Shown here piece after piece: positions 1 through 64,000 of a DNA stretch of 64,000 nt. Numbering within the stretch: the stretch's first letter is position 1; each line of letters begins with the position of its first letter. The stretch lies in contig JAMCWX010000049.1 in assembly GCA_023480885.1 (NCBI GenBank), positions 1-64,000 of the forward strand. Direction: 5' to 3'. The position numbers were made by a program, and so were the translations under genes. The DNA is from Chloroflexota bacterium (lineage in GTDB: Bacteria > Chloroflexota > UBA6077 > FW602-bin22 > JACPRP01). The notes beneath the pieces were generated by a model. That model saw only the letters and a program-made list of their open reading frames with translations. It made no database searches and was not told the origin of the DNA.

Positions 1-3
1 ATT

Positions 4-79
4 TGGAGCGGGAGACGAGACTCGAACTCGCGACAACCTGCTTGGAAGGCAGGCACTCTACCAACTGAGTTACTCCCGC
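4..79 (-). tRNA. tRNA-Gly (TCC)
   Basis: The reverse strand folds as a full cloverleaf. The acceptor stem is GCGGGAG/CTCCCGC with discriminator T and an encoded CCA. The D arm carries CTCAGTTGG, the T arm GTTCGAGTC, and the anticodon loop CTTCCAA gives TCC. It is the last of three tRNA genes read leftward. Confidence 0.96.
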
Positions 80-93
80 GATTGTTCAACTCT

Positions 94-181
94 TGGTGCC
101 GAAGGGGGGATTTGAACCCCCACGAGCGTATTGCCCACTACGCCCTGAACGTAGCGCGTCTGCCGGTTCCGCCACTTCGGC
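94..181 (-). tRNA. tRNA-Leu (CAG)
   Basis: A long class II tRNA with a variable arm (GGGCAATACGCTC region). The acceptor is GCCGAAG/CTTCGGC with discriminator A and encoded CCA. Anticodon loop TTCAGGG reads CAG. It lies 14 bp from tRNA-Gly, in the same orientation. Confidence 0.96.
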
Positions 182-203
182 CTGCAATTGCCAACCAAAC
201 AGG

Positions 204-277
204 TGGACGAGATAGGGATCGAACCTACGACCTCACGGATGTGAACCGTGCGCTCTGACCGGCTGAGCTACTCGTCC
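204..277 (-). tRNA. tRNA-Val (CAC)
   Basis: Cloverleaf with acceptor GGACGAG/CTCGTCC, discriminator A, and anticodon loop TTCACAT giving CAC. The three bases after the discriminator are CCT, so the 3' CCA is not encoded here, unlike its two neighbours; a tRNA nucleotidyltransferase would have to complete it. It is the promoter-proximal gene of the cluster. Confidence 0.93.
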
Positions 278-310
278 ACGGTGTTACTTCACACGACTGC
301 TAACCTTCGC

Positions 311-340
311 ATTATAGCAAATTCCGCTTCCTAGCGTCAA
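311..340 (-). promoter_or_regulatory. Promoter of the tRNA cluster
   Basis: On the reverse strand TTGACG is followed after 18 bp by TATAAT, about 30 bp upstream of mature tRNA-Val. Spacing and position fit a sigma-70 promoter for a Val-Leu-Gly tRNA transcript. Confidence 0.8.
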
Positions 341-389
341 GGCGCTGCCGGCCACACACAAGCTGTCCTGCCTGATAAGCCACCAACTC

Positions 390-419
390 TTGCAACAAGG
401 TAGTCAATCAGGTTAAAAT
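390..419 (+). promoter_or_regulatory. Candidate promoter of the following gene
   Basis: TTGCAA, an 18-bp spacer and TAAAAT. The -10 overlaps the first possible ATG (418) of the downstream ORF. If this promoter is real, translation must begin at the next in-frame ATG (484). Confidence 0.5.
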
Positions 420-483
420 GGGACAAGTGGATACTGGCCATTCGACCATTGTGGCCAAGGCAACTGTGTGCGAGAGATATATT

Positions 484-1185
484 ATGTCAATCGATCCCGA
501 AGCAATCCGACAAGTGGCAACCAATACAGCAGTGCTACGGCCGACAAAGCAAGCCCTGGCCACGTTCGGCAGTACCGTCGTCACCTACTATCTTCTGACC
601 GAGCCTATCTACTCCGAACTGACCGGCGAGACGCGCGAAACCGTGGTCCGTCGTGGATCGGTCACCGCCGATCGACCCAAGATCATCACGCCATATTATC
701 TGCTGCACCTCTTCCACGGCTTCGAGCACGGCCACGAATACGCAAACTACCTCATAAAGACCCACGGCGCTAACTCGCCTGGCCTTATGTACTCCTACCG
801 TAACGAGCTATTCGAGACTAGCATCGTCGGCGATCCGCTGCAAACAGTGGCCGGCAAAATCAGCGATCAAATCGAGGAGCAGAAGGAGACGCTGTCAGCT
901 ATCATCAAAGGAGTAGACCATCTCTGGGACGTATCCCTCATGAAGTTCATTTACGAGTTGACTGTAGCTTCCGTTACCCACAACGTCGAAGACCTGGGCC
1001 GAATGGGGCTGCTCGGACTCGAGCGAGGCCTACCCCGAGGCATTCGGCTCAGAATCGAGGAGATGTTCGCGGCTGTCACGCGGGGCGATCTGGCGCCTCT
1101 GGAACTCAAGAACGAACTAGATCGTTTGGGGGTTTTCGACGAGTACGAGGATCGTTTCCTCGGCCTCTTCCGCCGGCATTCATAA
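484..1185 (+). CDS. Conserved-looking hypothetical protein
   Basis: I do not recognise this 233-residue protein. The reading frame is open from ATG 418, but that ATG overlaps a plausible -10 box. ATG 484 (MSIDPEAIRQ) follows a GAGAG ribosome site and is the better start. The protein is soluble, mixed alpha/beta to alpha, with no signal peptide. A central histidine-rich stretch (LLHLFHGFEHGHEY) could bind a metal, and a helical segment with QIEEQKE follows. The C-terminal half is rich in charged helices (LKNELDRLGVFDEYEDRF). It stands alone between the divergent tRNA genes and the convergent Fe-S gene. Codon use and base composition match the neighbours, which supports it being real. Confidence 0.7.
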   Translation: MSIDPEAIRQVATNTAVLRPTKQALATFGSTVVTYYLLTEPIYSELTGETRETVVRRGSVTADRPKIITPYYLLHLFHGFEHGHEYANYLIKTHGANSPGLMYSYRNELFETSIVGDPLQTVAGKISDQIEEQKETLSAIIKGVDHLWDVSLMKFIYELTVASVTHNVEDLGRMGLLGLERGLPRGIRLRIEEMFAAVTRGDLAPLELKNELDRLGVFDEYEDRFLGLFRRHS

Positions 1186-1252
1186 TCCGTCCAGCCACTT
1201 ATCGCGTTCCGACCACCATTAAGACAGGACTGACGCGCTCAGGCACCGACTA

Positions 1253-1331
1253 ACCGCAAAGAGCGCAAAGAACGCAAACCAGGCAATAGAAACGACAAGA
1301 ATTCCTTTGCGCTCTTTGCGACCTTTGCGGT
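1253..1331. repeat. Inverted repeat with 9-bp CGCAAAG periodicity
   Basis: Two 26-bp arms (1253-1278 and 1306-1331) match in inverse orientation at 23 of 26 positions. Each arm is a degenerate 9-bp repeat built on GCAAAG. The first 19 bases of the left arm recur exactly, inverted, just upstream of the GIY-YIG gene near 19.7 kb. It lies between convergent genes and may also act as a terminator or REP-like element. Confidence 0.75.
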
Positions 1332-1379
1332 GAAACCTAATACTCCCAAGGGAACCGCGTAACTCCTGTTGCCAAGACT

Positions 1380-1406
1380 GACGGGGCAGGTGCTACCTAC
1401 CCCGTC
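1380..1406 (-). terminator. Hairpin downstream of the Fe-S gene
   Basis: GACGGGG/CCCCGTC, extended by an AGGT/ACCT inner stem, forms a strong hairpin 15 bp past the stop of the leftward operon. There is no good T-tract on the minus strand, so termination is plausible, not certain. Confidence 0.5.
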
Positions 1407-1421
1407 TTCATTATGGACTAG

Positions 1422-2747
1422 CTACACTGTAGCCGCAACCACGGGCTCTTTGCCAGGTACACGCCCTTTGTCGAGAACCAGCGCGTTCACGACCAGTTCG
1501 GCCAGCCCGATCACCTCGACGCCCATCTCATAGTGTTCGTTCAACTCCCCAAGTTGATGGCGGCAGTTGTCGCACGAGGCAGCTACTATGGACGCGCCAG
1601 TAGCCTTTATCTGTTTTACCTTCGGCTTGCCAGCGTTCAATCGCTGCTCCGAGAACTCAGGCAGCGCCACTAAACCCGCGCCACCACCGCAGCAGTAGTT
1701 GTGCTGCTTGTTGGGCGTCATCTCGCGGAAATCGGTTACGCAGGCGTTCAAGATAGTTCTCGGTTCCTCGATCAACCCACTGTTCCTGGCAAGATTGCAG
1801 GAATCGTGATAGGTAACTGCCAGTCTATTCCGAGTGGGATCTAGCTTCAGCTTTCCTTTCTCGATCCACTCAGCCATCACTTCTACAAGGCTGCGCACTC
1901 GGAAAGGAAAAGGCTTACCGAACCAGTTGGGAGCTTCCCATCGGAGCGTCGTGTAAGCGTGCCCGCACTCGCTGACTACTACCTCTTTGACGCCAAGTCT
2001 CGTGGCCTCGTCGACGATGCGCTGCGTGATTCGCTTCGCTCGCGGCGTGTCGCCCAGGAATACGCCGTAATTCGCGGCCTCAAAGAGGCTCAAGCTCCAG
2101 CTCGTGCCTGTGGCATAGAACAGAACGGATGCTGGCAATATCGTATGCGCGCCGGAAAGCGCCACGTAAAGTATCTCTGCGCCCTGCTCCTCTACCGGAA
2201 TGCGAGCCTTGAGATCGCCTACCTTTTCACGGAGCTCATTCTCTAACTCGGCGATCTGCTCCAAGAAAAGATCTTTGATGTATTCCAGCCCCTCTTCCCG
2301 CATAATCGCGGCTTCCGCAAGCTGTTCGAGCATCTCCGGCGCCCTACCCGTCGCCGTCAGCAGCGAACGGATGGCGCGAACCACGAGCGCGTTATCTACC
2401 CCCATCGGGCAGTTTACCGTGCAGCGACGACACATCGTGCAGGAAGCAAAGCTCGTCTCGACGAGCGAATCCAGCATCTGGTCGCTCACTGGCACTGCAC
2501 CCACCCAACCTGGCGCGATCCTCCCTATAGGATCGAACAAACCTCGATAGATCTGCCTCAGTTTCTCCGCACGATACGCGGGCACGTGCTCTGGTCGAGG
2601 ATCTGCGACGTAGTAATGGCACGACTCGGCGCAGATGCCACAACGAACGCACGTCTCCAGCGCAGCGGCTAGCTTGCGGTCCACCTGCTTGCGCAGAAGC
2701 TCCCTGGCTTTCTTGGTCAGCTCCGTGTTATCAGATTTTCCCATCAT
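1422..2747 (-). CDS. HdrD/DsrK-type (Fe-S)-binding oxidoreductase subunit
   Basis: 441 residues. Two ferredoxin-like motifs bind 4Fe-4S clusters: CVRCGICAESC at about residues 33-43 and CTMCRRCTVNCP near 103. The C-terminal half carries a CCG domain (HDSC, CCGGGAG, SCDNC) that in HdrB/HdrD/DsrK proteins binds the noncubane cluster acting on disulfides or trisulfides. The start ATG overlaps the stop of the membrane gene upstream (ATGA), so the two are translationally coupled and probably form a DsrMK/HdrDE-like membrane complex. With TusA and DsrE2 upstream, a thiol/disulfide or sulfur-carrier reductase is likely. DsrAB is not in the window, so dissimilatory sulfite reduction cannot be claimed. 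Confidence 0.85.
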   Translation of the reverse strand: MMGKSDNTELTKKARELLRKQVDRKLAAALETCVRCGICAESCHYYVADPRPEHVPAYRAEKLRQIYRGLFDPIGRIAPGWVGAVPVSDQMLDSLVETSFASCTMCRRCTVNCPMGVDNALVVRAIRSLLTATGRAPEMLEQLAEAAIMREEGLEYIKDLFLEQIAELENELREKVGDLKARIPVEEQGAEILYVALSGAHTILPASVLFYATGTSWSLSLFEAANYGVFLGDTPRAKRITQRIVDEATRLGVKEVVVSECGHAYTTLRWEAPNWFGKPFPFRVRSLVEVMAEWIEKGKLKLDPTRNRLAVTYHDSCNLARNSGLIEEPRTILNACVTDFREMTPNKQHNYCCGGGAGLVALPEFSEQRLNAGKPKVKQIKATGASIVAASCDNCRHQLGELNEHYEMGVEVIGLAELVVNALVLDKGRVPGKEPVVAATV

Positions 2748-3379
2748 TGGCTCCTTGCTCCCTCGATGACCCCTCGATGTCCGAAGAACACGCCGAACGC
2801 GAACCGAGAGAAGAAAAAGTAAACGCAGTGGCGCACTTTGCCAAACGGCAGATAGACGAGCGTGACGGCGCTAACCACGTAAAACACAGGCACTGCCGAT
2901 GGAGAGAGCACCGCCAGAGCAGAGGTTAGCACGAAGAGGCTGACCAGCGCCACCGCGAAATAGTCGTCTTTAGTGCTGATCGCGCGAAGATTGTGCTCGC
3001 CGAAGCGCGCCGCCAGTCCGAGCAGTCCAGCTATACCACCGAGACAAGCGACCGCAGCTAGCAGCAATCGCACCGATGGCCAGATGACAGTCGCCCATGG
3101 ACTGGCCACGAAGACGACTAGCGCCGCGAAGATTCCAACGTGGAAGAGAACGCCACGAAGGTAGCCGACCATGTGCCGCCGGGTGCTCTCCTTCTCCCAC
3201 GGTGCCATCCCAAGCGTGTACGCATACATGACACCTTTGCTAGCCGACCCTTTTGCCGTCGCAACGTCGCCCTTGAATGGAAGAGAGAACATCCACCGCA
3301 CGTGCCACGCGCAGCCAACAACGGCGACAACCGCGCCCACAATGGCGGCGATAGCTGCGCTCGTCTCTACGGTACTCAT
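2744..3379 (-). CDS. DsrM/NarI-like membrane subunit
   Basis: 211 residues from the ATG at 3379, which follows GAGGAAGG and overlaps the tusA stop (ATGA). The ORF track's longer start has no such support. About five hydrophobic segments are visible (for example AAIVGAVVAVVGCAW, LFHVGIFAALVVFVA, VALVSLFVLTSALAV). Histidines near the helices (CAWHVRW, LFHVGIF) are placed like b-heme ligands in NarI/DsrM/HdrE proteins. It would pass electrons between quinone and the Fe-S subunit encoded immediately downstream. The heme ligation is inferred from position only. Confidence 0.7.
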   Translation of the reverse strand: MSTVETSAAIAAIVGAVVAVVGCAWHVRWMFSLPFKGDVATAKGSASKGVMYAYTLGMAPWEKESTRRHMVGYLRGVLFHVGIFAALVVFVASPWATVIWPSVRLLLAAVACLGGIAGLLGLAARFGEHNLRAISTKDDYFAVALVSLFVLTSALAVLSPSAVPVFYVVSAVTLVYLPFGKVRHCVYFFFSRFAFGVFFGHRGVIEGARSQ

Positions 3380-3609
3380 TTTACCTTCCTCACCTTGAAG
3401 TTGATGAGCTTTTCTTGGCGCTCGATCGAGATGAGTTCGTGGCCAGTCGTGCGAGTCCACGCCGGGATATCGGCCAATACGCCAGGATCAGTCGCCGTTG
3501 CTTCGATGACTCCCCCCACTGGCAGGCTCTTGATCGCCTGGCTTACCTTCACTACAGGAATAGGGCAAAGCAATCCTTTCAGGTCCAATACAACATCTGC
3601 GTTTGACAT
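3376..3609 (-). CDS. tusA: TusA-family sulfur carrier protein
   Basis: 77 residues, the normal TusA/SirA length. The signature CPIPVVK, with the persulfide-carrying Cys at position 15, follows the beta strand VLDLKGLL. The second half (IPAWTRTTGHELISI) matches the family fold. TusA proteins carry sulfane sulfur between sulfurtransferases and redox enzymes. The gene lies 34 bp after the DsrE2-like gene and overlaps the membrane subunit gene by 4 bp. This order (DsrE, TusA, membrane protein, HdrD-like) argues for sulfur relay to the Fe-S reductase and against a tRNA-thiolation role. Confidence 0.9.
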   Translation of the reverse strand: MSNADVVLDLKGLLCPIPVVKVSQAIKSLPVGGVIEATATDPGVLADIPAWTRTTGHELISIERQEKLINFKVRKVK

Positions 3610-3643
3610 TTCTAACCTCCCAAATCATCTTCGATTCTGGAAA

Positions 3644-4123
3644 CTAAACGAAAAGTGTAACCTTAGATTGAGCGGCATCTTCGATGAAGGTGGCGACGCC
3701 CGCTACGTCGGCCACCGCCGGAATCAGTGTTTCGCGCGGAATCTCCATTACGTCCATGCTCATCTGGCAGGCGATCATCTTTACGCCGAGATCGGCAGCC
3801 ATTTGTTGCAACTCTGCCAGCGGAGAGACGTTGTGCGCCTTCATCATCTTCTTGAACATCCAGCGCCCCATGCCTCCCATGTTCAGTCGCGATGGACCGA
3901 TCCTGTCTATTCCGCCTCGATTCATCACCCCCAACATTTTGCCGAACAAGCTGCTGCCGGTCGTCTTCCCGTTCTGAATTGCCTTCAGCCCCCAGAACGT
4001 GAAGAACATGGTTACCTCCATTCCCGCGGCCGCAGCCCCAGTGGCGATGATGTAGGCAGCCATAACCTTATCCATGTCTCCGCTGAACACTACCATCGAT
4101 AACTTATTTGTCTCCAACAGCAC
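3644..4123 (-). CDS. DsrE2-like peroxiredoxin/sulfurtransferase family protein
   Basis: 159 residues. The N-terminal strand-loop KLSMVVFSGDMDKVMAAYI and the hydrophobic segment VTMFFTFWGL are typical of the DsrE/DsrF-like group, DsrE2 branch. A conserved cysteine in IACQMSMDVM (about residue 118) is the expected sulfur-binding residue. Members exchange persulfide sulfur with TusA, whose gene is the next one downstream. The methionine- and glycine-rich middle (KMLGVMNRGGIDRIG) is common in this branch. It follows the receiver-only gene by 23 bp, so it is probably co-transcribed with the regulators. Confidence 0.85.
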   Translation of the reverse strand: MLLETNKLSMVVFSGDMDKVMAAYIIATGAAAAGMEVTMFFTFWGLKAIQNGKTTGSSLFGKMLGVMNRGGIDRIGPSRLNMGGMGRWMFKKMMKAHNVSPLAELQQMAADLGVKMIACQMSMDVMEIPRETLIPAVADVAGVATFIEDAAQSKVTLFV

Positions 4124-4146
4124 CTCACCCCCTTCCCGTTTTCGTC

Positions 4147-4581
4147 TTACCGAAGTTCGTACTGGTCGATTTCAGGCAGCTTGACTTGAGTACGATCTGA
4201 AGACTCCTGACAATCCTGCAGCAAGCAGATAATCATACTCATCCAGTCCTCGTTCAACGCCGCTTTCGCGACTACAGCGCAAGCACCAGCTTCGATTGCA
4301 GCAGAACGATATTCTTTGTTGTCATCGGTCAGCAACACCATATTCCTGGTCTCGGGCAGTCGTCGCCTCAAATGGCGGATAAGCGATAGCGCGTCGATCT
4401 GGCGCAGGTTCATATCGATCATAGTTAAGTGAGGTCTGATATTTAGCGCCAGGTTCAGGGCATCCTGACCATTTGCTGCGAGCGACAACGAAGCGCCGGT
4501 CCCGGTGGCTTCAACTACCTGTCGCATAGTTTCTCTAACGTCCGGGTTGGACTCGGCGACGAGAATGCGCAATCTGGCCAA
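4147..4581 (-). CDS. Receiver-only response regulator
   Basis: 144 residues from a TTG at 4581, chosen because AAGGAGGT sits 5 bp upstream and the domain begins immediately (ARLRILVAESN). The track start adds 36 non-homologous residues. This is a single CheY-like domain: acidic pocket reduced to ES in LVAESN, phospho-acceptor Asp in LTMIDMNL, conserved Lys in VVAKAAL. There is no output domain. It sits between the NarL-type pair and the sulfur genes, so it may act as a phosphate sink or protein-interaction switch for the same kinase. The 138-bp gap upstream holds a TCAGG/CCTGA inverted repeat (4649-4663). Confidence 0.8.
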   Translation of the reverse strand: MARLRILVAESNPDVRETMRQVVEATGTGASLSLAANGQDALNLALNIRPHLTMIDMNLRQIDALSLIRHLRRRLPETRNMVLLTDDNKEYRSAAIEAGACAVVAKAALNEDWMSMIICLLQDCQESSDRTQVKLPEIDQYELR

Positions 4582-4719
4582 GGTAGACCTCCTTGCCGCG
4601 AATTCGTCTTCTGTGGTGGAGTATATACTGAACGGGGGTACGGTGTAATCAGGAAAAACCTGACAAAACGAGGGGAATCTTCCCGACACTGCAGAAAACA
4701 GGTCCTACAAGGAGTAACT

Positions 4720-5385
4720 CTATTGGGCCTCGGAGAGAAGGCCCTTGCGGAGAGCATAGCGCACCAGATCGGCGCGAGAGTGCAGTCCGAGCTTCTCCAT
4801 TATCCTCGAGCGATAGGTTTCTACGGTCTTTGGGCTCAGGGATAGCTTCTCGGCTATCTCGGCTCCAGTATAGCCTTCCGCGGTCATGCGAAGCACGTCG
4901 CGTTCGCGGTCGCCAAGAAGCTCGTAACTATCCTGCTCCTCCCCACTCTTTGCGCGCTGCAAGTAATCCTCCATGAGCAGGCGCGTCGCCGAGGGGTAAA
5001 GGAAAGCGCCCCCTTTGGCGACGACGCGAATGGCGTCGATAAGCTCGGTGTCGGCGCTGGACTTGAGCAGATAACCGGCCCCACCTGCCTGGAGAACAGG
5101 GAACAAATAGCGCTCCTGCGCGTGCACTGTGAGCACGAGAACCTGAATGGGCTTGCGGTGGTCGAGCTTGCGAATGCGCCTTGTGGCTTCCAGACCATTG
5201 GTGCCAGGCATTGAGATATCCATGACGACGACGTCGGGACACAGGCGCTCCGCCAGCAGCACAGCCTCGTCACCATCGCCAGCCTCTCCGACGACTTCCA
5301 TATCCCGCTCGTTCTCTATCAACGTGCGCAGTCCCACTCGCAGCACAGGATGATCGTCGACTAACAGTACGTGAATCTTGGACAA
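4720..5385 (-). CDS. NarL/FixJ-family response regulator
   Basis: 221 residues from a TTG at 5385 preceded by TTAGGAGGC; the track's longer start lacks a ribosome site. The receiver domain has the DD pair (LLVDDHP), phospho-Asp D56 (VVVMDISMPG) and a Lys in YLLKSSA. The C-terminal LuxR-type helix-turn-helix (RERDVLRMTAEGYTGAEIAEKL, then SPKTVETYRSRIMEKL) binds DNA. It begins 11 bp after the kinase stop, so the two form a cognate pair. The sulfur/redox genes on either side are the obvious candidate targets, though no binding site can be assigned. Confidence 0.93.
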   Translation of the reverse strand: MSKIHVLLVDDHPVLRVGLRTLIENERDMEVVGEAGDGDEAVLLAERLCPDVVVMDISMPGTNGLEATRRIRKLDHRKPIQVLVLTVHAQERYLFPVLQAGGAGYLLKSSADTELIDAIRVVAKGGAFLYPSATRLLMEDYLQRAKSGEEQDSYELLGDRERDVLRMTAEGYTGAEIAEKLSLSPKTVETYRSRIMEKLGLHSRADLVRYALRKGLLSEAQ

Positions 5386-5396
5386 TAGACTGCCTC

Positions 5397-6437
5397 CTAA
5401 GCGGAACGAGCCACTTGCTGGGTTACCGGAATACATGCGCGGATCATCGTGCGCTTGCCACGCAGAGAGTCAATCCACAATTCTCCTCCCAGCAACGCTA
5501 CCCTTTCCTTCATTCCAAAAATACCGAGTCCTCCGTTCCGGCGATTGAGAACTTCGCTCACGTCGAAACCGACGCCGTCGTCTTCCACAGAAAGATATGC
5601 CCAGCCGTCCTCCAGCACCTGCAAACGAACCAAGACGTGCTTCGCGCTTGAGTGGCGGGCGACATTAGTGAGGGACTCTTGCGCCACCCGGTACAGGGCC
5701 AACTCAGCCTGCGGTGGCAGCCGACGAGGGAAACCGCTACACTCCAACCGCGCCTGAATATCGTATCGCCCATTGTACTCGTCGATGTACGATTCCAACG
5801 CAGCCACGAGGCCAAGATCGTCTAGCACTGCACACCGAAGCTCCAGCGCCAGCCTGCGCACGTCTTCCAAAGCTCGGGCCGTCAATTCCCTCAGCTCGGC
5901 GACCTTGCTCTGAGCTTCCTCCAACGTGCTTGCCTTTGACAAGAGACGTAGGCGCACGAGAAGGGCTGTGAGAGCCTGAGCTGTCTCGTCGTGTAGCTCT
6001 CGGGCAACCCGCTTTCGCTCTTCCTCCTGTGCCTGCAAAATCTCGCCGGAGAGCTTTTGTAACTGCGTCTGGTGCAACTCGATACTCTCCAGCATAGCAT
6101 TAAAGGCATCCAGTAGCTCATCTAGCGAGGTGTCGCTTAAGGATATCTTGTCCACGCGAGCGCCGAGGTCACCTGCTCGAACCCGTCGCGCCGCTTCCTG
6201 AAGACGAGTGACCGGAAGCAAAGCGGCCTTCAGCACCAGGAAGTTGACCGCAAAGCTCAAGAATACGCCAACCAGGGCGAAAGTCGCGACGAAGTCCCAA
6301 TGGTACGCGTCCGCACCTCGCTGTGCGTGAAACATGCCGACGTAGAAACCGACCACGCTTGTAGTCACGATCACCGAGTTGGCAAGAAGGATCTTGTAGA
6401 ACGTAGGGAACCGCAACAACCGATTTAATAGCTTCAT
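5397..6437 (-). CDS. NarX/DegS-type sensor histidine kinase
   Basis: 346 residues. Two transmembrane helices (about 14-36 and 48-72) enclose only a short outer loop, so the ligand is probably sensed in the membrane or via another protein. A HAMP linker (LLPVTRLQEAARRVRAGDLGARV) and a coiled coil lead to the HisKA_3 dimerisation domain, whose phospho-acceptor is His149 in ARELHDETAQ. The HATPase_c domain shows the N-box region (ESLTNVARHSSAKHV) and G-box (GLGIFGMKERVALLGG). This architecture pairs with NarL-type regulators such as the next gene. A reverse-strand TATAAT (6474-6479) lies upstream, but its -35 is poor. Confidence 0.93.
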   Translation of the reverse strand: MKLLNRLLRFPTFYKILLANSVIVTTSVVGFYVGMFHAQRGADAYHWDFVATFALVGVFLSFAVNFLVLKAALLPVTRLQEAARRVRAGDLGARVDKISLSDTSLDELLDAFNAMLESIELHQTQLQKLSGEILQAQEEERKRVARELHDETAQALTALLVRLRLLSKASTLEEAQSKVAELRELTARALEDVRRLALELRCAVLDDLGLVAALESYIDEYNGRYDIQARLECSGFPRRLPPQAELALYRVAQESLTNVARHSSAKHVLVRLQVLEDGWAYLSVEDDGVGFDVSEVLNRRNGGLGIFGMKERVALLGGELWIDSLRGKRTMIRACIPVTQQVARSA

Positions 6438-6656
6438 CTCACTCTTTGATGCCTCATAAGCGCGTCACGTACTATTATAATGTACCAGACGCAAAGGTCG
6501 TAGAATCACAGGCTGAAGCCCACGGCCCTCTGGTTCCCATAACCCTGGCATTCGGTCCGCGTTTTGTGACTTTTGTCGCCGTCAACAAATCCGTCGATCA
6601 CCTATAATCTACCCGAAACAAGTGAAAGACGGCAAGAACAATTCGAGGAGAACGAA

Positions 6657-6941
6657 ATGGCTACAGTTACCGAACAACAAGTAATCGAGAAGCTGCGCGA
6701 GGTGATGGACCCGCACACAGGCAGTAACGTCTGGGACATGGGCATGGTGAAGGATTTAGTGTTGGAGGAGAATCGCCTATCGCTGCGTTTCACCCTCACC
6801 AGCAACTTCTGCCCGATCGGAATGCAACTGGGGCTCGCCTTGAAACGCAAGCTGCGCGAGCTACCGATAGAAAAAATCGACATCAAGATCGAGAATTACC
6901 TGCGAGCAGAAGAACTTGAGAAGGTGCTAGAAGACATCTAG
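6657..6941 (+). CDS. MIP18/DUF59-family Fe-S assembly factor-like protein
   Basis: 94 residues from the ATG at 6657, which follows GAGGAGAACGAA; the track's 122-residue version includes untranslated leader. The fold pattern is that of DUF59: helix EKLREVMDPHTGSNVWDMGMVKDL, strands, then the conserved cysteine in TSNFCPIG. Family members help assemble or carry Fe-S clusters. A TATAAT at 6603-6608 may be its -10. It diverges from the kinase gene and precedes the oxidase-like membrane gene by 12 bp, so it may mature a metal centre of this module. Confidence 0.85.
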   Translation: MATVTEQQVIEKLREVMDPHTGSNVWDMGMVKDLVLEENRLSLRFTLTSNFCPIGMQLGLALKRKLRELPIEKIDIKIENYLRAEELEKVLEDI

Positions 6942-6953
6942 GGAGGTGCACAC

Positions 6954-8222
6954 ATGCAAATTGTGCCAACCAGCCTGGTTCGCATAACCCGCTACTATAT
7001 GATCGCGGCGGTTTTCTACCTGCTCATAACCCTGGCCACTGGGATCATCCGCGCGCTAACACCTCTTCCCAGTCCGCTGGTGCACTGGGCGCCGTCCGTC
7101 CTGGCCTGGGTGAGCTTCCCTATAATGGGTGCCTATTATCAGTTCTTTCCCACCCTGCAGGGGCGGGACTTGCGGTGGGAGAGACTCACGCTCCCTCAGT
7201 TCGTCCTTGCCAACGTGGGCGTCCTGGGCCTCATTGGGGCAGCCTTGCTCGGCAATCAGCCAGCGCTTGTCGCCGGCTCGACGATATTTACGGCCGCTGC
7301 GCTTCTCTTTGCCGCGATCATCGTCTTCGCCAATCTCGACACCACGAAGGTAACTCTTACGCTGCGGTTCTACCTGGCGTCGCTGGCCTACTTCGTCATT
7401 GCCGTGATTCTTTTCTTTCTCAAGAGTCTCGGAATCAGCCCCATATGGGCCTCCACGGCATTCCTGCTTCACCTGTTTGCTACTGGCTGGGCGATTCTCG
7501 CGATCATGGGCGCGGAGTACGCGATGGTTCCGATGTTGCAGTTGAAAGAACTGCGTTATCCGCGCCTGGCCGACGCTCAGTTCTACCTGGCCAACCTGGG
7601 CATTGGAGGGCTTGCCATCGCCATGGCTATTGGCAACGGCCCCCTGATCGCGGCAGCAGGTTCCCTGACGCTCATCGCCATCCTGGTTTTCGTGTACAAC
7701 ATAATAGCCAGCCTCACGTACGGACCGTCGCGCATGGCGCACCTGGACATATCCGTGAAGTACTTCCTCGTAGGGATCGTCTACCTGCTGGTGACCGCGC
7801 TAGTTGGCATACTGGTAGCCGCCTTCAGATGGTGGAGCGTGGTTCCCATCCACCTGCACCTGGGACTGATTGGCGTCGTCACATTGACGATTGTAGGAGG
7901 AACGTACCACATCGTGCCCTTCGTCGTCTGGTGGGAGGTGTACGCCCCTAAGCTCGGCTACGAGGACGTTCCTATGGTCAAGCAACTCTACAACGAGCGT
8001 AGTGCCAATTGGCAGCTATATGGTTTCAACGCAGGTCTCATCCTGATGATCGGCGGATTTGCGTTAAGTGCCAACTACCTGCTCGCGGCAGGTGGCACAA
8101 TCCTCGTCCTGGCTGCGCTTGCCTACGCTCGCGAAATGATAAACGTGGTCGGTCACCGCAAGAATCTGGCGAAGCCAGCGACACAAAAGGCCGCCGAGAA
8201 GGCAGTCGGAGGTAAAGTATGA
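6954..8222 (+). CDS. Heme-copper oxidase subunit I-like / NnrS-like membrane protein
   Basis: 422 residues with about 12 hydrophobic helices. Histidines occur where heme and metal ligands sit in cbb3-type subunit I relatives: HLFATGW, IHLHLGLIGVVTL and GTYHIVPF. It lacks the complete ligand set of a respiratory oxidase that I could identify and is shorter than CcoN (about 470), so oxygen reduction is not claimed. Such single-subunit proteins accompany sulfur- and nitrogen-oxide metabolism genes. The start follows GGGAGGTGC, and its stop overlaps the next start (ATGA). Quinol or heme binding would couple it to the neighbouring redox genes. Confidence 0.65.
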   Translation: MQIVPTSLVRITRYYMIAAVFYLLITLATGIIRALTPLPSPLVHWAPSVLAWVSFPIMGAYYQFFPTLQGRDLRWERLTLPQFVLANVGVLGLIGAALLGNQPALVAGSTIFTAAALLFAAIIVFANLDTTKVTLTLRFYLASLAYFVIAVILFFLKSLGISPIWASTAFLLHLFATGWAILAIMGAEYAMVPMLQLKELRYPRLADAQFYLANLGIGGLAIAMAIGNGPLIAAAGSLTLIAILVFVYNIIASLTYGPSRMAHLDISVKYFLVGIVYLLVTALVGILVAAFRWWSVVPIHLHLGLIGVVTLTIVGGTYHIVPFVVWWEVYAPKLGYEDVPMVKQLYNERSANWQLYGFNAGLILMIGGFALSANYLLAAGGTILVLAALAYAREMINVVGHRKNLAKPATQKAAEKAVGGKV

Positions 8223-9070
8223 GCGCGACAGAGACACTCACGACAAAGAAGCCCATTACGCCTAACATGAAAGTTGGCGACGTTCTGAAGGAATACCCAG
8301 CGCTGCTGGACGTCTTCGTTGCCCAGAGCCCTCAGTTCTCACGCCTCAGAAACCCGATTCTGCGCCGCATCCACGGGCGACTGGTCACAGTGGCACAGGC
8401 CGCGGCGGTAGCAGGCTTGGATCCCGCCGTGCTAGTGCGAACGCTCAATCGGGCGATCGGCCTCGACGTGGACGCCACGATGCCGATAGCGCTCAATTCG
8501 AGGGCAGGGACACCCCAGCCGTCGTGGGTAACCAGTGCAGTCGTTGCCGCTCAGCTCGACGTGCGAGAGGATCAGCGCAGCCACTCCGACCCCTTCGCTC
8601 GCATCATGAAAGCCGTGTCGGACCTGGATGAAGGCCAAATCCTCTACCTACGGAATACCTTCGAGCCACTCCCCCTGTACGATGTCCTGGGAAAGCGTGG
8701 ATTCGTCGCCTGGGCTCGCAGGCTCGGCGAGGACGACTGGGAGATATACTTCCTGAAAGTGGGTCGTGGCGCGTCCCGCGAAGAGAACGATGAATCTAAG
8801 GCCGAAGCGACACAGGACCAGGATTGGGAGCCGGGCACCCCAACGGCTGCCATTTCGATCGACGTTCGAGAGCTGACGCCGCCGCAGCCAATGATGAAGA
8901 TACTCAATGCGCTGGACCATCTCAAACCTGGAGAGACGCTGCTCGTCCACCACGTTCGTCGACCAGCCTACCTGTACCCTAAGCTGGCTGAGCTAGGATA
9001 TAAACAGAAGACGGTCGAGGTCGGCCCAGACCAGGTCGATATCTACATTCGCAATCAACAACGGGGATGA
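8219..9070 (+). CDS. DUF1858 plus double DUF2249 domain protein
   Basis: 283 residues, soluble. Residues 14-90 resemble DUF1858 (VGDVLKEYPALLDVFV... then AAAVAGLDPAVLVRTLN). They are followed by two DUF2249 units with the typical patterns FEPLPLYDVLGKRGF (about 145-175) and HVRRPAYLYPKLAELGY (about 245-275). DUF2249 units are TusA-like in fold but lack the CPxP cysteine, and none is visible here. Its ATG overlaps the stop of the membrane gene, so expression is coupled. Such proteins occur next to NnrS/heme-copper-like proteins in nitric-oxide and sulfur loci. Exact function is unknown. Confidence 0.8.
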   Translation: MSATETLTTKKPITPNMKVGDVLKEYPALLDVFVAQSPQFSRLRNPILRRIHGRLVTVAQAAAVAGLDPAVLVRTLNRAIGLDVDATMPIALNSRAGTPQPSWVTSAVVAAQLDVREDQRSHSDPFARIMKAVSDLDEGQILYLRNTFEPLPLYDVLGKRGFVAWARRLGEDDWEIYFLKVGRGASREENDESKAEATQDQDWEPGTPTAAISIDVRELTPPQPMMKILNALDHLKPGETLLVHHVRRPAYLYPKLAELGYKQKTVEVGPDQVDIYIRNQQRG

Positions 9071-9140
9071 CAAGGAGCATGGCCACCCACGCCGATTCGC
9101 GCGCGAAAGACCGAGGAGTGCCGACGACGTTCTCGAATCC

Positions 9141-9170
9141 TTGACACAGCAATCTGCCATGTGTTATCAT
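9141..9170 (+). promoter_or_regulatory. ilvC promoter
   Basis: A perfect -35 TTGACA (9141-9146) and -10 TATCAT (9165-9170) are spaced 18 bp. Transcription would start near 9177, just before the structured leader of ilvC. Confidence 0.75.
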
Positions 9171-9180
9171 CGACACCGAG

Positions 9181-9297
9181 TGAATCACCAGGCGATGACG
9201 GGGAGTAGTAAGGCCATCACTACCTCCAGAGAGCCGAGGGACTGGTGCGAACCCGGCAGGGACGATTGCCCGAACTCGCCCCAGAGCAGCATAGTCT
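9181..9297 (+). promoter_or_regulatory. T-box-like leader RNA, Leu (CTC) specifier
   Basis: The segment has the ordered signatures of T-box stem I: GATGACGGGGAGTAGTAAG, AGAGAGCC, the GGTGCGAACC hairpin closed by GCCG/CGGC, then GAA-CTC-GCCCCAGAGC. The codon in the specifier position is CTC (9275-9277), the usual leucine specifier, which suits ilvC. The canonical 3' T-box motif (AGGGTGGNACCGCG) is not visible; stem I runs almost directly into the terminator. The call is therefore by resemblance and needs a covariance-model check. Confidence 0.6.
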
Positions 9298-9326
9298 CCC
9301 GTCCCTTCAGGGGCGGGTGTTTTGTT
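9298..9326 (+). terminator. Leader attenuator terminator
   Basis: CCCGTCCC-TTCA-GGGGCGGG forms an 8-bp stem with one G-U pair, followed by TGTTTTGTT. It lies between promoter and ilvC, so it would act as a regulated attenuator. Confidence 0.8.
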
Positions 9327-9395
9327 ACTCCGCCCATGCCGTCTGGCAACTGAACTAATTCGAAGTAACGTGAGGAGGATCAGGAGCAAGGGACT

Positions 9396-10391
9396 ATGGC
9401 TAGTAAAATGTACTATGATTCGGACGCTGACCTGGGTATTGTTGCCAAGAAGACGATCGCCATCATTGGCTACGGAAGCCAAGGCCACGCGCACGCCCTC
9501 AACCTCAAAGATAGCGGCTGCAACGTAGTAGTAGGCCTTTACAAAGGCAGCAAGTCGTGGCCAGAGGCCGAGAAGGCTGGCCTGACGGTGAAGACAGTGG
9601 ACGAGGCTGCTAAAATGGCAGATATCATCATGATGCTCGTCCCCGATCAGGTCCAGAAGCAAATTTACTACGAGTCGATTGAGAAAGGCATGGCCGAGGG
9701 CAACACCTTGATGTTCGCTCACGGCTTCAACATACACTACAACCAGATCGTTCCCCCATCCAACGTGGATGTAATTATGGTTGCCCCAAAAAGCCCAGGC
9801 CATATGATGCGAAGGGTTTACACCGAGGGCAATGGAGTGCCTTCGCTGTTCGCAGTTTACCAGGACGTAAGCGGCAAAGCCTGGAACACGGCGCTAGCGT
9901 ATGCCAAAGGCATCGGCTCGACCAGAGCCGGAGTGCTGGAGACGACCTTTGCCGAGGAGACTGAGACGGATCTATTCGGAGAGCAGGCGGTCCTCTGCGG
10001 CGGCGTGACGGCTCTCATCCAGGCTGGCTTCGAGACGTTGGTGGATGCAGGATACCAGCCTGAACTGGCCTACTTCGAATGTCTGCACGAGCTCAAGCTG
10101 ATCGTCGACCTCATATACCAGGGCGGGATGAGCTACATGCGTTATTCTGTCAGCGATACGGCGGAGTACGGTGACTACACGGCCGGGCCAAGGCTCATCG
10201 ACGACAGAGTCAAGGCAGAAATGAAGAAGCTGCTGCAAGAGATTCAAGACGGCACCTTCGCTCGCACCTGGATACTCGAAAACCAGGCCGGTCGCCCCAG
10301 CTTCAACGCCCTGCGGCGCAAAGGGCAGAACCATCGGATCGAAATCGTGGGCAAGAAGCTCCGCGAAATGATGAGCTGGCTGCGCAAGTAA
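9396..10391 (+). CDS. ilvC: Ketol-acid reductoisomerase (class I)
   Basis: 331 residues, the class I length. It converts 2-acetolactate or 2-aceto-2-hydroxybutyrate with NADPH and Mg2+ to the dihydroxy acids of Val/Leu/Ile synthesis, in the cytosol. The N-terminal Rossmann motif is [13 protein letters not shown]. The C-terminal knotted domain shows metal-ligand segments [14 protein letters not shown] and the [16 protein letters not shown] helix. The start follows AGGAGCAAGGG. It stands alone, with no ilvB, ilvN or leu genes adjacent, and is controlled by the upstream T-box-like leader. A good terminator follows. Confidence 0.98.
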
Positions 10392-10415
10392 GCGCACAGC
10401 TTTATACGGGGATTG

Positions 10416-10450
10416 ATAGCGCGGATTTTTCACAATCTGCGCTATTTTTC
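10416..10450 (+). terminator. ilvC terminator
   Basis: ATAGCGCGGATT pairs with AATCTGCGCTAT (12 bp, one G-U) around a short loop and is followed by TTTTC. It lies 25 bp after the ilvC stop. Confidence 0.85.
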
Positions 10451-10519
10451 TGCGTCCACTGCCCACAATGTGAATTTTCTGTAAGATTTGAAGCTGAAAG
10501 CATTTGTCATTTAGCTACG

Positions 10520-11334
10520 ATTTGCTCTTAAGATTTATGCAAGCCAGCAACTGTGGGAGGAAGCAGATATCCTCAGTCACGGCAATTCGGCGCTGCGACT
10601 CTTCCGAGAACAGAAAGGTTCCTGCGATTCGACGAGGCTGAGCCTCCTGCTCGCATGCCTGCCAGCCATTGCTGCCCTTATCCTCAGTCTCTTGCTCATC
10701 AATCCATTCCTCTCAGACTATGGCGATAACGCCCTTTATCTAATCCTGGCCAAATCGCTGGCCACAGGGCAAGGCTTCGTCGTCATCGGCGAGCATGGCA
10801 ACCCCTTTGATATGCTAAACCCGTACGGCTACCCCTTGTTTCTAGCGCTGCAAATGCTGGCCTTCGGCAGGGACCAGGAACTGGCAGCTTTGGTGTACCC
10901 CCTGAAGTTCTCAAGCGCAATTCTCTTTGCCGGCTCGGCGCTGCTAACCTACCACCTCGCCGCAAAGCGCCAGCCTCAATCGATAGCCCTGCTGTGCTCA
11001 TTCCTGACAATCCTGAGTCCCCTCGCTCTGCGATATCCCAGGGTTCCTGTTCCCGCACCTATTCGTCTTGCCCAATCTAAATTCGCTTCCAACCCAGCGC
11101 ATTGTCGAACTACTCGTTCTTTCTCTCCTCGCCGCGGGCTGGATTGCAATGGTAAGAGCAGGCCCCCACCTGGCCGAGATCTACATCCCGGTCTCCGTCG
11201 TCGCCCTATCAGCCTGGTGGCAAATCGATAGGTTTCTCGTTCCGCTCCTTCCGTTCCTGATGCTGTATCTTGCAGTCGGAATTCAACTGCTTTCTGTTGC
11301 CATCGCGGATGTTATCAACGCGGGTATGACGATG
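10520..11334 (+). pseudogene. Broken GT39/ArnT-type membrane glycosyltransferase
   Basis: The first frame reads into a typical family start: LACLPAIAALILSLLLINPFLSDYGDNALYL, GNPFDMLNPYGYPLFLAL, then two more helices. At about 11040 homology jumps to another frame (GFLFPHLFVLPNLN... LLVLSLLAAGWIAMV, AWWQIDRFLVPLLPFLMLYL), which is the family's C-terminal part. Most of the middle of the roughly 500-residue protein is missing. There is no good ATG or ribosome site at the beginning, and the end runs into a dispersed repeat. The two track ORFs here (10692 and 11068) are its fragments. Confidence 0.75.
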
Positions 11335-11340
11335 CCTCAG

Positions 11341-11416
11341 GTAGGGGCGCGATTTATCGCGCCCGGGGAGCCCTGTCCGCCCCTGAACTCCCTCTGCGAG
11401 AGGGCTAGGGTGAGGG
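11341..11416. repeat. Dispersed hairpin repeat
   Basis: Two adjacent hairpins: GGGCGCGAT-TT-ATCGCGCCC (11345-11364) and CCCTCT-GCG-AGAGGG followed by CTAGGGTGAGGG (11390-11416). Both have the look of small dispersed intergenic repeats. They sit at the decayed end of the glycosyltransferase pseudogene. Confidence 0.6.
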
Positions 11417-11490
11417 CTCGTGCAATGAATTCGCCATTAGATTCCACAGTGATGTCGCTGAAGCCATATCTCATGTACGCTTATGTGTAA

Positions 11491-12732
11491 TCAGTTTCGT
11501 TGGGGCGCGCTGCGGATTTCCTTGGATAGCTTTCCGATCAGGTAGGCCATTCGAACAGAGTTCAGGTTATACTTTGTCACAAGCAAAAGTGAGCGCAAGA
11601 ACTGCCAACCACGATTGTTTGACCGAACTGCCTCACCCCCACGAAAAGCGATGAGCCTTTTCCTGGAACTCACGTTTTCCAGAGCAATTCTGGCCTTGCC
11701 AAGAACACTCGACTCCTCGGCGATTTGTGTGATGGTGCTCGGCAAATGCGACAGAGCGTCGAAGTCAAATCGAGGCAAATGCCGCTCCAAGTTCTCGATG
11801 GCGCCGAACATCCCATTGGATTGAATCACAGCTTTCGCTGACTCCAGGAACCTCTTGACCTCCGCCGTCTTCAAAGTTTCGTCGAGCGCGCTCAGCGCAA
11901 GGAACAGTGCTCCCGTTGTCTTGTATTCCTTAGAACTGCGCAGTAAGTAGTCCCAATCTATTCCGCCATCGCCACGCATCTGCACTATTGCAGCCAGATC
12001 GCACAGATTCCGCCACTGCCAGTTCGGCGCGAAATGATGCCCGTAAAGATGCGCGGCCAGATGATGCATTTCGTCCTCAACGGACAACGCCAGTGCCTCG
12101 ATCTTGCCAATCCTTATAACTTCCGCGCGTTTCCAAAGCGTATCCAGATTGATCGCGAACGGCGATTTCTCTGATACCAGAGCCCGGTGTATTTCCACAG
12201 AGACGCCGCCATCCATTGCCGCCACCCATGGCTGTCTCACGTAATCTTTAGCGTACTCTTCATCGAGTTCCCCTTTATCGTAATACCTGAAGCGGTTCTC
12301 AGCCAGCACCCTCTCGGCGCGCTCCATTTGCTCCGGCCGAACCAGCAAATCGACGGCGCACATCTGCCGCAAGGCGATGTGCGGATACACGCTGTTCAGA
12401 AGGGCTATGCCCTTCAGCGCCATCACCTCAATTCCTTCGCGTGCTAACTTTTCGAGCAGCAACTCGGCTTCCCTTGTCAGAATGATGTTGCGAACGCTGT
12501 TCGCGACATACGAAAGCCTCAGATTAGCCCAAACATCGAGAGGCACAAGGTGTCCGAGCTTAGCCTCCTTCAGGCAGTAGAAGACGAGGGCTGAGATGCC
12601 AGTTCTTTCGGCTTTGTATTCTAGCTCCCGCCAGTTCGGAGCTTTCGCGAGGATATCACGAAGATCTTGCGCCGTCCTCTCATCGATCTCAACCCTTGTG
12701 ACTTTATGGAATAACTGCTCGGTGGACGTCAT
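11491..12732 (-). CDS. Family-5 nucleotidyltransferase-like protein (PF14907 type)
   Basis: 413 residues. The core motif LKGIALLNSVYP...ALRQMCAVDLLVRPEQM, with the acidic DLLV strand, is characteristic of the uncharacterised nucleotidyltransferase-5 family, as is the length. A later His-rich helix (DEMHHLAAHLYGHHF) is also usual. Family members occur beside HprK-like kinases in lasso-peptide and PqqD-type clusters, where their substrate is mostly unknown. The partner kinase gene is 88 bp upstream. No peptide precursor, PqqD, asparagine synthetase or protease gene is visible nearby. The start is an ATG at 12732 without a strong ribosome site. Confidence 0.8.
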   Translation of the reverse strand: MTSTEQLFHKVTRVEIDERTAQDLRDILAKAPNWRELEYKAERTGISALVFYCLKEAKLGHLVPLDVWANLRLSYVANSVRNIILTREAELLLEKLAREGIEVMALKGIALLNSVYPHIALRQMCAVDLLVRPEQMERAERVLAENRFRYYDKGELDEEYAKDYVRQPWVAAMDGGVSVEIHRALVSEKSPFAINLDTLWKRAEVIRIGKIEALALSVEDEMHHLAAHLYGHHFAPNWQWRNLCDLAAIVQMRGDGGIDWDYLLRSSKEYKTTGALFLALSALDETLKTAEVKRFLESAKAVIQSNGMFGAIENLERHLPRFDFDALSHLPSTITQIAEESSVLGKARIALENVSSRKRLIAFRGGEAVRSNNRGWQFLRSLLLVTKYNLNSVRMAYLIGKLSKEIRSAPQRN

Positions 12733-12820
12733 GGCTATGGACCACCCCCAAGATCGTCGCAGGTGACACGGACACGGTGTTCGCCTCCAAGATCTGTCAT
12801 AGTTGGCTCCAGCAGAAGCG

Positions 12821-13708
12821 TCATAAGCCCACTCCCTCCATTTTCTCCAAGAGTTCGTTCAGCACTGAAGGAGAGGAACGATGATCCTGACCCAAGAAAA
12901 GCCTGTACGCCGATGCCCTTCCAGCCAACTCCCAGAGGATCTTCAGCAGCCTGGGCCGCTGGGTTACCTCATCGGGAATCATTACGTTTCTGAGCAGCAG
13001 TCGGAACAGTTCTCTCCTGTCCGTGATCATCTCTGCAGTCGTCCTGGCCTCCGCGGTGATCCTGGGGAAGAGAACGAATTGCGGATTCGTGATCGGCTGG
13101 AACACTTCCTTTGGGTAGTAGTTCAAGACCTCGATGAGCTTCTTGGTAGGGTTGCCATCTTCAACCGAAAGCACTGAAAGGAAAGGGAGGAAACGTATGC
13201 TTTGCCCTTCCAGCCTAAATAGAAGAATGTCGTCGGCGACGATGCTGCATCCGATCCGCAACGCCGTCAAGGTTATAGTGGTCTTGCCACTAGAATGGTT
13301 ACCTGGGAAGATGAACCCCCGACATTTGTGATCGACGAAGGCAGCCGAGTGCATCACGAATATCTCGTTACTCTGTAGAACGCTGAGGATAGGAGCTAAT
13401 AGCATAGCCCAGCCTGCCAAAGTGGGCGCTATGCACGCTTCGATTGTCTTGGTTTCTTTGTCAAGGCAGACGCAGCCGGCGCTGTTGTGGAGGCGAATTC
13501 CATCACGGTTCGACGTTTTCGACTCGAACAGGTCTACGACCTTGTCACTTCCATCGACTTTGGTGAGGTTTAGATGCCAGGAATCTGGACAAACCTCCGG
13601 CAGAAGGAAGAGCCCAAATAGCCTTTGCAATCCATCTGCAAGGCACGGCTCATCACACCTGGCATCTACCTTCAGACCATAGATGTCCAGAGGTATAGAC
13701 TGTGCCAG
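12821..13708 (-). CDS. HPr kinase-like protein (HprK-related kinase)
   Basis: Walker A GNHSSGKTT and a following SIVADDILLF strand match the P-loop/PEPCK-like kinase group related to HprK. The ORF track starts at an internal TTG (13630), but the frame stays open and homologous-looking upstream (SIPLDIYGLKVDARCDEP), ending at a TAG. The best start is a CTG at 13708 with AGGAGG 5 bp upstream, giving 295 residues. It pairs with the nucleotidyltransferase downstream, a pairing seen in peptide-modification loci; the phospho-acceptor here is unknown. The non-ATG start is an inference from the ribosome site and reading frame. Confidence 0.75.
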   Translation of the reverse strand: MAQSIPLDIYGLKVDARCDEPCLADGLQRLFGLFLLPEVCPDSWHLNLTKVDGSDKVVDLFESKTSNRDGIRLHNSAGCVCLDKETKTIEACIAPTLAGWAMLLAPILSVLQSNEIFVMHSAAFVDHKCRGFIFPGNHSSGKTTITLTALRIGCSIVADDILLFRLEGQSIRFLPFLSVLSVEDGNPTKKLIEVLNYYPKEVFQPITNPQFVLFPRITAEARTTAEMITDRRELFRLLLRNVMIPDEVTQRPRLLKILWELAGRASAYRLFLGQDHRSSPSVLNELLEKMEGVGL

Positions 13709-13878
13709 ATTAGCCTCCTAATGAGAGTAATCACGCGGACCCTCCACGAGTTACAGCAACCGCTCGTGGTGCGCCACGGCTTTCTGCGGCCCCCCTTAGA
13801 GCATATTCTATTTTGTCAGTCTTAAAATCATCCTCACGCTCCAACGGTGATAGATGAACGCTTCTTAATGATGCGCAT

Positions 13879-13908
13879 TGGGCTAACGCCGTCGCCTCGT
13901 GTTATAAT
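13879..13908 (+). promoter_or_regulatory. ychF promoter
   Basis: TTGGGC, an 18-bp spacer and a perfect TATAAT (13903-13908), about 35-40 bp before the ychF start. The 13709-13947 stretch otherwise contains no convincing ORF. Confidence 0.55.
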
Positions 13909-13947
13909 ATCAAAATAGTTTGTCTCTCAGAGGTGACTGCCAGGATA

Positions 13948-15045
13948 ATGGAAATTGGAATTATGGGTCTGCCGAGCGCCGGTAAGACAGTTGTGTTCAA
14001 CGCATTGAGCCGAGCGAAGGTTCCAGTGGCTACTTATTCAGCGCCTTCTAGCGAGCCGAATCTGGCAGTAGTCAAGGTGCCAGACTCGCGGTTAACGGCG
14101 CTCGCTCAGTTGTTTCAGCCACGAAAAGTGACCCCGGCTGAGGTCCGCTACGTCGACGTTGCCGGCCTGATGCAGGGCATGGGCAGGGATAGCCAGGCCG
14201 CACAACTGCTGGCCCAACTGCGCGGCTGCGACGCGTTGCTCGTGGTTGTGCGTGGGTTTACCAACGAGTCAGTTGCTCATCCGCTCGGCTCGGTCGACCC
14301 CGAGCGTGACCTGGACATATTGGCAACCGAGCTGATGCTCGCGGACCTCGGGGTAGTGGAAAAGCGACTGGAACGGCTCGAAAAAGAAGTGCGCAGTAAC
14401 AAGGGCACCGAGATAGAGCGGCAGAAGCGCGAGAGAGAGTACACGTTGTTGCAGGGCATTCAGGCGCTGCTCGCCGACGGGAAGCCAGCTCGAATGATGG
14501 ACCTTGACGTCAACGACGAAATACTGCTGCGCGGATACGGCTTCCTGACCCAGAAACCATGGCTGATCGCGCTGAACACCGACGACGCTGGCGCTGACGA
14601 CAGCTTGATCGAGCGACTTCGGGCGCGCTGGGAGGATTCGAGAACTCAGGTGGCGGCGATCGCTGGAAGGTTGGAGATGGACCTTGCCGAGCTGTCCGAC
14701 GAAGAGGCCGCCGAATTTCTGGTCGCCTGGGACGTGGCGGAACCAGCGCTGGACCGCGTTATTCAGCTTTCCTACAAGCTGCTGGATCTCATCTCGTTCT
14801 TCACCGTCGGCGAAGATGAGGTGCGCGCCTGGACGCTGAAGCGCGGAGCGAACGCGGTCGAAGCCGCCGCCGCGATCCACACCAGCATTGCCAAGGCGTT
14901 CATCCGCGCGGAGGTCATCCGCTACAACGAACTGCTCGAATGTGGTGGTTGGGCAGAAGCTCGAAAGCGCGGCCTACTTCGCTCCGAGGGGCGCACGTAC
15001 ATCGTGCAAGACGGGGATGTGGCACAGTTCCTTCACAATGCATGA
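13948..15045 (+). CDS. ychF: Obg-family GTPase/ATPase YchF
   Basis: 365 residues from ATG 13948 (MEIGIMGLPSAGKT); a GTG 15 bp upstream is an alternative. P-loop GLPSAGKT, G3 region DVAGL and a C-terminal TGS-like domain (ISFFTVGEDEVRAWTLKRG) identify YchF/OLA1. The usual G4 NKxD is replaced by NTDD, in line with the family's relaxed or ATP specificity. A coiled-coil segment (EKRLERLEKEVRSNKG) is inserted at about 135-160, as usual. YchF binds ribosomes and responds to stress. It is a single-gene unit. Confidence 0.95.
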   Translation: MEIGIMGLPSAGKTVVFNALSRAKVPVATYSAPSSEPNLAVVKVPDSRLTALAQLFQPRKVTPAEVRYVDVAGLMQGMGRDSQAAQLLAQLRGCDALLVVVRGFTNESVAHPLGSVDPERDLDILATELMLADLGVVEKRLERLEKEVRSNKGTEIERQKREREYTLLQGIQALLADGKPARMMDLDVNDEILLRGYGFLTQKPWLIALNTDDAGADDSLIERLRARWEDSRTQVAAIAGRLEMDLAELSDEEAAEFLVAWDVAEPALDRVIQLSYKLLDLISFFTVGEDEVRAWTLKRGANAVEAAAAIHTSIAKAFIRAEVIRYNELLECGGWAEARKRGLLRSEGRTYIVQDGDVAQFLHNA

Positions 15046-15243
15046 CCGGCTGCCTCAGTTGTCACTGGCAGGTTCCCCGATCGTTCGACAACCAGTTCTG
15101 CTCGCTCGGCCCCCATCAAGGGCAATAATACTTGCCTACTAGAAGCATTCTGTAGATAATATGTGATGGCAGCAGATCGTTAGGCGCCGGGGCGTCCGGT
15201 CTTTATTGTTCATCGTCTCGGTGACGCTCAGGGGGTTTCGATA

Positions 15244-18200
15244 GTGTCCAGCAACAACGGAGGAAAATCCAGCGTATCGACGAGTCCGATCTATCTCGGT
15301 CTGGACATCGGCGCTGTAAATATCAGGGCTGCTGTTCTGGACCACCTTTCCCGCATTGTTTACCTGGATTCCGAACGCATCTTCAAAGGTCCAGCCACAG
15401 CCGTGGCTGCGCTGGTGGAGCGACTTCAGCAGCACGTGTCGACGGAACGCCTTGCCGGCGCCGGCGTATGTGGCTCAGGCAGGCACATCTACGATGATCA
15501 ACCCGGGTGGCAGGTATTTACCTCCCCTTACGCAGCGATCGCTGGCGTCCTCTGGGATCAGTCGGAGCCAAAGACGATCATAGCCATTGGTGGCCAGAGT
15601 TCTCTGGTGATCGGCCTCGAACGTGGCATGGAGAAGCCCTGGCGTGTGGCGCGCTCGCCGTTATGCGCCGCAGGCACTGGCCGCTTCCTGGAGCAGCAAG
15701 CGTCGCGCCTGGGCATCCCAATCGAGGAGTTTGGACGCCGCGCGCTGGAATGGACGGAACCTCCTCCGCGCGTCGCCGCTCGCTGCAGCGTTTTCGCCAA
15801 GTCAGACCTTATCCACCTGCAACAGAAGGGTTGGCCGGTTGCAGCTATGCTGGCCGGCCTCTCGGACAGCGTGGCACGAATGATTCAGGCCCAATGGAGA
15901 GATCGATTTGAGCCGCCGATTTACTGCATCGGTGGGGTCGCGGCCAATGAGGGGGTCGTACGCGCGCTGTCCCAGGTTCTTGGCACTCAACAGATCGTCG
16001 TGCCGCCCGAGCACGGCAGCCGCGAGGCAATCGGCGCGGCCCTGCTGGCCAGGGATGCCTCGATCTGTCCTTCGTCGCTTTATCCCAGCAAGGACGGAGA
16101 ATCCGAGGTCTACTTCCTTTCTCGGGGACTGGAGCGAACAGTTACCTCGGATGGATGGCAACCCTGGAATCTGCAGACAAAGGTTGTAGACGCGTATCTT
16201 GGCGTGGACGTAGGTTCTACCAGCACCAAGGCCGCGATCATAAGCCCTTCTGGAGACGTAATCGCCAAGACGTACCTGATGACCGCAGGCCAGCCACTGG
16301 AAGCAGTCAAGAAAGTAATGGCGAACCTGGCGCCGATGGTGGAAGACAAGGTCAAAGTGAAGGCAGTTGGCGTAACAGGCTCTGGCCGATACCTCGTCGG
16401 CAATTTCATCGGCGCGGACTTGATAAAGAACGAGATCACGGCTCAGACCAGGGCCGCGCTCCACATAGACCCACAGGTCAACACCGTCTTCGAGCTTGGC
16501 GGCCAGGATTCCAAGTTCGTCTATCTCGAGAATGGCACGGTCCTGGATTATCAGATGAACAAGGCTTGCGCCGCCGGCACCGGGAGTTTCATCGACGAGT
16601 TAGCCGAGCAGCTCGGCATCTCGACGCGCACAGGAGAGTTCGCTCAGTTGGCCTTTAGCGCTGACGAGCAACTCGACCTGGGAGAGAAATGCACGGCCTT
16701 TATGAGTCAGGCCGTTACCTCGGCGCAGCACGCCGGCGTGTCCCGAGAGGTTATCGTTTCCAGCTTATCCACCTCGTTGGCGAAGAACTACCTCTCGAAA
16801 GTAGTGGGCACTCGAAAAGCAGGAGACCGCGTCTTCTTGACAGGCGCCGTCTTCTACAACGAGGCAGCCGTCGCGGCCTTCAAAGCTGAACTACCCAGCA
16901 AAACCTTCGTCGTGCCCGACCACAAAGAAGTGACTGGCGCTATCGGCGCCGCGCTCCTCGCGATGGAGGCCATGCCCGAGGAAGCGGAATCGGGCTTCAA
17001 GGGCTTCTCGCGGTTGGCCCAGGAGGGCTACAAGCTCAGCAACTTCAACTGCTACCAGTGCGAAAACAGTTGCGCCATCAGCGTGATGACGACCGACACG
17101 GGTGCCAGGCTCTTCTACGGGTCTCGGTGCGACCTCTACGACTCCGCCGGCGCAGGCGCGAAGAAGGGGAAAGCGCCAACACCGTTCACGACGAGAGAAG
17201 CCCTGCTATTCGAGGGCTACGAGCCGACAAAAGGTACGGGCGCGGTAGTGGGCGTCCCTCGGGCTCTGCTGACGCACGATCTGGCGCCGATGTTGACAGG
17301 ATTCCTTAACGCCCTCGGCTTGCGCGCGCGCTATTCATCGCCAACCAGCAAACGTCTCATCGAGAGATCGTTGGAGCACGCCTACACCGACAGCTGTTTC
17401 CCCATAAAACTGCTCCACGGCCACGTGGCGGAGCTCTTGGACGAAGGCGTCGACTACATCCTCATCCCCGACAGCATTCGCATGTCCGTAAAGGATGGAG
17501 ACGAAGACCAGCGCTATTCCTGCCCTCTAGTACAGGCTTCACCATACATTGTCAGGTCGGTTTACAATCTAGGCGACAGATTGTTGGATCCGGTCATCGA
17601 CTTCTCGCGTGGAGACGCCGAAGTTATCCGCAACTTCGCCAAAGTGGCGCAGCGAATGGGATTCGGCGAGAAAGAGGGCGTGAAGGCCATTAAAGAAGGA
17701 CTGGCCAGACAGCATGAGTTCGAGGCCAAACTGAGAGAAGCAGGGAAAGAGGTACTTAATGAGCTGGCTCACAAACCCGATGCGCTGGGAGTAGTCTTGC
17801 TCTCACGCGCTTACAATGCGCAGGACGCCGGCGCCAACCTCGGTATGGCCCAGGAATTGGACAGGCTAGGTGTAGTGCCTATTCCATTGGACTTCTTGCC
17901 TCTCGACGATGTCGATGTCAAGAGCATCACGGACCGGCCTTACTGGAATTACGAGCGCAAGATACTAGCGGCGTCTAAGCTGATCGCCGAGAATCCTCAG
18001 CTTTTCGGACTATTTCTGTCGAACTTTGGCTGTGGGCCTAACTCGTTCATTCAAAACGTGGTCGAGGATATTATGGGCAGCAAGCCCCTCGGCAACATCG
18101 AAATAGACGAGCACGCGGCCGAGGCAGGCTACATCACCCGCATAGAAGCGCTGATCGACACTATCAGAGGTTACCGACGCGCCGGCCTGCAACTGGGTGG

Positions 18201-19419
18201 CGATCCAGCCAAGTACGCGCGGAGAGTGCCATCGTCTGTGCGCTCCGGCGAGACCGTGCTCGTCGCACGCATGGCCGATCACGCCGAAGCGGTGGCCGCG
18301 GCCATGCGCTCTTTCGGCGTGAATGCCCACGTGCTGCCAGAGTCCGACGAGCGCAGCATGGCGCTGAGCCGTGACGTGACCAGCGGCAAGGAGTGCCTGC
18401 CTTTCAGGGATTCTCTGGGAGTGTTCCTGCGAATGGCCGAAGACGGCGCCATTCCTAGAAACGCCAGAGCGCTGATGGCAGGCTCATTCGGACCGTGCAG
18501 ACTCGGCAAGTACGCGCAGGAACAGCAAAAAATACTGTCGGAAAGAGGCGTGCAGATCGAGATCATGACCACAGTCTCGAACAACGCCTATTCAGACCTC
18601 GGCCTGGGCACGAAGTTCGAGCTACTGGCGTGGCAAGGGATAGTTGCCACCGACCTGCTGCAGAGGATGCTCTGGAAGACCCGCCCCTACGAGCGAGCCC
18701 GCGGTCTGGCCAATCAGGTGTATGACGAGTATCTTCGACAACTAATTAAGGCCATCGAAGCGCGACAGCCCGTCGACACGCTCATGAGGCAAGCCCAGAG
18801 GGCATTTGTCGAGGTGCGCAACCATTCGCTTCCACGGCGACCGCTGGTAGGCATCAACGGCGAGATATACCTGCGCGCGAACCGTTTCTGCAACAAGGAC
18901 CTGGTAACACTATGCGAGGCCCACGGTCTGGAAGTCGAAGTTGCCCCTATGGCCGAATGGATTAAGTACACTACCATCAGGAACGTGGAAGACGCCTGGA
19001 CAAACCGCGAGATGGGCAGACTGATGAAAGGTCTGTTGCGGAAGCTTGCCACCGATTTCTACGAAAGGCGCATGACTTCGTGGGTGACGGAACTGGTTCA
19101 CGAGTCTGAGCCCAGCACGCGCGAGTTGCTGGAAACATCATCGAGCTATCTGCCCAGTTGCAACGGCTCCGAGGCAGTGCTATCGCTTGGCAGCGGAATT
19201 AGGCAGATGCGCGATCCACATTTCGCGGGGGTGATCTCGGTTATGCCTCACGGATGTATGCCTGGAGGAATAGTCGCCGCGCTCACAGAGCAAATATCGA
19301 AGGAATACGGCAACAAGCCCTGGATTAGCCTGACATACGACGGATTCCCCGACAAAGTGAATCCCGAACGCATCGCCGACCTCGCCGAGCAACTCCGCCA
19401 CAAATCGTCGCAGGTTTGA
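15244..19419 (+). CDS. Double-domain 2-hydroxyacyl-CoA dehydratase activase-related protein
   Basis: 1391 residues from a GTG. Two ASKHA (BadF/BcrAD-type) ATPase domains lie in tandem: GLDIGAVNIRAAVLD with CAAGTG at C141, and GVDVGSTSTKAAIIS (about 320) with CAAGTG at C442. In true activases that Cys binds the dimer-bridging 4Fe-4S cluster. A cysteine-containing linker (YQCENSC, about 604) leads to a DUF2229 domain (from about 668) and a C-terminal HgdB-like part (SGKECLPFRD, GPCRLGKYAQEQ near 1083). The fused architecture and length match the large activase-related family, which probably performs ATP-driven low-potential electron transfer. No dehydratase subunits or acyl-CoA genes adjoin it, so the substrate is unknown. 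Confidence 0.9.
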   Translation: MSSNNGGKSSVSTSPIYLGLDIGAVNIRAAVLDHLSRIVYLDSERIFKGPATAVAALVERLQQHVSTERLAGAGVCGSGRHIYDDQPGWQVFTSPYAAIAGVLWDQSEPKTIIAIGGQSSLVIGLERGMEKPWRVARSPLCAAGTGRFLEQQASRLGIPIEEFGRRALEWTEPPPRVAARCSVFAKSDLIHLQQKGWPVAAMLAGLSDSVARMIQAQWRDRFEPPIYCIGGVAANEGVVRALSQVLGTQQIVVPPEHGSREAIGAALLARDASICPSSLYPSKDGESEVYFLSRGLERTVTSDGWQPWNLQTKVVDAYLGVDVGSTSTKAAIISPSGDVIAKTYLMTAGQPLEAVKKVMANLAPMVEDKVKVKAVGVTGSGRYLVGNFIGADLIKNEITAQTRAALHIDPQVNTVFELGGQDSKFVYLENGTVLDYQMNKACAAGTGSFIDELAEQLGISTRTGEFAQLAFSADEQLDLGEKCTAFMSQAVTSAQHAGVSREVIVSSLSTSLAKNYLSKVVGTRKAGDRVFLTGAVFYNEAAVAAFKAELPSKTFVVPDHKEVTGAIGAALLAMEAMPEEAESGFKGFSRLAQEGYKLSNFNCYQCENSCAISVMTTDTGARLFYGSRCDLYDSAGAGAKKGKAPTPFTTREALLFEGYEPTKGTGAVVGVPRALLTHDLAPMLTGFLNALGLRARYSSPTSKRLIERSLEHAYTDSCFPIKLLHGHVAELLDEGVDYILIPDSIRMSVKDGDEDQRYSCPLVQASPYIVRSVYNLGDRLLDPVIDFSRGDAEVIRNFAKVAQRMGFGEKEGVKAIKEGLARQHEFEAKLREAGKEVLNELAHKPDALGVVLLSRAYNAQDAGANLGMAQELDRLGVVPIPLDFLPLDDVDVKSITDRPYWNYERKILAASKLIAENPQLFGLFLSNFGCGPNSFIQNVVEDIMGSKPLGNIEIDEHAAEAGYITRIEALIDTIRGYRRAGLQLGGDPAKYARRVPSSVRSGETVLVARMADHAEAVAAAMRSFGVNAHVLPESDERSMALSRDVTSGKECLPFRDSLGVFLRMAEDGAIPRNARALMAGSFGPCRLGKYAQEQQKILSERGVQIEIMTTVSNNAYSDLGLGTKFELLAWQGIVATDLLQRMLWKTRPYERARGLANQVYDEYLRQLIKAIEARQPVDTLMRQAQRAFVEVRNHSLPRRPLVGINGEIYLRANRFCNKDLVTLCEAHGLEVEVAPMAEWIKYTTIRNVEDAWTNREMGRLMKGLLRKLATDFYERRMTSWVTELVHESEPSTRELLETSSSYLPSCNGSEAVLSLGSGIRQMRDPHFAGVISVMPHGCMPGGIVAALTEQISKEYGNKPWISLTYDGFPDKVNPERIADLAEQLRHKSSQV

Positions 19420-19427
19420 ACTCCGGC

Positions 19428-19682
19428 TTACCTAACGTTGAACGCTTGGCGACGGCCCTGAGGACCGAGCGTCTTCAGCCGCCGTTCCTGCCGCAGCGCA
19501 TCGCCTTGTGTCCCACATTGGATAGAACCTAACAAGCGTACGGGACGTCGCCCTCTGGTGTACCGGGCGCCAACGCCATCATTGTGTTCACGCACTCGCC
19601 GGTCAACATCCCTTGTGGCGCCGATATAGGTAGTGCCATCAGCACACTCGAGAAGATAAACAAACCAGCCCCGGTTTTCCAT
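19428..19682 (-). CDS. Stand-alone GIY-YIG nuclease (UPF0213-like)
   Basis: 84 residues from the ATG at 19682. Motifs: FVYLLECADGTTYIG (variant GIY...YIG), catalytic Arg in VDRRVREHN, catalytic Glu in ALRQERRLK. The track's extra 13 N-terminal residues (PNRKERKDR) are the translation of the dispersed CGCAAAG repeat and probably not protein. Small GIY-YIG proteins are single-domain endonucleases of mostly unknown role. It converges on the activase gene with only 8 bp between stops. Its link to the repeat may mean the pair is a mobile unit. Confidence 0.8.
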   Translation of the reverse strand: MENRGWFVYLLECADGTTYIGATRDVDRRVREHNDGVGARYTRGRRPVRLLGSIQCGTQGDALRQERRLKTLGPQGRRQAFNVR

Positions 19683-19696
19683 ATCCCCTCTGCGAT

Positions 19697-19715
19697 CTTT
19701 GCGCTCTTTGCGGTT
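19697..19715 (-). repeat. Copy of the CGCAAAG repeat arm
   Basis: On the reverse strand this is identical over 19 bases to the start of the left arm at 1253-1271. It lies 14 bp upstream of the GIY-YIG start. A partly matching third unit (TCGCAGAG) follows. Confidence 0.8.
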
Positions 19716-19748
19716 TGGCATATTTTTCGTACTAGCACGGATCTCAGG

Positions 19749-20615
19749 CTAGCGGCGAAGCAAGCCCGTAGGCCGCCAGAAAAGAAAGGCGATGAGCATA
19801 GCGAACAGCAGCAGATTGGACCAGGCGAAGGGGATCAGTAAGCCGCTCAGACCGAGGACTATCCCGATGAACAGGCCTGCCAGCAGAGAGCCGAGCACGC
19901 TGCCAACGCCGCCGAAGATGACCACGAGAAAAGCGTAGATTAGCCAGGAGAACTGGGTCGCAGGATCGAAGGTGTAGATCAGGGCCATCGCGACGCCTGC
20001 CACGCCAGCCGACGCGAGCGCGAGGCCGTAGGTGATGCTCGTGACGCGCTCCAGATCGATGCCGCACAGGGCCGCTCCGACGCGGTTCTGCCAAACTGCT
20101 CGCACCGCTTTACCCGTAAACGTGCGCTCGAGGTAAAAGTAGAGAGCAGCTATGGTTGCCAGGGCCAGCCCAAAGCCAAGAATGTGGGCGATGGGCATGC
20201 TGATGCCTGCTATAGACAGCGCTTTGCCCGTGTAAACAGTGTTGATCACTCTGGGGTCAGGCGACCACACATAGGCTATACCGTTTTCAATAGCGGCGGC
20301 CAGCCCGAAGGTGAGCATCATCGAGGCTAACTCCAGATCGTGCGTCCGCTCGCCCGTGGGTTTAATGAGCGTCCTATGAAACGCCACACCTAGCGAAAAC
20401 ATCAAGGGGACTATGAGCACTAAGGCGAGAAGAGGATCGACGTGGAACATCTGAAGCAGCCAGTAGGCGACGTAGGCGGCGATGACGGCGAAGGCTGCGT
20501 GGGCCACGTTGATCGCGCGGGTGACGCCCCATGTAAGGCTGAAACCCACGCCCAGAAGCGCGAAGATGCCACCGGTCAAGATGCCGCTGACGAGGGACTG
20601 GGTCACCTGATACAC
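19749..20615 (-). CDS. livH: Branched-chain-type ABC transporter permease (LivH)
   Basis: 288 residues with about eight membrane helices. GLSLTWGVTRAINVAHA-type N-terminus (GFSLTWGVTRAINVAHAAFA) and the EAA-like cytoplasmic segment GKAVRAVWQNRVGAALCGID are diagnostic of LivH. The start is GTG at 20615, with AAGGAGAC 11 bp upstream. It is the last gene of the importer operon, 81 bp after livK with a strong hairpin between. It would form the translocation channel with LivM. Confidence 0.93.
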   Translation of the reverse strand: MYQVTQSLVSGILTGGIFALLGVGFSLTWGVTRAINVAHAAFAVIAAYVAYWLLQMFHVDPLLALVLIVPLMFSLGVAFHRTLIKPTGERTHDLELASMMLTFGLAAAIENGIAYVWSPDPRVINTVYTGKALSIAGISMPIAHILGFGLALATIAALYFYLERTFTGKAVRAVWQNRVGAALCGIDLERVTSITYGLALASAGVAGVAMALIYTFDPATQFSWLIYAFLVVIFGGVGSVLGSLLAGLFIGIVLGLSGLLIPFAWSNLLLFAMLIAFLFWRPTGLLRR

Positions 20616-20650
20616 TTTCTAGCTGTCTCCTTCCTGTGCCGGCGCTGAGT

Positions 20651-20689
20651 CAGGGGTCTGCCGGGACACACATCCCCGGCAGACCCCTG
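20651..20689 (-). other. Intercistronic stem-loop between livK and livH
   Basis: CAGGGGTCTGCCGGG pairs with CCCGGCAGACCCCTG (15 bp) around a 9-base loop. There is no T-tract after it on the transcribed strand. Placed just behind a binding-protein gene, it fits an mRNA-stabilising or partial attenuating hairpin that keeps the binding protein in excess. Confidence 0.7.
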
Positions 20690-20696
20690 GACAAAA

Positions 20697-21965
20697 TCAT
20701 TTCTTCCAGGCGGGCTTGGGGTAAACGGGATTTGTGGTCTTCACCGCCCCTGGCCAGATAAGCTCCGGGCGTCCGTTGATGACCTGGGTCGCGTAGGAAT
20801 ACGGTGCGGGCAGGCCACGCTCGTCGAACTTGAACTTGCCGCCGATGGTATCTATTTCGTGGGTCCGCAGGTAGTTCGCGATGACGTCCTGGTCGAGGGA
20901 GCGCGCGCCCTCCACGCCCTTCTGCAGCGTCTCCATCCACGCGTAGCCAAAGAGGAAATACTGGGGAGCGCTGGGAAGGTTGAACTTCTCCTTAGCCACT
21001 TTGTTCAGATCTGCCACGCCGGGGAACGGTAGCTTGTCGTGCATCGCCGTCCCGGAGAACACGTAGTTGCCGTCGTCTCCCAGCTCTGTAGTCCAACCCG
21101 GCACCAGAGTGCCAATGCCCTGAATGACAATCTTAGGGTTATAGTCGAGGGTCTTTAGCGCTCGGATAGTCTGGACGCCGTCGGCAAAGGAGCCATTTGC
21201 CAGGAACAGCTCGGCGCCGCTGGCCTTCGCCTTCGCGACCAGCGGCGCGGCATCGGCAAGGGGCAGATCGTACATCTCGTCGACCACCAGCTCAATGCCA
21301 AGCCGCTTCAGGCCGTCATACATACTATCCTTCACTGCCAGGCCGATGGGGTTGTTCATCGTGATGGCCGCTGCCTTTTTCGGGCGCTGGTCGGCAGGAA
21401 CCGTTGCCAGCCACTGCCAGATGCCCTCGTACCACCACTGGCCCATCAATGGCGGTCCACCGAAGGAGTATTTGTAGCCTTGCTTGAACGAGGCCATGTG
21501 GCCGCCCATAGATACGTAAACCTTCTTGAAACGCTCCGCCAAGGGCATCTGCGCGGCGGCCGAAGTGCCGGGGTAGCCGCCGGCTACCAGGTCGACCTTG
21601 TCGACGGTGATGGCGCGCTCGAGCAAATTGACCGCCTTCTCGGCCGAGCTTCCGTCGTCGTAAATGGTCAGCTCGACCTTGCGTCCAAGCAGTCCACCTT
21701 TGCTATTGAGTTCCTCGGCCCAGTAGCGATAGCCCTTCTCGACCCACTTGCCAGTCTCGGCGAAGGCGCCGGTAAGCGGCAGAGTGGCCCCGATTTTGAG
21801 CGGCTCGCCGCTGGCCGCTGGCGACGCCGCCGTCTTCGGGGCGGCTGGCTGGGTTGCCGATGTCGGCGTGCTCGGCGGCGGCGCTGCGCACGCCGTGAGC
21901 GCCAGGGCCACCAGGATGCCCAGGGTGAGACACCGCGCGAAAAGGTGTGCCAGAATGCGATTCAT
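20697..21965 (-). CDS. livK: ABC transporter substrate-binding lipoprotein (LivK-like)
   Basis: 422 residues. A lipoprotein signal peptide ends in LTAC, with Cys26 as the lipidation site. A low-complexity Ala/Pro/Ser/Thr linker follows, then a type I periplasmic-binding fold (KIGATLPLTGAFAETGKWVEKG). The start is well supported (AAGGAGGAGAAGAGC-ATG). The family binds branched-chain amino acids, but also amides, aromatics and urea. The presence of BKACE and cyclase genes in the operon makes a carboxylic or amino acid other than Leu/Ile/Val quite possible. Confidence 0.92.
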   Translation of the reverse strand: MNRILAHLFARCLTLGILVALALTACAAPPPSTPTSATQPAAPKTAASPAASGEPLKIGATLPLTGAFAETGKWVEKGYRYWAEELNSKGGLLGRKVELTIYDDGSSAEKAVNLLERAITVDKVDLVAGGYPGTSAAAQMPLAERFKKVYVSMGGHMASFKQGYKYSFGGPPLMGQWWYEGIWQWLATVPADQRPKKAAAITMNNPIGLAVKDSMYDGLKRLGIELVVDEMYDLPLADAAPLVAKAKASGAELFLANGSFADGVQTIRALKTLDYNPKIVIQGIGTLVPGWTTELGDDGNYVFSGTAMHDKLPFPGVADLNKVAKEKFNLPSAPQYFLFGYAWMETLQKGVEGARSLDQDVIANYLRTHEIDTIGGKFKFDERGLPAPYSYATQVINGRPELIWPGAVKTTNPVYPKPAWKK

Positions 21966-22005
21966 GCTCTTCTCCTCCTTTTTGCAGGATACTTATTGCC
22001 TCGAT

Positions 22006-22683
22006 TCAGCCATACTTGCGCACGTACTCGGAAAGATCGTGCCCTACCTGAGCGTGATGCCGGCGCAAGACCTCGGACGCGAGCTTTCCATCGCGAGCGC
22101 GGCACGCCCCCAGGATTTGCCTGTGCTCCGCATTGGCGTCCGGCATACGCCCTAACAGCGTGACGAAGGTGTGCAGATAGTGCTGGGTGGAATTGCGCAG
22201 CGTGACAATCAGGTCACACAGGCGTTTGCGTCCCGAAGCTTCGTAGATGATGGAGTGGAAGCGGCGATTCGCGTCAATCAGAGCTACGACGTCGATCTCT
22301 GCCTGCTCCATCACGTCGACGCATCGGGAAAGCTCCTCCAACTGCGATGAGTCCAGCCCTGGCACTCCTAACTCCGCCGCCATCGCTTCCAGGGTGGCTC
22401 TGATCTCGTACACCTCGAGAATCTCGTCCGCCGTGAGCGCTGTGACCACCGCGCCACGATGTGGGTAGACTGTCACCAGCCCCTCGGCCTGCAGCGCGCG
22501 CAGGGCCTCCCGCACGGGCATGGTGCTCGTCTCAAAACGGGCAGCCAGGTCTTCCTGTCGCAGCCACTGGCCGGGACGCACGCGACCACTGATGATCTCG
22601 TGGCGCAACCACTCGACCATCGCGTCGGTAATTCGCCGATATAGTTGTGTTGCGCCTTGCGCATAGGGAGCCGGGAATCCCAT
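22006..22683 (-). CDS. GntR-family regulator, FCD/FadR subgroup
   Basis: 225 residues from ATG 22683. AGGAGGT lies 12 bp upstream, and a TTG at 22716 is the alternative. The winged helix-turn-helix has the GntR signature (IISGRVRPGQWLRQEDLAARF, then MPVREALRALQAEGLV). The FCD ligand domain follows, with likely metal/ligand residues in IDANRRFHSIIYEASG and EHRQIL. It is encoded inside the operon, between livF and livK. It probably binds the palindrome embedded in the operon promoter at 27025-27040 and responds to the imported compound; this is inference. Confidence 0.9.
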   Translation of the reverse strand: MGFPAPYAQGATQLYRRITDAMVEWLRHEIISGRVRPGQWLRQEDLAARFETSTMPVREALRALQAEGLVTVYPHRGAVVTALTADEILEVYEIRATLEAMAAELGVPGLDSSQLEELSRCVDVMEQAEIDVVALIDANRRFHSIIYEASGRKRLCDLIVTLRNSTQHYLHTFVTLLGRMPDANAEHRQILGACRARDGKLASEVLRRHHAQVGHDLSEYVRKYG

Positions 22684-22750
22684 CGCTTGCTGCTGACCTC
22701 CTCTAGCCCTCAACACTGATCACTGCCGCCATTTTCTTCGCCTCCTGTGC

Positions 22751-23458
22751 TCAGATTCCGAGGTAAGCTTGCCGTAACGACTCGTCGCCCAAGAATTCCT
22801 CTGCCGTTCCGTGGCGAACCATTCGCCCATTTTGCAACACATAGGCGCTGTGCGCCAGTTGCAGCGCCTGGACGACATCCTGCGAGACGAGCAACACGCC
22901 GAGGCTGCGCTCTTTGTTGAGCTGCCTGACGGTGTGCAGGATCTCAGTAGCCAGCGCGGGCGAAAGGCCCAGTGTGGGCTCGTCGAGCATCAACAACCGC
23001 GGCCCGGCCATAAGGCCGCGTCCAATGGCGACCATCTGCTGTTCGCCGCCGCTGAGCGTGCCGACCAGTTGCCCTAACCGAGCGCCAAGTTTCGGGAACA
23101 AGTGAATGACGTACTCCAGGCTGGCCGCCAGGTGCCGCCGCGCCGCCGGCAAATAGGCGCCAAGCTCCAGGTTCTCACGCACTGTCATCGACGGAAAGAG
23201 CTGGCGACCTTCTGGGACATGCACCAGCCCCAAATCGCAGATGCGATGCGGCTGCAGGCTGTCCAATCTCTGTCCGTCAAAGGCGATGGTGCCCGAGGCT
23301 GGCCGCAGCAAGCCTGAGATAATACGAAGCAGCGTGGTTTTGCCTGCGCCGTTGGAGCCAAGCAGGGCGACGAATTCCCCCTGCTGAACTGCCAGTGAGA
23401 CATCCACTATGGCCGGTTGCGCGTCGTATCTGAAGCTCAGGTCCCGCACTTCAAGCAT
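22751..23458 (-). CDS. livF: Branched-chain-type ABC transporter ATPase LivF
   Basis: 235 residues, the LivF size. Walker A GSNGAGKTT, Q-loop region VPEGRQLF, ABC signature LSGGEQQMVAIGRGL and Walker B LLMLDEPTLGLSP are all intact. The VPEGRQLFPSMTV stretch distinguishes LivF from LivG. Its start overlaps the livG stop by 8 bp. It energises uptake together with LivG. Confidence 0.96.
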   Translation of the reverse strand: MLEVRDLSFRYDAQPAIVDVSLAVQQGEFVALLGSNGAGKTTLLRIISGLLRPASGTIAFDGQRLDSLQPHRICDLGLVHVPEGRQLFPSMTVRENLELGAYLPAARRHLAASLEYVIHLFPKLGARLGQLVGTLSGGEQQMVAIGRGLMAGPRLLMLDEPTLGLSPALATEILHTVRQLNKERSLGVLLVSQDVVQALQLAHSAYVLQNGRMVRHGTAEEFLGDESLRQAYLGI

Positions 23459-24188
23459 AGGCAGGCCCCAGATATGCTGCCAGCACCGCGGCGTCCCTTG
23501 CGATATCCTGCGGCAGCCCTTCGGCTATCTTCTTTCCCTCACCAAGCACCATGATGCGCTGGCAGGTTTGCATCGCGGCTTTCATCACGTGCTCGATCAT
23601 GAACACGGTTATGTCGAGCTCATCCCTGATGCGGAAGATAAGCTCGATTGCACCGTCGATCTCTACAGGGTTAAGCCCCGCGAAAACTTCGTCCAGTAAC
23701 AAGAGCTTCGGCCCGGTCGCCAGGGCGCGGGCGATCTCAAGCCGCTTCTTGAATGCCAGGGGCAGATCCCTGACAGGCTGGTCATGGTGGTCGACCAGCC
23801 CGACGAAGCGCAGCGTGTCCCGCGCTCTGTGCTCCGCCTCCACAACGCTGGCCAGCCGCTGGCCGTAGAGGGCGCTTGCCGTGACGTTCTGCAGCGTCGT
23901 CAGTTCGGCGAAGGGGCGGACTATCTGGAACGTGCGACCGACGCCCAGATGGGCTATCTGGTGTGGCCGAAAGCGGGCAAGATCGTGGCCCAGGAAGGTG
24001 ATGCGGCCGTGCGTCGGCCGCATCAGGCCTGAGATAAGATTGAAAAGGCTGCTCTTTCCAGAGCCATTGGGCCCAATCAGTCCGACAATTTCCCCTTCGT
24101 CGACGTGGAAATCGACGCCCTTGAGGGCGGCGAGACCGCCGAAATAAAGGGTCACACCTTCGCCCTGGAGCACATTCCTGGAACTCAT
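23451..24188 (-). CDS. livG: Branched-chain-type ABC transporter ATPase LivG
   Basis: 245 residues. Walker A GPNGSGKSS is present, and the LivG-typical VGRTFQIVRPF segment marks the Q-loop. The signature region is degenerate: instead of LSGGQ the chain reads PLAFKKRLEIARALATGP, a variant seen in some LivG proteins. Walker B is LLLLDEVFAGLNP, with Glu supplied by DEV. It lies between the cyclase and livF genes and overlaps the latter. Confidence 0.95.
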   Translation of the reverse strand: MSSRNVLQGEGVTLYFGGLAALKGVDFHVDEGEIVGLIGPNGSGKSSLFNLISGLMRPTHGRITFLGHDLARFRPHQIAHLGVGRTFQIVRPFAELTTLQNVTASALYGQRLASVVEAEHRARDTLRFVGLVDHHDQPVRDLPLAFKKRLEIARALATGPKLLLLDEVFAGLNPVEIDGAIELIFRIRDELDITVFMIEHVMKAAMQTCQRIMVLGEGKKIAEGLPQDIARDAAVLAAYLGPAYA

Positions 24189-24224
24189 CTAGAGACCTTT
24201 GTCATCCTTTCGGCATTGCCTGCG

Positions 24225-24995
24225 CTAGTCGTCGCCCAGGATGGCCACCGCTCGGCACCACCCGGCGCTACCGCCCGTGAGTTTCACAGGGAAGCAGGCT
24301 ACGGTGAAGCCAAAGGGTCTGGGCAGCAGGTCCAGGTTCGCCAGTTTCTCTATGTGGCAATACTCTTTCTCCATCCCCACCCGATGCGCCTCCCAGATGA
24401 CGCGGGGATCGGCGCTGCGCTGGAACTCGTCCCTTATCGCCCAGAAGGGGCGGTCCCATCCCCAGGCATCGATGCCCATCACCTTGATGCCCTTATCGAT
24501 CAGCCAGCTTGTCGCCCCTGCCGATACGCCGCAGCCGGCGTCGAAGTAGTCGCGCTGGCCCCAGCGCTTATCAGCGCCCGTTTGGACCAGGACGATGTCG
24601 CCAGGCTTTAGAGCGTAGTCGATCTTGCGCAGGGCTTCCCGAAAATCCTCGATCTGCAGCTTTGCGCCCTGCTCTTTGTGGCGGAAATCCAGGACTACGC
24701 CAGGACCGAAGAACCACTCGAGGGGCAACTCGTCGATCGTTCGCGCTCGCTGGCCACCGCTGGTAGGATAGTAATGCCAGGGAGCGTCGACGTGGGTGCC
24801 CGCGTGGGAGATGAGCGTTGCCTCGTCGTTGGCCCAGCCCAGCCCACCGGGTAGGTCTTCTTCCTTGCAGCCAAAGAACTGCATCATCAGCGGCGCCGAG
24901 CTCTTGTGGTCCAGATGGACCACCTTAAGGCCCAGGGGCTCGCTGGGGCTTTCCTCAGTTGGCACGCTCAGGTCGATAATGCGCAACCGGCTCAT
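24225..24995 (-). CDS. Cyclase-family (kynurenine formamidase-like) metal hydrolase
   Basis: 256 residues from ATG 24995, preceded by TTGAGGAGG; the track start overlaps the BKACE gene needlessly. The metal-binding HxGTHxDxPxH motif is present as SHAGTHVDAPWHY. Relatives hydrolyse N-formylkynurenine, isatin or other cyclic or amide compounds. Other conserved pieces are GDIVLVQTGADKRW and MGIDAWGWD. Its place between BKACE and transporter genes points to hydrolysis of the imported compound or of its cleavage product. Confidence 0.88.
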   Translation of the reverse strand: MSRLRIIDLSVPTEESPSEPLGLKVVHLDHKSSAPLMMQFFGCKEEDLPGGLGWANDEATLISHAGTHVDAPWHYYPTSGGQRARTIDELPLEWFFGPGVVLDFRHKEQGAKLQIEDFREALRKIDYALKPGDIVLVQTGADKRWGQRDYFDAGCGVSAGATSWLIDKGIKVMGIDAWGWDRPFWAIRDEFQRSADPRVIWEAHRVGMEKEYCHIEKLANLDLLPRPFGFTVACFPVKLTGGSAGWCRAVAILGDD

Positions 24996-25036
24996 CGCAA
25001 ACCTCCTCAATTGCTCCTCTTCGTGTTGCCCCGCGG

Positions 25037-25972
25037 TTAGCAACGCACCTCTTCCTTGCCCTTTAGTTTCAATTTCTGGCGCACCTCGTCGGGTGTGGCT
25101 ACCGGGCGTTCGAACTCCTCGGCCAGCTTAACAGCCCTTGCCACCAGCTCGGCGTTGCTTTTCGCCAGGACGCCGCGGCGAATGTACAGGTTATCTTCTA
25201 ACCCGACGCGGACGTGGCCGCCCATCATAATGGCCAGGGCAGCGAGATGGAACTCCTGTGGATAGCCAACGCCGATGATCGACCACATATATCCGTCAGA
25301 CCCGAAAAGCCTGTCGGCAGTTTGCTTTAGAGTCAGCATGTCTTCGATGCCGGAGCCTATGCCGCCGAGGACACCCGTCACGAACTGCATCCAGAGCGGT
25401 TCCTGCCGCAAGCCCTGGGAGATCAGATACTTCAGGTTGTAAAGGTGGCCGACATCGTAGATCTCGAACTCGCTTTTCGTCTGATTCTCGGCCATCACGG
25501 TGACAAAGCGCTCCATATCGGCAAAGGTGTTTCGGAAGATGAAGTCCTTCGACGCGAGCAGGTATTTCTCTTCCCAGTCGAACTTGTAGTCTTCTCGCTT
25601 GAAGCGAGCGGTGATGGGATGGACCGAGAAATTCATCGAGCCCATATTGCACGAGGCCATCTCTGGGGCGTAACCGGTGACGACGGCCAGGCGCTGTTCC
25701 GGCGTGAGATACAGGCCGCCGCCTGTAGTGGTACAGACGACCAGGTCAGTGCGCTCCCTGATCAGGCGGAGCATCTCGCCGAAGACCTCGACATCGGAGT
25801 TAGGCATTCCTGTCTTTGGGTCGCGGGCGTGGATGTGGACTACCGCTGCCCCGGCGTCGGCGCAGCGGGCAGCCTCATCCGCTATCTGCCGCGGGGTTAT
25901 TGGCAGGTATGGCGTTTGCGTGGGGACAGTTACTCCACCATTCAGCGCAGCGGTGATGATTAGCTTTTCCAT
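25037..25972 (-). CDS. BKACE-family beta-keto acid cleavage enzyme
   Basis: 311 residues. KLIITAALNGG at the N-terminus, the zinc-binding VHIHARDP motif, and NMGSMNF are diagnostic of the 3-keto-5-aminohexanoate cleavage enzyme family (DUF849). These TIM-barrel enzymes condense a beta-keto acid with acetyl-CoA and split it to acetoacetate plus a new CoA thioester. The ligand-determining residues cannot be matched to a specific substrate by eye. The start overlaps the livM stop by 13 bp, so transport and first catabolic step are coupled. Confidence 0.93.
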   Translation of the reverse strand: MEKLIITAALNGGVTVPTQTPYLPITPRQIADEAARCADAGAAVVHIHARDPKTGMPNSDVEVFGEMLRLIRERTDLVVCTTTGGGLYLTPEQRLAVVTGYAPEMASCNMGSMNFSVHPITARFKREDYKFDWEEKYLLASKDFIFRNTFADMERFVTVMAENQTKSEFEIYDVGHLYNLKYLISQGLRQEPLWMQFVTGVLGGIGSGIEDMLTLKQTADRLFGSDGYMWSIIGVGYPQEFHLAALAIMMGGHVRVGLEDNLYIRRGVLAKSNAELVARAVKLAEEFERPVATPDEVRQKLKLKGKEEVRC

Positions 25973-26988
25973 TTCTCCCTCCTGAGGAACTTGAGCCAGG
26001 AACCGTCGTGCGCTCGCGCTGATCTGCTGGTGAAACCAAGGATGCCGTCGGGCATAGTGACGACCACGGCAACCAGCAACAGACCGAAGACTACGCGAGC
26101 AATCTCGGTACCGATAGATAGCGTGAGCAACTCGCTAAGCACGCTCAAGGTGATCGCGCCTAGCGTAGGCCCAAACCAGATGTGCCGGCCCCCAAAGAGC
26201 GCCATCAGCACTGTGGTCACCGAGATGTAGGCATCGAACATCGTGTTGGGATGGACGTAGGTACGGTAGTAGGCAAATATGCCGCCCACGAGCCCGGCTA
26301 GCGCCGCGCTGAGGACGAAGGCCGTGACCTTCAGGAACGTGGCGTCGACGCCGAAGGTCTGCGCTGCCTCCTCGTCATTGCGAATCATTATCAGACCGAT
26401 GCCGAGCTTGGAGTATTGCACCCAGCGAACGACGAGCAACGTCAGGACGAGAATGGCGAGCATCACCTCGTAGAAAACAGCACGGCTGGTCCAATTATCG
26501 AAGGGCGGGAATGGTAACCAGAAGCCCTGGGCGGCCTTCGTCCAGCTAAGGTTCATCACAACCAGCCGCACAACCATAGTGAGAATCAGCGTCACCAGGG
26601 CAAAGTAAGGGCCGCGCAAGCGCAGGACGGGGTAGCCAACCAGGGCAGCAAAGAGACCGGCCAGCAAAGCAGCGGGAATTGCAGTTATGAAGGGTGACCA
26701 GCCGCTATGGAGCAGGGCGAGACCCGTCGCGTAGCCACCAATGCCAAAGAAAGCCGCGTGGCCGAAGCTGAGATAGCCGGCGAAGCCACCGACGATGTTC
26801 CAACTCGACGCCAGGCTGGCGTACATAAAGGCGATAAAGAGGAAGGAAAGCAGGTATTCACTGGGATGCGTCAGAGGCAGCAGGGCCAGCAACACGGTGG
26901 CCGCGACCATGCCCAGAGGAGCCGACCGCAGTTGCTGCCCTCGACCGCGCATGGCAATGTTGAGCGATGCGCTTATCATCATCGGCAC
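25960..26988 (-). CDS. livM: Branched-chain-type ABC transporter permease LivM
   Basis: 342 residues with about nine helices. SWNIVGGFAGYLSFGHAAFFGIGGYATGLAL and the EAA loop KLGIGLIMIRNDEEAAQTFGVD identify LivM. The start is GTG 26988 or ATG 26982; neither has a strong ribosome site. It is the first gene after the operator-containing promoter, about 30 bp downstream of the predicted transcription start, so the message has a short leader. It forms the channel with LivH. Confidence 0.94.
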   Translation of the reverse strand: MPMMISASLNIAMRGRGQQLRSAPLGMVAATVLLALLPLTHPSEYLLSFLFIAFMYASLASSWNIVGGFAGYLSFGHAAFFGIGGYATGLALLHSGWSPFITAIPAALLAGLFAALVGYPVLRLRGPYFALVTLILTMVVRLVVMNLSWTKAAQGFWLPFPPFDNWTSRAVFYEVMLAILVLTLLVVRWVQYSKLGIGLIMIRNDEEAAQTFGVDATFLKVTAFVLSAALAGLVGGIFAYYRTYVHPNTMFDAYISVTTVLMALFGGRHIWFGPTLGAITLSVLSELLTLSIGTEIARVVFGLLLVAVVVTMPDGILGFTSRSARAHDGSWLKFLRREKWKS

Positions 26989-27020
26989 AGTGCTGCCCCC
27001 CGCCGCTTGAAAGTGCCGAT

Positions 27021-27048
27021 ATTATATCAGATATCTGATACATGTCAA
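27021..27048 (-). promoter_or_regulatory. livM operon promoter with embedded palindromic operator
   Basis: On the reverse strand TTGACA (27043-27048) and TATAAT (27021-27026) are both perfect and spaced 16 bp. The spacer holds TATCAGATATCTGATA (27025-27040), an exact 16-bp palindrome that overlaps the -10. A repressor there would block polymerase directly. The GntR/FCD protein of the operon is the best candidate. Confidence 0.85.
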
Positions 27049-27091
27049 CTGATGAGACGTGACGTGGCGCCAGGAAGTGTCAGGGCTCGGG

Positions 27092-27391
27092 CTAGATGCT
27101 GATGCCAGGGGTTGGTCCCCGTAGCCCGTGTTGCCCCTTCCAGCGCTCCATAAACTGGCCCATGGATTCGACGGGGGTGACCTCTTTCAATTCCACGTAT
27201 GGATCGTATGGGTTGAACTTCTGGCATACATCGCCCTCGTCGCGCCCTTCCACCAAGTTGTATCCGATGCGTCCATCGTGCGAGACGTAAACGATGTTGC
27301 CTTCCACCGGCGTGATTTCTTTGTCGATTATTTTGCGCGCCAGTTCGTCGACCTTCCCCGGTCGAACCTCAGTTTTCACGAAGAACAGCAT
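27092..27391 (-). CDS. Small DUF3303/muconolactone-isomerase-like protein
   Basis: 99 residues from ATG 27391, which follows AGGTGCTCAA. The track's 37 extra residues are not needed. MLFFVKTEVRPGKVDELARKI and a later YNLVEG strand fit a small ferredoxin-like alpha/beta barrel domain as in DUF3303 or muconolactone-isomerase-like proteins. It ends upstream of the livM promoter, so it is probably a separate unit, though in the same direction. It may act on the same compound; function is unknown. Confidence 0.65.
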   Translation of the reverse strand: MLFFVKTEVRPGKVDELARKIIDKEITPVEGNIVYVSHDGRIGYNLVEGRDEGDVCQKFNPYDPYVELKEVTPVESMGQFMERWKGQHGLRGPTPGISI

Positions 27392-27587
27392 TTGAGCACC
27401 TACCTTACAAAGCTCTATGCGATCTACACAGGCTCCCTCGACGACGAATCTACATTCGCCCAACCCCCCTCTTCTCGGGCCGAGCGAGATTGATCGTGGC
27501 ACTTAGCGTGCAATAACTGTGCCATTCCGCGGCTGATTCTAAACACACTGTAACAGTCGGGAGCAACTATCATTAACCAATTGCGCA

Positions 27588-27616
27588 TTGACGCGCCTTT
27601 CTGCGGGGCGTAATGT
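27588..27616 (+). promoter_or_regulatory. Candidate promoter of the glycoside hydrolase gene
   Basis: TTGACG and TAATGT separated by exactly 17 bp, about 60 bp upstream of the ATG. The 27392-27678 gap otherwise shows no convincing gene. Confidence 0.4.
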
Positions 27617-27678
27617 GAATACATGAGGTCACCCATCGCTTCGTGTTTTCGCCAATATGCGTGACAGAACTAGAATAA

Positions 27679-29013
27679 ATGTGGCAATCTCTCAGACAGG
27701 CACCGCCGGCGCTATCCGGGCTACTGGGGCTTTTCCTTATCATCGCGCTCTCCAGCCATAATGCTGGCATCGCAACGGGCAGGGTCTGGGCACGCCCTCA
27801 ATTAGAAACTGGAGGCCAAAACGAAGCAACGTATGCAGTGTACCTGCCTCAGGTTCACGGGCCAATTGCCCTTCCTTCTCCTACAGCTACGCCAACCCAT
27901 ACCCTGACGCCTACTGTTTCTCCAACACACTCTGCCACGCCATCGCCAACACTTACTATCACGCCAGTCCCTGATCTCACGCCGTCACCAACACTGATAC
28001 CTACCGCGGTCTCTGATGCCACGCCTTCGCCGACTCAAGTATCCACCCCAGTCCTTGATCCCACTCCTTCGTCGACACCCGCACCCCAACCGACACCTGT
28101 TCCCGTGCCGCGAGGCAGCGTGCGATTCGGCGTCGCGGGCGCGGGTTATCCAGGTCGCGACAGCAAAGCCAACCTGGACGCTATGGGCATATACTCATAC
28201 TACGAATACGACTGGGGTGAGCCTTTGCCTGGCAAGGAAAGGATACAAATGGTAGCCAGAAATTATATAAGCGACAGTGGGCTCGACAATTTCATTCGTT
28301 CCCACCCTGGCATGTACTGGCAAATTGGAAACGAGCCAAACGTCCCGAATCAGGACAATCTCACTCCTACTCAATACGCCCAGAGATACCACGATTGGGC
28401 CCAGCGTATCAAAGCCATCGACCCCTCGGCCAAGCTCCTCAATGCCGGCATAGTGAACTACCCTGATATCTTTGGCATACCTGGAGGTGTACCTTACCTC
28501 CGGGATTTCCGTGAATCTTACCGCTCCCTTTACGGCGCTTATCCTCAAGTCGACGTCTGGAATATCCACGCGTTTCCACCGTTTTACCAGACCCCCAACG
28601 GGAAACTACACTCATATTGCGATACCGCAATGCTGAAACAGTTCGTTTCAGACGCGGTTCAGTATCTGCGAAGTGCTGGAGAGAGCAATCCGGTGTGGTT
28701 GTCGGAGTTCGGAATGGACTGGGCGGACGACCCCGACCCGTGCACCCTAACTTTTATGAAAGACATGATCAACTGGCTGAAGCAGACCCGCCTCGTCGAT
28801 CGCTGGTACTGGTGGACAGTTTGCGCGTGGTGCCTTGACGGCAAAGGAGGTAGCCTTTTTGGCACCGATGGCAATCTCAGCGCACTCGGGCAAACGTGGC
28901 GCGATCTCGCCGCCCAGGACGCATCCCCAAACGTGGTCGATAACGCGGCATCGACTGGCCCTCCCTTAGCTTTAGTGACTGAGCCCGCCGAAACTCAGTG
29001 TGTCTTGGAATAG
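27679..29013 (+). CDS. Secreted/anchored clan GH-A-like glycoside hydrolase with Pro/Thr linker
   Basis: 444 residues. An N-terminal hydrophobic helix (LLGLFLIIALSS) is a signal or anchor. Residues about 65-145 form a Pro/Thr/Ser-rich linker of TPTP/SPT repeats, as in exported cell-surface enzymes. The catalytic domain has WQIGNEPN (E219, likely acid/base) and VWLSEFGMDW (E343, likely nucleophile), the placement of retaining clan GH-A enzymes. WNIHAFPPFY lies between them. The exact GH family cannot be named. It begins the rightward set of polysaccharide genes and may trim or release the surface glycan. Confidence 0.8.
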   Translation: MWQSLRQAPPALSGLLGLFLIIALSSHNAGIATGRVWARPQLETGGQNEATYAVYLPQVHGPIALPSPTATPTHTLTPTVSPTHSATPSPTLTITPVPDLTPSPTLIPTAVSDATPSPTQVSTPVLDPTPSSTPAPQPTPVPVPRGSVRFGVAGAGYPGRDSKANLDAMGIYSYYEYDWGEPLPGKERIQMVARNYISDSGLDNFIRSHPGMYWQIGNEPNVPNQDNLTPTQYAQRYHDWAQRIKAIDPSAKLLNAGIVNYPDIFGIPGGVPYLRDFRESYRSLYGAYPQVDVWNIHAFPPFYQTPNGKLHSYCDTAMLKQFVSDAVQYLRSAGESNPVWLSEFGMDWADDPDPCTLTFMKDMINWLKQTRLVDRWYWWTVCAWCLDGKGGSLFGTDGNLSALGQTWRDLAAQDASPNVVDNAASTGPPLALVTEPAETQCVLE

Positions 29014-29029
29014 GAACCGAGAGGACAAA

Positions 29030-30061
29030 TTGGAAGCTATCAAGCTGCTGGTCGGGTTCGCCCTGAGCGTCTTGTCTCTTGTCCTTATCCTTCACGACAT
29101 CGATATCTCAGCCATGATGCAGACAGTTTTGGCCTCAGACTACCCGCTTGTCCTTGTTTCTTTTCTCACTGTAGTCCTGACAGTCGCGGCCAAAGCATTT
29201 CGATGGCGTCTTCTCCTTGTCGCAGAGCTTCCATTCGCCAAAGCCCTGTCTTACTTGATCATTGGGCAGATGATCAACACCCTGGTCCCTTTGCGATTTG
29301 GAGAGCTAAGCAGGATATACCTGGCAACTGAGAAGCAGGGGGTATCACCAGCAGTCGCTCTTGGAAGCATTGTTCTGGAGAAATCCATCGACACTCTTTT
29401 CCTTCTTTTCAGCGTGTTGATCGTCCTTCCGTTTATGGTGATGCCCGGGCGAATGTTCGCGTCGGCGCTGGTCAGTTCAGCCCTGGCAGTGCTCCTGCCG
29501 ATCACAGGAGCGATAGTTCTTCAAAAAAGGGACGCGCTGTTATTCGGATCGGCCAGGATCGGACGGCTGGCACCTGAGAGATTAGCCAGCGCCCTTAGTC
29601 GAGAACTAGATTCCCTGGCGAAACTTCTGCGGGAAATCCGAGACTTGCGCCGCATAACGGCCTTGACGGTTTGTTCTGCCGCCATCTGGCTTCTGGCGGT
29701 AGCCACGAACTTCTCGGCCTTCCTATCTTTCGGCCTGAAGCTTCCGCTGCTCGCCGCCGTATTTATGCTAGTCGTCATCCACATTGGCGTGGCAATCCCA
29801 TCTGCACCCGGCCGTATCGGTCTCTTTCAAGCCGCAGTGATGCTAGGCCTCGCTCCGTTTGGAGTGCCGGCGACCGCAGCGCTGGGTTACAGCGTGCTGC
29901 TTTACCTCGTAGTTTTCGTTCCGATCTCTTTAGCTGGGTGTCTGCTGCTCTGGCAAGAGCACGTAAGTCTCCTGCGATTCATTGCGCCGAGCAGAATACA
30001 CGAGGGTTTCCGAATAGCGGCGGCTGAGCGCCACCAACACAGTTCCAGACGAGATCTATGA
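29030..30061 (+). CDS. LPG-synthase-TM/UPF0104-family integral membrane protein
   Basis: 343 residues from TTG 29030, which follows GAGAGGACAAA and avoids overlap with the hydrolase; the track start is a GTG 30 bp earlier. Seven to eight helices carry the family motifs KAFRWRLLL, INTLVPLRFGELSR and SAPGRIGLFQAA. The family includes the flippase domain of lysyl-PG synthases and many proteins in glycan loci, thought to move lipid-linked products. Its stop overlaps the next GT2 start (ATGA), so the two are co-translated and likely work on the same lipid. Confidence 0.88.
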   Translation: MEAIKLLVGFALSVLSLVLILHDIDISAMMQTVLASDYPLVLVSFLTVVLTVAAKAFRWRLLLVAELPFAKALSYLIIGQMINTLVPLRFGELSRIYLATEKQGVSPAVALGSIVLEKSIDTLFLLFSVLIVLPFMVMPGRMFASALVSSALAVLLPITGAIVLQKRDALLFGSARIGRLAPERLASALSRELDSLAKLLREIRDLRRITALTVCSAAIWLLAVATNFSAFLSFGLKLPLLAAVFMLVVIHIGVAIPSAPGRIGLFQAAVMLGLAPFGVPATAALGYSVLLYLVVFVPISLAGCLLLWQEHVSLLRFIAPSRIHEGFRIAAAERHQHSSRRDL

Positions 30062-31023
30062 TTTCCGTTATTATTCCGGCACACAATGCCAGAGATCACA
30101 TCGGCGAGTGCCTGCGTGCGCTATCGCGCCAGGAAGGCTCGGAAGAATACGAGACGATCGTCGTCGACGACGGGTCCACCGACGACACGGCAGAAGTAGC
30201 TCGACGTTTCGGCGCATTCGTCCTCGAGCAACCCCATCGTGGGCCGGCAGCCGCTCGCAACCGAGGTGCAAGTCTCGCAAAAGGTCATCTGCTGTTCTTT
30301 ACCGACGCCGATTGCCAGCCCTCTCCCACCTGGTTGACCAGGATGTCGGAGGCATTTGCCAGACAGGACATCGTGGGAGCCAAGGGAGCCTATAGAACAA
30401 GACAGAGGAGCCTTGTCGCTCGATTCGTCCAGCTCGAATTCGAAGACAAATACGACTTTCTGCGAAAGAGCGAATACATCGACTTCGTCGACACGTACTC
30501 GGCGTGCTACCGCCGTGAAGTCTTCAGGGCCAACGGTGGGTTCGACGAGAATATTCCGCTCCCCACCGTCGAGGACGTGGATTTTTCCTTTCGCCTGTCG
30601 GCAAGGGGATATAAAATGGTCTTCGTCCCTGACGCGATCGTCTATCACCAGCACCCCAATTCTTTGTTACACTACCTGCGGCGCAAGTTCCGATATGGCT
30701 ATTGGCGAGTGTTAATCTACAGACGATATCCGGGCAAGGCTCTGGCGGATTCACGGACGCCCCATTCTCTGCGCATCCAAGTCGGGCTGGCTGCCCTGCT
30801 CCTCCCGGCAATCGCCATCTTACCCGTTACCACCTGGCTGCTGCCGCTGGCGATCATAGGACTGTTCGTCCTGTCTGGACTGCCTCTCACTATCAAGGCG
30901 CTGCGCAAAGACGGGGTAGTGGCAGCGGTGGTTCCGCTCATGCTTCTAGCACGTGCCCTGGCCATTGACACGGGTCTTCTCGCGGGCCTGACTCATCTAC
31001 TCACACGTAAAGGCGACGCTTAG
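30058..31023 (+). CDS. Family 2 glycosyltransferase with C-terminal membrane segment
   Basis: 321 residues. GT-A nucleotide-binding strand ISVIIPAHNARDHIGECL, VDDGSTDDT, and the DxD-type motif FFTDADCQP near residue 85. Acceptor-side motif PTVEDVDFSFRLSARGYKM. Two hydrophobic helices at the end (about 235-285) anchor it in the membrane. It is coupled to the UPF0104-like protein and so probably decorates a polyprenyl- or diacylglycerol-linked acceptor. A convergent repeat follows. Confidence 0.92.
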   Translation: MISVIIPAHNARDHIGECLRALSRQEGSEEYETIVVDDGSTDDTAEVARRFGAFVLEQPHRGPAAARNRGASLAKGHLLFFTDADCQPSPTWLTRMSEAFARQDIVGAKGAYRTRQRSLVARFVQLEFEDKYDFLRKSEYIDFVDTYSACYRREVFRANGGFDENIPLPTVEDVDFSFRLSARGYKMVFVPDAIVYHQHPNSLLHYLRRKFRYGYWRVLIYRRYPGKALADSRTPHSLRIQVGLAALLLPAIAILPVTTWLLPLAIIGLFVLSGLPLTIKALRKDGVVAAVVPLMLLARALAIDTGLLAGLTHLLTRKGDA

Positions 31024-31095
31024 CCACATAACCTTTGTAGGAAATCGGATCAGGTCCCTGGTGGCTCACAGATCGCATACGGGGGGAGGAAGAAT

Positions 31096-31212
31096 GTAGC
31101 CGCACCTTTTACAGGTGCGCGTAGCCCGTTGCCTTGGCTCGACCGGTCGTGAGCAAGAAGGCGGCTGCCAAGCAATCTCACAACCGTGCGCACCCGTGAA
31201 GGGTGCGGCTAC
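31096..31212. repeat. Inverted dispersed repeat GTAGCCGCACC
   Basis: GTAGCCGCACC at 31096-31106 recurs inverted at 31202-31212; each arm also has its own small hairpin around GCACCTTTTACAGGTGC or GCACCCGTGAAGGGTGC. It lies between convergent genes. The right arm encodes the last residues of the DUF2142 protein, so that C-terminus is repeat-derived. Confidence 0.7.
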
Positions 31213-32773
31213 AGGCTGCGCCTAGCTCTAAGCACAGAGCCGCCGCGGCCACGATATAGCCGAGCCCAACTGTGATGACAAAAGCACCGTTCAAGAAGGC
31301 AGGTTTGCCGGCGAAGAATAGGGCTGGCTCGAAACTCGTTTGGAAATAGTAGTACGGCAAAGAAAACGCAATCAAATACGCGGCGTCGACAACTGCGAAG
31401 AAGGCAGCCAGGGCTATCGGCGCGATTCTGCTCGCACGGGCCGGCAGTGCGTATATGAGACCTGCAAGCAAGAGCGCGACGATTGGGGCATACGCAGGCA
31501 GCAGGAAACGACCTTCGACGTGCTGAACGAGGCCAGTTCGCACTCCCCACAACAGCGGCACCAGCCAAAGGACCGCCGCAGCCACCAGGAATAGGATATG
31601 CTCCACATTCCCGGTTTCCATCCTCCCCTTGCCAAGGCCAACTTCGACCGTCTTCCGAACCAGGCCGGTGGCCGCGATGAGACCGACGAGCGCCATGAAA
31701 ATCCCCACCGCTTCAGACCCGACGCCGCTCCATCTGGTCGTCCAAATCCCCTCGAATAGCGCTCCTGACATCTCCCCAAAAGCATATCGTGGCGCGAAGC
31801 CAGCCAGACGCATGAAGGCGCTCACACCCGTAACCTCCCCGTATAGCCAGAAGTTGCGCGCAAGAAACCACCCGGCGATGACCGCTACAGACGCCAAAAC
31901 AACGAAGGTGTTCAGCAAGAAGTGGCGGAAGCTTCGCAGGCGCGCGGCCTGCCAGGCGACGAAAATAAGGACCATAGGGATCATTATGCCCGCCGAGAGT
32001 TTGGCAAGCATCGCCAATCCTACAAGCACGCCGAGGACAAGGCTCGTTACGGTAGTAGGTGGCCGATTCGTCGACCCGATCAGCACCAACAGCGCGGCCG
32101 TGCTCAGGAGATCGAGCAGCACATCGTTGTTGACCCTGCTCATCGCCATTGTGCGCTCGGGAATGAGAGAGAGAATTGTTGCGGCTATCATTACTATGTC
32201 TGGTCTGGAAGCTAAAACCCGCCTGAACAGCAAGTAGGCCAGAACGAGTGAGATGGCGCAAAGCACGACAGTGAACAACCTTAGACTGTAGAGCATGGCC
32301 AGGGTCTCGGATGTCCCGGGCACGATAGTTTCGTGCCCAAACGCCGTCTTCAGTAGGGCGTACGGCAGCGTCAACACGGCGTAGTATAGTGGTGGCTGAT
32401 ACGCCTCGTAGCTATAACCTTCGAGCCCCATCTGACGCGAATCTATGACCTCGGGCCGCTGCAGGTGCAAACGCTCCCAGCGAGAGGAAGCAGAAGCCGA
32501 TCCGACGATTTCTGGCGAGATATAGGTCACTCCCATTATCGGCAGACTTCGCTCCTCGGCCAGGTGCTGCGCGTAGTGGTAATGCTGCTCCTCGTCGTTG
32601 TAGTCCCACGCCGGCAACACTGTCGCGTAAATGACACCCCGCAGCAGTGCGAAAGTGACGAGAACCGCGAGTGGCCTGTACACCGTGGCCATTCTAAGCG
32701 CAAGCAGTGCCAAGCCACCAGCGCAGGTGTGGGAACGGATATCTGCAGATGTGCGGAGCACGGTGCGATTCAA
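31178..32773 (-). CDS. DUF2142/GT39-like integral membrane glycosyltransferase
   Basis: 531 residues, about 11 helices. The first outer loop has the acidic motif AWDYNDEEQHYHYAQHLAEE, typical of DUF2142 and GT39 polyprenyl-phosphate-sugar transferases. LSLIPERTMAMSRVNNDVLLDLL matches a later conserved loop. The start is TTG 32773, preceded by AAGGA at 7 bp; ATG 32692 is an alternative without a ribosome site. The final residues come from the dispersed repeat. It would transfer sugars from lipid carriers outside the membrane. Confidence 0.82.
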   Translation of the reverse strand: MNRTVLRTSADIRSHTCAGGLALLALRMATVYRPLAVLVTFALLRGVIYATVLPAWDYNDEEQHYHYAQHLAEERSLPIMGVTYISPEIVGSASASSRWERLHLQRPEVIDSRQMGLEGYSYEAYQPPLYYAVLTLPYALLKTAFGHETIVPGTSETLAMLYSLRLFTVVLCAISLVLAYLLFRRVLASRPDIVMIAATILSLIPERTMAMSRVNNDVLLDLLSTAALLVLIGSTNRPPTTVTSLVLGVLVGLAMLAKLSAGIMIPMVLIFVAWQAARLRSFRHFLLNTFVVLASVAVIAGWFLARNFWLYGEVTGVSAFMRLAGFAPRYAFGEMSGALFEGIWTTRWSGVGSEAVGIFMALVGLIAATGLVRKTVEVGLGKGRMETGNVEHILFLVAAAVLWLVPLLWGVRTGLVQHVEGRFLLPAYAPIVALLLAGLIYALPARASRIAPIALAAFFAVVDAAYLIAFSLPYYYFQTSFEPALFFAGKPAFLNGAFVITVGLGYIVAAAALCLELGAACSRTLHGCARL

Positions 32774-32791
32774 GGTCGATTCCTTCTTGAC

Positions 32792-34024
32792 CTAGCCGAG
32801 TACAGCCAGGCTATCTGTGGCTTTGTGCGGACTCGCGATAAACTTCACCAGCGGCTGAATCACCCGCTCCCAGGTGAGGAGAGGTCTGAGCGCATCGAAT
32901 CTGTCTCGATACCTCGCCTTCGATCCACCTGCGTCGAGAACCGCGAGGATCGCCTCGATGAGCGCACGGAGATCGCCGACGGGAACGCCCCTGCCGAGAC
33001 CGTGCGCCTCGATAGTCTCGCTCCAGATGTCGCCTTTGGACACAACTATCGGCAACCCGCACCACACGCAATCAAACAGGCGGGTTCTCAAGGCATAGCG
33101 CATTTCGATGGAATCCTTGTGCAGGCTGACGCCGACGTCCGCCTCCAGAAGATAGTTCTGCCGGTCTTCGTACGCTACCCACTGGTCGTTAAAGAAAACA
33201 GATCGGCCCAACAGCCCCAGATTTCGAGCGAGCTTCACCGCGTCGGCAAAAAGGCTGAGGCCTTTGACAGCGGTTATCTGAGGATTTGGATGCCCTCTGC
33301 CCATGAAAAACAGCTTGACGTCAGAATGCTCTGCGGACACGTCCTTCATCGCGCGGATCAGGAGAAGCGGATCGAGCCACGCCCAGATGCCACCACCCCA
33401 GACGATCACGCGATCGTCTGGCTCGATCCCCGGCAGCGCTCCCTTGAGAGCTTGCCTGGTATGCCTGGCTGGCGCTTCGGGCAGGCCGAACGATACGACG
33501 TCGATGAGATCGCGTAGAGACGCATCATTACTCCCGCGGTAGAGATCAACTTTGCCTACTGCGGCAAGCATACCCAGCCAGTAGTCACGCTGCCTTTCGC
33601 TGGCGCAAAGGAAGAAGTCGCCACATCTGAGTTGTTCGAGCAGCGCCGCGAGATCTCTGCAATGGATTGCGTGCCGGTGCGCCAGGGTGCGGAACCTGTG
33701 CGTCTCGAGGTTCTCGAGCAGAAACGGATCGTAGAGATCCACGACCAGCGGCTGTGACGCGTGCTTCAGAAACGAGAACTCGCGCAAGACGAACCCTTGA
33801 ATGACCACGACATCGGCCGATTTCAGATGCTCTCTGATCACCATCCCTCTTTGATCGTAGGTGACCAGCTCGACCCGTTCATCGGAAAGCGCAGTATCTC
33901 TCGGAGTGGCCAGTGTAACCTCAGCGAAGCGCGAGAGCGCCCGAGCCATCTCCCAGTACCTGATGCCAGGCCCCGCCATGCAGCCGTTGACGACGTCAGG
34001 AGAGATAATAAGGACCCTGCCCAA
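32792..34024 (-). CDS. GT4-like glycosyltransferase (tandem paralogue 1)
   Basis: 410 residues from a TTG preceded by AGGAG. A GT-B fold is indicated by the N-terminal MARALSRFAEVTLATPRD and C-terminal segments DRVIVWGGGIWAWLDP and FLLCASERQRDYW-type motif (GDFFLCASERQRDYW), plus VGVSLHKDSIEMRYALRTRLFDCVWCGLPIVV. It shares several of these blocks with the gene just upstream (GDFFxCASExQRDYWxGML, GVSLHKxSxE), so the two are duplicates. They are only 5 bp apart and clearly co-transcribed. Sugar and acceptor are unknown. Confidence 0.88.
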   Translation of the reverse strand: MGRVLIISPDVVNGCMAGPGIRYWEMARALSRFAEVTLATPRDTALSDERVELVTYDQRGMVIREHLKSADVVVIQGFVLREFSFLKHASQPLVVDLYDPFLLENLETHRFRTLAHRHAIHCRDLAALLEQLRCGDFFLCASERQRDYWLGMLAAVGKVDLYRGSNDASLRDLIDVVSFGLPEAPARHTRQALKGALPGIEPDDRVIVWGGGIWAWLDPLLLIRAMKDVSAEHSDVKLFFMGRGHPNPQITAVKGLSLFADAVKLARNLGLLGRSVFFNDQWVAYEDRQNYLLEADVGVSLHKDSIEMRYALRTRLFDCVWCGLPIVVSKGDIWSETIEAHGLGRGVPVGDLRALIEAILAVLDAGGSKARYRDRFDALRPLLTWERVIQPLVKFIASPHKATDSLAVLG

Positions 34025-34029
34025 AGGAT

Positions 34030-35373
34030 CTATCTCCTATGGTAAGCCAGCTTCCAGCGCAGGTAAGAGCACGTCTCTTCGGCCAGGCCTGATATCCCAG
34101 CCGTTCTCAGGTAGTGAAGCGCTAAATGAGGGAGGGCCCAGACCGGCGTCGGCGAGAGGTTAGCTATTGTGCCATCATCGCCTCGCAGACCCATCGCCAG
34201 GTCTGGCGCCTTCCTCGGGCGCTCAAGCCACTGCCTGAGCGGCAAAGTTACCACATCCCAAGACAGATCTCTTGCCGCTCTCTGAATGTTGCCACGGAAA
34301 CGCTGTCGCAAGTCTGTCACGCTCAGAAACTGCTGTAATCCTCGCACCACCTCGTCGACGCTCTCTTCGGGGACAACCTGGCCTAACGAGTAGCCGAGAA
34401 CGATCTCAGCATTGCGTCCCGACGCGAGCACTGGCAGACCGGCGCCAAGATACGCGGCAATCTCTGGACGCGCGGCAAGCCCAGCTTCGAAGCTGTTCTT
34501 ATGGAGGCTAACCCCAAAATCCGCCTCCCTGAGTAAGCGATTTCGCTCGCTCTTCGTCGCCCAATCGACGAAGAACACGCACCTGTTCGTCAACCCCAGC
34601 GAAGCGCTCGTGCGTTGTAGGACGTGTATCAAGCCACCCGAGTTCCTGTCCGCGAACTCAGGCGTCAGAAACACGACCTTGAGCTTTCCTGCGAAGTGAT
34701 CCAGTTGTGTCACCGCGTGGATGAGCGTCAAATGGTCTTGCCAGGGCATATCTTCGAGAGCCCACACGGCGACGACATCATCCTCCAGGATTCCAGGTAA
34801 GACCCCTTTGAGCGCTCGACCAGCGTCTTCGGGCTGAGCGCTATCTATGCCCCACGGGAAGACCGCAAGCAGATTGGACATCGTCCTGTCTTCGGCATAA
34901 ATGATCGGATTGACGCGGTTGAACGCTGTGAGCATTCCCATCCAGTAATCACGCTGGGCCTCGCTGGCGCAAACGAAGAAATCCCCAGTTGCCAATTGTT
35001 CGCGAATCGTGGCTTCACGTTCGTGCATGGTTGCAACAGCCTCGGCTGCATCTGCCTGCGCCGTCAGGTCGCCGGATATCAGCGGGTCGTAGAGATCTAT
35101 CGCAATGGGCACGTCGCAATCTCTCAGAAATGGGAACAGGCACAGCAGCCGGCCATCGATGAGCATCGCGTCCGCGTCACGCGCAAGCGCCATCACCGAA
35201 TCGACGGCAGGACCGTTGTCTGAAGGCCCTGGCTCTGCGCAGTCGACCATGGCAATTCGGTAATACTTGCTCGCGACCCTGTAGAGCTGAGAGAATCTGT
35301 GCCAGGTCCACGTCGTGCAATTGCCCTTCGTCTCGCCGGCGATCAGGATCCTCTTCCTACCGTCGATTAGCAC
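34030..35373 (-). CDS. GT4-like glycosyltransferase (tandem paralogue 2)
   Basis: 447 residues from GTG 35373 with TGAGGAG upstream. It has the same conserved blocks as its neighbour: DLYDP, GDFFVCASEAQRDYWMGML, ALKGVLPGILEDDVVAVW, DFGVSLHKNSFEAGLAARPEIAAYL. The N-terminal domain is more diverged (ILIAGETKGNCTTWTWHRF). The C-terminus is extended by about 60 residues. Divergence from the DUF4012 gene across a 179-bp intergenic stretch suggests promoters there, though I could not identify good boxes. Confidence 0.87.
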   Translation of the reverse strand: MLIDGRKRILIAGETKGNCTTWTWHRFSQLYRVASKYYRIAMVDCAEPGPSDNGPAVDSVMALARDADAMLIDGRLLCLFPFLRDCDVPIAIDLYDPLISGDLTAQADAAEAVATMHEREATIREQLATGDFFVCASEAQRDYWMGMLTAFNRVNPIIYAEDRTMSNLLAVFPWGIDSAQPEDAGRALKGVLPGILEDDVVAVWALEDMPWQDHLTLIHAVTQLDHFAGKLKVVFLTPEFADRNSGGLIHVLQRTSASLGLTNRCVFFVDWATKSERNRLLREADFGVSLHKNSFEAGLAARPEIAAYLGAGLPVLASGRNAEIVLGYSLGQVVPEESVDEVVRGLQQFLSVTDLRQRFRGNIQRAARDLSWDVVTLPLRQWLERPRKAPDLAMGLRGDDGTIANLSPTPVWALPHLALHYLRTAGISGLAEETCSYLRWKLAYHRR

Positions 35374-35552
35374 AGTCGGAACTCCTCAATCACGCTGGCA
35401 ACGCCGAGGAAAAGCGGTCGGCACCAGGAACAAGTCTGGGCGGCGAATCCCACATCCATCGCCGCCCACATTTGCCTTAGTACTAAGGTAACACAGACCC
35501 GGTTGCTTGTAAATAAGTTTCACTTGTGGCAGAATGGATTATGTACACCTGA

Positions 35553-37493
35553 ATGTTAACGATGCCTCTCGCACGATCACGAAGACTTCTGCTCGCCTTA
35601 TCGATGATAGCCCTCATGACTATCGCAGGCGGCCTGGGCTATCAAAGGTATCTCCTTGCCACAGAGGCATCGCGAAGCGCGCAAGCGCACCTCAACATAG
35701 CCGAGGCGCAGATCAGAGAACTGGCGAAGAACCCAGCAGGACTCGACGCTCGGCGCGCGGAAACAATCGTCGAGGAACTGGACGCTGCACGGGTGGAGCT
35801 TGGAGTTGCGCTCGCCGAGGTCGGAAGGCTACGCCCTCTGCTCCGTGTAATTTCCGACCTGCCTGCGATCGGCAACAACGCCAGAGCCGCGGACCACCTT
35901 CTCGAGATAGCCGACTACGGCTTGCGAGGATGGGATGAGTCGCGTGAGCCTATTCAAGTCCTCCTAGGAGCGATCACAGACCAGGGAGATGCGCGTGGCT
36001 CCGAAAGACTTCCCAAAGTGACACAGGCTGTGCGGTTGGGATTGGAGAAAGCGTCCGCCACAATCGGGTCGATTCGAGGAGCATATCAAGGCATCCCACG
36101 AGAAGGACTGTTTCCTCCATTGGCCAGTTCGGTGGATCTTCTTGGCAAGGGACTGGCCACTGCCAGCAAGGCCATTGAGACGGCGAACGAAAGCTCCGAA
36201 GCAGCATCGGCAGTCCTGGGCATCGACGGCGAGCGCGTCTATCTCGTGCTCGTGCAGGACACTGGCGAGATACGCCCGACGGGTGGCTTCATCGGCAACT
36301 ACGGGATCGTCAAGGTCTCGCAGGGCCGCATGGTAGAGCAGAAGTTCGCGGATGCTTATGACCTCGACTGGCCTTATTACTACTCCGGCCAGGCATCTCC
36401 GCCAGTGGCTATGTTCAAGCGTTACTTCCCCGAGTCGACCTTTTGGGCGCTGCGTGATTCGAACCTGTGGCCGGATTTTCCGACGTCCGCGACTCAGGCC
36501 GCACGCTTTGCGATCGCAGAAGGCGCCACAGACCGCGTGGACGGCGTCATCGCCTTCACGCCAGCCCTGGCAGGGCGCCTCTTGCGCGTCGTCGGTCCCG
36601 TGACCGTGCCTGGATTCGACGAGGTGATAACCGACCAGAACTTCGAGGAAAGGATCAGGTACTACCAGTACCACGCCATACCAGAGAGCGTCCAAAAACG
36701 CCTCGGCGCCGAGTTCGAGCGAGGCCGCAAGCTGTTCACCTCATTGTTGATAAGGACTTTGATCGAGAAACTGAACGCGTTGGACGCGAAGTCTACATTC
36801 GCCCTTATCCGTGCGCTGCAAGAAGCCGTGCGAGAAAAAGACCTGCTCGCGTATTTCGAAGATCCCCGACTCCAAGCGTTGGTCGAGCGCTACGGCTTGA
36901 GTGGCGATGCAAAGCCCGCGACAGGCGACTATCTGTGGATCGTGGATATGAACCTCAGCGCCAGCAAGGACAATCTTTACGTTCAGCAGACAGCCCAGTA
37001 CACCGTTACAATCGCACCTCAGGGAGGCGCCAACGCCGAACTGGAGATCACCTATGATTACCAGCGCACAGGAGATCTATACTTATTCACCATCAAACGG
37101 GGTTATTACGGGGACTATCTCAGAGTGTATGCGCCGCCGGGGAGCGTACTGCGGGGGAGCGATGGGGTTGACGAGGAGTTTCAGACAGTTGGGGAACACG
37201 GCAAGACTGTGTTTGAGACCTTCCTAAGGATCTATCCCAGCACGACGAGAACCGTGAAGTTGTGTTACTGGGTGCCGTTCAAGATATGGCCCGACGATCC
37301 AGAGCGCAAATACGAGCTACTCGTGCAAAAGCAACCAGCATCCAACATCAAGGCCCTGGGCGTGAAAGTCATCCTGCCCGAGGGATCGATTGTGACCAAT
37401 CGGCAAAACCTGACGGGCGAGAGCAACACCCTGGAGTACCGTGGCCCTCTCTCCAGCGACCTGAGCCTGACAGCAGACTTCAAGTTGCCGTGA
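35553..37493 (+). CDS. DUF4012-domain exported protein
   Basis: 646 residues. An N-terminal membrane helix (LLALSMIALMTIAGGLGY) is followed by a helical region (residues 40-170) and the DUF4012 hallmark: VYLVLVQDTGEIRPTGGFIGNYGIVKV near 230. The C-terminal portion looks beta-rich (AQYTVTIAPQGGANAELEITYDYQ). These proteins are common in Chloroflexota and Actinobacteria glycan loci; their function is not established. It is the only rightward gene in the second half of the window. A perfect palindrome after it may terminate transcription. Confidence 0.88.
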   Translation: MLTMPLARSRRLLLALSMIALMTIAGGLGYQRYLLATEASRSAQAHLNIAEAQIRELAKNPAGLDARRAETIVEELDAARVELGVALAEVGRLRPLLRVISDLPAIGNNARAADHLLEIADYGLRGWDESREPIQVLLGAITDQGDARGSERLPKVTQAVRLGLEKASATIGSIRGAYQGIPREGLFPPLASSVDLLGKGLATASKAIETANESSEAASAVLGIDGERVYLVLVQDTGEIRPTGGFIGNYGIVKVSQGRMVEQKFADAYDLDWPYYYSGQASPPVAMFKRYFPESTFWALRDSNLWPDFPTSATQAARFAIAEGATDRVDGVIAFTPALAGRLLRVVGPVTVPGFDEVITDQNFEERIRYYQYHAIPESVQKRLGAEFERGRKLFTSLLIRTLIEKLNALDAKSTFALIRALQEAVREKDLLAYFEDPRLQALVERYGLSGDAKPATGDYLWIVDMNLSASKDNLYVQQTAQYTVTIAPQGGANAELEITYDYQRTGDLYLFTIKRGYYGDYLRVYAPPGSVLRGSDGVDEEFQTVGEHGKTVFETFLRIYPSTTRTVKLCYWVPFKIWPDDPERKYELLVQKQPASNIKALGVKVILPEGSIVTNRQNLTGESNTLEYRGPLSSDLSLTADFKLP

Positions 37494-37532
37494 GACATCG
37501 GCGAATGTTCCGAGGTTGCTCGGCATCACGAT

Positions 37533-37568
37533 GGCCGTAGAGACGCAGCATGCTGCGTCTCTACGGCC
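37533..37568. repeat. Perfect 36-bp palindrome between convergent genes
   Basis: GGCCGTAGAGACGCAGCA is followed directly by its exact reverse complement, and a second hairpin (CCTGCCG-TG-CGGCAGG, 37567-37582) abuts it. It resembles small dispersed palindromic repeats and may act as a bidirectional terminator. There is no T-tract. Confidence 0.8.
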
Positions 37569-37606
37569 TGCCGTGCGGCAGGGGTGGCGCAGAACTTATT
37601 GAGACA

Positions 37607-39082
37607 TCACGGCACCCACCCCGAAATGCCGATTCCGACAACGAGGTAGGCCATAGCAACCAGGAAGAACGCTGTGATCCAGTACAAGTCCACCATCGTA
37701 GCCAGCACGAAGGCCGCCGCACTTCGCCACATAGTTCTAGTCCCGTCAATTGTGACCTCGCCCCCGTCATAACTCGCCTCAACGCGGCCAGCATTCCCAG
37801 CGCCCATGACGCGCTCCGCAGCGACGATAAGCCCCAGCATCAGCCACAGCAGAACCGTCGGCTTAGCCCCCAGCGTTATGGCGTCGGTCAGACCGAACAC
37901 TAGGTAAGACGCAATGCCTGCCAGCATACCCACAACTGCCGCCTGCACCGACACATCTCGATACGCTCGGCGATACGCCCGCCATCCCGCGTAAGCCGTG
38001 CAACCCCACAGTCCGAGGAAACCCAGAAATCCGCCGAGACCGAGGTCCACCGCCGTCTGCAGATAGATGTCATGCGCGTGCGGAATCCGCGCGTCAGGTC
38101 CGACGAGGAACGATGGATAAAGCGTATCGAGGACGACGGGAAACGTGTTCAGCCCGATGCCCGTGAACGGGAAATCCTCGATCATGTCCCTGGCACGGTC
38201 CCAGATTTCCAGCCTGCCCAGCAGCGAGTTTCCGCCCGATGCCGAGCTGATCGCTTCGACCTTGAGGAAGAGCTCCGACACAGCCTGCGTGTCCACGCTG
38301 ACGGCAACCGCTAGCGCTCCGACGGCGGCTAAAGCCAGGACCACGCCTGCAAGACGCCAGCGCCAGACAAAGAGACCGAGAACGGCGACTGACAGGCCGA
38401 CCAGAGCCGAGCGGGAAACCGAGAGAGCTAGTACGCCAAGTCCCGTGACAATTACAGCAACCAAGAGGACTCTGTGCAGCAGCCTTATTCTGGCGCGCAG
38501 CAGCAGCGCCAGGGGAAGAGGCAGCAAGAACGCCAGCGTTCCGCCGACCTCGTTCGGGTGGAAGCCAGCGGTTGGGCCAACCGAGCTTTGAATACCCTTT
38601 ATCAGCCTCGGGACCAGAGCATACGCGCGCTGGAACAAAGGGTATTTGCCGGCGTTCCACTCAGTGCCGACGAGGCCGAGCAAAGAGATGGCGGCGATGC
38701 AGGCGATCAAGATCGCGACGCCAAGCCAGACATGGCGCTGGGTGGAAACGTTGTCGACAACAGCATAGTAAACAAAAACGCCGAGGACAATGCCGTAGAA
38801 CTTCGGCATGCTCAGTGAGAGGTCGACAGAGGGATAGAGGCTGGCGATGGTCGTGAGGAAGATGACAATTATGGGGAGGTCAAGAGAGGTGCGGACAAGC
38901 CATTTACGGCCCGTGAAGCCGCGCAGTATCCAGCCTGAGAATAGCAGGCCCAGGCCAACCCAGGGCAGGAACGAGCGGGGGAAGAGAAGGAGAGGGGTAG
39001 CGACAACGGCTAGCAGTAGCTCCGAAAGAGAAGGATGCAGAGGGATGGGAAGATTCTTATTCAACTTGGCGACACGTAACAC
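37607..39082 (-). CDS. O-antigen ligase/polymerase family protein (Wzy_C)
   Basis: 491 residues, about 12 helices. The Wzy_C region shows ALSVSRSALVGLSVAVLGLF, then an extracytoplasmic loop with FTGIGLNTFPVVLDTLYP and HAHDIYLQTAVDLGLGGFLGFLGLWG, the pattern of WaaL/Wzy proteins. It would polymerise or ligate lipid-linked glycan outside the membrane. The GTG at 39082 has no strong ribosome site, so the start is uncertain. The window encodes a second such protein at 60.8-62.3 kb. Confidence 0.9.
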   Translation of the reverse strand: MLRVAKLNKNLPIPLHPSLSELLLAVVATPLLLFPRSFLPWVGLGLLFSGWILRGFTGRKWLVRTSLDLPIIVIFLTTIASLYPSVDLSLSMPKFYGIVLGVFVYYAVVDNVSTQRHVWLGVAILIACIAAISLLGLVGTEWNAGKYPLFQRAYALVPRLIKGIQSSVGPTAGFHPNEVGGTLAFLLPLPLALLLRARIRLLHRVLLVAVIVTGLGVLALSVSRSALVGLSVAVLGLFVWRWRLAGVVLALAAVGALAVAVSVDTQAVSELFLKVEAISSASGGNSLLGRLEIWDRARDMIEDFPFTGIGLNTFPVVLDTLYPSFLVGPDARIPHAHDIYLQTAVDLGLGGFLGFLGLWGCTAYAGWRAYRRAYRDVSVQAAVVGMLAGIASYLVFGLTDAITLGAKPTVLLWLMLGLIVAAERVMGAGNAGRVEASYDGGEVTIDGTRTMWRSAAAFVLATMVDLYWITAFFLVAMAYLVVGIGISGWVP

Positions 39083-39176
39083 TCACTGCCCAAAATAACG
39101 AATGAAACATTCCTCTAGTATTGCGTCCAATGGTCCGTTGCCAGCATCGCTAATGGACAATCGATTGGCATATCGT

Positions 39177-39890
39177 TCAGAGTCGAACCTTCTCCAATTC
39201 GGAGAAAAGCACTTCCTCAGCCTTGGCCGCATCGCGCAGGAACATGCGCACTGTCTCTTTGCTGTAGGGATGAACCAACATTCCCTCAAGCAGATTCGGA
39301 GTTACGGTCACAATGTGAGCTCCGGCGTCAAGCCACTCAATTACGTTGAGCACTTCACGGGTGGAGCCGACGATGATTTGTGCGTTCAAGCCGAACTGAT
39401 CAAGCACCTTCCGCAGTTTTGTAATCTCTGTGATTACATTGTAGCCCATGTTATTTACTCGGCCGCCGAATATGGAAACGTAGCTTGCTCCGCTGAGCGC
39501 GGCAAGAAAGCACTGTTGAGCGCTCATCATAGCGGTAACGTTGACGCGAACATCGTATTCCGTTTCAAGTTCGTGCACAACTGCCAGGTTTTCCAATTCA
39601 CCGTCAGGTCCGTGGATAGTTACCTTTACCACAATGTTATTCGCCCAATCTGCGAACATTCGGGCTTGATCGATCATCTGCTCCCGATCATTGGTAGTGA
39701 GTTCGACTGATAGCGGCAGTGGCGCTATCAAACCTGCGATCTCTTTCGATCTGGCCTCAATTGCCCGCATGCCCCCCCTAACACCATCCTTGAGAAGAAT
39801 AGTGGGATTGGTTGTTACGCCTCTGATTATGCCCATTCGATAGAATCGCTCGATTTCCTCAAGGTTGCCCGTATCGACGAAGACTGGCAT
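39177..39890 (-). CDS. Short transaldolase / fructose-6-phosphate aldolase family protein
   Basis: 237 residues, the TalC-type length. VTTNPTILLKDG, the Schiff-base Lys89 in NNIVVKVTI, and SIFGGRVNNMG are conserved. GGAGGGAGCT precedes the ATG. Beside the heptose genes it could make sedoheptulose 7-phosphate, the substrate of GmhA, from fructose 6-phosphate and erythrose 4-phosphate; fructose-6-phosphate aldolase activity is the alternative. It ends the core leftward array, 175 bp after gmhB, and may have its own promoter. Confidence 0.88.
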   Translation of the reverse strand: MPVFVDTGNLEEIERFYRMGIIRGVTTNPTILLKDGVRGGMRAIEARSKEIAGLIAPLPLSVELTTNDREQMIDQARMFADWANNIVVKVTIHGPDGELENLAVVHELETEYDVRVNVTAMMSAQQCFLAALSGASYVSIFGGRVNNMGYNVITEITKLRKVLDQFGLNAQIIVGSTREVLNVIEWLDAGAHIVTVTPNLLEGMLVHPYSKETVRMFLRDAAKAEEVLFSELEKVRL

Positions 39891-40065
39891 AGGTAGCTCC
39901 CTCCTTGTAGCTCAACTTAGTTGTCTTGCTTCGCGGTGCATCTGAAACGGCACCTTTGAGCGAAAATAGTGATAGAATGGTGTGTACGATGGCCTGCCAG
40001 GAAAGCGTGCACGAAGCAAATTGATCAGAGTCTAATCATGTGACAAGTCGCGAGGTCACGCATCT

Positions 40066-40668
40066 CTAGAGGCTCGAACCGATAAGCTCGGCGCACTGAA
40101 CAATATCATCAGCCAATACATCAGGACGGATTCCAAACTCATCCATCATCTGACACATCTCGCATTTACGATTGCCCAAAAGTATGGTCGTGCATCCTGC
40201 CGTCTTGCCGGCAAGAATATCAGTCAGTCCATCGCCAACCATGAAAGACGCGCCCAAATCAATCCCCATATCAGCTGCAGCTCTCAATATCAGGCCAGGC
40301 CTTGGCTTGCGGCAATCGCACGTGACTCGGTATTCCTCCAGGAGAGCTTCGGGGTGATGCAAGCAGTAGTAAACCCCATCAAGTCGAGCACCATTTTCCG
40401 CGAGCAGGCGATGCATCTTGTCAGTGACACTTTCCAGGATTGCTGGGGTGTATTTTCCTTTGGCGATGCCTGGCTGATTGGAGACGACCACGCAAACAAA
40501 GCCCATTTCGTTTATCAACCTAATCGCCTTCGGTGCACCGGGCACGAGGTCGAACTGGTCCGTATTCTGGGGGGAGTCAAGCAGTCCGAAGTCGGGATTG
40601 TAGAGCATTCGGTTGATCACCCCGTCGCGATCGAGAAAAACAGCCCTCCGCAAAGATGAGGCACCCAT
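40066..40668 (-). CDS. gmhB: Heptose bisphosphate phosphatase-like HAD protein (GmhB)
   Basis: 200 residues from ATG 40668, which overlaps the SIS gene stop as TAATG. HAD motif I is FLDRDGVINR (D13, D15); motif II lies in VVVSNQPGIAKG; the GmhB-type zinc loop is CLHHPEALLEEYRVTCDCRKP, with C and H ligands; motif IV is FMVGDGLTDILAG. It removes a phosphate from manno-heptose 1,7-bisphosphate or a histidinol-phosphate-like substrate. Its coupling to gmhA supports the heptose assignment. Confidence 0.88.
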   Translation of the reverse strand: MGASSLRRAVFLDRDGVINRMLYNPDFGLLDSPQNTDQFDLVPGAPKAIRLINEMGFVCVVVSNQPGIAKGKYTPAILESVTDKMHRLLAENGARLDGVYYCLHHPEALLEEYRVTCDCRKPRPGLILRAAADMGIDLGASFMVGDGLTDILAGKTAGCTTILLGNRKCEMCQMMDEFGIRPDVLADDIVQCAELIGSSL

Positions 40669-41264
40669 TATCGCATCGACTCCCACTTCGTGTCGGATAT
40701 CTGTATCGAGGGATGGGAAACCAGCAGGTGCCAGATCAGAGATTGGAAAGACTCAGTATGCGGCGTTATGGTCGCGCTGCTAACAGTAGGGATGACCACG
40801 CATTCGTTCGCTACTTGCGCCGTGTATCCACCGTCACGACCTACAATCCCGCACACGACAGAGTCAACCTCTCTTGCGTATTCCAGCGCCCGCACCAAGT
40901 TGGCGCTGACGTTATGATGCAAGTCGCCACCTCCCACGGAAAAAACGAACACCATATCTTTGGCGCTCAAACGACTCCCCTTCAGCCAGCTGATAAAGAC
41001 AGACTCCCAGCCATCATCATTCGTGCGCGCGGTGAGCTCAGATACATTGTCGGTCGGAGTATAAGCCTCCATGCCAGCTATTTTTCGGAAATCGTTCACC
41101 GCGTGCGAAGCGTGGCCAGCGCCACCACCAACCCCCAAGAAAAACAAACGGCCACCGCGCTCACGCAAAGCCACCAGAAGTCCCACCATTCGGTCAATGG
41201 CAGAAACGTCCAACGCGTTCAGTATTTGAGATGCTTGATCCAGATAAGTCCTCGTATAGGACAT
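40668..41264 (-). CDS. gmhA: SIS-domain sedoheptulose-7-phosphate isomerase-like protein (GmhA)
   Basis: 198 residues with CAGGAGAAAAGC before the ATG. It is a single SIS domain: FFLGVGGGAGHASHAVNDF, FVFSVGGGDLHHNVSANL and VVCGIVGRDGGYTAQVAN correspond to the phosphosugar-binding loops of GmhA. The product would be D-glycero-D-manno-heptose 7-phosphate, for the kinase encoded upstream. Several usual GmhA Ser/Gly positions are changed (VGGG where many have NGGS), so substrate is inferred mainly from context. Confidence 0.75.
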   Translation of the reverse strand: MSYTRTYLDQASQILNALDVSAIDRMVGLLVALRERGGRLFFLGVGGGAGHASHAVNDFRKIAGMEAYTPTDNVSELTARTNDDGWESVFISWLKGSRLSAKDMVFVFSVGGGDLHHNVSANLVRALEYAREVDSVVCGIVGRDGGYTAQVANECVVIPTVSSATITPHTESFQSLIWHLLVSHPSIQISDTKWESMR

Positions 41265-41363
41265 TGCTTTTCTCCTGACAACCTAGCCACGCTTGCCGAC
41301 ATAATTAGAAAGCAACAGGCTGGCTTTTTGTCCGTGCCTTCTGTGCCCTCCAACCTGTCACCC

Positions 41364-42353
41364 TTAGAAATTTACGAGAACCTTAGCTCCCTCAAAGTCG
41401 AAGTCGTAAGGCATCTCCCGTAAGCCCTCAGAGCCCAGAGCTTCTCTCAGCCGGAGCTTGTGGCTGTTTGGACAGTAGAACATGAAGAAGCCACCCCCGC
41501 CGGCGCCCATAATCTTGCCCCCAAGTGCACCGTTTTCCCTGGCTATCCCATACCACCTGTCAATATCGCGATCACTAATCTTTTCAGAACGACGCTTCTT
41601 GTTTTCCCAGTGTTCGGCAAGCAGAAGCCCGAAACGCTCAAGATCACCCTGTTCCAGCGCCTCTTTAATCCTGTACCCCAGATCTTTGGTACGATGCAAG
41701 CTGTCGACGACGGTGTCACGCCCACCCAACGTATCCTGATTCTGCTCTTCCAAGATTTCGCGGCTAGAGCGGGCAACACCTGTATAGAAAAGCAGAACGT
41801 TGCTTCGAAACTCCTCCAAAGTCGTGATCGACACGTCAAGTGGACTGACCTGCACTTGGCCATCAGTATCGATGTCCAAACAGGTTATGCCTCCGAAAGC
41901 AGCCAGGTAATGGTCGTGCTTCCCGACAGGATGACCGGCCAGGTTCATTTCAATGTGGCAGGCGTGTTCGGCCAGCACCTGATGTCGTACTTTCTCGCGT
42001 TTAAGTTCGAACAGGGCGGTCAACACTGCGACGAGATAGGTGCCTGAGGAGCCCAGGCCGGTCCCCGCAGGAACGTCAGCCATCGAGACTATCTCCAGGC
42101 TTCCATTGAAGTTGAGCCACTGGAGCGCAGGGCGGATGAGATCATGCTGGACCTCGTCGGGTGAAGTAACCTGTTCGTATCTGGAGTACTTGACCCGTAT
42201 GAGATCGTCGGCCGCAGGTCTGTTAACATACACGTACAGGTACTTATTGATAGCAGCGCTCAGAATAAATCCGCCATACAAGGAGTAGTAAGATGGCAGA
42301 TCGGTACCGCCGCCGCCAAGCGAAATGCGAAACGGAGCACGTGCCAGAATCAT
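41364..42353 (-). CDS. hddA: GHMP-family sugar kinase (heptose-7-phosphate kinase-like, HddA)
   Basis: 329 residues from ATG 42353 with AAGGAGGCA immediately upstream; the track start runs into the previous gene. The N-terminus RAPFRISLGGGGTDLPSYY and the ATP loop PAGTGLGSSGTYLV define the HddA/fucokinase-like GHMP branch, and KIMGAGGGGFFMFYC is the C-terminal glycine motif. HddA phosphorylates manno-heptose 7-phosphate at C1 in the GDP-heptose route. The hddC-like gene overlaps its start by 4 bp. Confidence 0.87.
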   Translation of the reverse strand: MILARAPFRISLGGGGTDLPSYYSLYGGFILSAAINKYLYVYVNRPAADDLIRVKYSRYEQVTSPDEVQHDLIRPALQWLNFNGSLEIVSMADVPAGTGLGSSGTYLVAVLTALFELKREKVRHQVLAEHACHIEMNLAGHPVGKHDHYLAAFGGITCLDIDTDGQVQVSPLDVSITTLEEFRSNVLLFYTGVARSSREILEEQNQDTLGGRDTVVDSLHRTKDLGYRIKEALEQGDLERFGLLLAEHWENKKRRSEKISDRDIDRWYGIARENGALGGKIMGAGGGGFFMFYCPNSHKLRLREALGSEGLREMPYDFDFEGAKVLVNF

Positions 42354-43111
42354 TCCTGCCTCCTTAGTTCCCGCACCCGCAACAGATCGTCGGGAGTATC
42401 GATCCACCATAGGCTCTCACCTTCTGACAATCGATAACCATATATAGCAGCACCTTCCTGCAAAAGGGTTGGAAATACGTCACGGCCAAAATCTGGATTG
42501 CCGCGATCAGGTATTGCCTCCAGCACCTCAGGCTCCAGAACGAAGATGCCTGCGCTGACCCAGTGTGAGAAAACCTCGTCGGGTTTTGGTTTTTCCAAGA
42601 AACGAGTGATGCGATCCTCCTCATCGAGGTCAACGATTCCGCTACCCGTTGGATCCTCCCTTTGGAAGAGAGCAATCGTGGCCAATCCGCCTCTGGACCT
42701 GTGGAAAGTGTACAGACGCCGCAGGTCGCAGGTGCTGAGGTTATCGCCGTACCAGACGAAGAACGGGCCATCAAAGAACCAGGCCGCGTTCTTGACGCCT
42801 CCAGCCGTCCCAAGAGCCTCTGTCTCCAGTGAATAGGTGATCTTCACCCCCAACCTGCTCCCATCACCAAAGTGCTTGGTTACTATCTTGGGAAGGTGAG
42901 ACACGTTGATCAAAAGGTCGACAACACCATACTGCTGCAACCTTTGAATCGTATGTGCAAGGACGGGCTTACCCCAGATAGGCATCATGCACTTCGGGAC
43001 CTGCTCAGTGTGAGGTCTCAGGCGAGTACCCTTGCCAGCGGCCAGGATCATGGCTTTCCTGGGCAGGCTGCGACCGGCATCTCGCTCACCGATTGAACAG
43101 CTAGAGTTCAA
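42350..43111 (-). CDS. hddC: Sugar-1-phosphate nucleotidyltransferase (HddC-like)
   Basis: 253 residues. The signature AMILAAGKGTRLRPHTEQVPKCMMPIWGKP and the metal-binding Asp in FVWYGDNLSTCDL mark a NDP-sugar pyrophosphorylase of the short GT-A type. The TTG at 43111 overlaps the upstream stop (TTGA) and has AAGG before it. In GDP-heptose pathways HddC transfers GMP to heptose 1-phosphate; here that is inferred from gmhA, gmhB and hddA adjoining. A mannose- or glucose-1-phosphate enzyme is the alternative. Confidence 0.82.
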   Translation of the reverse strand: MNSSCSIGERDAGRSLPRKAMILAAGKGTRLRPHTEQVPKCMMPIWGKPVLAHTIQRLQQYGVVDLLINVSHLPKIVTKHFGDGSRLGVKITYSLETEALGTAGGVKNAAWFFDGPFFVWYGDNLSTCDLRRLYTFHRSRGGLATIALFQREDPTGSGIVDLDEEDRITRFLEKPKPDEVFSHWVSAGIFVLEPEVLEAIPDRGNPDFGRDVFPTLLQEGAAIYGYRLSEGESLWWIDTPDDLLRVRELRRQE

Positions 43112-44244
43112 AGCCTTACCACTTGTCCAGTGCGGGAAGACTCGTACACAGCGTAAACCATCCTGATCGCCTGCAAGCCATCATTGGCATTGGTTAATGG
43201 CTCTCGACCCTCACGAATCGCAGTCACAAACTCCTGCCATTCAGCTGCCCAGGAGATATCAGGGCCAGGGAAATCGAATACCTGTTCATCCGGCGGGCCT
43301 GACTCAGGTCGCCGGCATCCCCAGATCAATCGCTCTGGACCGTAGCTCCCTCCAAGCCCCTCGACGGTCAGATACCCATCCTGTCCGAATACCTCATATG
43401 AGAAAAGGTTCTTCCACTGGGTCCAACTTGCGTGAAGAGAAGCTGTCTGCCCTGTAGAGGTGCGGAACAGTGCGAACGCATTGTCCTCAGCGCGACTGCC
43501 AGCCAACAGCGGATGTTCATTTCGTCCAGCAGGGAAACAGCCGAGTTTCCAGTAATTTGTGCCCGTAAAGCCGAAGGCTTCAGCGAAATCCCCAAGGAAC
43601 CAACGGAAGAGGTCAACAGCGTGAATCCCTTGATCAAGTAATTCGCCGCCGCCGGCTATTTGCGGATCGGCCCGCCATTCCTTATCATAGCCAGGCCGGC
43701 CACCGTGCCCATAGCGACAGCGCACAAACAGGACATCCCCGATGACCCCTTGAGCGAAAAGTTCATGGGCCTTCCACACGGCAGGGTGGTGGCGGTGGTT
43801 GAAGCCTATGCGGACAGTTGGCCGAGAATCAGGACCGCAGTGAGTTGTGTCCTGAGCACGGGCCGTAGCAGCGGTTTGAATAGACCTCCCCGCAGCCTGC
43901 AGTATGGACAGGGCCTCCTTTGGGCTGCGAGCCGCGGGCTTCTCAACTAGGACGTGCTTTCCGCATTGCAGGGCAGCAACCGATATTGGGGTCAACCAAT
44001 CATTGGAAGTGGAGACGACGACGATGTCTACATCGTCTCTCTCGACGACCTCTTGCCAGTTGCTAGTGGCAAAGCACCCCATCTCATCACCCACCGCTTC
44101 GGCACGACTCTCATCAACGTCGGCCACAATCACTAGCTCGTCGGTAACAGACCGGTGCACGATCTCAGCCCGCCGGCGACCAATAAGCCCGCAACCGATG
44201 ACCGCCACTCGAACAGGCTTGACTACTGATCGCCCTGACGCCAC
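43108..44244 (-). CDS. Gfo/Idh/MocA-family sugar oxidoreductase
   Basis: 378 residues from a GTG preceded by GGGAG. N-terminal Rossmann motif VAVIGCGLIGRRRAEI, catalytic Lys in HVLVEKPAARSP and a likely catalytic His in ELLDQGIHAVDLFRWF. A short insertion (AGRSIQTAATARAQDTTHCGPDS) separates EKP from IGFNHRHHP. Such enzymes oxidise or reduce nucleotide-sugar ring carbons. It overlaps hddC by 4 bp, so it may modify the GDP-heptose or a second sugar of the same glycan. Confidence 0.9.
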   Translation of the reverse strand: MASGRSVVKPVRVAVIGCGLIGRRRAEIVHRSVTDELVIVADVDESRAEAVGDEMGCFATSNWQEVVERDDVDIVVVSTSNDWLTPISVAALQCGKHVLVEKPAARSPKEALSILQAAGRSIQTAATARAQDTTHCGPDSRPTVRIGFNHRHHPAVWKAHELFAQGVIGDVLFVRCRYGHGGRPGYDKEWRADPQIAGGGELLDQGIHAVDLFRWFLGDFAEAFGFTGTNYWKLGCFPAGRNEHPLLAGSRAEDNAFALFRTSTGQTASLHASWTQWKNLFSYEVFGQDGYLTVEGLGGSYGPERLIWGCRRPESGPPDEQVFDFPGPDISWAAEWQEFVTAIREGREPLTNANDGLQAIRMVYAVYESSRTGQVVRL

Positions 44245-44277
44245 TATTATCTCCCTTTCACCAATGGCTCCAGGAAT

Positions 44278-45192
44278 TCATTGCCGATTACCCCGGCCTT
44301 GCAGCTTGTTCAAAAATGGCCGCAGAGTGAAGTCGTCAATTCGCCTTACCTCAAGCCACGGAGCTGACATCAGCTCGTCAATCCGGCTGCTGTTCCAGTC
44401 CTGCCAACCGTCATACAGCGCAGATATTACCTTGCCCGTCAGACCATCAGACTCGTCGGAAGCCAAATATACTACCAGGGCTGAGGCCAATTCAGGTGGA
44501 GTACCACCTGTCTCGATTTGTAGTCGTGCTTGAGACAGAGCCTTCTCGCCAGCAGACGCACCTGCCGATAGAACTTCGTCTAACATTCGAGTGTTCACCG
44601 CGCCGGGCGCAACGGCGTTCACACGAATGTTGTAGCCTATCACCTCTTCCGCTAGCGTTTCAGTAAGACGCACCACTGCTGCCTTTGAGGCAGCATACGC
44701 AGAAAAATGCGGACGATGGGCAGTAGCTCCACCGCCAGAGAGGTTGATTATCGTGCCGCAGCGTTGTTGGATCATATAGGGCACCGCCGCTTTGCAGCAA
44801 TGAAACGTACCAATCAGATTGACTCGGATCGTTCTTACCCACTCGTCCACATCGTTTTGAACGAGTGGTCCGATCGGCCCTTGTACCCCTGCGTTATTCA
44901 CCAGGATGTGAATACCACCGTACTGAACGAACGCGAGAGCTATCAAATCTCGCGCCGATTTCCAATTCGACACGTCCGCTGCGACTGCAAAAGCCTGGCA
45001 GCCCATAGATCGGAGTGCAGCAGCCGTTTCCTCGACTTCGTGAAGCGTTCGAGATGCAACAACAAGGCGGGCTTGCTCGCCACCAATAGCGAGAGCAATC
45101 GCGCGACCGATCCCACGACCTGCGCCAGTGACAATAGCCACTTTACCGGCAAGTTTGCCGACGCCATCCTCCACTATGCGTTCCTCCATCAT
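44278..45192 (-). CDS. Classical short-chain dehydrogenase/reductase
   Basis: 304 residues. Cofactor motif VTGAGRGIGRAIA, structural NNAGVQG, catalytic Tyr-Lys in YAASKAAVVR, and the Ser in INLSGGG. RNA start region AGGAGGTGACG supports the ATG at 45192. The C-terminal about 40 residues (SRIDELMSAPWLEVRRIDDF) extend past a typical SDR. By position it probably makes a keto or deoxy intermediate together with the Gfo/Idh and epimerase proteins. Confidence 0.9.
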   Translation of the reverse strand: MMEERIVEDGVGKLAGKVAIVTGAGRGIGRAIALAIGGEQARLVVASRTLHEVEETAAALRSMGCQAFAVAADVSNWKSARDLIALAFVQYGGIHILVNNAGVQGPIGPLVQNDVDEWVRTIRVNLIGTFHCCKAAVPYMIQQRCGTIINLSGGGATAHRPHFSAYAASKAAVVRLTETLAEEVIGYNIRVNAVAPGAVNTRMLDEVLSAGASAGEKALSQARLQIETGGTPPELASALVVYLASDESDGLTGKVISALYDGWQDWNSSRIDELMSAPWLEVRRIDDFTLRPFLNKLQGRGNRQ

Positions 45193-45227
45193 CGACTGTC
45201 GTCACCTCCTGGCGCTATCATGCGCAA

Positions 45228-46457
45228 TCATCCTGCCCTAACCCTTCGTACTACTCCCAGCTCTCGCATCACCCGCTCAGCCTCCTCCAGATACTCCTTC
45301 GTCCCTCTCTGCTCCCGCATCCACGCCACGTACTCGGTCACGTTCTGCTCCACCGTGATAATGGGTTCCCACCCCAGCGCACGCAACTCTGAGATATCCG
45401 AAACAGTGTGCCGAGTATCCCCTACGCGGAACTCCCCTGGCACTTCAGGCTCCAACTCGCTGGCAAAAGACTCCAACATAATGCGCGCAAAATCTGAGAC
45501 CGAGACTGCCCGTCCGCCACCCACGTTAAACACCTTGAAGTCAGCACGAGAGTCCTCCAACACAAGTAGATTTGCCCTGGCCACATCTTGGACGTTCACG
45601 TAGTCCCTCAGTTGCCGACCGTCCTCGTAGATAACAGGAGGAAGGCCATGTAGGATGCGCAAGGCGAAGCGGCGGGCGATGCCCGAGTAGGCATTGAAGA
45701 AGGAGTTTCGCGGCCCCTGAACATACGTATAACGCATACAGACAGTCGGGATGCTGTATCGGCGGCCTAGCCGGTCGGCCAACAACTCGATGGCGTACTT
45801 TGAGATGCCGTACGTTGTACCCGGACTTATCGTGTCCTCGTCGATCAGTAGCGGCCGCATATACTCGCCACACGCAGGGCAGTGCATTTCCCAGTCTCCG
45901 TGAAGAAGGTGATCGATAGTCCTGGCCCTTGGAACGTGAATAGCGTGCGGTGGCAGATCGGATGAAGAATATCGTTTACCTGGATAACACAGCAAGTGAT
46001 GTGCAGTATGGGTGAGCTGTTCTTCAATAGAAGGTGGAATTATGCCGCCAGCGCACGAAGGGCATAGATAGCATCCCTCTCCGCAGACTGCCTGGGACGA
46101 AGCGAAGACAATCTTCCGCACAGGATACCGCCTCCGGTCGGAGACGATCAACTCAAAAAGCAGCGCTGTACTTTCGGTATTGGTCTGAATGAAGCGGCTG
46201 AAGTCCGGCATGTAATCCTGATAGGCAGCCAGATGGAAGACAGCTTCCATTCCCTCCAATGCTCGCGACATATCTTCTCTGTCAGCCACATCACCTTGGA
46301 CAAACTCAGCCTCACCCGGCACCCATTCCGGCTTGCCGCGAGGGTGCACTCGCGGCTGAAGGCTATCGATGATACGCACTTCATGTCCGTGCTCCAACGC
46401 CAGGTCTACCGTGTGAGAACCGATGAGGCCGGCTCCGCCTGTGACTAAAACCTTCAT
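45228..46457 (-). CDS. NAD-dependent nucleotide-sugar epimerase with zinc-ribbon insertion
   Basis: 409 residues. Extended-SDR motifs: VTGGAGLIGSHTVD at the N-terminus and YGISKYAIE (Y216, K220). Between the Ser-containing strand VFASSQAVCG and the catalytic Tyr lies an insertion of about 75 residues with two CxxC pairs (CPSC at 132-135, CPAC at 193-196) that should bind one zinc. Comparable insertions occur in some dTDP-rhamnose 4-epimerase-like proteins. A good ribosome site (GGAAGACAAG) precedes the ATG. Confidence 0.88.
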   Translation of the reverse strand: MKVLVTGGAGLIGSHTVDLALEHGHEVRIIDSLQPRVHPRGKPEWVPGEAEFVQGDVADREDMSRALEGMEAVFHLAAYQDYMPDFSRFIQTNTESTALLFELIVSDRRRYPVRKIVFASSQAVCGEGCYLCPSCAGGIIPPSIEEQLTHTAHHLLCYPGKRYSSSDLPPHAIHVPRARTIDHLLHGDWEMHCPACGEYMRPLLIDEDTISPGTTYGISKYAIELLADRLGRRYSIPTVCMRYTYVQGPRNSFFNAYSGIARRFALRILHGLPPVIYEDGRQLRDYVNVQDVARANLLVLEDSRADFKVFNVGGGRAVSVSDFARIMLESFASELEPEVPGEFRVGDTRHTVSDISELRALGWEPIITVEQNVTEYVAWMREQRGTKEYLEEAERVMRELGVVRRVRAG

Positions 46458-46483
46458 CTATCTTGTCTTCCTTGTCCCTTAGA

Positions 46484-47206
46484 CTAATAGGCCCCTTTTG
46501 AGAAAAGCATCACAGGTAAGGTCTTGAGCATGATTATTATGTCTAGCAACATCGACCTCGTCGAGATGTACTCAAGATCTATCTTCACCATTTCATCGAA
46601 GGGGACCTCACTCCGTTTGGTAACTTGGTACAAGCCGGTAATCCCTGGCAGCACCGCGAGCCGCTGTTTGTGCCATACGTTGTAGTGAACGAATTCGCTC
46701 TTCATTGGGGCTCGCGGTCCCACTATACTCATCTCGCCTTTCAATACATTGAGAAACTGAGGCACTTCGTCCAGCCCTGTGCGACGCAATACGCGCCCCA
46801 AAGGTGTGACCCGGCTGTCGTTGATCACCTTGTATACCTTCTTCTCCCGTCCCATCCTGTCCCTAACAATTGCGAAAGGCTCATTGTTATTCACGTATTT
46901 GTCCAGGAACTCTTCGTGAACCTTCTGGTTGCTGTCAACAAACATCGTGCGGAATTTGTAGACGCAATAGGGCACCTCATTCTTGCCAATGGCCTCTGCC
47001 GTGAAGAACACTGGACCATCTGAAGTGAGCTTTACTAGCACAGCGATCAGGACCCAGACTGGAGCCAGTAATATAAGTGCAAGAACAGAAATGCAGAGGT
47101 CCATTATGCTCTTGCCCGCATCGTAGAAGGGTCTAGTCGCCAACCGGTGCGCTGGCAAAGGAGGTTCTCTCGTCTCGCGCATGGCTGAACTATGTTGGCT
47201 TTCCAC
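46484..47206 (-). CDS. Polyprenyl-phosphate sugar transferase (WcaJ/PglC-type)
   Basis: 240 residues. One membrane re-entrant helix (LCISVLALILLAPVWVLIAVLVKL) and the PF02397 core: FRTMFVDS, RRTGLDEVPQFLNVLKGEMSIVGPRAP. It starts glycan assembly by moving a sugar phosphate from a UDP-sugar to undecaprenyl phosphate at the inner face of the membrane. The short form lacks the four-helix N-domain. The GTG 47206 start overlaps the radical SAM gene by 17 bp; ATG 47182 is possible. Confidence 0.93.
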   Translation of the reverse strand: MESQHSSAMRETREPPLPAHRLATRPFYDAGKSIMDLCISVLALILLAPVWVLIAVLVKLTSDGPVFFTAEAIGKNEVPYCVYKFRTMFVDSNQKVHEEFLDKYVNNNEPFAIVRDRMGREKKVYKVINDSRVTPLGRVLRRTGLDEVPQFLNVLKGEMSIVGPRAPMKSEFVHYNVWHKQRLAVLPGITGLYQVTKRSEVPFDEMVKIDLEYISTRSMLLDIIIMLKTLPVMLFSKGAY

Positions 47207-48743
47207 TGGCGTTCGGATTATGTTGTCTGGTATCTCGGCTTACAAAGCGTCGCCACCTGTCCACAGGTGCCGAATGCGAAACCGAAAACAGAAAGAGGAT
47301 CAGGTTGTTTATCGTCGTGTCCAGTCGAGGGTCAAAGTCGTGCCGCTGCCACCGCCTGCGATATTGCTTCCCTAGGTACGTCCCTACGAACGACGGGAAA
47401 GGCAGGCCCTTGTACGCTGTACGCAGACGGTTTCGGAGTCGCGTTCCGTCGACGAACTTCGAGCTCACCAGCAAGCTCCTGACGAGATCGATGTGATCCT
47501 GGATCCACGGCGTCTTTAGATGCTGGCGGTTGAAGGACGCCCATTCTACCACGGATTTGGGTGGCTCGAAGCCATGGTTGATTGCCAAATCATAAAGCTC
47601 GGTCCCTGGATAGGGGACGAACACGTAAAAGCCTGAGACCTGAGCCCGCGGGTTGTCTTCCATGAGGCGGACGGCCAGATCCACACTGTCCATTATGTCA
47701 ACTCGCGTCTCAGTCGGAAATCCCATCATAAAGTTATACAAAGGAATAATCCCTGTCCTAGCGAGCTTGCGATTTGCGTCAATGAAATCTTCGACTGTCT
47801 CCCCTTTGTTGATCATCTTCAGAATACGTGCCGAGCCGGACTCTATACCAGGCTGGACTGCGCTCATCCCGCAGCGCTCTAGCTTTGGCAGGTCCACGGC
47901 AGCCAGTCTGTCCATTCGAGCTTGGGTCCACCACTGAAACCTGCCACTTATAAGCTCGGCTAGTCTCTCGGCTCTTCTCTTATCCACAAAGAATTCCTCG
48001 TCGTGGAAAGTGACGGCGTCGAGCTTGTAGCGGTCCACTAGATTCGAGACGCGCTCGTAGGCAAGCTCCGGGCGCATTGCGCGCCACTGTCGCTTGCTCA
48101 GCCTAGGATTGCAACAGAACGAACATCGCCACGGGCATCCTCGGCTCGATAGAAACAATAGGCTCCGGGCATTGTCGTCTTCAAACCGACCCTGGCTGCC
48201 AACGTATTCCTCGATGGGAACTAAGTCATAAGGAAGTTCCGGCAGTTCGTTTAGGTCAACGGGTAATTCTGGTTCCGTGCGAATGATCTCTCCATTCTTC
48301 TTGAAGGCCAGCCCCTTAACCTCCTGCAAATCCCTGCGTTCGGCCAGGGCGTTTACGAGGTTGCGAAAAGTGACCTCACCCTCACCAACGCAAACGATAT
48401 CGACATATTCACTCTCAAGGGTCTGCTCAGATAGTAGCGATGGATGCACGCCCCCCCACACAACTTTGGTATTGCTTCCAGACTCTTTGATCATTCTCGA
48501 TGCTTCGAGCGCGTATGCCAATTGTGGCCCAGTCATCGAGGAGATGCCGACGCAAAGGGGATCGCATTTCAGTTCAGCTAGAAGCGCTTGTTCCCAGTTC
48601 TGGTCCATCCGCTGGTCGATGATCTTCACACTGTAATCGCCAACAACAGTGGAGGCGACTGCCAACAATGACACAGGAATATCGATCGAAAGGCCCTTGA
48701 TCGCGAAGCCCGTTGTTGGGAATACGAGCACTACATCTGCCAT
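47190..48743 (-). CDS. B12-binding-domain radical SAM protein 1
   Basis: 517 residues. The N-terminal about 170 form a cobalamin-binding-type Rossmann domain (CVGISSMTG, VVWGGVHPSLLS, CVGEGEVTFRNL). The radical SAM cluster motif is CPWRCSFC, with an additional Cys after it (FCCNP). GIESGSARILKMINKG and YNFMMGFPTETR are typical SAM-barrel strands. Class B radical SAM enzymes of this kind methylate or rearrange unactivated carbons. It lies between the initiating transferase and a GT2 gene, pointing to a sugar or glycolipid substrate. Confidence 0.9.
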   Translation of the reverse strand: MADVVLVFPTTGFAIKGLSIDIPVSLLAVASTVVGDYSVKIIDQRMDQNWEQALLAELKCDPLCVGISSMTGPQLAYALEASRMIKESGSNTKVVWGGVHPSLLSEQTLESEYVDIVCVGEGEVTFRNLVNALAERRDLQEVKGLAFKKNGEIIRTEPELPVDLNELPELPYDLVPIEEYVGSQGRFEDDNARSLLFLSSRGCPWRCSFCCNPRLSKRQWRAMRPELAYERVSNLVDRYKLDAVTFHDEEFFVDKRRAERLAELISGRFQWWTQARMDRLAAVDLPKLERCGMSAVQPGIESGSARILKMINKGETVEDFIDANRKLARTGIIPLYNFMMGFPTETRVDIMDSVDLAVRLMEDNPRAQVSGFYVFVPYPGTELYDLAINHGFEPPKSVVEWASFNRQHLKTPWIQDHIDLVRSLLVSSKFVDGTRLRNRLRTAYKGLPFPSFVGTYLGKQYRRRWQRHDFDPRLDTTINNLILFLFSVSHSAPVDRWRRFVSRDTRQHNPNASGKPT

Positions 48744-48784
48744 TGAGCAACCCCAGGATGACTTAAAACCAGACTAACGTCCAC

Positions 48785-49768
48785 CTATTGTCCTCCTTGA
48801 TCAAGATGCGTGGATACCGACCCGTCTCGGAAGGCTACTATCGTGGGCCTGTCCCCAATGATATCGTTTCGTTTCCGAGATAATGCTGCCAGAAGGAAGA
48901 TCCTGGTAGTCTTCATTAGTAGGCCAGCCCCAATGCCGAGGTAGATAGCCACATTGACAGCGAACGGGTACGAGGAGGCAATACTCTTGCGGTGGAAGAG
49001 AAAAGCTGACTTGTGCCACTCGTACGCAATGCGTGCTGGGTGAACTGCAGTTCCTCCCGCCCGATAGTGCACCACTGCAGCCTGAGGATTGTAAACCACC
49101 TTCCAGCCAGCCTTCTTGGCTCGGAAGCACCAGTCCTCCTCCTCGGCATACATGAAGAAGCGCTCGTCCAGTAGTCCGATATCACGAATAGTCTCCTGTC
49201 TGATCATCAGGAAGGCGCCCATTACTGAATCAACGTCTGCCATCTGGTCTTCGTCCAAATACGACAGATAATACTTCCCAAACCGGCGGCTCCTTGGGAA
49301 CAGGGAGGAAAGGCCTGTGGCCTTGTAGAAGTAGATCGATGGAGTTTTGAACGACCGTTTGCAGGGAGCATCCAGCCTGCCATTTGGGAGAACCACTTTC
49401 GGCCCACAGATCCCCACTTCAGGATGTCGGTCCATGAACTCGACAACGGTTCGTACCCCCTGGGCCTGTACGTAAGTATCCGGATTCAGGAGCAAGATAT
49501 ATCGGCCCCGAGCCTTCCGGAGAGAAAGGTTGTTCGCCTTAGCAAAACCGAGGTTCTCATCTCTTAAGGTGATTTCAACCTCCGGGAACAGGGTGCGGAT
49601 TGCATTTGGAGTACCGTCGGATGAGTTGTTGTCCACTAGAAACGCCTCAAGCACCAGTCCCTGGCTAGCTGAATACAAAGAAGACAGGGCACTAACCAGC
49701 AGTTCCCGCTGGTTGCGGCTGACAATCACCGCAGAGACGTCAGGTCTCGCTGGCTCTGTACCTAGCAT
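48785..49768 (-). CDS. Family 2 glycosyltransferase (rhamnosyltransferase-like)
   Basis: 327 residues from ATG 49768, which lies after the upstream stop and follows GCAGGA; the track start overlaps needlessly. VSAVIVSRNQRELL and LNPDTYVQAQGV (DxD region), CGPKVVLPNGRLD, and FFMYAEEEDWCFRAKKAGW (the ED acceptor-base motif) define the rhamnosyl/galactofuranosyl-like GT2 group. A C-terminal hydrophobic helix may attach it to the membrane. It is flanked by radical SAM genes. Confidence 0.92.
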   Translation of the reverse strand: MLGTEPARPDVSAVIVSRNQRELLVSALSSLYSASQGLVLEAFLVDNNSSDGTPNAIRTLFPEVEITLRDENLGFAKANNLSLRKARGRYILLLNPDTYVQAQGVRTVVEFMDRHPEVGICGPKVVLPNGRLDAPCKRSFKTPSIYFYKATGLSSLFPRSRRFGKYYLSYLDEDQMADVDSVMGAFLMIRQETIRDIGLLDERFFMYAEEEDWCFRAKKAGWKVVYNPQAAVVHYRAGGTAVHPARIAYEWHKSAFLFHRKSIASSYPFAVNVAIYLGIGAGLLMKTTRIFLLAALSRKRNDIIGDRPTIVAFRDGSVSTHLDQGGQ

Positions 49769-49790
49769 TCCTGCAAATATTCCCTCCCCC

Positions 49791-51296
49791 TCAAAGTTCT
49801 TCCTGTGGTTCTCTCCTGCCTGTCTGCAGACGACTTTGCGTTTCAGTGGCCACGACCTTGATAGCCTTCTTTGCAAAGAAGCCCAAATCCTTGGGACTAA
49901 CGTTGCCCGACTTAAGCAAGAGCCAGGCTTTGCGCGCCATTCCGCGAGTTTTCAATCGCGCCTGCTCGGCTTCCGAGATGCCTGGCCACCGCATCACGAA
50001 CCAGTCACTACTAATCCACGCATCCCAGTTATCGGTCAGCTCCTGCTTGATGAGCCCGTGCCGTCGGGCGATGTTGTATAACTTGCTACCTGGGTAGGGA
50101 GTGGTAATTGACCAATTGACGTGATCGAGCAACTTGCGGCTCAAGAGGGAGTCCGCGAAGTCAAGAGTACGTTGGCTCATCGCCGTGTCCTCAAAGCGCA
50201 GTTGGCCGTCTTCCTCCCAAACGTTATATATCATGAAAAGCCCCATGACCTTGATGTCATACTTGTGCAGGAGCTTACACGCAGCAACCACTTGGTCCAG
50301 CGTAATCTTCTTCTGAATGCCCTTCAGGGTTTCATTGTTGCCGCTTTCGATGCCCAAGTGCACATACCAGCAACCTGATTCAGCCATTCGTCGCACCAAT
50401 TCTTCAGGAAGAGGATGTGCTCGCAGCTGCGCCTTCCAGGGGATATCCAGCTTCCGTCGCTTCAGTTCCTCACAAATGCCGATTGCGTTATCCAGGGAGG
50501 CATTGAACTCATCGCAGTCGTCCATGTATTCCCTTATCCCCTGGGCATCCATCATTTGTTCGATTTCGTCCACCACATTCCGCGGCGACCTGACACGAAT
50601 CCATGGTTTGGAGGTCTTCCAGACGGGGCTTGCACAAAAGGTGCAGTAGAACGGACAGCCACGAGTGCTAATCATCTTGGTCTCTGGCAACCGCTTGTGC
50701 ACGTACCATCCAGAGTATTCGCGCATATCTATGAGGTCACGGGCAGGAAAGGGGATCGAGTCCAGGTCACGGATCACCGAACGGGGCATGGTTCGCGCAA
50801 TCCGCCCATCCTCTCGATACGCTATCCCGTTTACCTGCCGAATTATCGCAGGGGAAAACCGACCCTTAACTTCAATGAAGGCGGCCAGCAACTCCGCCAG
50901 TGTCTCCTCGCCCTCGCCCATAACGGCCAAATCGGCTGCAGAGCGGAGCAACAGATCCTCAGGGATGGCGGTAACGTGCGGGCCGCCGGCGATCACCAGC
51001 AGTTGAGGTCGCTCTGCCTTGACCTCGTTGATCAGTTTGTAACTGCCCAATGCCGTTGTAGTATAGAACGACAGGCCGAGGATGTCGGGCTGGAAATCTC
51101 TCACCCTCCGCAAGGTATGGTTATAGCCGCATCTGACGCCGTCAACCACGTCGATGTCAACGAAGCTGAATTCCCGCCGCAAGTATGCCGCGAGATAGAG
51201 TATTCCCAAGGGGGGGCTAATCTGCTCACCGAGTTCCCCGAACCGTGGTGGCTTAGCAGGTGGCCCGAAAACGAGCTGAACGCGAACTGATCTCAT
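49791..51296 (-). CDS. B12-binding-domain radical SAM protein 2
   Basis: 501 residues from the ATG at 51296, one base after the stop of the upstream GT2 gene. The B12-type domain has SPPLGILYLAAYLRREF, DILGLSFYTTTALG and VIAGGPHVTAIPE, then VMGEGEETLAEL. Radical SAM motif CPFYCTFC. Strands HLGIESGNNETLKGIQKKI and KVMGLFMIYNVW follow. It shares layout with the other three B12-type proteins but is too diverged to be a recent copy. Probable modification of a glycan or lipid carbon; substrate unknown. Confidence 0.9.
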   Translation of the reverse strand: MRSVRVQLVFGPPAKPPRFGELGEQISPPLGILYLAAYLRREFSFVDIDVVDGVRCGYNHTLRRVRDFQPDILGLSFYTTTALGSYKLINEVKAERPQLLVIAGGPHVTAIPEDLLLRSAADLAVMGEGEETLAELLAAFIEVKGRFSPAIIRQVNGIAYREDGRIARTMPRSVIRDLDSIPFPARDLIDMREYSGWYVHKRLPETKMISTRGCPFYCTFCASPVWKTSKPWIRVRSPRNVVDEIEQMMDAQGIREYMDDCDEFNASLDNAIGICEELKRRKLDIPWKAQLRAHPLPEELVRRMAESGCWYVHLGIESGNNETLKGIQKKITLDQVVAACKLLHKYDIKVMGLFMIYNVWEEDGQLRFEDTAMSQRTLDFADSLLSRKLLDHVNWSITTPYPGSKLYNIARRHGLIKQELTDNWDAWISSDWFVMRWPGISEAEQARLKTRGMARKAWLLLKSGNVSPKDLGFFAKKAIKVVATETQSRLQTGRREPQEEL

Positions 51297-51297
51297 C

Positions 51298-52335
51298 TTA
51301 AACTCCGTAACGAACCAGATGTCCAAAGACCTGGCGGCCTATGACACGCTCGATTAATCCGAGTGAGAATCCGATTATCTTTGCGATATCACAGGTGGCC
51401 AGGAAGATAGGGATCAGGACCGCGGCTGCCAAAGGTCTGGCAGGCCCGCGGTCCAGTCCGACGAACACAGGGATCCTCTTATACGGCCTCACAAGATACG
51501 CCGCTGCAGCTATCGTCAGAGCCAGCCAACCCACAGGAAAAGCTGAGCTTGCCGCCGCTACAGCGACCCCCGCCAGGTACGCCGCAGACCGAACGCCATA
51601 GACTTGGGCAGCTCGCAAAACAAGACCCTCACCGCGTCCGTATCGAAGATACTTCCAGAACAAAGCACCCAGGCTGTGGCTCAGACGCTTGTAGACAACA
51701 GCGTCCTCGGCATACACAAGACGACGCCCGGACCTAGCTAACCGGCTAAAGAACGCCGAGTCCTCAGAGAAGTGGAGGTCCTCTGGAAATCCCCCAACTT
51801 CTTTCCACGCAGCTTTGCGCAATGCAAGAGATCTTGCGCTCGGTATGCTACTAGAAGGGAGCGTGTGCCCTCTGAGCTCTTCCGGCGTCTTGAAAGTGGC
51901 AGCTGCCAATGCCTCATCAAAAAGGCTCTTCCTGTCGGGGCCATAGTAGCCGGCCGCTACGTCGATAGAGGGGTCGCCTTCGAGACGTGCCACGATGTTG
52001 GCCAACCAGTTTCTATCCAGCACGCATCCGCCATCGGTGCAAGCTATCAACTCGCCCTTGCTGCACGCCATAGCCAAGTTTCTCCCCTTAGAGATAAGGT
52101 TCCCTCCGGGAGCGGTTGTGTCGTCCAAAATGAGAACCGTTACGGGCACAGGAGACATACGTTTGAACCTATTAAGAGCTCTTCTGGTGCCGTCCGTCGA
52201 GCGGTCATCCACAAAGAGGATCTCGTCGGGCATCCTTGTTTGCGCCAGAACTGAGTCTAATAGACTAGGAAGGCTATTCTCTTCGTTGTGAAAGACTGCG
52301 ACAAGAGAGACCTTGCACGGCACGAGGTGGCTCAC
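51298..52335 (-). CDS. Family 2 glycosyltransferase
   Basis: 345 residues from GTG 52335. The track's start lies 125 bp inside the preceding radical SAM gene; the GTG follows that gene's stop by 4 bp. KVSLVAVFHNEENSLPSLLDSVLAQ, VDDRSTDGTRR and CTDGGCVLDRNW (DxD variant) define the GT-A domain. GFPEDLHFSEDSAFFSRLARSG is the acceptor loop. Two C-terminal helices (around 245-310) anchor it. It is tightly packed in the array. Confidence 0.9.
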   Translation of the reverse strand: MSHLVPCKVSLVAVFHNEENSLPSLLDSVLAQTRMPDEILFVDDRSTDGTRRALNRFKRMSPVPVTVLILDDTTAPGGNLISKGRNLAMACSKGELIACTDGGCVLDRNWLANIVARLEGDPSIDVAAGYYGPDRKSLFDEALAAATFKTPEELRGHTLPSSSIPSARSLALRKAAWKEVGGFPEDLHFSEDSAFFSRLARSGRRLVYAEDAVVYKRLSHSLGALFWKYLRYGRGEGLVLRAAQVYGVRSAAYLAGVAVAAASSAFPVGWLALTIAAAAYLVRPYKRIPVFVGLDRGPARPLAAAVLIPIFLATCDIAKIIGFSLGLIERVIGRQVFGHLVRYGV

Positions 52336-52339
52336 AATG

Positions 52340-53494
52340 TTAGTCTCTGTAAAGCAGACAGCATCTATTGCAGGCAGGAAACTTACCGAGACGCTTGAGC
52401 GTCCGTCTGAAATGAATGAAACGGGGTCCGTTCCAGATACGAAGGAAACTTTCTTCCCGCACATTTCCCGCTATAAAGTCCAGGCAAGGGCTGACTGAGC
52501 CATCAGGAAGGATCAATACCTCCCTCCACGGCACTAAGCACCTGGACTTAGGACTGAAGCTGAAGTCGGTATAGTACCTTCGAAGTTCCTCCGGCGTAAA
52601 GTCGATGAGAAACTCGACTGGCACTCGGTGATTACCTGTCTTGATCAACGAGATCTGCTCTGCCAGATCGTCCAACCCTACGCGAGACGAAACATCTCGT
52701 GCGAACCCCCTCAATGAGTTGGAGGTGATACCAAAGGCCTCCATGAAGACAGCATTGTGACGTCGCAGGAGTTCCTCGTTGACGAACATCACGTGGTAGA
52801 AGTTCACAAGGTCCAGTTGCAAGCCCTCAAGCCCCTTTACAAAATCGTTCAGGTGCCGAAAGTTCATATCTGAGATAGTGTAGAGAACCTTCAGTCGTGG
52901 TACCGCACTGTGCTTCCTACGTTTGTATTCAGCGGTAGCGACGATGCCAGCGATCGCCTTGTCATACGTACCCTGTACGCCCCGAATAGAATCGTGCACC
53001 TCTCTTGGACCGTCCAAGGAAATCGTGATCTCATCAACCTTTAGGTCAACCAACTGTCGAAAATGGGCGCCGAGAAGAACTCCATTGGTTATGATCGATG
53101 TGGGAATGTTCCTGTCACGAAGGCATTGCAAAACCTCATGGGTCCTGCCGTGGAATAACGGTTCTCCACCAAACAGTGTCACCTTTGGCTTAAAGGAAGC
53201 TAAATCGTCAACCAGGGTCCGAATCTCTTTCTGACTCAACTCCTCCTGAGTGGAGCGAGTGGAGACGGGTGTCCCCTCCCTCCTGGATCCGTTTTCGCCC
53301 CACAGGTCGCACATCTTGCAGCGTAGGTTGCAGCGGTAGGTCATAAACAGGCAGACCGAGGCTGGCGGAATACTCCTTCCGTTTCCTAGCCAGTAGGAGT
53401 GCTGGCGCATAGCCTTCCCCGAGATCGCACCTAGAGACCGCCGTGGGCTAAGGGCCGCTCGTCGTATCTTGTTCAGTGCCGATCCCACAGTCAT
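52340..53494 (-). CDS. Radical SAM protein with C-terminal SPASM-like cysteines (5)
   Basis: 384 residues without a B12 domain. Cluster motif CNLRCKMC in CLFMTYRCNLRCKMCDLWGE; GGEPLFHG is the GGE motif that contacts SAM; ITISLDGPREVHDSIRG is characteristic of SPASM-type enzymes. The C-terminus has CLVPW, PDGSVSPCLDF and CNRCC, suggesting one auxiliary Fe-S cluster. Members modify peptides or small molecules. No precursor peptide is visible nearby, so a sugar or lipid substrate seems more likely. It overlaps the next upstream gene by 4 bp. Confidence 0.88.
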   Translation of the reverse strand: MTVGSALNKIRRAALSPRRSLGAISGKAMRQHSYWLGNGRSIPPASVCLFMTYRCNLRCKMCDLWGENGSRREGTPVSTRSTQEELSQKEIRTLVDDLASFKPKVTLFGGEPLFHGRTHEVLQCLRDRNIPTSIITNGVLLGAHFRQLVDLKVDEITISLDGPREVHDSIRGVQGTYDKAIAGIVATAEYKRRKHSAVPRLKVLYTISDMNFRHLNDFVKGLEGLQLDLVNFYHVMFVNEELLRRHNAVFMEAFGITSNSLRGFARDVSSRVGLDDLAEQISLIKTGNHRVPVEFLIDFTPEELRRYYTDFSFSPKSRCLVPWREVLILPDGSVSPCLDFIAGNVREESFLRIWNGPRFIHFRRTLKRLGKFPACNRCCLLYRD

Positions 53495-54921
53495 TGCTGT
53501 TGCTCCAGGTGTTGCCCACGGTACATGAAATGGCGAAGCTCGAGCACCACCATTTGGAAAGGTCGATAGGGAGCGAGCAGACGCATCGAACGGTTGATCA
53601 GCGAGTTTCGCCGAAGGTATCGCAATATCTTCTTGTGCCAGGGCAAATCCAGCGCATCCTCAACCGCTCTACGAAGGTAGACGTAGTCTACCCCTTTGAT
53701 CTTGGGGACAAACAGACTTCTGTTGTACTTGGCATAGGTGTCGACGAGGGAAAGGTCTCTTTCCCGACAATATTCGTAGAGGTCGCTACCTGGTAGCGGA
53801 GTGAAGAAAGAATAACTTCTCCGCTCTGGATTGATCTTCTTGATCATCTGCACAGTTTGATACGCTTCCGCATTCGTTTCAGTGGGAACCCCGAACATAT
53901 AGTTGGCAAAGATACGTATCCTATATCGACGACAAATTTCGGCGGCCCGGTAGTTTTGCTCCACCGACACCCCTTTTCTCAAGAACCTCAATACGCGATC
54001 GCTGCCGCTTTCGAACCCGATGCTCAGGCCTCGCAATCCCGCTTCACTCAGCGTTCTGATCGTTTCCTCCTCGTTACAGATGAAGTCCGCGCGGCTCTGG
54101 GCAAAGAAAGGTTGTGTAAAGCCGAGTGCCTTGTATTGCTGGGCGAATTCCTGCGCCCAATGCTTATCTTGCGTCATAGTATCGTCGTGTATCATTAGGC
54201 TGTTGAAGTGGTACTTCTCTCGGAGTTGAAGTAGTTCCGACATTACGTTTTCCACGCTTCTCTGCCTCAAGTGTCGCCCAAACAGCTTTCGTTCTGCCGG
54301 CTGGCAGAAGCTGCAGTTATACCTGCAGCCTCGACCAGCGATAATAGTGACGAACGGGGGTTCAAATTCGAAAACCTCGGGCAAGAATGGCGTGCGGAGT
54401 TCGGCTTCGTAGTCGAACAACTCACGGTCAATGAACGGAAGCTCATCTAGATCCGGGGGTTCGCCAACGATAACTTGCTCAACCGGCTTTCCGTCCTTGA
54501 GGTCCGCAAGGAGCCTGCCCAGACTTATTTCACCTTCCCCAACCACTACGTGGTCAACGTCTCTTTCCTTCTGAAGTTCTTCAGTGGACACAGTAGGGTG
54601 GACTCCCCCCACTACTGTGACTACATAAGGGAGAACTCGTTTACTAATAGACAGGCATCTCATCACCGTATCGCAGTCCAGACTCATTACCGTGGCAGCC
54701 ACTATGTCAGGCTTGCGACTGCGCAACTCCCTTTCGAAGTGAGACCAATTTCGCAGCTTGCGCATGTCTATGAGTTCCACTTCGAAGCCAGACCGCTTAA
54801 GCGACGCACTTAGAGAGCATAGGCCGTGATGTATGTGACTTGCAGGGAAACCGAACGCCGCGTTTCCGAAGCTGTTGAACCCGACCTCTGAGATGCTAGG
54901 GAAGATAAGACAGATATTCAT
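53491..54921 (-). CDS. B12-binding-domain radical SAM protein 3
   Basis: 476 residues. B12-type N-domain with VAATVMSLDCDTV, VTVVGGVHPTVSTEEL and VVGEGEISLGRLL; radical SAM motif CRYNCSFC; later strands LSIGFESGSDRVLRFLRKGV and FANYMFGVPTETN. GGAGATAG precedes the ATG. Among known class B relatives are sugar C-methyltransferases such as GenK and ring-forming BchE; assignment within this range is not possible by eye. Confidence 0.9.
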   Translation of the reverse strand: MNICLIFPSISEVGFNSFGNAAFGFPASHIHHGLCSLSASLKRSGFEVELIDMRKLRNWSHFERELRSRKPDIVAATVMSLDCDTVMRCLSISKRVLPYVVTVVGGVHPTVSTEELQKERDVDHVVVGEGEISLGRLLADLKDGKPVEQVIVGEPPDLDELPFIDRELFDYEAELRTPFLPEVFEFEPPFVTIIAGRGCRYNCSFCQPAERKLFGRHLRQRSVENVMSELLQLREKYHFNSLMIHDDTMTQDKHWAQEFAQQYKALGFTQPFFAQSRADFICNEEETIRTLSEAGLRGLSIGFESGSDRVLRFLRKGVSVEQNYRAAEICRRYRIRIFANYMFGVPTETNAEAYQTVQMIKKINPERRSYSFFTPLPGSDLYEYCRERDLSLVDTYAKYNRSLFVPKIKGVDYVYLRRAVEDALDLPWHKKILRYLRRNSLINRSMRLLAPYRPFQMVVLELRHFMYRGQHLEQQQ

Positions 54922-55009
54922 TTCGGACTATCTCCTCCAATTCGATAATGCAGTGGACGCTTATGTGTCCCCACCGCATTTGGGCGCTTCCAGTCCGGCA
55001 TTGAGCTCG

Positions 55010-56527
55010 CTAGCACCATTCCCGCTCCTGATACCGCTCGGCCAGCTTAAGAACCGGCGACATGAGGATCCCCTCCAAGCGAGGACTGACGCGATAAGTA
55101 CTCCTACTTACCAACACCACCGTGTAGAGCATCGCCCATAATATCCTAAGAAGCAGCGCGTTCTTGGTCAGCCGCCGAGCGTAGTGAAGCAGCCTGATAT
55201 TGCCCACTGTGCATCCCGCTTTTCGGATTGCTTTCTTCATTGCTGGGGAATAGTCGAAAAAGTTGTTGTCAAGATTATGGAAAACAAAGAAGACACGCTC
55301 GAAGAAAGGCACCGTGGCCCTCTCGGATGGTTTCGTCGGTAGACGTCTCTTAAGCCACCATCCTTGGAAGCGGTATTCATCCTTGTATTCCTCATAAAGG
55401 GCGGTACCCGGTGTTGGTTCCAAAATGCCACCAGCGGGGATCATTTCCACGAAAAGCTCGATCTTCTTTATGAAGTGAATGGTTTGCTCGATGTGCTCGG
55501 GAGTTTCCCACGGAAAGCCATACATGAAGTTAGCTTGACAGGGTATACCGGCGTCGTATGTCATCTTCAGGGCGGCCTCAGCCTGCTCCACGGTGTACCC
55601 CCGCCTGGCACGGCGAAGCGTTTCGGCGCTGCCACTCTCCACACCATAGTTGATTCCCACACACCCGGCTCGCTTCATTTTCGCCAGTAACTCGGCGTCC
55701 ACGGTATTCAGGCGGGCGATGCACTTCCAGTTAATCTTGAGCTTCTTTTCAAGGATCGTGTCGCAGAACTCGATGACCCGCCGTTTGTTCACAGTGAACA
55801 AGTCATCGACGAAATTAAAGCTCCGCATGCCGTATGTCTCCATCAAGGACTCCATCTCCATCAGAACACTAGCAGCACTTCGCATTCGAACCGCGGTGCC
55901 GAAGACAGGCTTCGAGCAATACGTGCAACCGAACGGACAACCCCTGCTGCTGATCAAAGTGCGAAACTTGTTGATTTCTGGCGCAGCCTTGACGTAGTGC
56001 TCTCTCACAAAGAGGTGCTTGGCTGGAAAAGGCAATGCATTTAGGTCTTGAATGAGGGTGCGCGACGGGTTGTGCCGTATCTTCCCGTCGGCTCGATAAC
56101 TGAGACCCGCGATGTCCTCAAGTCTTGCGTCTCCTTGAAGCCATCTAACTAGGTCCTGGATGGCGTACTCCCCCTCGCCACGCACTACTATATCAGCGTG
56201 GTGGTTCAGAGCCTCCTCCGGCAGTTGCGTCGGGTGAGGACCGCCGGCCACGATTGGCACATCCACGGCACGATGCAGCTCGCCGATGAGTTGGTAAGAG
56301 TATTGCGCCCAGGGGATCATAATGCCAATGCCTATGAGATCGGGGCGCAAGGCGACACACTCAACGACAAGCTCACGCAAAGTATATGAGGCATACGGCG
56401 CACTAGCATCTAAGATGCGGACCTCGCACCCAACTTGCTCGAGCATGGCCCCAAGATAGGCTAGTCCCAACGGCGGGGTATAGTTTACAGTAGGGGCATG
56501 AGACTGAAGAAGCATCACCTTTGTCAT
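55010..56527 (-). CDS. B12-binding-domain radical SAM protein 4
   Basis: 505 residues from ATG 56527 with GAGAGGAGCAG upstream. The B12-type domain shows TPPLGLAYLGAMLEQVG, IGIGIMIPWAQ, IVAGGPHPTQLPE and VVRGEGEYAIQDL. Radical SAM motif CPFGCTYC. NYGVESGSAETLRRARRGY and CQANFMYGFPWETPE follow. The C-terminal about 110 residues have a basic, partly hydrophobic segment (LLLRILWAMLYTVVLVS) that could associate with the membrane, which would suit a lipid-linked substrate. Confidence 0.9.
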   Translation of the reverse strand: MTKVMLLQSHAPTVNYTPPLGLAYLGAMLEQVGCEVRILDASAPYASYTLRELVVECVALRPDLIGIGIMIPWAQYSYQLIGELHRAVDVPIVAGGPHPTQLPEEALNHHADIVVRGEGEYAIQDLVRWLQGDARLEDIAGLSYRADGKIRHNPSRTLIQDLNALPFPAKHLFVREHYVKAAPEINKFRTLISSRGCPFGCTYCSKPVFGTAVRMRSAASVLMEMESLMETYGMRSFNFVDDLFTVNKRRVIEFCDTILEKKLKINWKCIARLNTVDAELLAKMKRAGCVGINYGVESGSAETLRRARRGYTVEQAEAALKMTYDAGIPCQANFMYGFPWETPEHIEQTIHFIKKIELFVEMIPAGGILEPTPGTALYEEYKDEYRFQGWWLKRRLPTKPSERATVPFFERVFFVFHNLDNNFFDYSPAMKKAIRKAGCTVGNIRLLHYARRLTKNALLLRILWAMLYTVVLVSRSTYRVSPRLEGILMSPVLKLAERYQEREWC

Positions 56528-56583
56528 GAACTTCTGCTCCTCTCTAGGCATCCATTGTCAGACCACCGGTTGGACCAGGATTC

Positions 56584-57831
56584 CTACCCCAGGGACCATT
56601 CTTCGACCCGCTCATCGGCACCTGTTGCGCGGCCTCCGATTAGTTTCTCGTAACACCGCTCTAAGGCAGCGAAAGCCACATCGGTGCGATATACCTCAGC
56701 TGCCTTACGAGCTCGCTCACCGAGGCGACGCCGCAGATCAACGTCGCGAAGCAGCAGAACCACTTGACGCGCAAACTCTTCCTCAGTAGCCGCCACCAAC
56801 ACGTCGTCTCCTGGAATCGCCTTGATACCCTCCAATCCCAGTGGAGTGGTAACTACCGGCCTGCCCGTCGCCATTGCCTCCAGCACCTTGCCTCTAATTC
56901 CACCACCCACCCTCACTGGACAAACGAAGATAGCTCCTCTGGCAAGCCACTCTCGCACTCCATCTGGGAACTCCACGAGGCCTGTGGCCACTGCATCGCC
57001 CTTCTTCAGCCACTTGTCAAACGACGAAGGCAAGTCTGGCCCCACGAGATATAGTTTAGCCTCAGGAACCACCTGCCGAACGCGGGGAAGGATAGATCGA
57101 CACAGCCAATTCGCAGCATCAATGTTAGCCCGATTCTGGTAGTTTCCAACGAAAATGACAGTGCCCGGCTCCTCCTCCACGTCCTCCAGAGGAAAGAACG
57201 ACTCAGTCCCTGTGCTGCCCGGGCTCACTTCAATGGGCACGTGAGGCAACAGCCTGGAGAGAACTTGTCGCTCCTGCTCCGTCACAGTAAAGACATGGTC
57301 GAATTTCTGAAACATCGCCAGTTCGTAGCGACGCCACTTCGCCACCTTTACAGCTAATCTGAGCTTTCCCAAAGGGGTGGCAAATGGTATCTGCGAGCCC
57401 CAATGTCGGAAAAGGGGCTCGTCGGCAGTAACAACAGCAGGGCATTGCAGTGCTGGGCGGAATGGCAGCATATAGCTATAATACACGTGTGCGACGTCGA
57501 TTTTTTCCTCTCTTACAAGCCGAGACACAGCAGATTTCATTTCGGGCGCCCCATAAACCATTAACTCGTTAGGCATCAAGGAAGTTACAAAGTTCCAGTA
57601 GCGGCCCACCCGTCCTGGACCGTGCTGCAACGGGAGCACCACCATCTGTTGACAAATCTGCCGAACTGGCTCAGCATATGGCAAAAACTTCTTTTCCGTG
57701 TCCGAGCAGAAGCAGGCAACAAACACCTGGTGCCGATCAGAAAGGTACCTGACTAGTTTGTACACTCGTATCAGGCCCGCGTTAGCAGGTTTTGCATGCA
57801 CTAGGAATGGGTACAGAATCAGAATTCGCAT
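56584..57831 (-). CDS. GT4-family glycosyltransferase
   Basis: 415 residues from ATG 57831 (MRILILYPF); the 28 extra residues in the track are not GT-like. The GT-B C-domain has IFVGNYQNRANIDAANWLCRSILP, YLVGPDLP, and the donor-binding RVGGGIRGKVLEAMATGRPVVTTPLGLEGI, a very typical GT4 block. It sits between radical SAM genes of the array. Donor and acceptor are unknown. Confidence 0.93.
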   Translation of the reverse strand: MRILILYPFLVHAKPANAGLIRVYKLVRYLSDRHQVFVACFCSDTEKKFLPYAEPVRQICQQMVVLPLQHGPGRVGRYWNFVTSLMPNELMVYGAPEMKSAVSRLVREEKIDVAHVYYSYMLPFRPALQCPAVVTADEPLFRHWGSQIPFATPLGKLRLAVKVAKWRRYELAMFQKFDHVFTVTEQERQVLSRLLPHVPIEVSPGSTGTESFFPLEDVEEEPGTVIFVGNYQNRANIDAANWLCRSILPRVRQVVPEAKLYLVGPDLPSSFDKWLKKGDAVATGLVEFPDGVREWLARGAIFVCPVRVGGGIRGKVLEAMATGRPVVTTPLGLEGIKAIPGDDVLVAATEEEFARQVVLLLRDVDLRRRLGERARKAAEVYRTDVAFAALERCYEKLIGGRATGADERVEEWSLG

Positions 57832-57939
57832 GCGGCTACTCAACCGATTTGGCGCACAGCTGATTTCTGCAAGATACGGGGAGTCCTTTCCGCTATGGCC
57901 CCTGTGTTTCTGCATCCAGGCTGCCGAGTGCCATAAACG

Positions 57940-59124
57940 TCATCGTTGCTTGAGACCGCAAATTCGGTAGTAGTCCAGATTCCCAAGGGTGGCGATCTTG
58001 GTCAGTTTTTGAACAACGTCCCATTGTATAAACGTGTGAGCTAGCTCACAACCCGACCAGCATCCGCTGTGAGCGCATTTCCTCACGCGCTGCCGCACCA
58101 CCCCAGCATGCGCCGAGTTCCAAATGGTGTCGAAAGGCTTATCGCTCACATTTCCCATCACTCGTTCAGGATTTGTCGCCATAGTCTGGCAGGGATGTAC
58201 AGAGCCATCGAAACTGATATAGACCGAGGCGAAACCAGCGAAGCAATGCAATGGGCGCCTTTCGGGGCGCGTGAGCCACTGGCGCATACCATATACATTG
58301 TTTGAGTCACAGAGCCGCAAAAGCTCCTGAATCTGCTCTGAAGTGTACCCGTGATATCCATAACCCGCGTTTTCATTGCGAAAGAAAGGTCCTACCTGTA
58401 ATACACACCAGTCGAACGGTACTCCCTGATCTGCCAGGTGTCGACTGAATTCTTCGATGTAGTCCACGTTTTTCGGCTGCACTACTGCGGCAGTAAGTAC
58501 TTCCAGTTGAGGATGGTCCCTGCGTAGCTGCAACAAAGTCTGCACGGTCGCCCAGGTGCGTCGGAAAGCCTGCGGCACGCCTCGGACCTGGTCGTGTATA
58601 TCCTCTGGGCCGTCCAGTGAGCATCGGATGCGAAGCCGCTTTTGCTTGGCCATTCTCGGGAGGATCGTTTCCACACAACTCACCACCCTATCGGTGAGCT
58701 GCCCATTGCTGGCAACTGTTACTAACCGCACGTCGGGAAGATCGAGGAGACCCTCAACGAGGGGAACAATATCCTGATAAAGGAACGGCTCGCCACCACT
58801 AACCCCGATGCCTGTTACACCAGCTCGCGGCAACTCGATGGGAACCTGGCGCAGCACGGCGGATTCCGAGAATACCTTCAGCCATTGGTTGTAGCTCAAC
58901 TCCTTAGATTTCAACGTTTGGAAGTCCTCCCCCCAGATGCTGCACATGATGCATCGGCTAGTACACCGCAGAGTAGGAGCGAAACTTACATAACCCACTG
59001 GGACAGGGGTTGCTAGGTCCCATCTGTATGCCAGGTGGTTACGCAAGATTGCTGACACCAGCTTGGGGCTCGAATAGTCAGTTAGAAATCTCCAGCCGTG
59101 ATCTACTGTCGATCGAATGCTCAT
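57940..59124 (-). CDS. Radical SAM/SPASM-type protein (6)
   Basis: 394 residues from ATG 59124, which follows AGAGGAAA; a TTG at 59145 is the alternative. Cluster motif CTSRCIMC, GGE as GVSGGEPFLYQ, and RIRCSLDGPEDIHDQVRG match SPASM enzymes. The C-terminal cysteines (CFAGF, VHPCQT, CAHSGCWSGCE) fit auxiliary cluster binding. It resembles the 52.3-kb protein in plan (CxxxCxxC-xx-WGE, SLDGPE), so the two may catalyse related steps. No peptide precursor is adjacent. Confidence 0.88.
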   Translation of the reverse strand: MSIRSTVDHGWRFLTDYSSPKLVSAILRNHLAYRWDLATPVPVGYVSFAPTLRCTSRCIMCSIWGEDFQTLKSKELSYNQWLKVFSESAVLRQVPIELPRAGVTGIGVSGGEPFLYQDIVPLVEGLLDLPDVRLVTVASNGQLTDRVVSCVETILPRMAKQKRLRIRCSLDGPEDIHDQVRGVPQAFRRTWATVQTLLQLRRDHPQLEVLTAAVVQPKNVDYIEEFSRHLADQGVPFDWCVLQVGPFFRNENAGYGYHGYTSEQIQELLRLCDSNNVYGMRQWLTRPERRPLHCFAGFASVYISFDGSVHPCQTMATNPERVMGNVSDKPFDTIWNSAHAGVVRQRVRKCAHSGCWSGCELAHTFIQWDVVQKLTKIATLGNLDYYRICGLKQR

Positions 59125-59163
59125 TTTCCTCTCAATGGCGACCAAGAAGGTGCTGTCTTGCGC

Positions 59164-60795
59164 TTAGCTCAATTTATGAAGTTTCTTCCTCGTCCAACCA
59201 TCTTGATGATTGCGCCGCCTTATCGAGACCCCTAGTGGTGCTAAGCGAGATGAGAGCGCCGTTTGCACCAACTGGAAGTCACGTACGCCACACAACGGCA
59301 GAAGCACCAGGTACATGGCAACGGACACAGAGGACGCCACTGCGATACGTCCCCAGACAAGCCATAACCCCTTCGAGAACGGAATGTATTCAGTGGCGGT
59401 AAACAGCAGCCAGGCGACAGTCACAAGAATGCCGGACAGGAACACTATCTTTGCAATTATCGCGGCACCTGCGCTAGCATCTTCCCATCCCACGATCCCT
59501 CCAAGCAGCCAGATTGCCAGCACAGCGCCCCCAATCGCGCCAACAGAAGCAGCCACAGCTAGGCCTGCCAGGCCCATAGGCCGCACTAGCAGCCAGTCGA
59601 GGGCGATATTGAGACCTACACCCCAGGCAGTGACAATTACGAGTGGTCGAACCTGTTGTAACGCATAGAAAGCAAAGGTAATAATTCGACCTGAGCCCCA
59701 CACAAGGATGGCCACGGCCAGAAACGGATAGACGGCCGCGACCCGCTCGGTGTCCTGCGACGTGAACGCCCCCCGCTCGAGCACGATCGCGATGGCAGGT
59801 GTGCGAAACACCACGCTCAGTCCGATCACAGGGAACAACACCAGCGCAATCGTTCGAAGTGCCAAGTAGAAATTGCGACGAAACTCTGCCATTTCACCCC
59901 TGCTCGCCAGGGAGGACATCTCGGGAAATAAGGGAGTGATGAGTGAAAGGGCAAATGTATCAACCAGAACCGTCTCTGCAAGACTGGCATAGTTGTAAAC
60001 GGCAATGCTCCCTGGCTCCAGCCACGACGCAAAGTACCGTGTGGCCATCGTGTTGAGCTGGTTTAGGCCCATCATCACCGACATTCCGGCGAACAACAGA
60101 GCCATTTTCCTTATGGCAGGATGCCGCCAGTGTAGCACCAATTGGTACCGTGCGCCTTTCCCCCGTTGACTAGTAATCTGGATTGCAACTCGTGCGACTG
60201 CCCCCACTACTGCACCCAACGCCAGAGAATAAATACCTATTGATGATATGGATGCGACGGTTATGGCTATCGCAATAAGGGTTGCGAGAAAAACGGCGAT
60301 CATCGGGACGAGAAACGAGCGCTGCGCGTACAAAACGCTTCGCAGCACCTCTGCCAGTCCAATGAGCAAAGTAGTCACGGCCAACATTCTGATCAGTGCA
60401 CTTGCCATCTCCTGGTATTCGGATGTCATACCGGGCGCAATCGCAGTCACGATGGTTGGAGCAAACAAGCACGAGGCCAAAGACACCGATCCTAACAAGA
60501 GTACTGTAATGTTCGCAAGAGAGCTGGTCATAGCCCACGCTTCACGCTCATCCCCACCACCTAGCTGTTCGACCAAGACAGGCACGAAGACCATGCTGAA
60601 TGAGCCTACCAGGAGCGCGCTGCCCAGAAATCGAGGAATGGAGTCAGCCACTAGGAAGGCGTCAAGCGCGGGTGTTGCACCGAAGAAATATGCCGCCACC
60701 AGATCGCGACCGATCAAAGATGCTTTGGTCAACAACGATAACGGAACTAACATCACAGCCGACTCAAATACACGTTCACGACTGGCGCCCGGCAT
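59164..60795 (-). CDS. MurJ/MVIN-type lipid-linked glycan flippase
   Basis: 543 residues from ATG 60795; the track's longer start overlaps the ligase gene. About 14 helices. LLTKASLIGRDLVAAYFFGATPALDAFLVADSIPRFLGS and FSMVFVPVLVEQLGGGDE correspond to the MurJ N-terminal helices. In this context it likely exports the lipid-linked heteropolysaccharide unit (the Wzx role) and not lipid II, but sequence alone cannot decide. The gene lies next to the second polymerase/ligase gene. Confidence 0.9.
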   Translation of the reverse strand: MPGASRERVFESAVMLVPLSLLTKASLIGRDLVAAYFFGATPALDAFLVADSIPRFLGSALLVGSFSMVFVPVLVEQLGGGDEREAWAMTSSLANITVLLLGSVSLASCLFAPTIVTAIAPGMTSEYQEMASALIRMLAVTTLLIGLAEVLRSVLYAQRSFLVPMIAVFLATLIAIAITVASISSIGIYSLALGAVVGAVARVAIQITSQRGKGARYQLVLHWRHPAIRKMALLFAGMSVMMGLNQLNTMATRYFASWLEPGSIAVYNYASLAETVLVDTFALSLITPLFPEMSSLASRGEMAEFRRNFYLALRTIALVLFPVIGLSVVFRTPAIAIVLERGAFTSQDTERVAAVYPFLAVAILVWGSGRIITFAFYALQQVRPLVIVTAWGVGLNIALDWLLVRPMGLAGLAVAASVGAIGGAVLAIWLLGGIVGWEDASAGAAIIAKIVFLSGILVTVAWLLFTATEYIPFSKGLWLVWGRIAVASSVSVAMYLVLLPLCGVRDFQLVQTALSSRLAPLGVSIRRRNHQDGWTRKKLHKLS

Positions 60796-60803
60796 GTCTA
60801 AAC

Positions 60804-62306
60804 CTACGCTGCTTCTGTCGATTTCCGGCACTCGTGCGCTAACCGCAAGCCTTGCGCCTCGGATTCCATCCTGGTGATTGCCATTCCCAATCCAGCGACT
60901 ACCCAGAAATGGACAATGTTCAGTTGGTGAGCATAGTTCACGTCAAACAAGCCCCCTGCGAAGAAGCCTACCAGCCCTGCAAGGATGCCGCAGGCGGAAG
61001 CAGCCATCGGACCTCCTGCAAGGCGTTGATAGGCCCACAGCCGCCAGCCCACAAGAAAAGGGAATGCAAAAAACAGAAAAAGGCCAACTGTTCCTGTTTC
61101 GGACCACAACAAGAGCGGGATGTTGTGTACCGCCACCGGGGTAACCAAAGTAATCCCGGTAGTGTCGTACTGGGGAGCAACAAAACGAAAAGTGTTCAGA
61201 CCGACCCCAAAGATGGGATTCGCCTCGATCATGCTCCACGCTACGCCAAATAAGTCTAGCCGCCCGAAGGTGCTAACCTCAGAGAATTCCAGCAAGCGCA
61301 TCTGAACAAGTTCACCGATATCAGTATGCCCCAATATGGCAAGAGCCAACGCTCCCACGACCGAAGTCGCCAGCAAGAAGCCCCGCAGGCTAATCTTTCT
61401 CACAAATACCAAGCCGAAAACAAACACCGCCACACCAAATTGGATCCATCCAGCTCTCGAAAGCGTCATTAGCAGTGCAACGACCCCCAAAATGAGGGCG
61501 CCACCGTGTAGCGCTCGCTGCCGCGGAGGCAGCCGGGAGAGCAAACCTGCTAGAGCCAACGGGAGAACTAGCCCTAGGTAACTGCCAACCGCCTGGTCTG
61601 ATCCTATCGTTCCACCCGGGCGGTTGAATATCTCACCCCTGAACCACACGGTACGATCCTCCATGGGGCCTAAGAGTCCAATACTCTCCTGTGTAAAGAA
61701 CTGGGCAAAAATGATCAAGCTCTGGATAACCAGCCCGGCTGCAAGCGCCAGTTCTATCGTTGCGGTATTGCGCCGGTTTTCCGCCCAATGTCTCACGAAA
61801 ATGTAGAAAAGGTACACCTTCACCATTAAGTATATCTGGAAGATGCTGTGGGATGGCGACACTGAGTAGCTCACAGTCATAGTGCTCCAAGCTAAGAATC
61901 CTAACGGGGCGGCATCCACCAAGTCTATTCGCCAGGACTGCCTTCTCTGCACTGCCCCGCGCATCAGCCAAATGCCGACCGAAGCCAAGAAGAGCAAGTC
62001 GTACACATAAAGCTGAAAGACGTCTGCTGCGCCGCCATGATGCCAGGCTGGCCCCTTAGGAATGTTCATTCCCACTTGCGTCGTCATCGAGAGAACGAAA
62101 ATGAACACTACGGTCTGCAAAGGCTCAGCTGACACAAGCACGATGGCGGCGAGCAGGAGGCAGGCCAAGAGCAACACTTGCCACCTCAAGTCATTCACAA
62201 GCCCGATGCTAACCACGGCTACGCCGACGACCACTTCTACCACTAGAAGTGCCGATATTGGCAAGGCGTTTCTCGCTCCACCTGATATTGCCCCGTACAT
62301 CATCAT
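60804..62306 (-). CDS. O-antigen ligase/polymerase family protein 2
   Basis: 500 residues, about 12 helices. A Wzy_C-like region: LMTLSRAGWIQFGVAVFVFG, then the large outer loop MIEANPIFGVGLNTFRFVAP and VAVHNIPLLLWSETGTVGLF with the HN motif. It probably polymerises repeat units, given its place beside the flippase gene; the 37.6-kb homologue could then be the ligase, or vice versa. The start is ATG 62306 (MMMYG) with several adjacent ATGs. Confidence 0.9.
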   Translation of the reverse strand: MMMYGAISGGARNALPISALLVVEVVVGVAVVSIGLVNDLRWQVLLLACLLLAAIVLVSAEPLQTVVFIFVLSMTTQVGMNIPKGPAWHHGGAADVFQLYVYDLLFLASVGIWLMRGAVQRRQSWRIDLVDAAPLGFLAWSTMTVSYSVSPSHSIFQIYLMVKVYLFYIFVRHWAENRRNTATIELALAAGLVIQSLIIFAQFFTQESIGLLGPMEDRTVWFRGEIFNRPGGTIGSDQAVGSYLGLVLPLALAGLLSRLPPRQRALHGGALILGVVALLMTLSRAGWIQFGVAVFVFGLVFVRKISLRGFLLATSVVGALALAILGHTDIGELVQMRLLEFSEVSTFGRLDLFGVAWSMIEANPIFGVGLNTFRFVAPQYDTTGITLVTPVAVHNIPLLLWSETGTVGLFLFFAFPFLVGWRLWAYQRLAGGPMAASACGILAGLVGFFAGGLFDVNYAHQLNIVHFWVVAGLGMAITRMESEAQGLRLAHECRKSTEAA

Positions 62307-62386
62307 CGACTATCCCTGCTTTGCTACGACTATTGTCAGAGCAAGTTTGCGCAAGCTGGTAACAATAATCACGTTGTTCCGCATCC

Positions 62387-63328
62387 TCACCTCAGCGCCA
62401 AAGCAAAGAGGACTTCCGGTATTCTCAGCCTCTTCTCTACAGCCCCCAGCAGTTGTTGGGCGAGCGCAACAAAGTGACCACTTGTGCTGAAAGTGAAGTC
62501 TGTCTCCGGAAACATGGAATAGGGCTTGAAGGCTGGATCGCCTAGATACGAACCAGTAATTTGAACGATGTGGAAGCCCGTTGATATGAGCATTGCGCGA
62601 AGCGTTTGTGCTGAAAACCCGTACAAGTGAATGGGCGGTTTCAAGTAAGTTGTCCATCTATCGCGCTTGCACTTGAAATACAAGTGGCCGACCCTTTTCA
62701 ACAAAGTCTCCTCGTTCGGCACACCCAGCGAGAGAACCCCGCCTGGTCTCAGGAGAGCGAAAGCAGTTGCTAATGTCGCAGACGGATCGCTGAGATGCTC
62801 AAGCACGTGGTGGAGATGCACTGCATCGAAAGACCGATTCTGAAAGCCAGCATCTTCCACCACTCCGCTGAAGACGTGGAGCCCACGTACGTCTCGTGCA
62901 TAGGCAGCCATCGATGGCGCCACCTCTGCGCCAACGGGATACCAGCCTCTCTCTCGCGCAACACTTAGGAAGAGGCCATCCGCGCAACCGATGTCCAAGA
63001 TACGGCTAGGACTGACGTGCCTCTCGATCTGTTCTAGAACAGCTCCAGCCATGGCTGTCTCCAATGCAACTGACTTTGGACCTTCAAATTCGCCAGCATA
63101 ACAACTCGAATACCAACTGTACCAATTCTGGAGTTCTTTCAGATCGAACTTTGGCATAGGGTTTACGTAGATCAATCCACATCGACGACATTTCACAACA
63201 CGAAACCCGTCAAACGGCCATTTCTGCGCAATTCTGCTGCTGAAAGCGTCTCGTATTCCGAGTAGCACAGCATCATTCGAACGACATATGTTGCAGTTTA
63301 CATCGTGAAATCCGCTGAATGCGAACAT
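62387..63328 (-). CDS. Class I SAM-dependent methyltransferase with N-terminal zinc ribbon
   Basis: 313 residues from ATG 63328; the longer track ORF starts inside the remnant gene upstream. The N-terminus has two Cys pairs (CNIC and CRRC) forming a zinc ribbon, a known attachment in sugar methyltransferases. The SAM motif I is ILDIGCADGLFLSVARERGWYPVGAEV; later VHLHHVLEHLSDPSA and RPGGVLSLGVPNEET are motifs II/III. It probably O- or C-methylates a sugar of the same glycan. Confidence 0.88.
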   Translation of the reverse strand: MFAFSGFHDVNCNICRSNDAVLLGIRDAFSSRIAQKWPFDGFRVVKCRRCGLIYVNPMPKFDLKELQNWYSWYSSCYAGEFEGPKSVALETAMAGAVLEQIERHVSPSRILDIGCADGLFLSVARERGWYPVGAEVAPSMAAYARDVRGLHVFSGVVEDAGFQNRSFDAVHLHHVLEHLSDPSATLATAFALLRPGGVLSLGVPNEETLLKRVGHLYFKCKRDRWTTYLKPPIHLYGFSAQTLRAMLISTGFHIVQITGSYLGDPAFKPYSMFPETDFTFSTSGHFVALAQQLLGAVEKRLRIPEVLFALALR

Positions 63329-63336
63329 TCCAGATT

Positions 63337-63756
63337 TCACCTGTGCCAAGCGCAGTATTTGCACGTGCTGAGAGTATGCACCTTCGTATTGCTGCCCCAA
63401 AGCCGCACTCCAGGCCCGACAAGGACCACAGGTCTCACGATATCTTTCGAGCAAAAGCCACAATCTCTGCGCCCATGCCAAGCCTGTCTGCACCCCACAT
63501 CCAGCAGCGAGCCCTTGGAACAGAAAGAGTTGAGCCGTTTCAGATAGCTGTCATGCCATCTGTTTATTTCCCGTCTGTTGGCGATAACTGGGTCGTGGAC
63601 AGACGAGGAAGAATAGAAGACACTAAGATCTTCCCTGGTCGGCAAATCTCGAACGAAAACTAGGCCGCATGCCAAACACCGCACGATGTCGTAGTATCCT
63701 GTTTCAGGGAAATAATCCACGCTATGAGAGGATCCGCACAGCAAACACTCAGCCAT
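63337..63756 (-). pseudogene. Truncated zinc-ribbon methyltransferase remnant
   Basis: Residues 1-88 are a good methyltransferase N-terminus: zinc ribbon CLLC...CLACGLVFVRD, then helix and motif I start GSLLDVGC. After that cysteine the frame loses all resemblance; pieces such as GAEIVAFAR and TGLAWAQR occur in the other two frames, and no methyltransferase core remains before the next gene. It therefore looks like a deletion or frameshift product, upstream of an intact gene of the same type. Confidence 0.7.
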
Positions 63757-63770
63757 CCTGGCAATCCACG

Positions 63771-64000
63771 TTAGGGGACACCATTTGTTAGCTCGTTCAG
63801 CAAACGTGTGTATTCTCTTGGATCTGAAGACAACGTTACGGCTTGACCGAACTCGTACGCTGCCCGCTGGCGCTCGCCGTGCCGAGCGTGGATCTGGCCC
63901 AAACGGGCGTGCGCCTCGGCGTTGTTTTGGTTCTGTTCCAAAGCCTGCAGTACAAGGGCCTCGGCTCCATCCAGATCGCCTTCTGCGAGCTTGACCATGC
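63771..64000 (-). CDS. TPR-repeat protein, C-terminal part (cut by window edge)
   Basis: At least 75 residues are visible. A tetratricopeptide unit is clear (AEALVLQALEQNQNNAEAHARLGQIHARHGERQRAAYEFGQAV), with the usual Ala/Gly/Tyr positions. The N-terminal part lies beyond base 64000, so size and any catalytic domain are unknown; the ATG near the edge is probably internal. It ends 14 bp before the methyltransferase remnant. Confidence 0.75.
   Translation of the reverse strand, partial: MVKLAEGDLDGAEALVLQALEQNQNNAEAHARLGQIHARHGERQRAAYEFGQAVTLSSDPREYTRLLNELTNGVP

Follow-up and report, generated by a model that had tools for sequence, protein, structure and literature searches.

A candidate autoregulatory operator in the promoter of a GntR/FCD-encoding transport and BKACE operon from Chloroflexota

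Operators of FadR-subfamily (GntR/FCD) regulators generally follow the consensus NyGTM-N0-1-KACNy, often written TKGT/ACMA, and in FadR and AraR an arginine of the recognition helix hydrogen-bonds to an operator G (PMC4494728). Atypical motifs are known for this subfamily, namely TTATMKATAA for BioR and TGGTATA repeats for NanR, and additional half-sites near FadR-subfamily sites have been described (PMC4494728). The promoter analysed here belongs to an operon that encodes a regulator of this type. Based on sequence comparisons, the feature at 27018-27040 would be the autoregulatory operator of the operon's own FCD repressor and fall into a non-canonical operator class, a reading to which we assign a probability of roughly 75%.

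Promoter, palindrome and operon

The feature lies within a 64,000-nucleotide stretch of DNA, analysed as a whole and referred to as the window. Read 5' to 3' on the minus strand from 27048 to 27018, the promoter consists of TTGACA, the 16-nt spacer TGTATCAGATATCTGA, TATAAT and ATC, its two hexamers together agreeing with the sigma-70 consensus at 12 of 12 positions. Among the promoter matches listed for 19000-28000 it is the single 12/12 match and the sole strong one. The palindrome TATCAGATATCTGATA overlaps the -10 hexamer by that hexamer's first two bases. A sequence-only reading had described a perfect palindrome inside a TTGACA-16-TATAAT promoter whose operon encodes its own GntR/FCD regulator; the first description holds exactly (palindrome read from 27040 to 27025) and the second is confirmed by PF00392 and PF07729 matches at 22006-22716.

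Table 1 Features of the promoter region and the operon in window coordinates.
Feature	Position	Strand	Remarks
-35 hexamer TTGACA	27043..27048	-	6/6 match to sigma-70 consensus
Perfect 16-bp palindrome TATCAGATATCTGATA	27025..27040	no strand	two overlapping GATATCTGAT half-sites, GATATC in common
-10 hexamer TATAAT	27021..27026	-	6/6; 16-nt spacer; TG before it
Candidate operator GATATCTGATATAATATC, 18 bp	27018..27035	-	12/14 to GATNTNTGATCANANATC; profile rank 1
livM-like ABC permease	25960..26988	-	operon gene 1
BKACE (beta-keto acid cleavage enzyme)	25037..25972	-	401.1 bits, near but under NCBIfam cut-off 430
Cyclase-family hydrolase PF04199	24225..25043	-	
livG-like ABC ATPase	23451..24188	-	
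livF-like ABC ATPase	22751..23458	-	
GntR/FCD regulator P0001	22006..22716	-	operon gene 6; recognition helix STMPVREAL, residues 64-72
Periplasmic binding protein (Peripla_BP_6) of ABC transporter	20697..21965	-	
livH-like ABC permease	19749..20615	-	final operon gene

Perfect even palindromes of at least 16 bp number four in the window compared with 1.1 +/- 0.9 expected from first-order simulations, and the palindrome by itself, being near chance in 64 kb, is weak evidence. The feature is notable because the palindrome coincides with a full 12/12 consensus promoter: at a rate of about 1.7e-5 per position, our own arithmetic gives about 5e-4 for a palindrome within a given promoter of about 30 bp. 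TATCAGATATCTGATA is present once in the window, allowing up to 3 mismatches, while its own genome holds one exact copy, two copies with 2 mismatches and one with 3. The two 2-mismatch copies were rejected as further sites, both being located within long ORFs. Two more perfect 16-bp palindromes, TGTGAGCTAGCTCACA and CTTCTTTGCAAAGAAG, are found in the window at 58035-58050 and 49866-49881. Separately, a perfect 36-bp inverted repeat, GGCCGTAGAGACGCAGCATGCTGCGTCTCTACGGCC, far above chance, lies at 37533-37568 between the convergent ORFs 35553-37493 (+) and 37607-39082 (-) and may be either a terminator working in both directions or a palindromic mobile element.

Downstream of the promoter, the genes follow in the order livM-BKACE-cyclase-livG-livF-gntR-SBP-livH, with neighbours overlapping or tens of bases apart, and apart from gntR no regulator gene was found in the operon. 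The BKACE falls below the threshold of the NF053538 equivalog (3,5-dioxohexanoate:acetyl-CoA acetone transferase). At 24225-25972, the PF04199 cyclase adjoins the BKACE, resembling the dihydrophloroglucinol cyclohydrolase/triacetate lyase pair and here found together with a liv-type transporter. In the anaerobic phloroglucinol cluster of Clostridium scatologenes, too, a C-C hydrolase of the cyclase family accompanies a triacetate acetoacetate-lyase of the BKACE family (PMC10470551); unlike that cluster, the window operon encodes neither a phloroglucinol reductase nor a dehydrogenase, and its BKACE scores under the 3,5-dioxohexanoate family cut-off. By analogy, a role in uptake and breakdown of a cyclic 1,3-diketone is possible. 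Because the cyclase and BKACE pair resembles the phloroglucinol ring-opening hydrolase and triacetate lyase (PMC10470551), the comparison further suggests a keto acid as inducer, but the BKACE lies under the cut-off of the phloroglucinol-type family.

The regulator P0001 and sites at same-helix loci

P0001 consists of an N-terminal GntR winged helix-turn-helix domain (PF00392, E 1.4e-17, 63.6 bits against a cut-off of 27) and a C-terminal FCD effector domain (PF07729, E 4.5e-26, 92.1 bits against a cut-off of 24.3). The metal/effector site of FCD domains comprises an Asp or Asn and three His; candidates for these residues in P0001, placed by a rough sequence alignment with 3c7j, are Asn150 and His154 (NRRFH), His198 (AEHRQ) and His220/221 (RRHH), which would agree with a carboxylate effector held through a metal. 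In the helix STMPVREAL, Thr65 occupies the position at which FadR-type proteins have arginine, a common though not obligatory feature. The GT...AC boxes of the canonical TKGT/ACMA operator, again common and not obligatory, are absent from both TATCAGATATCTGATA and GATATCTGATATAATATC, and Thr65 would fit an operator lacking them. A scan of genome contigs found no close P0001 orthologues. The nearest relative in 400 genomes of the phylum (L113) is 45% identical, carries the helix SRIPVREAL and has no STMP-type site at its locus. A further locus (G002), with a regulator 42% identical and the helix SRMPIREAL, was rejected as a shared-site case, having a different inverted repeat near its promoter.

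FCD genes encoding STMP[VI]REA were gathered from 400 Chloroflexota genomes, 217 actinomycete genomes and plasmids. The STMP[VI]REAL helix is also present in Deinococcus aetherius (L133, 39.9% overall identity to P0001), in three Chloroflexota genomes (L157, L158 and L159) and in one actinomycete (L160), the STMP proteins of L157-L160 being about 26-33% identical to P0001. In Deinococcus aetherius, ATGTTTGATCAAACAT precedes a divergent operon for a sugar transporter, and GATATCTGATCAAATC lies some 35 bp ahead of gntR. At L157, GATATCTGATCAGAAATC lies between gntR and a liv-type operon that diverges from it, and at L160 GATATGTGATATCACATC is upstream of gntR. At two STMP loci the site sits between the -35 and -10 elements: L158 has TTGACA-TTGGATCTCTGATCAGA-TACTGT upstream of a livHMGF-SBP-esterase-gntR operon and L159 has TTGACT-TTAGATCTTTGATCACA-TAATGT ahead of an operon ending in gntR. 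A further STMP gene, L161, has two sites only, both with 3 mismatches. Viral contigs with an STMP coding pattern turned out not to contain GntR genes, and the plasmid FCD genes taken for comparison encode SR/SK/SI-type helices. Long perfect palindromes that differ by helix were also seen upstream of other FCD genes (L024, L033, L115, L116, L019, L032 and L135), examples being TGATTATATATAATATATAATCA with SMTPVREAL and TTGTATACAA with SRTP types.

Two of 4 other STMP genes have the 10-mer GATATCTGAT upstream, compared with none of about 68 other FCD genes, and TCTGATCAGA is restricted to STMP loci among the 159 loci compared; genome-wide, site matches with up to 2 mismatches are found in about the number expected by chance. 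A symmetric weight matrix was built from six sites (two from L133 and one each from L157, L158, L159 and L160), with the window excluded. It places 27018-27035 first among 63,983 window positions at 22.1 bits, the next position scoring 12.4, and none of 40 simulated windows reached this value (highest 17.8). The promoter of the regulator's own operon thus carries a GATNTNTGATCANANATC-like site, identical at 12 of 14 positions. In leave-one-out runs, each training site ranked first or second within its own locus. It should be noted that the motif was built after the window had been seen and that L133g and L157 were first spotted via a window-derived heptamer, so these statistics are partly post hoc. 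Reduced matrices served as a guard against this bias. Without any site sharing GATATCTGAT, a set that retains L160, one base off the window 10-mer, the window site again ranked first at 20.5 bits, reached in 0 of 40 simulated windows (maximum 16.4); with L158 and L159 alone it ranked first and was equalled in 2 of 40.

GATATCTGATATAATATC takes in the entire -10 element together with half of the spacer, on its downstream side. A core-promoter position is common to the window, L158 and L159; the exact phase is not, the site starting 7 nt after the -35 hexamer in the window versus 3 nt in L158 and L159. The right half-site of GATATCTGATATAATATC is imperfect, consensus CA being replaced by AT where TATAAT must stay. 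This co-occurrence of helix and site over unrelated loci, on balance, favours STMP-helix FCD regulators forming a DNA-specificity class in Deinococcota, Chloroflexota and Actinomycetota, which would read GATNTNTGATCANANATC and not a GT/AC palindrome within otherwise diverged FCD proteins, a single Arg-to-Thr change marking the switch in operator code. No report of the palindrome, or of CTGATCAG, together with GntR turned up in a literature search; within the literature searched, neither the recognition sequence nor the helix class appears to have been described, the kind of switch itself being well known.

Distribution of the palindrome and alternative explanations

A GntR/FCD dimer could instead bind TATCAGATATCTGATA itself, the 18-bp register being a mere by-product of the -10 sequence. 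The perfect symmetry speaks for this, as does the occurrence of the identical 16-mer in a similar position in actinomycetes. Scanning the genomes of 84,980 species for TTGA-N0-12-TATCAGATATCTGATA returned 22 stretches, 5 of which (L108-L112), from four Jiangellales-type genomes (three Phytoactinopolyspora and one MAG), contain CTTGACA followed 8-11 nt later by the palindrome. One precedes a GntR/FCD-DHDPS operon and the others a sialidase-Opp operon, with an orthologous GntR encoded in the same cluster wherever the contig permitted the check; here, TATCAGATATCTGATA is a probable operator of the cluster's FCD regulator. Support for FCD use of TATCAGATATCTGATA is general only, because this protein is 22% identical to P0001 and its helix, SRLSLREA, is different. 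Further, the palindrome register scores 9.0 bits in the STMP profile versus 22.1 for GATATCTGATATAATATC, and the outward arrangement of TATCAGATATCTGATA, which holds the left half-site of GATATCTGATATAATATC plus its mirror copy, is seen in no STMP locus. We consider binding in the palindrome register unlikely. Since the profile ranks GATATCTGATATAATATC first, the candidate operator is likely shifted off the palindrome register and positioned over the -10.

A check named beforehand was the presence of the same palindrome upstream of homologous BKACE operons, and its literal outcome is negative. In five Chloroflexota genomes (L055, L058, L060, L061 and L064) the eight genes are all present, arranged as gntR-SBP-livH-livM-cyclase-livG-livF-BKACE, relative to which the window operon is a rotated version with the BKACE moved. 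These operons resemble that of the window in their SBP (61-66% identical), BKACE (56-59%), FCD regulator and TTGACA/TATAAT-type promoter; unlike it, they begin with gntR, and their regulators, 33-36% identical to P0001, have the helix SIIPVREC or SLIPVRES where it could be read. TATCAGATATCTGATA is absent from all five promoters, and the best STMP-profile score in them is 8.1 bits. The missing palindrome does not refute the idea of an operator for P0001, because the homologous operons use other FCD regulators and another promoter element; helix and element differ together, which is uninformative on P0001 and not contrary. The f57 genomes L058, L060, L061 and L064 share TCGGATATAATAGTTTAGAAATTATAAAA over the -10, with one base varying in L060, likely the operator of SIIPVREC-helix FCD regulators. 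Across the 400 genomes of the phylum, TATCAGATATCTGATA with at most 1 mismatch occurs in ten.

The palindrome might also be bound by a regulator encoded elsewhere in the genome, the operon's GntR acting at another promoter. A 16-bp palindrome alone names no protein and the regulator gene lies mid-operon, yet the helix-specific site match points to P0001, and one exact copy in the assembly fits a local and not a global regulator, making this explanation improbable. Even less credit is due to accidental symmetry, in which an AT-rich palindrome would have arisen by chance within a promoter that is strong and constitutive: chance alone yields roughly one perfect 16-bp palindrome per 64 kb, but the joint position with a 12/12 promoter of an FCD-encoding operon and the independent profile match speak against it. 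Some FCD proteins are activators at some promoters, for example FadR at fabA, but activation or recruitment by P0001 is the least probable explanation, given that the site lies over the -10 and the spacer and that a promoter matching the consensus should need no activator.

Proposed control and comparison with described regulators

For autoregulation by P0001, we infer binding, its register, repression and not activation, and the inducer. A P0001 dimer on GATATCTGATATAATATC, read from 27035 to 27018, would bury the -10 and the adjoining half of the spacer, leaving RNA polymerase unable to form a closed complex. P0001 would come off the DNA once its FCD domain had bound a carboxylate inducer, which is probably either the substrate being imported or an intermediate of keto-acid type; uptake and breakdown would then be switched on jointly, with autoregulation. 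Mirroring of the left half-site GATATCTGAT upstream would create the visible palindrome, and this additional half-site may raise affinity.

The sequence-only reading had proposed a promoter-embedded operator with the operon's own GntR/FCD protein as a ligand-responsive repressor, and both parts gain support, the latter as the most likely assignment, from the STMP[VI]REAL helix and site shared by unrelated FCD loci. Its equation of the exact operator with the 16-bp palindrome gained no support, given the lower score of that register. The most striking perfect palindrome thus need not equal the exact operator, and comparison of same-helix regulators makes an imperfect site that overlaps it the better fit. 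In this way, a regulator from an uncultured lineage could be linked to a candidate operator from sequence alone, and we offer the rule that an STMP helix predicts a GATNTNTGATCANANATC site.

Like autoregulated repressors of the FadR subfamily, P0001 combines a GntR helix-turn-helix with an FCD domain and would exert local control over a transport and catabolism operon, through a palindromic AT-rich operator, here a candidate, overlapping the promoter. In contrast to that subfamily, the window site is devoid of GT...AC boxes and the helix arginine is replaced by threonine in P0001. BioR and NanR are, like P0001, FCD-type proteins with sites off the consensus, predicted in the present case, and the window half-site GATNTNTGAT matches neither the BioR nor the NanR motif.
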